Shown: positions 1-22,568 of the stretch, piece by piece
Numbering within the stretch: the stretch's first letter is position 1
How the letters are laid out: each line of letters begins with the position of its first letter
Virus record (IMG/VR): IMGVR_UViG_3300042900_001023
Location: 1 to 22,568 of that record
Strand: one strand, 5' to 3'
DNA: 22,568 nucleotides
Origin: a virus
Notes under the pieces: generated by a model
Seen by the model: only the letters and a program-made list of their open reading frames with translations
Database searches by the model: none
Told to the model about the DNA's origin: nothing
Translations under genes and position numbers: made by a program

Positions 1-2
1 TA

Positions 3-2711
3 TCTCAGCAAGTTACCATTCCGTCTCCATCAGCACTAGAACTTTCATTTCTTGCGAATGGTCCATGGGGTGGAACGTATAGCGCAACGATTTCTGACTC
101 AGATGAGTCTGCAACAACCGGGGTGCTGACTGCAGGTGCAAATCAGGTATCCAATTTAGGGGTAACTACAACACAGAACGATGAAGTCGTCACAATCACG
201 TTTGCTGGTAAGGATGCATTATTTTGGGCTGGATGCTATGGGCCGGCAATTAGGAACGCATCGCTAACGGTGGTTACTCAGCCGACCTCGCTGGTTGTTA
301 CGAGTCTTTTAGATGATGGTTCCGTTGGAACGCTACGTTGGGCAATTATCCAAGCCAACGCTACTGCTGGTGGAATCTACGACGCCATTGACATCACCAC
401 AGAAGGAACCATCACTCTTACTTCCGACCTGCCTGCGATTACGGCTGGGGTAACAATCACCGGCACAGGAATGGCCACGACGATTATTGACGGAAACAAC
501 CTAAATCGGGCGATTTACAACAATGGCTCAAGAACAATTGTTGTCCAGGACATGACATTCAAGCAAGGAAAAAACGTGTCGTGGAACGGTGGACTCATCT
601 ACAACAGCAACGGAACAATGACATTCAACCGAATAAAGATTTCCAATCATTCATCGTGGGCTTTCTACCAAGGAAATGGTGGAGTAACCACATTCAATGA
701 TTCTCAATTTACCAATAACGGTTACGCGATTACCTCTGACCACGGAGGCACCCCCTCTTCGCTGAGCCTTACAGACACTAATTACTCAAACCGCATCTAC
801 ATCAATAACTCGGTATTCACATCAAACACTTATGGTATTCGCACCGAGCGATTTACCAAGGTTGTAGACAGCCAATTTACAAACAATACATATGGTGCAT
901 TGCTCGGTGGGCTAAATCGCCAACAGGTAATCAACTCAACATTTACCAGCAACAATGTTGGCGTTTACTTGTCCTCTTGGATTCCAACATCGTGGACCCC
1001 GGGCGCTGGTAACCAAACTGTTTCAAACAACGCATTCAATGGGAATACGACTGCTATTCAGTTTGCAAACAACTGGAATAACGGCTCTTCGATGTATAAC
1101 GGAGTAAGTGCAAACTCTTTCTCCACAGCCAGTGGGAATATATTTGGTACCACTGCGCTAAATACAAATAATTTCTCAGGCGCTGGGTATGTGGAGTCCA
1201 ACAATACAACTACTGCGGCTTACCTTAACCCAGTTACGAACTTGACGGCTGTTGCAAACGCAGACGGAAGTGTTGACCTTGATTGGGATGCGTCAGCGGC
1301 AAGCAATACTGCCATCTACGGTTACTCGGTTAGTTTCTACGACCTTGACGAAATTGGTGGAACCACCTCGGGCGGTTGGGGTGTGTCGACCAATCAGGGA
1401 ACCACCTATTCGTTAAGCACTGGAATGTTCTCTGGCAGTAATCCTGTCACAACTGGATACGGACCAGTTCGCTTTGGTATCAAAGCAGGAAATCAAAGTT
1501 GTTTCAACTCAGCAGGAGTGGGGCCGTGTGTCTATGGCCCCGAAATAACCGTTGATGTAACCGTTATTGACCCTACTCCGCCCACTACAACCACAACAGA
1601 AGTTCCCACTACAACAACCGAGCCTCCAACTACTACGACAACAGAGGTGCCAGAAATAGAAGAACCAACAACAACTGAACTTCCAGTTACTTCGCCTCCT
1701 GATACGGAGCCAGAAGATACAATAGTAACAACACCAGATACTACCGATGGAGGAACTGATGGAGGAACCGGAGATTCCGACGACACAACGTCACCCGAAA
1801 CAACCGTACCTGAATCAGCCCCAGAAGAAGAAACGCCAGATACAACACCGGAATTACCGGTAGAAGAAGAAACACCAGAAGCGGTCGTTGACGACATTCT
1901 CGCAGGGGACCCGTCACCTGAAGAATTGACGGATGCTGTCAGTGACGCACTGTCCGCAACAGAGTCGGAAGAAGAACTGGTTAGTGTTGCTACTGAACTC
2001 CTAACGTCAGACCTTGACACAGAGCAATTTATTGCAGTCATTGATGAGGTTTTTGGTCAAGACCTATCAGACGAGGCGCTTGCCGAACTCGTGACTACTG
2101 TATTCGCCGAAGATTTATCAGATGAAGAAATCGCTGCTGTCGTGGACCAGGTATTTACCGCCGACATCAGCGATGAGGCATTCGCTGAAGTTCTTGACAC
2201 TATTTTTGAAGAGCCATTAAGTGACGAGGCTTTTGATTCTGTTATTGACGCCATTTTAGACGAGCCGATTTCGGATGAAGCGTTTGATGAGTTGGTTGAT
2301 GTTTTGGGTGGCGACAGTGTTAGTGATGAGCAGGTCGTGGCTGCGGTTGACTCTATTATCGAAAATGGTCTTTCTGATGAGCAATCAATAAGTATTGCTA
2401 CAAGTGGCGAGGTGTTGGAGTCAATTACGGGCGACCAGGCTACTGAAATCTTTGCCACCGTTCCAATTGGCGACATTTCTGATGCCGAGGCTGCCGCCCT
2501 TGTTGAAGCCGTACAGGACGCTCCCGTAGAGGTTAAGGAAGCATTTGAGGAAGAAATTAATATTTTTGCCGCAGGAAATGTAGATACATATATTCCGCTC
2601 GGCTCCAGCATTCCAGTAAGCACTCGTCGTGTCCTGATTGCAGGAACCGCACTGACATTAACAATGATTCCCATCCCCGTGCAAATATCACCATCACGCA
2701 TAGGTAAGTGA
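3..2711 (+). CDS. Large beta-helix surface/tail adhesin, 5' end outside window
   Basis: The frame is open to the left edge, so the start lies upstream and at least 902 residues are visible; a GTG at 123 has no claim to be the true start. In order: a beta-rich N-terminal part, a right-handed beta-helix region (about 300-1180) with recurring NSxFTxN-type turns, an Fn3-like domain (about 1229-1550), a Thr/Pro/Glu linker (about 1564-1850), and an acidic section (about 1890-2420) built from 17-residue units carrying the core SDEAF/SDEEI. The C-terminus (from about 2577) reads YIPLGSSIPVSTRR followed by a hydrophobic stretch. This architecture is known from actinobacterial cell-surface proteins. 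Its place just before the lysis cassette fits a late tail fibre or adhesin. Whether it is virion-borne or displayed on the infected cell cannot be told from sequence. Confidence 0.85.
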   Translation, partial: SQQVTIPSPSALELSFLANGPWGGTYSATISDSDESATTGVLTAGANQVSNLGVTTTQNDEVVTITFAGKDALFWAGCYGPAIRNASLTVVTQPTSLVVTSLLDDGSVGTLRWAIIQANATAGGIYDAIDITTEGTITLTSDLPAITAGVTITGTGMATTIIDGNNLNRAIYNNGSRTIVVQDMTFKQGKNVSWNGGLIYNSNGTMTFNRIKISNHSSWAFYQGNGGVTTFNDSQFTNNGYAITSDHGGTPSSLSLTDTNYSNRIYINNSVFTSNTYGIRTERFTKVVDSQFTNNTYGALLGGLNRQQVINSTFTSNNVGVYLSSWIPTSWTPGAGNQTVSNNAFNGNTTAIQFANNWNNGSSMYNGVSANSFSTASGNIFGTTALNTNNFSGAGYVESNNTTTAAYLNPVTNLTAVANADGSVDLDWDASAASNTAIYGYSVSFYDLDEIGGTTSGGWGVSTNQGTTYSLSTGMFSGSNPVTTGYGPVRFGIKAGNQSCFNSAGVGPCVYGPEITVDVTVIDPTPPTTTTTEVPTTTTEPPTTTTTEVPEIEEPTTTELPVTSPPDTEPEDTIVTTPDTTDGGTDGGTGDSDDTTSPETTVPESAPEEETPDTTPELPVEEETPEAVVDDILAGDPSPEELTDAVSDALSATESEEELVSVATELLTSDLDTEQFIAVIDEVFGQDLSDEALAELVTTVFAEDLSDEEIAAVVDQVFTADISDEAFAEVLDTIFEEPLSDEAFDSVIDAILDEPISDEAFDELVDVLGGDSVSDEQVVAAVDSIIENGLSDEQSISIATSGEVLESITGDQATEIFATVPIGDISDAEAAALVEAVQDAPVEVKEAFEEEINIFAAGNVDTYIPLGSSIPVSTRRVLIAGTALTLTMIPIPVQISPSRIGK

Positions 2712-2737
2712 AATTAACAAAATAGAAAGAGGAAATA

Positions 2738-2920
2738 ATGAAAAAATATTGGCATAAATTCTTAGAAGTTCTTGACGGTCTTAACTGGACAGTCGCGGGA
2801 ACGGTTCTGGTCCTGATTACCCTCAGCGGACCAACGAAATCTCAAGGAATTCAAATATTTGTCTTTGCCTTAATCTTGCATCTTTTGATTGCAATGTTGA
2901 AGCCATCTGACGAAGAGTAG
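2738..2920 (+). CDS. Small two-TM protein, holin candidate
   Basis: A 60-residue protein with a basic N-terminus (MKKYWHK), two predicted membrane segments (about residues 17-33 and 38-55) and an acidic tail (KPSDEE). The ATG follows an AGAGGA ribosome site. It sits directly before the endolysin gene, the usual place for a phage holin, and size and topology fit a class II holin. There is no family-defining motif, so holin is inferred from position and topology. Two or three other small membrane proteins in the same cassette could do this job instead. Confidence 0.75.
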   Translation: MKKYWHKFLEVLDGLNWTVAGTVLVLITLSGPTKSQGIQIFVFALILHLLIAMLKPSDEE

Positions 2921-2935
2921 TAAATCCTGTACAAT
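2907..2935 (+). promoter_or_regulatory. Candidate promoter for the endolysin gene
   Basis: CTGACG (2907-2912), a 17-bp spacer and TACAAT (2930-2935) lie 35 bp before the endolysin ATG, with the -35 inside the end of the preceding gene. The -10 is good and the -35 only fair. Confidence 0.4.
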
Positions 2936-2969
2936 ATATATTTATAACTCTAATATTCGGGAGATAAAT

Positions 2970-3782
2970 ATGAGCAAATATCCTTTTATCAAACTTGTAG
3001 TACCAACACCGCTTAAATCATACAAAAATGGTCAACTGCCTGCAAATCTTCTGGCTAAAGTCAAAACCGGCGGACAAATGTATGCTCCCGTAGCGGCACA
3101 CTTCAACAATCTTTATGATGCCGCCCTCGCCGCAGGCTTCAAACTCAAGAACGTTGGTGACTACCGCTCATTTGAGGGTCAGTTGAATATGTTCATGGAC
3201 CGCTACGTGACCACCGACACTGGTACTGGCGTTACACGTCAGTACGAAGGCAAGACTTGGTACCTCAAGAAGGGTAAGGCTCCTTCAGCAGCACCGGACC
3301 CCACTGGCCTCAAGGGCTCTAACCACGGTTGGGGACTTGCAATTGACCTTGGCTATGACGTCAACGGCAAACTCGCCTCAATGGGTGGTGCTTGTGGTGA
3401 CTGGATGTGCGCCAACGCTCCCAAGTACGGTTTCTACCTACAGGGCGACAACCCGGCTTCTAAAGAATTTGAACTATGGCACTGGCAGTACGCTCTCGGT
3501 GATGCCGCCCCTAATGGCGCTCCTGCTGCCGCACCTGCGCCCGCCGCTGCTGCTGCTGCACCTGCCGGTGGCGGCGGGATGCGCTTTGACTATCCAGGAA
3601 CTCCAGTAGGTTTGGGCTCAAAGGGCGCAAGCGCCTCACTTGTCCAAGCAATTATTGGTGCTAAGGCAGACGGCGACTTTGGTCCCAAGTCTGTCGCTTC
3701 GCTCAAGGCATGGCAAACAGCGAACGGCCTGACCGCAGACGGCTCCGTCGGCCCGGTCACATGGAAGAAAATGTTTGGCTGA
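2970..3782 (+). CDS. Endolysin: VanY-type D,D-peptidase with peptidoglycan-binding domain
   Basis: A 270-residue lysin that should cut peptidoglycan stem peptides at the end of infection. The N-terminal domain is VanY/D-Ala-D-Ala carboxypeptidase-like. The zinc motif SNHGWGLAID supplies His119 and Asp126, and FELWHW supplies catalytic Glu168 and zinc ligand His171. An Ala/Pro-rich linker (about 180-200) leads to a PG_binding_1 domain (about 207-270) with the typical DGDFGPKSVASLKAWQ core. No signal peptide is seen, so export would depend on a holin. The ATG is preceded by CGGGAGA. All catalytic residues expected of the family are present. Confidence 0.93.
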   Translation: MSKYPFIKLVVPTPLKSYKNGQLPANLLAKVKTGGQMYAPVAAHFNNLYDAALAAGFKLKNVGDYRSFEGQLNMFMDRYVTTDTGTGVTRQYEGKTWYLKKGKAPSAAPDPTGLKGSNHGWGLAIDLGYDVNGKLASMGGACGDWMCANAPKYGFYLQGDNPASKEFELWHWQYALGDAAPNGAPAAAPAPAAAAAAPAGGGGMRFDYPGTPVGLGSKGASASLVQAIIGAKADGDFGPKSVASLKAWQTANGLTADGSVGPVTWKKMFG

Positions 3783-3801
3783 TATTCCCAGAAAGGGAGC
3801 C

Positions 3802-3993
3802 ATGAAAATTACTAAATTCATAATCTGTTTGTCTTTACTACTTGCCCCAATACTCGCTTCTTGTGGGGATGGAACCTATAGATACCCATGTCAAGACCCC
3901 GCGAACTGGGAGAATGAAGAATGCAACCCACCTATTTGCGAAGTAAATGGCTCGTGTTGGTACACGCTTATCGGAAAAGGAAGTCAGCCATGA
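3802..3993 (+). CDS. Small lipoprotein with Cys-rich mature part
   Basis: A 63-residue protein: basic start (MKITK), hydrophobic core and the lipobox LASC, giving lipidated Cys at about residue 22 after signal peptidase II. The mature part is short and Cys/Pro-rich (YPCQDPANW, ECNPPICEVNG). The ATG at 3802 is chosen because AAAGGGAG precedes it; an in-frame TTG at 3775 would overlap the endolysin and add an implausible extension. The gene ends in an ATGA overlap with the next one. In diderm hosts such a gene would suggest an outer-membrane spanin, but other features point to a monoderm host, so the role is unknown. I recall similar CQDPxNW...CNPPIC proteins in uncultured aquatic phages, which needs a search. 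Confidence 0.85.
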   Translation: MKITKFIICLSLLLAPILASCGDGTYRYPCQDPANWENEECNPPICEVNGSCWYTLIGKGSQP

Positions 3994-4259
3994 GGAAGAA
4001 ACGCTATACAGCAGACGAGTTAGACGCCCGACTAAAATTTGTTATTGGTTGCGTCCTAGGCGGGGTTCTTCTTCTTACAACAGGGGCAATTTTATATGCG
4101 CTTGTATTTGTTACCCAGCCCATCGGCGTTCAGGCAGAGAACGACAAAATGTTTTTTAGCGTACTTTCAAGCGTTGCCACGTTTATTACCGGAACTCTCG
4201 CCGGATTAATGATTTCTAATTCTCGCAAAGGTAAAGACGACTCGGATTCGGAAATCTGA
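3990..4259 (+). CDS. Two-TM membrane protein of the lysis cassette
   Basis: An 89-residue protein with a charged N-terminus (MRKKRYTADELDARLK), a first TM (about 18-40), a short outside loop, a second TM (about 56-76) and a charged tail (SRKGKDDSDSEI). The start is the ATG overlapping the previous stop (ATGA). An upstream in-frame start would run deep into the lipoprotein gene. It shares a stop/start base with the next gene, so three small genes are translated in series. It may be a holin or holin partner; no known family is certain. Confidence 0.82.
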   Translation: MRKKRYTADELDARLKFVIGCVLGGVLLLTTGAILYALVFVTQPIGVQAENDKMFFSVLSSVATFITGTLAGLMISNSRKGKDDSDSEI

Positions 4260-4438
4260 TGGTTGAGATTGTGGTCGCCCTTATTGGCTCTATGAGCATT
4301 GTTCTTGTAGCCCTCGTAGAGAAGGGTCGTCGTGAGAACAAGAATGACCACAATCGTGTTGTCGTGTCATTAGACCGTATAGAAAGCAAAATTGATGGCC
4401 ATATTAATGACCATGCAAAGGGTGAATTTGACGAATAA
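4259..4438 (+). CDS. 59-aa TM plus helical-tail protein
   Basis: A 59-residue protein whose ATG shares its A with the TGA of the previous gene. It has one N-terminal membrane segment (MVEIVVALIGSMSIVLVALV) followed by a basic patch (EKGRRENK) and a charged helix (VVSLDRIESKIDGHINDH) likely to form a coiled coil. This layout, one TM then an amphipathic helix with DxIexKID spacing, is like small actinophage proteins next to endolysins that are called holin-like. The coding call rests on the tight overlap and the protein-like composition. Confidence 0.78.
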   Translation: MVEIVVALIGSMSIVLVALVEKGRRENKNDHNRVVVSLDRIESKIDGHINDHAKGEFDE

Positions 4439-4459
4439 AAATTATTAAAGGGGATTCAG

Positions 4460-5773
4460 TTGAAAATTAGACCTGCATTTAAAAAATCTTTGATGGTTGC
4501 TGTCTGCGCTGCTACGGGGATATTCGCTTTATTTAGTAGTGCCCCATTTGTTGCATCTGCTGATGTTATTTCTAGTACCGATTTTGAAACCGGAACATTA
4601 AATGGGTGGAACAAAAGCCCAGTATCTGGCACTAGTGCACTCACAACCATCACGCAAGAAGGTTCTGGTGTCAATATTGCGACTGGAAGCATTTCATTCA
4701 GCGCACCTTCACATAACGCCGTTGGTAGTCCGACCCTAGGCAATGGTCAACCCAACCCGTATTATGCGCCGGCAGTCACCCCGACTACTTGGACATTCTC
4801 TCCATATGGCACGTATGCAGCATCATTGCAGCCGAGCGGTTCTCCCACATTCGATAATGCCACTAGCGCATTGGGTCTCACCCCAACTCAAAATACTGCA
4901 ATCAAGACACTTCTAACCCAGCAGAAGCAGGCGTCAGGTTTGGGTGATTCCAACCCAACAAATGCGGCATGGATAACTAAAGAAGTTACATTAAGTGCAG
5001 GCGCAACCTACACAATGTCATGGAACTATATTGGAACAGATTACGTTCCGTTTAATGATGGTTCTATTACATCGCTTGTTTACACTGGAACTGGAACAGC
5101 ACCACAAATCACTGTGAATAATGGCGTGGGCAACTATGCTCTGCTCGGATTCACTAACCCTGGGACCGGCGACTACTCCACCGGAACATATGGCTCAACC
5201 GGCTGGCAAGTATCCACCTATCAGGTTTCGACTACAGGAACATATCTACTTGGTTTTGCAGTTTTTAATCTTGGTGATACCGGACTCTCGCCTGTCTTAC
5301 TAGTTGACAGCCAGCCAGGCAACACTGTAAAAAATGGTGCACCATTTGGTGCTGTTGTCCCCAATAACCCGAATGCGCCTGTAGCCCCATCCACAACAAC
5401 AGAGGCCCCCGCAACTACGACGACTACGACGACTACGACGACTACGACCACCACAACAGTCGCGCCTACAACGACTACGGAAGCCCCAGCAACTACCACC
5501 ACTACAGAAACACCCACTACTACTTCAGCCCCTACTACGACCACGGTGGCTCCTGCGACAACCACCACAATGGCACCCACAACTACTTCGGAAGCCCCCG
5601 TGACAACTACAGAGGCCCCTGCGGTGACAACAGAGGCACCCACGACAACAGTTCCAACTCAAGTCACCACCCTCCCAATTACGGGCTCGGATACAGACAA
5701 TTCAGGTCTTATCGCATTTGGCATTCTCGCTTCTGGTTTTGCCATCTATTTATTCGCTAAAAAAAATAAATAA
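4460..5773 (+). CDS. LPXTG sortase substrate with N-terminal beta-sandwich-like domain
   Basis: A 437-residue secreted protein. The TTG start is chosen because AAAGGGGA lies just upstream. A signal peptide (residues 1-34, ...FVASA|DV) precedes a Gly/Ser/Thr-rich domain (about 35-300) beginning DFETGTLNGW and containing TYTMSWNYIGTDY and LLVDSQPG, which looks like a carbohydrate-binding or PEP-CTERM-type beta-sandwich; no exact family is claimed. Next come a Thr/Pro/Ala linker (about 308-400) and a full sorting signal: LPITG at 405-409, a hydrophobic stretch and a KKNK tail. Host sortase should link it to the cell wall. It lies between holin-like genes. Possible roles are superinfection exclusion, surface decoration before lysis, or virion attachment; none is shown. 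Confidence 0.88.
   Translation: MKIRPAFKKSLMVAVCAATGIFALFSSAPFVASADVISSTDFETGTLNGWNKSPVSGTSALTTITQEGSGVNIATGSISFSAPSHNAVGSPTLGNGQPNPYYAPAVTPTTWTFSPYGTYAASLQPSGSPTFDNATSALGLTPTQNTAIKTLLTQQKQASGLGDSNPTNAAWITKEVTLSAGATYTMSWNYIGTDYVPFNDGSITSLVYTGTGTAPQITVNNGVGNYALLGFTNPGTGDYSTGTYGSTGWQVSTYQVSTTGTYLLGFAVFNLGDTGLSPVLLVDSQPGNTVKNGAPFGAVVPNNPNAPVAPSTTTEAPATTTTTTTTTTTTTTTVAPTTTTEAPATTTTTETPTTTSAPTTTTVAPATTTTMAPTTTSEAPVTTTEAPAVTTEAPTTTVPTQVTTLPITGSDTDNSGLIAFGILASGFAIYLFAKKNK
5413..5455 (+). repeat. ACT-ACG-ACG microsatellite in the Thr linker
   Basis: Near-perfect 9-bp tandem units (actacgacg) encode a pure Thr run. Units of three codons allow the linker to change length by slippage without frameshift. 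Confidence 0.85.
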
Positions 5774-5785
5774 AGGAAAATTATT

Positions 5786-6019
5786 ATGAAAACTCTTGCA
5801 TTCCGGATTTTGGCAACATTTGCAGCCTCAGGGCTTGGCGTTATTGGGGCTGGCGCTATCGCCAATATCCCGTTATGGAAGGCAGTTTTCATGGCTGGCG
5901 TCGCTGGAGTCGCACAAGTTGTCGAAGGGTTGTCACGAGCGTACCTAGATGACGGTAAACTATCTGTAGCGGAAATAAACTCCGTGTTTAACAAAGTTGA
6001 CAGAGCCGATAGCGAATAG
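5786..6019 (+). CDS. Two-TM holin-like protein
   Basis: A 77-residue protein with two Ala/Gly-rich hydrophobic segments (about 8-27 and 31-49, GLGVIGAGAIANI and AVFMAGVAGVAQVV) joined by a tight turn (IPLW), then a charged tail (YLDDGKLSVAEINSVFNKVD). The ATG follows AAAGGAAA. Short Gly/Ala-rich hairpins with a soluble C-tail are typical of phage holins, and the location after lysis genes agrees. It is one of several holin candidates here and arguably the best by composition. Confidence 0.82.
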   Translation: MKTLAFRILATFAASGLGVIGAGAIANIPLWKAVFMAGVAGVAQVVEGLSRAYLDDGKLSVAEINSVFNKVDRADSE

Positions 6020-6025
6020 TAGGCT
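5997..6025 (+). promoter_or_regulatory. Candidate promoter TTGACA-N17-TAGGCT
   Basis: A perfect -35 (5997-6002) and TAGGCT (6020-6025) with 17-bp spacing overlap the end of the holin-like gene and would start a transcript about 45 bp before the 6077 gene. Confidence 0.4.
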
Positions 6026-6076
6026 CATGTTAACTTCGCCTCAAGACGTAGGTGAAAAATATAAATCTCACTGAGG

Positions 6077-6412
6077 ATGCGGCACGACATGGAAGACAAT
6101 GAATTGGTCTGGCATACGGACGGCCACAAAATTAGGTTGCGCCTAAATAAGACCGAAGTCGAAATTGTTGAGATAGTTTGTCCACATGGACACTCCGGAG
6201 CATGTTGGCATAGCCGATCAGGCTGCCTTGTCCAGTTTTTTTTGACACGATATGGTTTTGAGTGCAATGTTGGAGTATGCCCCATTGAGGAAGTTTTAGA
6301 ATTGTGCTGGTCTATTTCTGGAGACAGCAATGATCCTGAGGCATGTCAATTATGGTTTGTGCCAATGAACGATGAGGCATTCCACGCCTGGCTGGTTTCT
6401 AAGAATATTTAA
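6077..6412 (+). CDS. Hypothetical protein, His/Cys-rich
   Basis: A protein of about 107-111 residues not recognised as any family. The central part has CPHGHSGACWHSRSGC, which could bind a metal, then a segment ending in an acidic/aromatic C-terminus (LWFVPMNDEAFHAW). The TGAGG motif abuts the ATG at 6077, so the in-frame ATG at 6089 (12 bp from the SD) is an equal candidate. Its stop codon overlaps that of the convergent gene (TAA codons share bases at 6410-6411). Confidence 0.65.
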   Translation: MRHDMEDNELVWHTDGHKIRLRLNKTEVEIVEIVCPHGHSGACWHSRSGCLVQFFLTRYGFECNVGVCPIEEVLELCWSISGDSNDPEACQLWFVPMNDEAFHAWLVSKNI

Positions 6413-6675
6413 TTATTCCCGTGGGCTTGGCTAATTCCAAGACGTCTTGCCATCACGTATATATGATCTATGCCAGATAACGTAATCATATATTGCCCAT
6501 CGTTGCAGTCTTTTAAATATCCATGTTCTATTAATGTTTTGATTGAACGTTCAATCTTGGAGACTCTGTCCATTTTTGCAAAAATAACCATTGGGTCAGT
6601 TGGCTTAAAAGGTTTATTCATCATTTTTGCATACACTAAAATGTCATGTGTTACTGAGTCGTGTTTGATTGTCAT
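6409..6675 (-). CDS. Winged-helix-like small protein
   Basis: An 88-residue protein. The order of helices and the tail VSKIERSIKTLIEHGYLKDCNDGQYMITLSGIDHI, read as a recognition helix, a GYL turn and a beta-wing, matches the winged-helix layout of small phage regulators. The ATG at 6675 follows AAAGAG. It overlaps the end of the upstream - strand gene by 32 bp, so the two are probably co-expressed. It may bind DNA; target unknown. Confidence 0.72.
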   Translation of the reverse strand: MTIKHDSVTHDILVYAKMMNKPFKPTDPMVIFAKMDRVSKIERSIKTLIEHGYLKDCNDGQYMITLSGIDHIYVMARRLGISQAHGNN

Positions 6676-6961
6676 AAAACTCTTTCATAATTTTGAAGTC
6701 TCTATCACAATAAACAACATCCCAAACTATTGTGTATTTATTGCGACGGCCTTTTTTCTCAACTTCAAGCATACCTGCTTTTACTAATTTTGCTACTGCT
6801 TTTTCTATGGCAGTTTCTGTCACTCCAAGCATTAGCGACAAAGCCAAATGACCGACATCGGGGTTTTCAGATAAACCAATAAGAACACGCCCAGATGTAG
6901 ATAGCAAAGATTGACTATTCATGCTGTCTTCAGAATCTACCCAAATTTTGAATATTGTCAT
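6644..6961 (-). CDS. MarR/winged-helix-type DNA-binding protein
   Basis: A 105-residue protein with a clear winged helix: RVLIGLSENPDVGHLALSLMLG, then VTETAIEKAVAKLVKAGMLEV as recognition helix, then a KKGRRNKYTIVW wing. It is divergent from the 6996 operon with only 34 bp between starts, so it could control that shared region. CTGGAG precedes the ATG at 6961; an internal ATG at 6922 is an alternative. Both genes of this - strand pair carry a wing, suggesting paralogous or paired regulators. Confidence 0.78.
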   Translation of the reverse strand: MTIFKIWVDSEDSMNSQSLLSTSGRVLIGLSENPDVGHLALSLMLGVTETAIEKAVAKLVKAGMLEVEKKGRRNKYTIVWDVVYCDRDFKIMKEFYDNQTRLSNT

Positions 6962-6995
6962 CGTCTACACACTCCAGTAAAAAGAGTTCTATTCT

Positions 6996-7298
6996 ATGAG
7001 CGTAGTTCATAACAGACAACGCAAAGGGGCACCAGTGCTAAAAGACACACTCAATCAACTTCTCACGCAAGAACAAGATGGTTGCAAATTTGGAGGATTG
7101 ATTAAATCACTAGATCAAGACTCACAAGAAATCCTTATCAAATTAATGAAAAACGAATCAATTTCAGCACGAGCAATTCATCGTGCTTTGGTATCAGAAA
7201 AAATTGAAATCGGTAGATCAACAATCGAAACTGCTCGACATTGCGTTCTCTCAAAATCTGCATGCAAATGCTCAATAGTAAAGGAATTAATTAAATGA
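6996..7298 (+). CDS. HTH-containing protein, first gene of the MPE/Ntn/WhiB operon
   Basis: A 100-residue basic protein. The segment LMKNESISARAIHRALVSEKIEIGRSTIETARHCV reads as a helix-turn-helix of the type found in small actinophage DNA-binding proteins, followed by a Cys-rich end (KSACKCSIVKE). The start is preceded by AAAGAG. It overlaps the metallophosphoesterase gene by ATGA. A small-terminase-like role is conceivable from the HTH, but no large terminase follows it here. Confidence 0.75.
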   Translation: MSVVHNRQRKGAPVLKDTLNQLLTQEQDGCKFGGLIKSLDQDSQEILIKLMKNESISARAIHRALVSEKIEIGRSTIETARHCVLSKSACKCSIVKELIK

Positions 7299-8470
7299 CA
7301 TCCTTGTCTGACAAGTTATCAGAAGTAGAAACATCCGCAAATAAAACAAAAAATCTTGGTGCAATTGCGGAACTTCTGGCTTCAAAAAACATTGACATCA
7401 ATGAAATTGGGGATATCAAGCGTATTTCTATTTACCAATCAATGTTGAAAGACGAAAACGGCGAACCACAAATTGTTGACCTTGCCGCAATCCAAATTTC
7501 ACCTAAATGGGAATCCGGTCCAGAATGGCCTGTAGTTCAACGTGGACCAGAAATTAAACTACCCAAAAACACTTCTGCACCCAAAAAGGCTGAAACATTT
7601 AAAACATGCGTTGTAGTACCGGACATTCAATTTGGTTATTTCAGAAATCGTGACGGCCAACTTGAACCGACACATGACGAAGACGCAATCAGTGTTGCCC
7701 TAAACGTCATCAAGCACCTAAAACCAGAACTTATCGTTTGTGTTGGCGACAACCTTGACCTGCCAGAGATGGGCAAATATGTAACCTATCCAAGTTACGC
7801 CCTAACAACTCAAGCAACAATTGACAGAGCAACAACTTTCTGTGCAGAGATGCGTCACGCTTCACCGGATGCACAAATTGTTTGGCTAGCAGGCAACCAC
7901 GAAGAGCGCATGCCAAAATATCTTGTACAAAATGCTGGTGCAGCATACGGCTTACGGAAAGGCAATATCCCCGAATCATGGCCGGTCCTCAGTGTTCCTT
8001 ATCTTTGCAGAATGGAAGATTTTGGCGTTGAATACCGCCCAGGATACCCTGCTTCAGATATCTGGGTAAATAAAAAACTGCGAATTATCCACGGTGACCG
8101 TGTGAAGAGCGGTGGCTCAACTGCCCACGTATACCTCAACGCTGAAAAAAGCAGTGTTATTTATGGTCACATTCATCGTGTTGAAATGGCTTTCAAAACT
8201 CGCGAAGATTGGGACGGCCCAAGAACCATTATGGCAGCATCACCAGGATGCCTAGCACGAATCGATGGTGCCATTCCGAGCACACGAGGTGGAGTTGACC
8301 TCGATGGTCGTCCGCTTGTTCGTCATGAAAACTGGCAACAGGGTCTTGGCGTAGTGATGTATGAAGATGATGGCGAACATAAGTTCTCATATGAATGCAT
8401 GGCCATTTATTCAGGTTGGGGAATGTTTAGAGGAAAAGAATTTATTTCAAATTACGCGGCTGGAAAATGA
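7295..8470 (+). CDS. Calcineurin-like metallophosphoesterase
   Basis: A 391-residue enzyme with the motifs of the dimetal phosphoesterase superfamily in order: PDIQ (110-112), GDNLD (151-155), GNHEER (200-205), HGD (266-268) and GHIHR (291-295). The first motif has Gln112 where most members have His (DxH). The first 100 residues look like a separate helical/linker part. Substrate is unknown; phage members may act on nucleic acid ends or nucleotides. It starts in an ATGA overlap with the HTH gene and ends one base before the Ntn-hydrolase ATG, so all four genes of the operon are likely made together. Confidence 0.9.
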   Translation: MTSLSDKLSEVETSANKTKNLGAIAELLASKNIDINEIGDIKRISIYQSMLKDENGEPQIVDLAAIQISPKWESGPEWPVVQRGPEIKLPKNTSAPKKAETFKTCVVVPDIQFGYFRNRDGQLEPTHDEDAISVALNVIKHLKPELIVCVGDNLDLPEMGKYVTYPSYALTTQATIDRATTFCAEMRHASPDAQIVWLAGNHEERMPKYLVQNAGAAYGLRKGNIPESWPVLSVPYLCRMEDFGVEYRPGYPASDIWVNKKLRIIHGDRVKSGGSTAHVYLNAEKSSVIYGHIHRVEMAFKTREDWDGPRTIMAASPGCLARIDGAIPSTRGGVDLDGRPLVRHENWQQGLGVVMYEDDGEHKFSYECMAIYSGWGMFRGKEFISNYAAGK

Positions 8471-8471
8471 A

Positions 8472-9104
8472 ATGACAACAATTGTCGGAATACAAGGAGA
8501 TGGTTTTACCATTCTTTGTTCTGATAGTCGGATTTCTACGGTTGACGATGATGGATATGTCTCATATGTGCAAACGTTAAGTCCATCTATGAGCAAAATA
8601 GCGCAAGTGGGACCATATTTAATTGGTATTGCCGGCGATCTACGTGCCATCAACTTAATCAACTATGCATTTCAACCTCCGATTCCTCCGGCAGCGATGA
8701 AAGGGAGAAAACTAGATGAATTCATTACTCTCAAATTCGTTTCAGCGTTAAGAGAGTGTTTTGATTCAAACGGATACTCTCCACCACCCAAGGAGTCGTC
8801 AGATCATGTGGCGCAACAAGGTTCATCTATCATTATCTCAGTAAATAGAATGATTTATCAAATTGATAATGATTATGCGTGGACCACAGATGCTTCCGGC
8901 TTATATGCAATTGGAACGGGGACGTACTATGCCCTCGGTGCGCTTAATATTTTGTGCCCAAAGATGCCTACTTTAACGCAAGCAAAGCGTCATGTTTTGA
9001 AAGCACTATCTACAGCATCAAAATATGATCCTCATACAGGACACCCATATAAAACATATGTACAAGATTCTACATCTATTAAAGTAAGGAAGGCTATTCA
9101 GTGA
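8472..9104 (+). CDS. Proteasome-beta/HslV-like Ntn hydrolase
   Basis: A 210-residue protein starting MTTIVGIQGDGFTILCSDSR. Removing Met exposes Thr as nucleophile, and the family residues follow at matching spacing: Asp17 (in SDSR), a Lys at about 41 (SKIAQVG), a Gly-rich GIAGD turn and an IGTGTYYALGA motif (147-157) equivalent to GSGxxxAxGA. The start at 8472 is chosen because it leaves Thr at position 2; a longer reading frame would bury it. By family knowledge it is a self-activated threonine peptidase fold; substrate and assembly are unknown. Its stop overlaps the WhiB GTG (GTGA), so translation is coupled. It could instead be a non-proteasomal Ntn amidohydrolase. Confidence 0.85.
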   Translation: MTTIVGIQGDGFTILCSDSRISTVDDDGYVSYVQTLSPSMSKIAQVGPYLIGIAGDLRAINLINYAFQPPIPPAAMKGRKLDEFITLKFVSALRECFDSNGYSPPPKESSDHVAQQGSSIIISVNRMIYQIDNDYAWTTDASGLYAIGTGTYYALGALNILCPKMPTLTQAKRHVLKALSTASKYDPHTGHPYKTYVQDSTSIKVRKAIQ

Positions 9105-9415
9105 GTTTAGAAGATAGTATTGGTAATATCATAAATAATGGTAAGCAAAGTTGGATGAACGATGCTTCCTGTAAAGGCAAAACTTATATCATGTTCCCTA
9201 AAGAACATAAAGATATTACATACATTGTTGATGCTCGCGCTTTATGTGCGGAATGCCCTGTGCAACCACAATGCCTTGAGTATGCACTTGAGTTCCCGGC
9301 AGCAGATATGCATGGTGTTTGGGCTGGATTGACGAGCAGACAGTTGGCGGCAGAACAAAGACGAAGGGGAGTTAGGCCAACCCGACCTACGTTAGCCCAA
9401 ATGTGGGGAGATTAG
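9101..9415 (+). CDS. whiB: WhiB-family transcription factor
   Basis: A 104-residue protein with the four Cys of the WhiB iron-sulfur cluster (Cys24, Cys49, Cys52, Cys58; the last three in CAECPVQPQC), the G(V/I)W-type turn GVWAGLTSRQ (from 72) and a basic C-terminal tail (QRRRGVRPTRP) that binds DNA. WhiB proteins are confined to Actinobacteria and their phages, and usually act through the primary sigma factor. Phage copies may turn host promoters off or phage promoters on. It starts with GTG in a 4-bp overlap with the Ntn hydrolase and ends the operon. Confidence 0.95.
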   Translation: MSLEDSIGNIINNGKQSWMNDASCKGKTYIMFPKEHKDITYIVDARALCAECPVQPQCLEYALEFPAADMHGVWAGLTSRQLAAEQRRRGVRPTRPTLAQMWGD

Positions 9416-9421
9416 CCAAAA

Positions 9422-9440
9422 GTATATCAATCTGATATAC
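9422..9440 (-). terminator. AT-rich hairpin between convergent genes
   Basis: GTATATCA-ATC-TGATATAC is a perfect 8-bp stem with a 3-nt loop. It spans the stop codon of the 9427 gene, and on the - strand TTTT follows the stem. It may end the - strand operon, though the stem is weak. Confidence 0.4.
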
Positions 9441-9801
9441 AAAGAGCCAAATCAACATCAACGTCAGTAATATTGTTAGACAATTCATACAGTTTTTCGC
9501 TTCCAACAAGATTTAAAGAACTGCAACCAACACTTGAGCACTTCTCTAAAAGTTGATTTAACGCAATTTCGTGATCCATTGTGTCTGGAATAGCAAAAAT
9601 CCAAATATTGTCAAAACTAATATCAATAACTTCATCCCTGATGTGACGAGCCATCCCCATAACATTCAAAACTTGAGTAATATCAGGCCAAAATTTAGAC
9701 ATTTCTTCACCAATGTCCCAAATTTTGCCCATTGGACTCACAAAAAAAGCAAATCCGTCTGCTTTACGTTGAAAAACTGTTCCTTCAAACTTTGAAATCA
9801 C
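9427..9801 (-). CDS. Hypothetical protein, last gene of the replication operon
   Basis: A 124-residue protein of unknown family. It contains aromatic beta segments (FEGTVFQRKADGFAFFVSPMG, DNIWIFAIPD) and an acidic tail (DVDVDLALCISD). The start is GTG at 9801 with GAGGA five bases upstream, overlapping the preceding stop as GTGA. Being tightly coupled to the gene before it suggests a shared role. Confidence 0.75.
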   Translation of the reverse strand: MISKFEGTVFQRKADGFAFFVSPMGKIWDIGEEMSKFWPDITQVLNVMGMARHIRDEVIDISFDNIWIFAIPDTMDHEIALNQLLEKCSSVGCSSLNLVGSEKLYELSNNITDVDVDLALCISD

Positions 9802-10157
9802 GAAATCCTCACATTACAAGTCTCACAAAATTCCATATCTTGGAATTCTACAATTTTCATTTCACATTCCTTCTTACCACACGGCATCAAAACATCTTTA
9901 CCTTCAAGATAAGCCCTCAAATGCTCCATAGGGTCCGCTAAAGCAAACTGCGACTCCCCTGGGACAGGAACTCCACGCTCTGAACGCATATGTTCCCAAA
10001 CACAATACAAAACATACTCACTCAACATCATTTTATTCCGATTAGCAGCGTCAATAATCTGATTTTTTAAAGAACCGTCAACACGCAAAGCAATATTGTA
10101 TAAACGGTCCTTATATTTAGCCTTCCTGGCTGCTTTAGGCGCTATTTTTTTGTTCAT
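9798..10157 (-). CDS. Ribbon-helix-helix protein with Cys-rich tail
   Basis: A 119-residue protein. Residues about 19-58 (LYNIALRVDGSLKNQI...LSEYVLYCVWEHM) form the strand-helix-helix pattern of Arc/MetJ-type DNA-binding domains, preceded by a basic arm. The tail (about 90-116) has CGKKEC and CETC, a possible zinc ribbon. GCAGGA precedes the ATG, and the gene overlaps the nuclease gene by 23 bp. It is probably a transcriptional repressor or nucleoid-type DNA binder of the operon. Confidence 0.8.
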   Translation of the reverse strand: MNKKIAPKAARKAKYKDRLYNIALRVDGSLKNQIIDAANRNKMMLSEYVLYCVWEHMRSERGVPVPGESQFALADPMEHLRAYLEGKDVLMPCGKKECEMKIVEFQDMEFCETCNVRIS

Positions 10158-10662
10158 GTTTTTCCTGCCGAACGTTTAGCCAGTCAACAAATTCAGACCA
10201 AGGCTTCAAATGCTTTTTATTGACTGAAAGAAAGGTATCCTCTATCTTTCGAACGTTATCAAATCTTCGTGTTGTTGTCCATGTAGGCATACTAGAAATC
10301 GGGATAACTAGCAACGAGCCAGTTTCTTGACTCACCAAAACTACAGCCAATGGAAGAGGGTCTTTTAGTTTCCACCCGAATTCCGTATCAACAAAAGCAG
10401 TACTTTTAGGGTAACTGCTCGGTTTTTCACTAAAGTTGAGTCGTCGTGACTTAACTTCTATATTTCCAGACATGTTTTGAAACACAACATCTTTTTCTGT
10501 AGCAAAAGAAAGACGTTCTTTTTCGGTTTTTCTAATACTCATTGGTGTGGCCTCACATTTGATGCCCTCAGAGTTCAGTATTTCAGCAACGTACTCTGTC
10601 CACTTGTGCCCAATTTTTAATTCTTGAACAAAAAGTTCTTGACTATACCCTAAATCCTTCAT
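10135..10662 (-). CDS. PD-(D/E)XK-type nuclease
   Basis: A 175-residue protein with the nuclease core in order: helix with Glu23 (GHKWTEYVAEIL), Asp58 (EKDVVF), then a strand with Glu69 and Lys71 (NIEVKSR). This matches the PD-(D/E)XK fold seen in Holliday-junction resolvases, restriction enzymes and phage end-processing nucleases. It carries no clear DNA-binding domain of its own and lies between two ribbon-helix-helix genes. Location in the replication operon suggests work on replication or recombination intermediates, but a restriction-like or host-DNA-degrading role is also possible. Confidence 0.75.
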   Translation of the reverse strand: MKDLGYSQELFVQELKIGHKWTEYVAEILNSEGIKCEATPMSIRKTEKERLSFATEKDVVFQNMSGNIEVKSRRLNFSEKPSSYPKSTAFVDTEFGWKLKDPLPLAVVLVSQETGSLLVIPISSMPTWTTTRRFDNVRKIEDTFLSVNKKHLKPWSEFVDWLNVRQEKHEQKNSA

Positions 10663-10829
10663 TTTCCTACGTCTCTCAACACCAACAACTCCACATACTC
10701 CCTAATACTCAACCCATACCCCTCAGCCTGCGCCAACACCAACCTCTTAAAATCAGCAGACACCTTCAACGACAAAGACGCACGATCCCCAACCGGAACA
10801 ACCGGAGGCCTACCCGTCAACCGCTTCAT
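10659..10829 (-). CDS. 56-aa ribbon-helix-helix protein
   Basis: A 56-residue protein, bounded by ATGA overlaps at both ends, which supports it as real. After a basic, Pro-rich arm (KRLTGRPPVVPVG) comes the pattern ASLSLKVSADFKRLVLAQAEGYGLSIREYVELLVL, the strand and two helices of a ribbon-helix-helix domain, as in antitoxins and Arc. No toxin partner is evident; the neighbour is the nuclease gene. Confidence 0.8.
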   Translation of the reverse strand: MKRLTGRPPVVPVGDRASLSLKVSADFKRLVLAQAEGYGLSIREYVELLVLRDVGK

Positions 10830-11290
10830 ACACCCACCCTCAACAACTCAACCAATCGCGCCTCACAAACATCACGATACACCTCCAAAAAATACTCCCG
10901 ATCACCATTAGTCGTCAAACCAAACACAACATCTCCCAACTTCTGAATCGTTTCCACCACCGTCACAGCAAGCACCGGACGCTCCACACCAGAATTCAAA
11001 GCAACCCGCAACCCCTGCAACTGACCCCACGCAACAGCAGGAGAAACAACATCACTAATACGATCAGCAAACACATGCCTACGCAACAACCCAGGAGTCG
11101 GCATCACCTTAGACACCGTCGCCAACTCAACAAACTTCACACGCAACAACTCAACATCCACATCCCCCAACACATCAAACCAAGCACGAACAACATTACG
11201 CCGATCACCCTCAAACAACTCACGATTAAACATCGCAAAACAAACCGACACAAACTGCTCAAACTCCTTCGACACATCACGAACCCTCAC
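10826..11290 (-). CDS. Helicase-loader-like protein (G39P type)
   Basis: A 154-residue helical protein. The pattern of an N-terminal helix bundle, VVRAWFDVLGDVDVELL, then VSKVMPTPGLLRR and a C-terminal helix EYFLEVYRDVCEARL resembles the G39P family of phage helicase loaders, in which the PTPGxLR turn is typical. It probably helps load a replicative helicase encoded elsewhere. Two GTG codons (11293, 11290) are possible starts; 11290 gives the GTGA overlap used elsewhere in this operon. The gene carries one copy of the 15-bp repeat (10951-10965). Third codon positions are strongly G/T. Confidence 0.72.
   Translation of the reverse strand: MRVRDVSKEFEQFVSVCFAMFNRELFEGDRRNVVRAWFDVLGDVDVELLRVKFVELATVSKVMPTPGLLRRHVFADRISDVVSPAVAWGQLQGLRVALNSGVERPVLAVTVVETIQKLGDVVFGLTTNGDREYFLEVYRDVCEARLVELLRVGV
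10951..10965 (-). repeat. 15-bp dispersed repeat, copy 1
   Basis: TTTCCACCACCGTCA on + (TGACGGTGGTGGAAA on -). It lies inside the helicase-loader-like gene and is read there as VTVVE. Confidence 0.8.
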
Positions 11291-11706
11291 CACGGCTCAT
11301 CACCATCCACCAAATACCCCAAAAACCGCTCAACATTATCATGCGAACGAAAAATCAAATCCAAACTGTCATACCGACGCCCACGCTTATTCCGCCCCAT
11401 ATGAAAATCCGACTTCGAACAACCATCAATCGCACGCCGGCACACCTCCATACCAAAATCACTAATCGCAGCCGCAACACGATCACGACCCTTAACATCC
11501 AGACGCGCAGGGTTCTTCCGATTCGGTCGCATCACATGACACCAGTAGTCGTAGATTTCTTGAATGGCGCTTTCCGCCACCGTAGAACCTTTGACTGTCT
11601 GTTCTACCGTTGCTTTTGAAGGTCCGCGAACTTTCTTCTTCTTCTTCTCTGGTTTTTGAAATTCAAAAAATTCGTTTTCCATAGTATTTAATATATTAAC
11701 GTTCAA
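11287..11706 (-). CDS. Phage replication-initiator-like protein
   Basis: A 139-residue protein. After a Lys-rich N-terminal arm (PEKKKKKVRG), the domain from about residue 48 (IQEIYDYWCHVMRP..., RRAIDGCSKSDFHMG, YDSLDLIFRSHDNVERFL) is the helical module found at the C-terminus of many phage replication proteins, usually next to a helicase loader as here. It should recognise the replication origin or help load helicase. TTG at 11706 is chosen because AAAGGAAG precedes it by 5 bp; the ATG eight codons later has no ribosome site. It is the first gene of the six-gene operon. Confidence 0.78.
   Translation of the reverse strand: MNVNILNTMENEFFEFQKPEKKKKKVRGPSKATVEQTVKGSTVAESAIQEIYDYWCHVMRPNRKNPARLDVKGRDRVAAAISDFGMEVCRRAIDGCSKSDFHMGRNKRGRRYDSLDLIFRSHDNVERFLGYLVDGDEPW
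11570..11584 (-). repeat. Degenerate copy of the 15-bp repeat
   Basis: TTTCCGCCACCGTAG matches the repeat at 12 of 15 positions and keeps the flanking GC. It is coding (STVAES) and could be chance. Confidence 0.4.
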
Positions 11707-11733
11707 AGTGTCTTCCTTTCTTTACTTTGCTTG

Positions 11734-11743
11734 ACCGATCGGT
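11734..11743. promoter_or_regulatory. Palindrome ACCGATCGGT, operator candidate
   Basis: A perfect 10-bp palindrome 28 bp before the TTG of the replication operon, well placed for a repressor such as one of the two ribbon-helix-helix proteins. Confidence 0.35.
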
Positions 11744-12139
11744 ACGCGTATAGATTCTTCTCTCAAAAGGTGTTTTATTTGTGAGTTAATAAAGAATCAT
11801 TACAAGCAATGACTTTAGTTTCTCAATAGTTGAAAACTAGTAAGAGAAGAAAACCCCTTTGGAGGGGGTCCGGGGGAACCTTTAGAAAAGGTCTCTCCGT
11901 CTCAAGTGCACCACTAATAGCACTTTGCGCAGGTGACGCAAGTGTTATCACAGTTCCGACCGGTCGACCGTAGTTGTTGTCGGGCAACGTATCACGCGTT
12001 GTGGCGCGCGTGCAAGCACCGATGGGATATTTCTTTAAATATTTGAAAGATTTGTTTACATGCACGTGTTTTGTGGTTGTGCTAGGTTGATTTTTAGCCG
12101 GAGAAGTTCCCCTTTCCTTCGATGGCCACTAGGGTTGAT

Positions 12140-12198
12140 GCCTCAGGGGGTGGATGCAGGTGATGCCTCCTGAGGCTCCCCACCCGGGCGGGGGTTTT
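12140..12198 (+). terminator. Double hairpin followed by TTTT
   Basis: GCCTCAGG (12140-12147) pairs with CCTGAGGC (12169-12176), and CCCCACCCGGGCGGGG follows with TTTT at 12195-12198. No + strand gene lies close upstream, so it may be structured non-coding sequence rather than a working terminator. Confidence 0.3.
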
Positions 12199-12339
12199 CC
12201 GAAAAGTAGTTTCTTTTACCAGGTGTGCTGGACGGCTAAAAAAGCAATTTTTTTTTTGGGGGTGGTGTGCTCCCCTTACATATTGGATAGATTTATCTAA
12301 ACAGAGGAACGTGTTTATATATTTTTGACCCCTAGTGGA

Positions 12340-12870
12340 TCAGAACACCCATTCCTTTTCGTGGTGAGGGCCGCTTTCCACCACCGTCACTTGTAGCGCG
12401 TGTAAGGGCACAACATCAAACAAAAAAGAACCCTCTTCCCACATCGCACCAACAATTGAATACCCAACAACGTCTAGGATATTGTCCTCGATTGATTCAT
12501 GATTGGGGGTCCGGCCCGAAGACATCAAGTTTTCGAGACGTGCAATCTTGTCATGCATACGCACCAGGAGACCCAAACGACCGAATCGAGCAATATTGTG
12601 ATGCCCGTAGTCGCACTGTTTGCGGATCACCGTGTCTAAAACGTGCTGGGCAGCACTCGGACCTTCGAAATAGCCGTGGCGCCGGCCTAACTGCAACGCA
12701 ATCTTCCCTAAAGCAACGAATTCTTCGCTCTGGCAGCCTTCTAAACGTTCTGAGGTGTTCGAGTCGACAAAGTGATCCAGAAGGAACCTGAGGCCTTCCA
12801 GGGTGCCGGATGGTTGATCACCGTTAAAGATTCTTTCGGTGACTTCGGCTGCGGCAGTGTTCCAGTTCAT
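12340..12870 (-). CDS. DUF1599/Nmad1-like nucleotide-modification-associated protein
   Basis: A 176-residue protein. The central part (KQCDYGHHNIARFGRLGLLVRMHDKIARLENL, then ESIEDNILDVVGYSIVGAM) matches the DUF1599/Nmad1 pattern of conserved YGHxNI, HDKIARL and DxxGY. Such proteins often accompany phage DNA-base or nucleotide modification genes. The ATG at 12870 is chosen: it makes an ATGA overlap with the preceding gene and has CGGAGA upstream, whereas a longer frame to 12963 would lie inside the neighbour. Its C-terminus holds repeat copy 2. No thymidylate-synthase-like partner lies in this window. Confidence 0.78.
   Translation of the reverse strand: MNWNTAAAEVTERIFNGDQPSGTLEGLRFLLDHFVDSNTSERLEGCQSEEFVALGKIALQLGRRHGYFEGPSAAQHVLDTVIRKQCDYGHHNIARFGRLGLLVRMHDKIARLENLMSSGRTPNHESIEDNILDVVGYSIVGAMWEEGSFLFDVVPLHALQVTVVESGPHHEKEWVF
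12375..12389 (-). repeat. 15-bp dispersed repeat, copy 2
   Basis: TTTCCACCACCGTCA on +, within the end of the DUF1599-like gene (read as VTVVES). Followed on + by a GTAAGGGC tract shared with copy 4. Confidence 0.85.
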
Positions 12871-13289
12871 AAATCTCCGAGTTGGTCGACCAGGTTCTCT
12901 GGCGGGTTCTGATCGTAAATGTACGCGATATCTTTCGCCAGTGTCGACATGAACTTTTCCCATTCCTCTTCGCGTTCCTCTTCGGAGTCGAACTCTTCGA
13001 TTAATTCCTGAACCCGATCCTGGATAAATTCATCCGAATAGGCGGCTACGATAATAAAATTCGACACCCCCGGAAACAAAACCGGCCCATCACCACCCAA
13101 ACCAGACCGAGGAACATGCAAACACTTCACCAAACGCCGACCATCCGAACCCAAAAACAAAACATCCGACTCACCCCGGGACTCCCCTAACTCAAAAGAC
13201 ACATCATTCACACACTCAAACAACGCCCCAGGCAAAAAACCATCCAAACCACCCAAAAAATCAAACAAATCCCCAAAATCCTCACCCAT
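12867..13289 (-). CDS. Hypothetical acidic protein coupled to the DUF1599-like gene
   Basis: A 140-residue acidic protein of no known family. It has a Gly/Phe/Leu-rich N-terminus (GEDFGDLFDFLGGLDGFLPG), a mixed beta part (VLFLGSDGRRLVKCLHVP, FIIVAAYSDEFI) and a Glu-rich helix (EEFDSEEEREEEWEKF). ATG at 13289 is chosen because GGAAAGGG lies six bases upstream; this ribosome site is the end of repeat copy 3. The last codon overlaps the next gene as ATGA. Confidence 0.7.
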   Translation of the reverse strand: MGEDFGDLFDFLGGLDGFLPGALFECVNDVSFELGESRGESDVLFLGSDGRRLVKCLHVPRSGLGGDGPVLFPGVSNFIIVAAYSDEFIQDRVQELIEEFDSEEEREEEWEKFMSTLAKDIAYIYDQNPPENLVDQLGDL

Positions 13290-13297
13290 AACAACCC

Positions 13298-13312
13298 TTT
13301 CCACCACCGTCA
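13298..13312 (-). repeat. 15-bp dispersed repeat, copy 3, forming a ribosome site
   Basis: TGACGGTGGTGGAAA on - runs straight into GGG, giving GGAAAGGG before the ATG at 13289. This is the only copy at a translation start. Confidence 0.8.
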
Positions 13313-13404
13313 AACAAAGCACAAACACAAAAAAACATTAAAACCACAAAAAAACTTTACAACACACCCCACACCAACCAAAAACGTCAACTAACATACT
13401 AAAC

Positions 13405-13785
13405 ATGGACAACAACACCAGATTCAACCAATACCACCAAGCACTACAACAATACATCCAACGCGAAGGCAACGCACTCGTCCCCGCAACCCACACCGAA
13501 AAACTCGACGGCCAACAAATCACACTCGGGGCTTGGGTCGGCTACATGCGCCAACGCAACAAAAACGGCAAACTCCCCCAAAACCGTCAACAAACCCTCA
13601 ACAACACACAAGGCTGGACCTGGGGACCACTCAAACCAGGCCCCACAACCAAAACACTCCGCAACACCGACATCCACACACTCCGCCAAACCGGACAATC
13701 ACTCTCCCAAATCGCCGACCAATACAACCTCAGCCGCCAACGCATCCACCAAATCATCAAACGAACCACAACCACACCAAAATGA
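13405..13785 (+). CDS. Helicase-associated-domain protein with C-terminal HTH
   Basis: A 126-residue basic protein. Residues about 3-75 show the helicase-associated (HA) domain pattern: LQQYIQREGNALVP, DGQQITLGAWVGYMRQR, LPQNRQQTLNNTQGWTWG. Residues about 90-120 (DIHTLRQTGQSLSQIADQYNLSRQRIHQIIKR) are a helix-turn-helix like sigma-factor region 4. Free-standing HA domains are common in Actinobacteria and likely bind DNA. No ribosome site precedes the ATG; TAACAT lies seven bases before it, so the mRNA may be leaderless. Codons end almost only in A or C. The 3' end overlaps the next gene as ATGA. Confidence 0.85.
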   Translation: MDNNTRFNQYHQALQQYIQREGNALVPATHTEKLDGQQITLGAWVGYMRQRNKNGKLPQNRQQTLNNTQGWTWGPLKPGPTTKTLRNTDIHTLRQTGQSLSQIADQYNLSRQRIHQIIKRTTTTPK

Positions 13786-13997
13786 AACAAAACAACGAAC
13801 CCACCGCAACAGCCGTCCTCACCGGCTTCATGATCACGGTCTTGCTCACCCAGGCAGCCATCTGGGTCCCCCTCTACGTGCTCCACAAACAAAACATCGT
13901 CGCCAACCACCCCACCTGGCCACAAACAGCACTCATCGCCATCACATGGACACTCACACGCCTCTGGTGGAACAACCTCACCAACAAAAAAGAATAA
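13782..13997 (+). CDS. Small two-TM protein
   Basis: A 71-residue protein with two membrane segments (about 13-33 and 47-63) and a Lys-rich end (LTNKKE). The ATG overlaps the HA-protein stop (ATGA), so the pair is co-translated. No family recognised. It is the last + strand gene before the gene-free region. Confidence 0.72.
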   Translation: MKQNNEPTATAVLTGFMITVLLTQAAIWVPLYVLHKQNIVANHPTWPQTALIAITWTLTRLWWNNLTNKKE

Positions 13998-14149
13998 CCA
14001 CCCCACACCACACTGGATAAATCTAACCGAGACATCGGAACACCAAAAATATAGTACACGCCCGCCCACGGGGAAATCCCCGCACGGAAAAGTTGGGGGC
14101 AGCCCCGTATGTCCTACTCTTTGCGGGTCGCGTGGGGGTACAGGTGTTC

Positions 14150-14166
14150 GTTTGTACAGTACAAAC
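14150..14166. promoter_or_regulatory. 17-bp palindrome, operator candidate
   Basis: GTTTGTACAGTACAAAC: perfect 8-bp arms around one base. A symmetric site this long suggests a dimeric DNA-binding protein. It lies 83 bp before the SOS-box-like cluster. Confidence 0.55.
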
Positions 14167-14248
14167 ATCTACGGGTAAGTCTACGGGTGTTATTGGGCTT
14201 GTAATGGGGGCTGATTTGCGGGACTACCAGCACCTTTGTTTTCGGGGG

Positions 14249-14262
14249 CGAACAGGTGTTCG
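14249..14262. promoter_or_regulatory. SOS-box-like site 1
   Basis: CGAACAGGTGTTCG has the CGAAC-N4-GTTCG form of Gram-positive LexA boxes. Confidence 0.55.
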
Positions 14263-14283
14263 GGGGTCGGCGGGGGGTGGGGG

Positions 14284-14297
14284 CGAACGGGTGTTCG
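14284..14297. promoter_or_regulatory. SOS-box-like site 2
   Basis: CGAACGGGTGTTCG, same form as site 1, 21 bp further on. Confidence 0.55.
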
Positions 14298-14298
14298 G

Positions 14299-14312
14299 CG
14301 AACGGGTGTTCG
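14299..14312. promoter_or_regulatory. SOS-box-like site 3
   Basis: CGAACGGGTGTTCG, identical to site 2 and separated from it by one base, giving a tandem pair with a 15-bp period. Confidence 0.55.
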
Positions 14313-14396
14313 GGTGGGGCTACGGCGAGGGTTATGGCAGTCGTTGTGACTATTGTTCGGCATACTTTTGCCGATCTTTTTGGGGGGTGTGTCGGC

Positions 14397-14411
14397 TTTC
14401 CACCACCGTCA
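14397..14411 (-). repeat. 15-bp dispersed repeat, copy 4
   Basis: TTTCCACCACCGTCA on +, non-coding. Similarity to copy 5 extends on both sides (GCTTTCC...GTCAAGC.TTGCGTA). Confidence 0.85.
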
Positions 14412-14540
14412 AGCCTTGCGTAAGGGCGTGAGAGTGTCCTGTCGTCGCCTAAGGCGAGGTGTGTGTGGCTCTCTGTGGCTTTTTCTTATGGTCTGAGAGT
14501 GAAGTGTTCGCTTTCGTTTTTGCTTTCGTTAGGCGGTCTT

Positions 14541-14664
14541 GTAAGGCGAGGCATAAGGGGAGTGCGATAGGGCGAGGCAGGGTGGCGAGGCGAGGGGCGA
14601 GGCGAGGTGTAAGGGGGGCGAGGCGAGGGGGTAAGGCAAGGGGGTAAGGGGCGAGGCGAGGGGG
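14541..14664. repeat. G-rich GCGAGG array
   Basis: Irregular tandem GCGAGG/GTAAGGGG units on + (a stray unit also at 14453). The many G-runs could form quadruplex structures; the - strand would be a CCTCGC array. No open frame of normal composition covers it. Confidence 0.75.
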
Positions 14665-14687
14665 CACTACGATAAGGGGGTCAGTCG

Positions 14688-14702
14688 CAAGTGCTACGGG
14701 TA
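14688..14702 (+). repeat. CAAGTGCTACGGGTA repeat, copy 1
   Basis: Exact 15-bp word preceded by GTCG, non-coding. Confidence 0.7.
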
Positions 14703-14765
14703 ATCCTAGACATATACCCTATGCCTATGTCGGTCAGTCGTTATCGTTTCGTTTCGGCAGTTCGC

Positions 14766-14780
14766 TTTCCACCACCGTCA
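14766..14780 (-). repeat. 15-bp dispersed repeat, copy 5
   Basis: TTTCCACCACCGTCA on +, non-coding, flanked like copy 4. Confidence 0.85.
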
Positions 14781-14899
14781 AGCATTGCGTACCCCTACCC
14801 TAATGAGCCGTCAAAACGAAAAAAGTCCCTCCCCTACCCTGACCTGTCCTCGTTACCCTACTACCCCCTAGCGTGCTGTCTCTTAGTGTGTCCTGTCGC

Positions 14900-14914
14900 C
14901 AAGTGCTACGGGTA
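14900..14914 (+). repeat. CAAGTGCTACGGGTA repeat, copy 2
   Basis: Exact word preceded by GTCGC; another CTACGGGTA follows at 14918-14926. Confidence 0.7.
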
Positions 14915-15169
14915 GTCCTACGGGTAACTCTAGGGAGTAAGGGAGTGTGCGTGTCGGAGTATGACAGTAGGCGAGAGCGTGACAGTAGTTCAGTACCTCG
15001 TGTCTCTCTCATACCTGCCCCACATACCAATAAGCACCGCCCCACTCGTGAGAGCAAGGCAGTGCCAATAGGTGAAGTGTAGGAGTCACTGACTGACCAC
15101 CACGACAAAAGTAACTCAACTACACTTCGGAAATAGCGTAGCACAACGCTTACGCTCGTACCCGAACCA

Positions 15170-16648
15170 CTAGCCGAATACTTGAGAGACAAACCGATCA
15201 AACCCCATACCGTAATCAGAAGTAGGGCGAACGCCTGTTCGTAGTTTAGTCAGTTTGTCAATAGCGTTAGTGACATCGCTCGCAAGAATAATCCCGTGAC
15301 GCTTCACAAACTCAAGACACTCAATGTTCAGAGCATCGTGGCACTCATCACGATAACCAGTCACGCCACCATCAGTAACCCAAATGATCGGCTCACGACG
15401 CTTACGATTAGCAACCGCCCAACGAACGGCAGGGAGATCAACCGCATTAGCAGAACCACGATCAAACGGTATCTCATCAACCATACGACCGTTCTGAGCG
15501 AGAACCCACGCATTAGCAGGAAGTACGCCATTATCGTCACGGGTGAAACTCAACACTGTATAAGCAACGACAGTCGCACTAGGACTATTCAGCAACACTT
15601 CACGCACTTGATCTTTACTGATCTGAGTAGAACCCGAACAGTCAATAAGAACGATACCGCCCTTACCACGAATAGTGTGGTCAAACACTCGTCGTTGGGG
15701 GTCAGTCAAGTAACGATGAAGTCGGCGAGGACTCTTACCAACATTGCTCGCAACACGCCTACGCCCCATAGAACCATTCAGTATCACTGGCATAGGGCAA
15801 GTCTCAACGACCAACTCAAACCATTCAGGGATAGGAGTATCAGCGATAGACATCTGCTTATACTTCTCCACCACTTTCTTGATCTCGTCACGGGTAGGCT
15901 CACGGGTGTCACTAGGCTCTTTCTTGGTATCAGAGTCTTTGCTTTCACTATCGTCAGTGTCACCATCGTCAGAGTTATCGTCGTCATTGTTTCTGTCGTT
16001 GGGATTATCACCGCACAAACGATCAACCCAGTTCGCCAACATTTCGGTATAGATAAAACCGTAAGGCGTGAAGTCTGCTACGCCCTCAGCCGTACTAGCA
16101 AGACTGTGCTTACCACGACGCTTATCGTGCTTCTTTAGTTCACGCATTGCTCGCCTACCAATATCGGCAAGAACATCAGCCCACACCTTGTTATGTCGGC
16201 GTACGCCCGTAATGAATTGCCTATGGGCGTTACTACCGAGAGTTGCGATAGCAGTGCGCACCGCACCTTCCCAGTCCTCGTTAGCGACAAGACGCTCGCC
16301 TGCTTCTTTCTCAGAACCATCGGCGAGGGCTTTCATATCAAACCCTGCTTTCGTAGCGAGATAGTTCACTCGTGCTTCCTCGCAAGCGATCATTGACTCA
16401 TAAGTGGCGTGTCCACGCTGTACCCACGGTGTGTAGTCCTGTGGTGACACTTTGATATGAACCATCTCGTGCGCTCGTACCGCCTGTGATAACGGGTCAC
16501 TGCCCTGTGGAGCGACAAGACGCTTATTACTAATGACAGTGTGTGGCAAGCCACGGGTAGGTGCGCAGTCGGATACCGACCATTCACCTGCCGTAACATC
16601 AGGTCTAGTAATGATCTCAGGTAGTGGGCGATGAAGTGTCTTGCTCAT
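15170..16648 (-). CDS. Metallopeptidase-like plus VWA-domain protein (DUF2201 type)
   Basis: A 492-residue protein. The N-terminal half carries HEMVH (His60, Glu61, His64) and a likely third ligand in CEEARVN (Glu90/Glu91), the pattern of a zinc metallopeptidase (DUF2201_N-like). An Asp/Ser/Lys linker (about 213-250) leads to a von Willebrand A-like domain with the MIDAS motif DCSGS (Asp336, Ser338, Ser340) and TDGG (Asp426 region). It overlaps the ATGA end of the MoxR ATPase gene. In known MoxR-VWA pairs the ATPase remodels a protein or complex through the VWA partner. Here the partner may also cut protein. Its target is unknown. Confidence 0.85.
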   Translation of the reverse strand: MSKTLHRPLPEIITRPDVTAGEWSVSDCAPTRGLPHTVISNKRLVAPQGSDPLSQAVRAHEMVHIKVSPQDYTPWVQRGHATYESMIACEEARVNYLATKAGFDMKALADGSEKEAGERLVANEDWEGAVRTAIATLGSNAHRQFITGVRRHNKVWADVLADIGRRAMRELKKHDKRRGKHSLASTAEGVADFTPYGFIYTEMLANWVDRLCGDNPNDRNNDDDNSDDGDTDDSESKDSDTKKEPSDTREPTRDEIKKVVEKYKQMSIADTPIPEWFELVVETCPMPVILNGSMGRRRVASNVGKSPRRLHRYLTDPQRRVFDHTIRGKGGIVLIDCSGSTQISKDQVREVLLNSPSATVVAYTVLSFTRDDNGVLPANAWVLAQNGRMVDEIPFDRGSANAVDLPAVRWAVANRKRREPIIWVTDGGVTGYRDECHDALNIECLEFVKRHGIILASDVTNAIDKLTKLRTGVRPTSDYGMGFDRFVSQVFG

Positions 16649-17361
16649 CGGAGAGCGTCTACTTTCATCGCTTCTAGAACCGAACTCGCTCGTTCACCGA
16701 ACACGATCTCAGCACTCTCCTCAATGGAGAGAGTAGAACGCAGTTTGTCAAACGCATAGAACGCACGGAGACTAATCCGTTGTTTACCAGCGTCAGACAT
16801 ACGCACTGCCATACCACGCAAGTCGTCAGACAATTTCACGAGAGCGTTAGGGTGTGGCTCGCTGATACGAATACGAACGGGGAAACGGTCGGCAAGTGCT
16901 ACGGGTAGTTCTGCCATATTCTCAATGTTCGTTGTCATTACGGCAGAGAAACCGCTACGGGGAGTGTAGATACGACCTGTCTCAGGGTGTTCCCAACTAG
17001 CCGACTCAGGTGAGTCAAGAAAGTTCAGCAGGGTAGCGAACACATCGCCACCAGCCTTGTCAATTTCGTCTACGACAAGACGACCGCCGAGAGTACCGTC
17101 GCCGTTCCACGCCTTCAGCGCAGAACCGCTAACCCAAGAGAAACCGCCCTTAGCGTCAGGCATAAATGAACCCGATACTTCACTGTTGGTCATATCCTCA
17201 GTACAAGCAAGACGGAATGAACCGCCTGCTGTGTTGCCGAAAGACAAGCCAGCGAATGTTTTGCCAGTGCCAGCGGGTCCGAATAAGATAATTCGGTCAA
17301 TACCAGCGTGTAGGGCGTTGTGGAACTTCTGCCAGCAGGCAGGGAGTGTGGTGGTGGTCAT
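16645..17361 (-). CDS. MoxR-type AAA+ ATPase
   Basis: A 238-residue AAA+ protein: Walker A GPAGTGKT (28-35), Walker B LVVDEID (95-101), sensor-1 TTN (143-145) and an arginine-finger region ADRF (157-160). It is short but complete in the AAA module. It is followed with a 4-bp overlap by the metallopeptidase-VWA gene, the classical MoxR-VWA arrangement. The gene has its own promoter at 17404-17432 and a weak AGAAAGAA ribosome site. It contains copy 3 of the CAAGTGCTACGGGTA word (read as LPVALA). Confidence 0.9.
   Translation of the reverse strand: MTTTTLPACWQKFHNALHAGIDRIILFGPAGTGKTFAGLSFGNTAGGSFRLACTEDMTNSEVSGSFMPDAKGGFSWVSGSALKAWNGDGTLGGRLVVDEIDKAGGDVFATLLNFLDSPESASWEHPETGRIYTPRSGFSAVMTTNIENMAELPVALADRFPVRIRISEPHPNALVKLSDDLRGMAVRMSDAGKQRISLRAFYAFDKLRSTLSIEESAEIVFGERASSVLEAMKVDALR
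16893..16907 (+). repeat. CAAGTGCTACGGGTA repeat, copy 3
   Basis: Exact word inside the AAA+ gene, preceded by GTCGG as in the non-coding copies (GTCG(C)). Confidence 0.65.
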
Positions 17362-17403
17362 TATGTTTCTTTCTGTGTGGTGGTGGTTTTGCTTACGGGT
17401 ATA

Positions 17404-17432
17404 ACTCTAGCAGTGATTAGATCACCTGTCAA
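17404..17432 (-). promoter_or_regulatory. Promoter of the MoxR/VWA operon
   Basis: TTGACA (17427-17432), a 17-bp spacer and TAGAGT (17404-17409). The spacer holds the inverted repeat GTGAT-TAG-ATCAC (17413-17425), a possible operator. Preceded by AAACAC, as in the other promoters of this family. Confidence 0.7.
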
Positions 17433-17446
17433 GTGTTTGTTTGGAT

Positions 17447-17908
17447 TTATTTAGATTTCTTAGCCTGCTCACGATCAGCGTGATAATCACGGCACTCGTA
17501 CAAGCCCTTCTTGATCTTATGGAAGTACGGATTACCGTCTATGAACTTCAGTGTCGTTTGATATCCGAACCCTGACGCTTCCACGATCTGATCTGTCGTG
17601 AACTGTTCCCTGTCGTGTTCTCTCGCCCACTGCTCAAACGCTTTGTATTGGTCAGCACGAGCGACCTTACGGGTGTCGTCAAGCGTTACCGACGGCATAA
17701 TACGACCGATAATGGATAGCGGAACCATATAGCGACCGAGTAGTTCTTTACTGACCGTACCCTCGTACTTGGCAACGACTGCCCACGCACGAGTGATCTC
17801 TGACGCTTCACGCCATAAGTCGCTAGGGATAAAACTGTAACCGCCGTATTCCTCAGCGAGGCTACGGAGAGTGTTTTTGTATTCTGTATCCGCTTCGTGT
17901 GGTGTCAT
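17447..17908 (-). CDS. Hypothetical protein with C-terminal winged-helix-like part
   Basis: A 153-residue protein. The C-terminal third (EQFTTDQIVEASGFGYQTTLKFIDGNPYFHKIKKGLYEC) looks like a winged helix, followed by a Lys-rich end (QAKKSK). ATG at 17908 is chosen because a consensus promoter places transcription start about 7 bp before it; the longer frame to 17944 would start within the -35 hexamer. The mRNA is probably leaderless. Function unknown. Confidence 0.75.
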   Translation of the reverse strand: MTPHEADTEYKNTLRSLAEEYGGYSFIPSDLWREASEITRAWAVVAKYEGTVSKELLGRYMVPLSIIGRIMPSVTLDDTRKVARADQYKAFEQWAREHDREQFTTDQIVEASGFGYQTTLKFIDGNPYFHKIKKGLYECRDYHADREQAKKSK

Positions 17909-17915
17909 AGTGTCA

Positions 17916-17944
17916 AGCATACAAGATAACTTTCTTTCTGTCAA
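17916..17944 (-). promoter_or_regulatory. Leaderless-type promoter TTGACA-N17-TATGCT
   Basis: TTGACA (17939-17944), exactly 17 bp, TATGCT (17916-17921), then 7 bp to ATG at 17908. Confidence 0.65.
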
Positions 17945-18008
17945 GTCTTATTTTATAATAACCCTAGTATTTGATACACTGTTCTGTACCCCAATCAGGA
18001 GAACTACA

Positions 18009-18290
18009 ATGCGCAAACTATCAAGAGAAGAACTTATTGCTCACCGCGCCGCTCGTGCCGCAGCAATCAGCCCCGTTGCCGAAGTCGTCGCTGAACCCGT
18101 CGCAGAAGTCGTCACGGAAGTCGTCACGGAAGAAATCGCCCCTGTCGCAGAAGTCGTCACGGAAGAAGTTGTTACGGAAGAAGTTGTCGCCGAAGAAAAG
18201 CCTAAGCGCAAGTCCAAGAAGAACGACACTGAAGTCGCCACCGAAGAACACACTCACGACGAAAACTGCGAACACTCAGAAGAAGTCTGA
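18009..18290 (+). CDS. Acidic Val/Glu-repeat protein
   Basis: A 93-residue protein. After a basic start (MRKLSREELIAHRAARAAA) come seven-residue-like units VAEVVTE/VVTEEVV (about residues 23-63), then a Lys/Arg patch (KPKRKSKK) and a His/Cys/Glu tail (HTHDENCEHSEE). AGGAGA precedes the ATG. It is the only + strand gene in the right arm, divergent from the 17908 gene. The pattern suggests an extended or coiled protein; I recognise no family. Val/Glu repetition at DNA level (GTCGCAGAAGTCGTCACGGAA-type units) shows recent internal duplication. Confidence 0.75.
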   Translation: MRKLSREELIAHRAARAAAISPVAEVVAEPVAEVVTEVVTEEIAPVAEVVTEEVVTEEVVAEEKPKRKSKKNDTEVATEEHTHDENCEHSEEV

Positions 18291-18318
18291 AAACCTTACG
18301 GGTAGTTGGCGAGGGCAA

Positions 18319-18374
18319 ACAACCTTATAACGACGCAAAGAGAAAATTGCGAAAACTCTTATATCGCAGGTTGT
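18319..18374. terminator. Long hairpin between convergent genes
   Basis: ACAACCT (18319-18325) pairs with AGGTTGT (18368-18374), with an inner AAGAG/CTCTT pairing. It sits between the ends of the 18009 and 18415 genes and may stop both transcripts; there is no T-run. Confidence 0.35.
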
Positions 18375-18414
18375 CCATAAAGCAAGGAAATGCCGTAGCC
18401 CCAACCAAAATCTG

Positions 18415-19152
18415 TTATGCGCTGACTTTCGGCAGTAATCCCTTGTCACGCAGTTGGTTGTCCACTTCAGTTTCTAACCAGCCGAGAATGTCACTGTCAA
18501 GTTCGCTCATCTCGTCCCAAGCGTCGTAGTTCCCGTCACTTGTACCAGACTCTATTTCCTCATCTATCCTCGCATAAGCCTCACGGAACTGCTCAGGAAC
18601 TTTGTTGGCGGATAGTTCGCAACCAGCCTCAGCAACAATCTCGCCTTTACTGAACGCCATCACGCAAGAGAACGAACGACCTTCCTCATCAGACGAAACT
18701 GTGAATAAGAGTGTGGGGAACTGTCTGCTCACCTCACGGATAAGTCCGTCAGCAGGCGACCACGCAGTCTCGTAGTACGCATAGATACCGCCACTCCCAT
18801 CAGAGTGGTCAATAATTTCCCATTCCTGAATGCGAGGCGACCACTTCGTACTCCAGTTGTTGATAGCCCAGTCATACCAAGTGGTGTGACCGTACTCCGC
18901 CTTGTTTGCTTCGTACTTCTTGAGAAGTTCTTGATATTCGGGGTTGTCAGTTTCGGTACTCAAGAACACGGCACGAATAGCCAACGGTTCAGGGACGGGG
19001 AATAAGATAGTCAAGTCGTAATCAACTTGCTCAACGCCCATCGTTGTCTCAGCGAGCGACGGGTCGTGCTTACGGGTAATCGCTTCAGTGAGTTTGACTA
19101 GCGACTCACGGTCGCCCGTAACATTCATTCTGTTGTAGCACCAGTTCGGCAT
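18415..19152 (-). CDS. DUF1281/Api92-like protein
   Basis: A 245-residue protein starting MPNWCYNRMNVTGD, the signature start of the DUF1281/Api92-like family of ferredoxin-fold proteins. Later features agree: TTWYDWAINNWSTKWSP and YYETAWSPADGLI. Family members are common in phages and plasmids and their function is unknown. Expression is from the strong promoter at 19188-19216 with a good ribosome site (AAAGGGGA). Confidence 0.85.
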   Translation of the reverse strand: MPNWCYNRMNVTGDRESLVKLTEAITRKHDPSLAETTMGVEQVDYDLTILFPVPEPLAIRAVFLSTETDNPEYQELLKKYEANKAEYGHTTWYDWAINNWSTKWSPRIQEWEIIDHSDGSGGIYAYYETAWSPADGLIREVSRQFPTLLFTVSSDEEGRSFSCVMAFSKGEIVAEAGCELSANKVPEQFREAYARIDEEIESGTSDGNYDAWDEMSELDSDILGWLETEVDNQLRDKGLLPKVSA

Positions 19153-19187
19153 AGTAATCCCCTTTGGTAGTGGTGGTTATAGCGATA

Positions 19188-19216
19188 AGTATATCGGTAA
19201 ATCAAACCAATGTCAA
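19188..19216 (-). promoter_or_regulatory. Promoter TTGACA-N17-TATACT
   Basis: TTGACA (19211-19216), 17 bp, TATACT (19188-19193). About 30 bp of leader precede the ATG at 19152. AAAACAC lies before the -35. Confidence 0.8.
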
Positions 19217-19222
19217 GTGTTT

Positions 19223-19269
19223 TGTGGAAGTTCTCCATAATGAATAGGGTCGCTACGGAGAACCCCACA
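19223..19269 (-). terminator. Hairpin between two - strand units
   Basis: GTTCTCC (19230-19236) pairs with GGAGAAC (19257-19263), and TGTGG with CCACA outside it. It lies just after the stop of the 19275 gene and before the 19211 promoter, so it probably separates transcription units. Confidence 0.5.
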
Positions 19270-19274
19270 AACCT

Positions 19275-19574
19275 TTATGCCTCTTGCTTCGCTTTCGCTT
19301 TCTCAGTAAGAGACAAAATCATTTCTCGTATCGTAGAGAGTTCAGGTTCGGCAGTTGGCTTCGGTGTATCGGAGAGTTCTACATTCTTGTAGTCAATCCA
19401 ACGCTGACCGTTACCTTCCTTCGGCACTACACACAAATCAAATCGCCCGTAACACACACGGGTATCAGTGACAGTGACGGACACCTTCATTCCACTCACA
19501 TCTACCAGCCCCGACATACCTTTATAAGCGTCGGTGTCAATAGAGCCGTTCTCTTTCTTTATTGGATCGTTCAT
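19275..19574 (-). CDS. Hypothetical protein
   Basis: A 99-residue protein of unknown family: a beta-rich middle (VDVSGMKVSVTVTDTRVCYGRFDLCVVP) and a helical, Ala/Lys-rich tail (EMILSLTEKAKAKQEA). AAGGAAGGG precedes the ATG, supporting it as real. Confidence 0.7.
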   Translation of the reverse strand: MNDPIKKENGSIDTDAYKGMSGLVDVSGMKVSVTVTDTRVCYGRFDLCVVPKEGNGQRWIDYKNVELSDTPKPTAEPELSTIREMILSLTEKAKAKQEA

Positions 19575-19616
19575 AATCCCTTCCTTGTTGTAGTGATATT
19601 CAGGCTATGGGGGTCC

Positions 19617-19853
19617 CTACGCTTGTAGCGACACATCAAACCATTCTTGATAGGTGCGCCCATTCGTACGGACGAGTTCGCCGTCCTCGTAGAAGTCAAA
19701 GATAACTCCCTCGTTAGTGAAAACGACAACGCACACATTTTGTTGTGGATCGTATGGGTCTGTGGGTAGTTGGACTACGACTTCTTTACGAGAGTCTGTA
19801 ACGCAGTCAAAGTCCATACGGGTAGACCCAGTGAAATCGTGAAAGTCACTCAT
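19617..19853 (-). CDS. Hypothetical acidic protein
   Basis: A 78-residue protein, mostly beta-strand pattern (EVVVQLP, NVCVVVFTNEGVIFDFYEDGELV). ATG at 19853 is chosen because GAGGAG lies about seven bases upstream. It overlaps the end of the preceding gene by 8 bp. Unknown function. Confidence 0.65.
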   Translation of the reverse strand: MSDFHDFTGSTRMDFDCVTDSRKEVVVQLPTDPYDPQQNVCVVVFTNEGVIFDFYEDGELVRTNGRTYQEWFDVSLQA

Positions 19854-20118
19854 CGTCACTCTCCTCTAAGCGCACCCACTCATTGTCTTTCTCTCCGTAA
19901 AGAGCAAAAGCGTCACTGCCTGTCAAAGAGATAAGAGCGTCCACGCATACTCCAGCAACTTTGACATTTTCGGTTGGTTCCCAAACTTCGTTTACATCAA
20001 CACGGATAGGGAAGTCAGTAAACGAGTTCACCATATCGTCGTAGGTGTACTCGTCGGAGACTTCTACCTCAATAGATACAACGAGTTCATATGTTTGTGT
20101 GACAGTTATAGTTTTCAT
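19846..20118 (-). CDS. Hypothetical acidic protein
   Basis: A 90-residue protein with beta strands near the start (KTITVTQTYELVVSIEVEVSDEYTYDDM) and an acidic end (EESDDE). The ATG shares its A with the TGA of the gene before it (TGATG), which fixes the start and suggests coupled translation. No family recognised. Confidence 0.65.
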   Translation of the reverse strand: MKTITVTQTYELVVSIEVEVSDEYTYDDMVNSFTDFPIRVDVNEVWEPTENVKVAGVCVDALISLTGSDAFALYGEKDNEWVRLEESDDE

Positions 20119-20609
20119 CAGTACCAAGTCGTAAATCCGTCGGCTTCACGGGCAACGAAACGCAACCACCAAATCAGGTAGCGCACATCGTCAGCGAGTT
20201 CCTCGCCGTCAATAATGAAAGTGTTGTCGTGTTCGGTGAGCCACTCATTGAGAGCGTCCTCAATCGTATTAGCAAACAACTCGCAGTCGTCTACGCCGAG
20301 AGAGTCGTCGTCACCGCCGTACATTGAGTAATCAGAAACGCCCAAGTGTTCTAGTAAGTGAACGCCCCACTTACCCCGATACCAACAGTCAGTACCGAAC
20401 ATACCGTGAACCGCACCCTTCTCAGGTAGGTCAGGTGAATTGAGATACGGACACGCTCCCGCTTCTTTCGTCGCAGTACACGACATCACAAGTTTCGTCG
20501 TGCCGTCAGCGTGTAACTTTGTCGCACCTTCAGCGTCCAGTTCAGGAACAAACACGGCTACGCCTCGTGCCTTACACGGGTACTCTTTCGGAATATTGTC
20601 TAAACCCAT
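20118..20609 (-). CDS. Hypothetical protein
   Basis: A 163-residue acidic protein. The N-terminal half has two Cys/Gly/Pro-rich stretches (YPCKARGVAVFVP, AGACPYLNSPDLPE), and the C-terminal half an acidic helix (DCELFANTIEDALNEWLTEHDN). ATG at 20609 is chosen because GGAAGG sits eight bases upstream and it avoids the previous stop; a GTG at 20618 would overlap it. Unknown. Confidence 0.7.
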   Translation of the reverse strand: MGLDNIPKEYPCKARGVAVFVPELDAEGATKLHADGTTKLVMSCTATKEAGACPYLNSPDLPEKGAVHGMFGTDCWYRGKWGVHLLEHLGVSDYSMYGGDDDSLGVDDCELFANTIEDALNEWLTEHDNTFIIDGEELADDVRYLIWWLRFVAREADGFTTWY

Positions 20610-20610
20610 T

Positions 20611-20955
20611 TCATTCACCTTCCATCGGAATGTTCTCGCCGTAATTGGCTTTACCGTGTTTCATTTCGTCATAGCACTCAGTGTGATAGTTGCCGTAGTG
20701 GAACTTGCCACCATCGTCCTGAAACTCCACACGAGTTTCGCAGTCAAGATAAATTGGTTTGTCGCACTCGTCGCACTCAAACCCAGCGCACTCAGCACAC
20801 GCATACCCATCTAGGTATTCGCCCGTTTCCTCGTCCTCACGGTCAGCAGGAATACGGTTCACGAACTTGCCGATAAGCGAACCGTCCTCACGGACAGAGC
20901 CAAACGCAGTGAAGTCACCGCAGTAAATACAAGGGTCAAAGATGTTGGTGGTCAT
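20611..20955 (-). CDS. Zinc-ribbon-like Cys-rich protein
   Basis: A 114-residue protein with CxxC pairs: CIYCGD (near the start), CAEC, CDEC (middle) and a later HTEC, enough ligands for two or more zinc sites. ATG at 20955 is chosen because a perfect promoter ends seven bases before it, so the mRNA is probably leaderless. It is probably a metal-binding adaptor; no family is claimed. Confidence 0.72.
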   Translation of the reverse strand: MTTNIFDPCIYCGDFTAFGSVREDGSLIGKFVNRIPADREDEETGEYLDGYACAECAGFECDECDKPIYLDCETRVEFQDDGGKFHYGNYHTECYDEMKHGKANYGENIPMEGE

Positions 20956-20962
20956 ACTTGTC

Positions 20963-20991
20963 ATTATAGTCCTAAGCCTCGTCGCTGTCAA
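20963..20991 (-). promoter_or_regulatory. Perfect consensus promoter TTGACA-N17-TATAAT
   Basis: TTGACA (20986-20991), 17 bp, TATAAT (20963-20968), then seven bases to ATG at 20955. AAAAAAC precedes the -35. Confidence 0.85.
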
Positions 20992-21421
20992 GTTTTTTGT
21001 TTTCCTTAGACCATCTGTAACCTTGTCGCATACCGTCCATTACCGTCGTGTTGTATTCGTTCCACATTGTGTCGTCATTGAGAATGTAGTCAGCGACACT
21101 AGACAGTTCCTCATCGGTGGCTACTTCGGCAGTCCAAGTGAGATAGGCAATATCGTCGTCGTCGGTAGCAAAACCTTGAGAGAGTGCTTCCTCTGCTTCG
21201 CTACGGAGAGATGACGGAGAGAACGCCACCGTGTTACGGAACGATAAGTCCGTCAGGTTGAGTGGCTTACCGAGTCGTCCAGCGATCTCAACGACATCAG
21301 AGTCGTCACCATCGTTTACGAGGGCAGTGTCGTGATCGTCAAGTTTCTCCACATCAACGATGACACATTCGTCAGCGTCAATGATAGTTCCTGTACCGAT
21401 ATGGATAATGAGTTTCGTCAT
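20972..21421 (-). CDS. Hypothetical acidic protein
   Basis: A 149-residue acidic protein: MTKLIIHIGTGTIIDADEC start, a central SFRNTVAFSPSSLRSEAEEAL helix, and a C-terminal WNEYNTTVMDGMRQGYRWSKENKK helix. GAGGAGA precedes the ATG, which overlaps the previous gene as ATGA. I recall similarly starting small proteins in actinophages but cannot name a function. Its 3' end overlaps the promoter of the next gene. Confidence 0.75.
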   Translation of the reverse strand: MTKLIIHIGTGTIIDADECVIVDVEKLDDHDTALVNDGDDSDVVEIAGRLGKPLNLTDLSFRNTVAFSPSSLRSEAEEALSQGFATDDDDIAYLTWTAEVATDEELSSVADYILNDDTMWNEYNTTVMDGMRQGYRWSKENKKLDSDEA

Positions 21422-21615
21422 TTCGCTTTCTCCTCTTCCATCATTGCTAAGAAGTCCAAGTCGGGGTCAAGTTCTCTGTCCTGAGCCTCAAACTCGTATT
21501 CGTGCGTCTTGATTGCGCCGTCAATAACAATGTGACGGGCTTGGTGTATTGCGTCGTCCTCGTTCTCTGCTTCCACATTCACGGACGCAAAAATGCCTAC
21601 ACGGTAATACTTCAT
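21418..21615 (-). CDS. Small protein with VEAExEDDAI motif
   Basis: A 65-residue protein starting MKYYRVGIFASVNVEAENEDDAIHQARHI, the strand-acidic-helix pattern of DpnD/PcfM-like small proteins. ATG at 21615 is chosen: it has TAGGAGA upstream and makes an ATGA overlap with the gene before it. It resembles its upstream neighbour (VEAENEDDAI versus IEAESEDEAL), so the two look like a local duplication. Confidence 0.72.
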   Translation of the reverse strand: MKYYRVGIFASVNVEAENEDDAIHQARHIVIDGAIKTHEYEFEAQDRELDPDLDFLAMMEEEKAK

Positions 21616-21791
21616 TCGGTTTCTCCTAAGTCGTCGTTGTTTACGATTTCTATATCTAAGAACTCGCAACAGTTGGCGAGTCCGTCACCATCAAGGGCGT
21701 GAAGTTCTTGCGAGCCGAGTTTTAGTGCCTCGTCCTCACTCTCAGCCTCTATCTCAAGGTGAACAATGTACTCAATGTGGTAGGTGGTCAT
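21612..21791 (-). CDS. 59-aa paralogue of the next gene
   Basis: A 59-residue protein, MTTYHIEYIVHLEIEAESED..., then a Cys pair (CC) and an acidic end. The start lies seven bases after a promoter (leaderless), and the stop overlaps the next start as ATGA. Similar in pattern to the DpnD/PcfM-like family. Confidence 0.72.
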   Translation of the reverse strand: MTTYHIEYIVHLEIEAESEDEALKLGSQELHALDGDGLANCCEFLDIEIVNNDDLGETE

Positions 21792-21798
21792 AGCGGTA

Positions 21799-21827
21799 AG
21801 TTTATCCCCTTATGTTTGTAATCACAA
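21799..21827 (-). promoter_or_regulatory. Leaderless-type promoter TTGTGA-N17-TAAACT
   Basis: TTGTGA (21822-21827), 17 bp, TAAACT (21799-21804), seven bases to ATG at 21791. The -35 is the weakest of the family, but the spacer and -10 match the 22482 promoter (ATAAGGGGATAAACT). Confidence 0.6.
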
Positions 21828-21846
21828 CCTTACGGGTGAGATTTAT

Positions 21847-22134
21847 TTAGCAGTAATAAATATCTGTGATACTCATTAGCGTGAGCGTCATATCTGTCCA
21901 CGCATTACCGACAGTGCTATTGGTGAGTTTGATCACTTCATTCTCAACGGCAACGACCTCACCATCAAAGATGTAACCCTCTTTGGTCGTAACGAGAACG
22001 GTCTGATTGACAAGTGCTTTGAGCACGGCTGACTCATGCCATGCTGTCCATTCATCGTGAAGTGTGATGGTGAATGGTGCTTTATGTAGGTTGCCCCTGT
22101 GTGACATCTCTGCCATTTCTGAAGTCCAGTTCAT
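21847..22134 (-). CDS. Hypothetical protein with Sm/SH3-like barrel pattern
   Basis: A 95-residue protein. The C-terminal 55 residues (NQTVLVTTKEGYIFDGEVVAVENEVIKL..., MTLTLMSITDIYY) have the strand-turn-strand spacing of Sm-like or SH3 barrels, where the final strand carries the I-D-I pattern. GAAAGG precedes the ATG, which overlaps the previous stop as ATGA. RNA binding would be possible but is not shown. Confidence 0.72.
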   Translation of the reverse strand: MNWTSEMAEMSHRGNLHKAPFTITLHDEWTAWHESAVLKALVNQTVLVTTKEGYIFDGEVVAVENEVIKLTNSTVGNAWTDMTLTLMSITDIYYC

Positions 22135-22475
22135 GCCAAAGCCTTTCTGATACGACTCGCTAATGCGTCTGCTTGTGAGCCACGACCATTAAAGTCGTTG
22201 TTGGAGTCAACTCCCAACTGACCGCATAGCCAATATAGGAAAGTGAGGTTGTATACGCCTTTGAGTTTTTCCATCGGCTTACCGTCCTTGCCGAAGATGG
22301 TGGACTTGTGATCCGATTTGTCGGACTTGTAGGTGTGAATGAGTTTCGCTTTACGCAGTTCGTCCTCAGAGAAGTGAGGTGCGTAGAACGACGGACTAAA
22401 GATGGTGTGTCCGTCGCCGATGATCTTCCCGTCGGCGATAGCGTCTTTGGTTCGTTGTAAGAGTGTGGTGGTCAT
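22131..22475 (-). CDS. Hypothetical protein
   Basis: A 114-residue basic protein of unknown family. It has a polar N-terminal half (HTIFSPSFYAPHFSEDELRK), a Lys-rich middle (TYKSDKSDHKSTIFGKDGKP) and a helical end (SQADALASRIRKALA). The start lies six bases after a promoter, so the mRNA is probably leaderless, and the gene begins ATGACCACCAC like its neighbours. Confidence 0.72.
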   Translation of the reverse strand: MTTTLLQRTKDAIADGKIIGDGHTIFSPSFYAPHFSEDELRKAKLIHTYKSDKSDHKSTIFGKDGKPMEKLKGVYNLTFLYWLCGQLGVDSNNDFNGRGSQADALASRIRKALA

Positions 22476-22481
22476 GGCAGT

Positions 22482-22510
22482 AGTTTATCTCCTTATGCTT
22501 GTTATGTCAA
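22482..22510 (-). promoter_or_regulatory. Leaderless-type promoter TTGACA-N17-TAAACT
   Basis: TTGACA (22505-22510), 17 bp, TAAACT (22482-22487), six bases to ATG at 22475. AAAACAC precedes the -35. Confidence 0.75.
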
Positions 22511-22515
22511 GTGTT

Positions 22516-22568
22516 TTATTTGGATTTGTTGAGAAAGTTCTCAGCGTCAAGAACGCACTGTCCGTGGG
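22516..22568 (-). CDS. 3' end of a gene running off the right edge
   Basis: The open frame reads HGQCVLDAENFLNKSK and ends in TAA. The Lys-rich tail resembles the end of the 17447 gene (AKKSK), and the DNA around both stops is similar (TTTGGATTT). Only 17 codons are visible, so product and reality are uncertain. Confidence 0.5.
   Translation of the reverse strand, partial: HGQCVLDAENFLNKSK

Follow-up and report, generated by a model that had tools for sequence, protein, structure and literature searches.

A one-way repeated word in a single operon of a large family of uncultured phages: a candidate polar protein-binding site

What is a 15-base word doing when it recurs five times, always in one orientation, in one part of a phage genome? 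The question is raised by a 22,568-base contig (the window, meaning the whole stretch of DNA analysed), for which a first-pass annotation had reported five exact copies of TTTCCACCACCGTCA. All five are present on the plus strand and none on the minus strand, and the accompanying assertion that chance cannot have produced them holds, as the base composition predicts only about 3.9e-5 exact copies. When up to three mismatches were allowed, the window contained 8 matches to the word compared with 0.8 in shuffled sequences. An additional 12/15 copy was also correctly recognised, although it starts at 11571 and not at 11570; as its core is intact, we counted it as a sixth site. No more than chance is needed to explain the remaining three-mismatch matches, at 8543 and 20705. 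The extended similarity between copies 4 and 5 (GTCAAGC.TTGCGTA) is likewise real. All copies fall within a run of genes on the minus strand, so the transcribed strand, on which the element reads TTGACGGTGGTGGAAAG, is the natural reference; the minus-strand form of the word is TTGACGGTGGYGGAARR, its core being ACGGTGGNGGAW, and the copies are listed on that strand in Table 1.

Table 1. Element copies, operon genes and promoters in the window, with strands given as transcribed
Feature	Position	Strand	Remarks
Ribbon-helix-helix protein, 56 aa	10659..10829	-	GRP arm; candidate binding protein
Copy 1	10951..10965	-	TGACGGTGGTGGAAA in the direction of transcription; within gene 10826-11293, as VTVVE
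Helicase-loader / replication-initiation-like gene	11287..11706	-	operon member
Sixth copy	11571..11585	-	CTACGGTGGCGGAAA, 12/15; N-terminal codons of the helicase-loader-like gene
Copy 2	12375..12389	-	last codons of a DUF1599-like gene (VTVVES)
Conserved operon gene	12867..13289	-	function unassigned
Copy 3	13298..13312	-	between the divergent HA-sigma4 gene and gene 12867-13289
HA-sigma4 protein: HA (helicase-associated) domain plus sigma-region-4-type HTH	13405..13785	+	antisense in the operon; putative second candidate regulator
Copy 4	14397..14411	-	non-coding
Copy 5	14766..14780	-	non-coding; cgcaa.gct just upstream common to copies 4 and 5
VWA-like and MoxR-type AAA ATPase gene pair	15170..17361	-	upstream part of the same operon
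Span with five canonical sigma70 promoters (TTGACA-17-TAnnnT)	17404..22510	-	upstream of the element copies
Conserved operon gene	17447..17944	-	probable winged-helix C-terminus

Copies 1 and 2 are inside minus-strand open reading frames, in the frame reading TVVE, and copy 3 ends 8 bases before the ATG (13289) of the neighbouring operon gene, in the position of a ribosome site. In a 64,113-base relative, these five copies recur with unchanged spacing, accompanied by two more, and another relative carries an intact copy in its gene homologous to the helicase-loader-like gene. A first scan of IMG/VR with the word itself returned several contigs with at least three copies, in contexts unrelated to the window except for the word. 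To avoid word-based searching, relatives were found with an operon protein, the helicase-loader-like product. In the 78 loci obtained in this way, the loader strand carried 281 occurrences of the 15-mer (up to 2 mismatches) and the opposite strand two. After the queries had been extended to another operon protein and to further loader members, the core was counted 534 times on the one strand and 14 times on the other; all 14 came from three loci (L515-L517) where the protein match, opposite to the motif operon, is probably spurious. Over all loci minus these three, the core ACGGTGGNGG(A/T) was found 982 times on the operon strand and 5 times on the other, while a control word (the core read backwards) gave 8 and 3 at the same loci. 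The strict polarity seen in the window is thus kept in related phages, one of the points on which the first-pass annotation had staked its interpretation. With overlapping loci reduced by de-duplication on their flanks, 371 non-redundant copies at 91 loci were counted in IMG/VR, where records may be fragments; the element is characteristic of a single operon in a large family of uncultured phages.

Each operon holds 5-12 copies and all copies are confined to it; in a 145-kb record, every one is in the first 15 kb. As this restriction to one operon is also seen in records of 118-172 kb, the earlier suggestion of replication or recombination sites is not sustained. A related idea is that the word is a conserved site for a host factor in transcription or recombination (Chi-like), kept because the host protein is constant. 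The polarity and a core that is nearly invariant over very diverse phages would agree with this, and GGTGGTGG resembles Chi-type words. However, the sites are in one operon and not genome-wide, even in records of 140-172 kb, and a 17-mer scan of 84,980 host species returned single scattered matches, the sole multi-copy locus carrying this phage module, so that we consider a host-factor site improbable. As WhiB-like genes adjoin the operon, Actinobacteria are the likely host group, and the family most likely consists of phages of Actinobacteria. A tblastn search of 50,697 phage records in an annotated collection with the operon proteins gave no close relative among isolates, the core is absent from the freshwater record MW202803, and in open-access full texts the word was not found and no described element matches it. 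Neither a tyrosine integrase (12 records) nor a serine recombinase (15 records) was found in searches whose controls matched, in records that may be incomplete; the family is apparently lytic.

The non-redundant copies define the core as ACGGTGGYGGA(A/T). It is preceded by TG in most phages and by NN in one group, and it is mostly followed by AG or GA. Positions -6 and -5 prefer A/T, an A/T-rich spot lies about 8 bp upstream of the core, and the upstream box reads YGC(A/T)(A/T) in window-type phages and CAAC in others; downstream there are no conserved bases, and the logo is bipartite and asymmetric. In alignments of diverged relatives, in which the motif was not required in the partner sequence, the site is about 97% conserved compared with about 80% for its flanks, and the edges of this footprint are sharp.

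Could such a word be a coincidence, either a favoured Val-Val-Glu codon string or functionless shared ancestry? Copies within genes do mostly read TVVE (45 of 63 frame counts). The sharp footprint refutes this explanation, and most copies are outside genes: in counts that rest on a simple home-made gene caller, 83% of the copies were outside co-directional genes compared with 48% of random positions in the same regions, and 6% were well inside genes compared with 43%. The claim that selection acts on the nucleic acid and not on protein alone, together with the enrichment outside genes on which it had been made to depend, is borne out by these figures. By the same counts, 18% of the copies were within 40 nt of a called start (control, 10%), and near gene ends there was a modest excess (20% compared with 10%). 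In homologous genes, furthermore, the site wanders from the N-terminal codons (MTVVE, MLTVVED) to the C-terminal tail (IDGGG, LTVVESNQE) or into intergenic DNA. A coincidence is hardly credible.

A promoter repeated before genes, either of the sigma70 type with TTGACG as its -35 element or recognised by a phage RNA polymerase, would account for the TTGAC with which many copies start, for their one orientation and for their frequent closeness to gene starts. However, over 369 copies a -10 element was absent at any spacing and no bases were conserved downstream, and many phages have NNACGG in place of TTGACGG. Canonical sigma70 promoters also exist separately, those of the window being at 22510, 20991, 19216, 17944 and 17432 (10-12 of 12 matches, spacer 17) and distinct from the element sites. 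As no -10 hexamer follows 16-18 nt after the -35, the sigma70 form is ruled out. A search for a T7-type polymerase (PF00940) gave no match in 12 records or in any control genome. Overall, a promoter of either type seems very improbable.

The word might instead act in the transcript, as UUGACGGUGGUGGAAAR, being bound by a protein or paired with RNA (for example ACCACCAC, close to where early transcripts begin) and thereby setting mRNA decay or translation. This is consistent with the location of the sites, always on the operon sense strand, with tolerated changes that are mostly transitions, and with the enrichment beside start codons, where GGAAAGG can act as a Shine-Dalgarno sequence in some copies. 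In the window, ACCACCA occurs on the minus strand only just after the five promoters, and at other loci CCACCA was within 45 nt of a promoter in 22 of 83 cases, whereas a control stretch gave 6 of 83 (p=0.0015); it is this complementarity near the five promoter starts that keeps an RNA function alive. However, the accessibility of the site (0.383, compared with 0.401 with shuffled flanks; p=0.10) gives no sign of having been selected, no Rfam family matches, only the above 18% of copies are close to a called start, and many, such as copies 4 and 5, are far from gene starts. An RNA structure is probably not involved, and an RNA element of any kind appears rather unlikely.

The first-pass annotation had listed a protein-binding site and an RNA element among its options, and the sequence comparisons narrow this choice. 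We regard it as moderately probable that the word is a polar protein-binding site for control of the early operon; its reader would most likely be a protein made by the phage. The copies recur at a rate of roughly one for each gene or gene junction of the early/replication operon. A phage-made DNA-binding protein would accumulate and then occupy the sites; once occupied, these might hinder transcription through the operon, in a stoperator-like manner, or its start-up nearby; and the outcome would be negative feedback on the early genes. Two observations fit such a polar operator less well: its core is constant across diverse phages, a constancy that is unlike the diversifying sites of immunity repressors and would also suit a host factor; and the ACCACCA after the early promoters could pair with the motif in RNA.

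Which protein might read the sites? The leading candidate is the small ribbon-helix-helix protein whose gene stands at the operon's end, an assignment that we make tentatively. It was found in 14 of the 15 motif-bearing records, the fifteenth contig ending before its place, and 7 of 11 members matched the NikA-like family PF21983. A single-sequence model, of low confidence, had two visible helices and no visible strand. Between the residues of the strand and the variants of the motif there was a loose trend only. Ribbon-helix-helix dimers, however, usually read symmetric or repeated sites, and the present site is asymmetric. One record (G021) that encodes both candidate proteins and does not have the exact core has its own dispersed variant word, ACGGYGGCGTATATAAA, and two others (G018 and G019), with a diverged ribbon-helix-helix protein and likewise without the exact core, have their own dispersed word, CAATGGTGTCCCTA.

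The second candidate is the HA-sigma4 protein, whose model has two domains with a linker; a fold search with this model gave no significant match. In all 181 matches (redundant loci) its gene was on the strand opposite to the motif, and at 46 non-redundant loci an element copy was often within about 70 bp of one of its ends. As the protein is absent from six motif-bearing records (G004, G007 and G014-G017, one sub-clade, some of them fragments), it alone probably does not account for the conservation of the site, and its case as sole reader is weakened. Where present, it may also recognise these sites, although we think it unlikely to be the reader. For both proteins, co-occurrence with the element says little about partnership and gives a lead, not a proof, because all of these genes move together as a single syntenic module. 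None of the four candidate proteins that were profiled against the PDB matched the cluster A repressor of the L5 gp71 family.

A more elaborate and distinctly doubtful proposal is a lineage-wide "operon code" in lytic phages, in which a near-invariant polar site at most early-operon junctions would be read by two competing regulators, the ribbon-helix-helix protein and the antisense HA-sigma4 protein, metering elongation without lysogeny, possibly supplemented by pairing of the sites with ACCACCAC close to the start of early transcripts. As the site is unusually constant and the candidate proteins are small and easily made, how one-way sites stop or meter transcription should be testable here. 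In metagenomes, the 12-bp core can also be used as a marker to recognise this phage family and to tell which way its early operon runs.

Among known systems, the small phage ribbon-helix-helix regulators of the Arc and NikA-like type belong to the fold class of the leading candidate, but their targets are mostly single or paired symmetric operators, whereas here there are many asymmetric sites. The start-associated sequences (SAS) of cluster K mycobacteriophages, with the consensus GGGATAGGAGCCC, are virtually always 3-7 bp before starts (PMC3203893). The present element resembles them as a short asymmetric word of essentially one orientation, found in the non-structural region only and sometimes in the position of a ribosome site. 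It differs in that only a minority of its copies are at starts, many being in gene ends, in non-coding DNA or inside genes, and in that it does not match the SAS consensus; the analogy drawn by the first-pass annotation therefore suits that minority and fails for the rest.

For the cluster A stoperators (L5, TipsytheTRex), where the bound repressor stops transcript elongation, the L5 consensus is CTTGACAKCCACC, and the L5 site carries CTTGAC on the transcribed strand, a likeness to the present site. L5-type stoperators are asymmetric, their reversal abolishes repression, and the protein that binds them is a monomer containing two DNA-binding domains (PMC9283540); they have predominantly one orientation (PMC6550527). 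Both systems consist of many dispersed copies of a short asymmetric site, in one orientation relative to transcription and mainly outside gene interiors, in phages of Actinobacteria. The differences are that: cluster A genomes have 20-30 copies genome-wide, compared with 5-12 in one operon here; the consensus here is CTTGACGGTGGTGGAAAG, and the L5/Bxb1 type is not matched; the core here is constant over very diverse phages; and cluster A phages are temperate, with an integrase or parABS, whereas no tyrosine or serine integrase was found here. As the consensus differs, the copies are fewer and confined and no integrase was found, and as SAS are bound to starts, the element is a member of neither group. 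These comparisons suggest that one-way, stoperator-like arrays of sites extend beyond temperate mycobacteriophages to the early operon of a large, uncultured group of actinobacterial phages; by analogy, the element described here may work like the cluster A stoperators.

On the minus strand of the window, ACCACCA, the complement of the GGTGGTGG of the element (the dispersed one-orientation word), occurs solely at places shortly downstream of the five sigma70 promoters. Of 83 promoters in other loci, 22 had CCACCA no more than 45 nt away, compared with 6 of 83 in a control stretch. The bases immediately 5' of the −35 hexamer are closely alike among the five promoters of the window, and an ATG follows the −10 hexamer by 6-8 bases at three of them, a spacing which suggests that the mRNAs from these three promoters are leaderless.

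Features of the window
Feature	Position	Strand	Remarks
Canonical sigma70 promoters	22510, 20991, 19216, 17944, 17432	minus	TTGACA-17-TAnnnT
ACCACCA	22472, 20952, 19177, 17387, 17358	minus	
Long stretches without a convincing gene	13998-15169, 11707-12339		two
GAGGCGAGGGG-type repeats	14579-14663		
CTACGGGTA-type repeats	14683, 14895, 16888		
Second ribbon-helix-helix-like gene	9798-10157	minus	may carry a zinc ribbon; weak PHROG match, Arc-like repressor
MoxR-type AAA ATPase adjoining VWA/metallopeptidase-like protein	15170-17361	minus	

Other dispersed words were seen in relatives. The records L459 (158,714 bases) and L460 (57,755 bases) have about 27 dispersed copies of AATAGATAAGTC within 20 kb, mostly in the same orientation; here a motif-bearing phage carries a dispersed word distinct from the element. 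L523 and L527, relatives by the helicase-loader-like gene that lack the core of the element, have 6-7 copies of CAATGGTGTCCCTA in a single orientation, two of them in tandem. L450 / G021, which encodes both candidate regulators (the ribbon-helix-helix and HA-sigma4 proteins), has 5-6 dispersed copies of a variant of the element, CAAYCTGAACGGYGGCGTATATAAA. In L295, a contig with an element-bearing phage module and four copies, the bin is a Gammaproteobacteria MAG; as phages of this family carry WhiB-like genes, the contig has probably been mis-binned.

The second ribbon-helix-helix-like gene lies close to the gene for the 56-aa ribbon-helix-helix protein, and comparable pairs are present in relatives. 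The VWA/metallopeptidase-like protein had no match among isolate phages; together with the MoxR-type AAA ATPase, it was found in nearly all phages of the element-bearing family.
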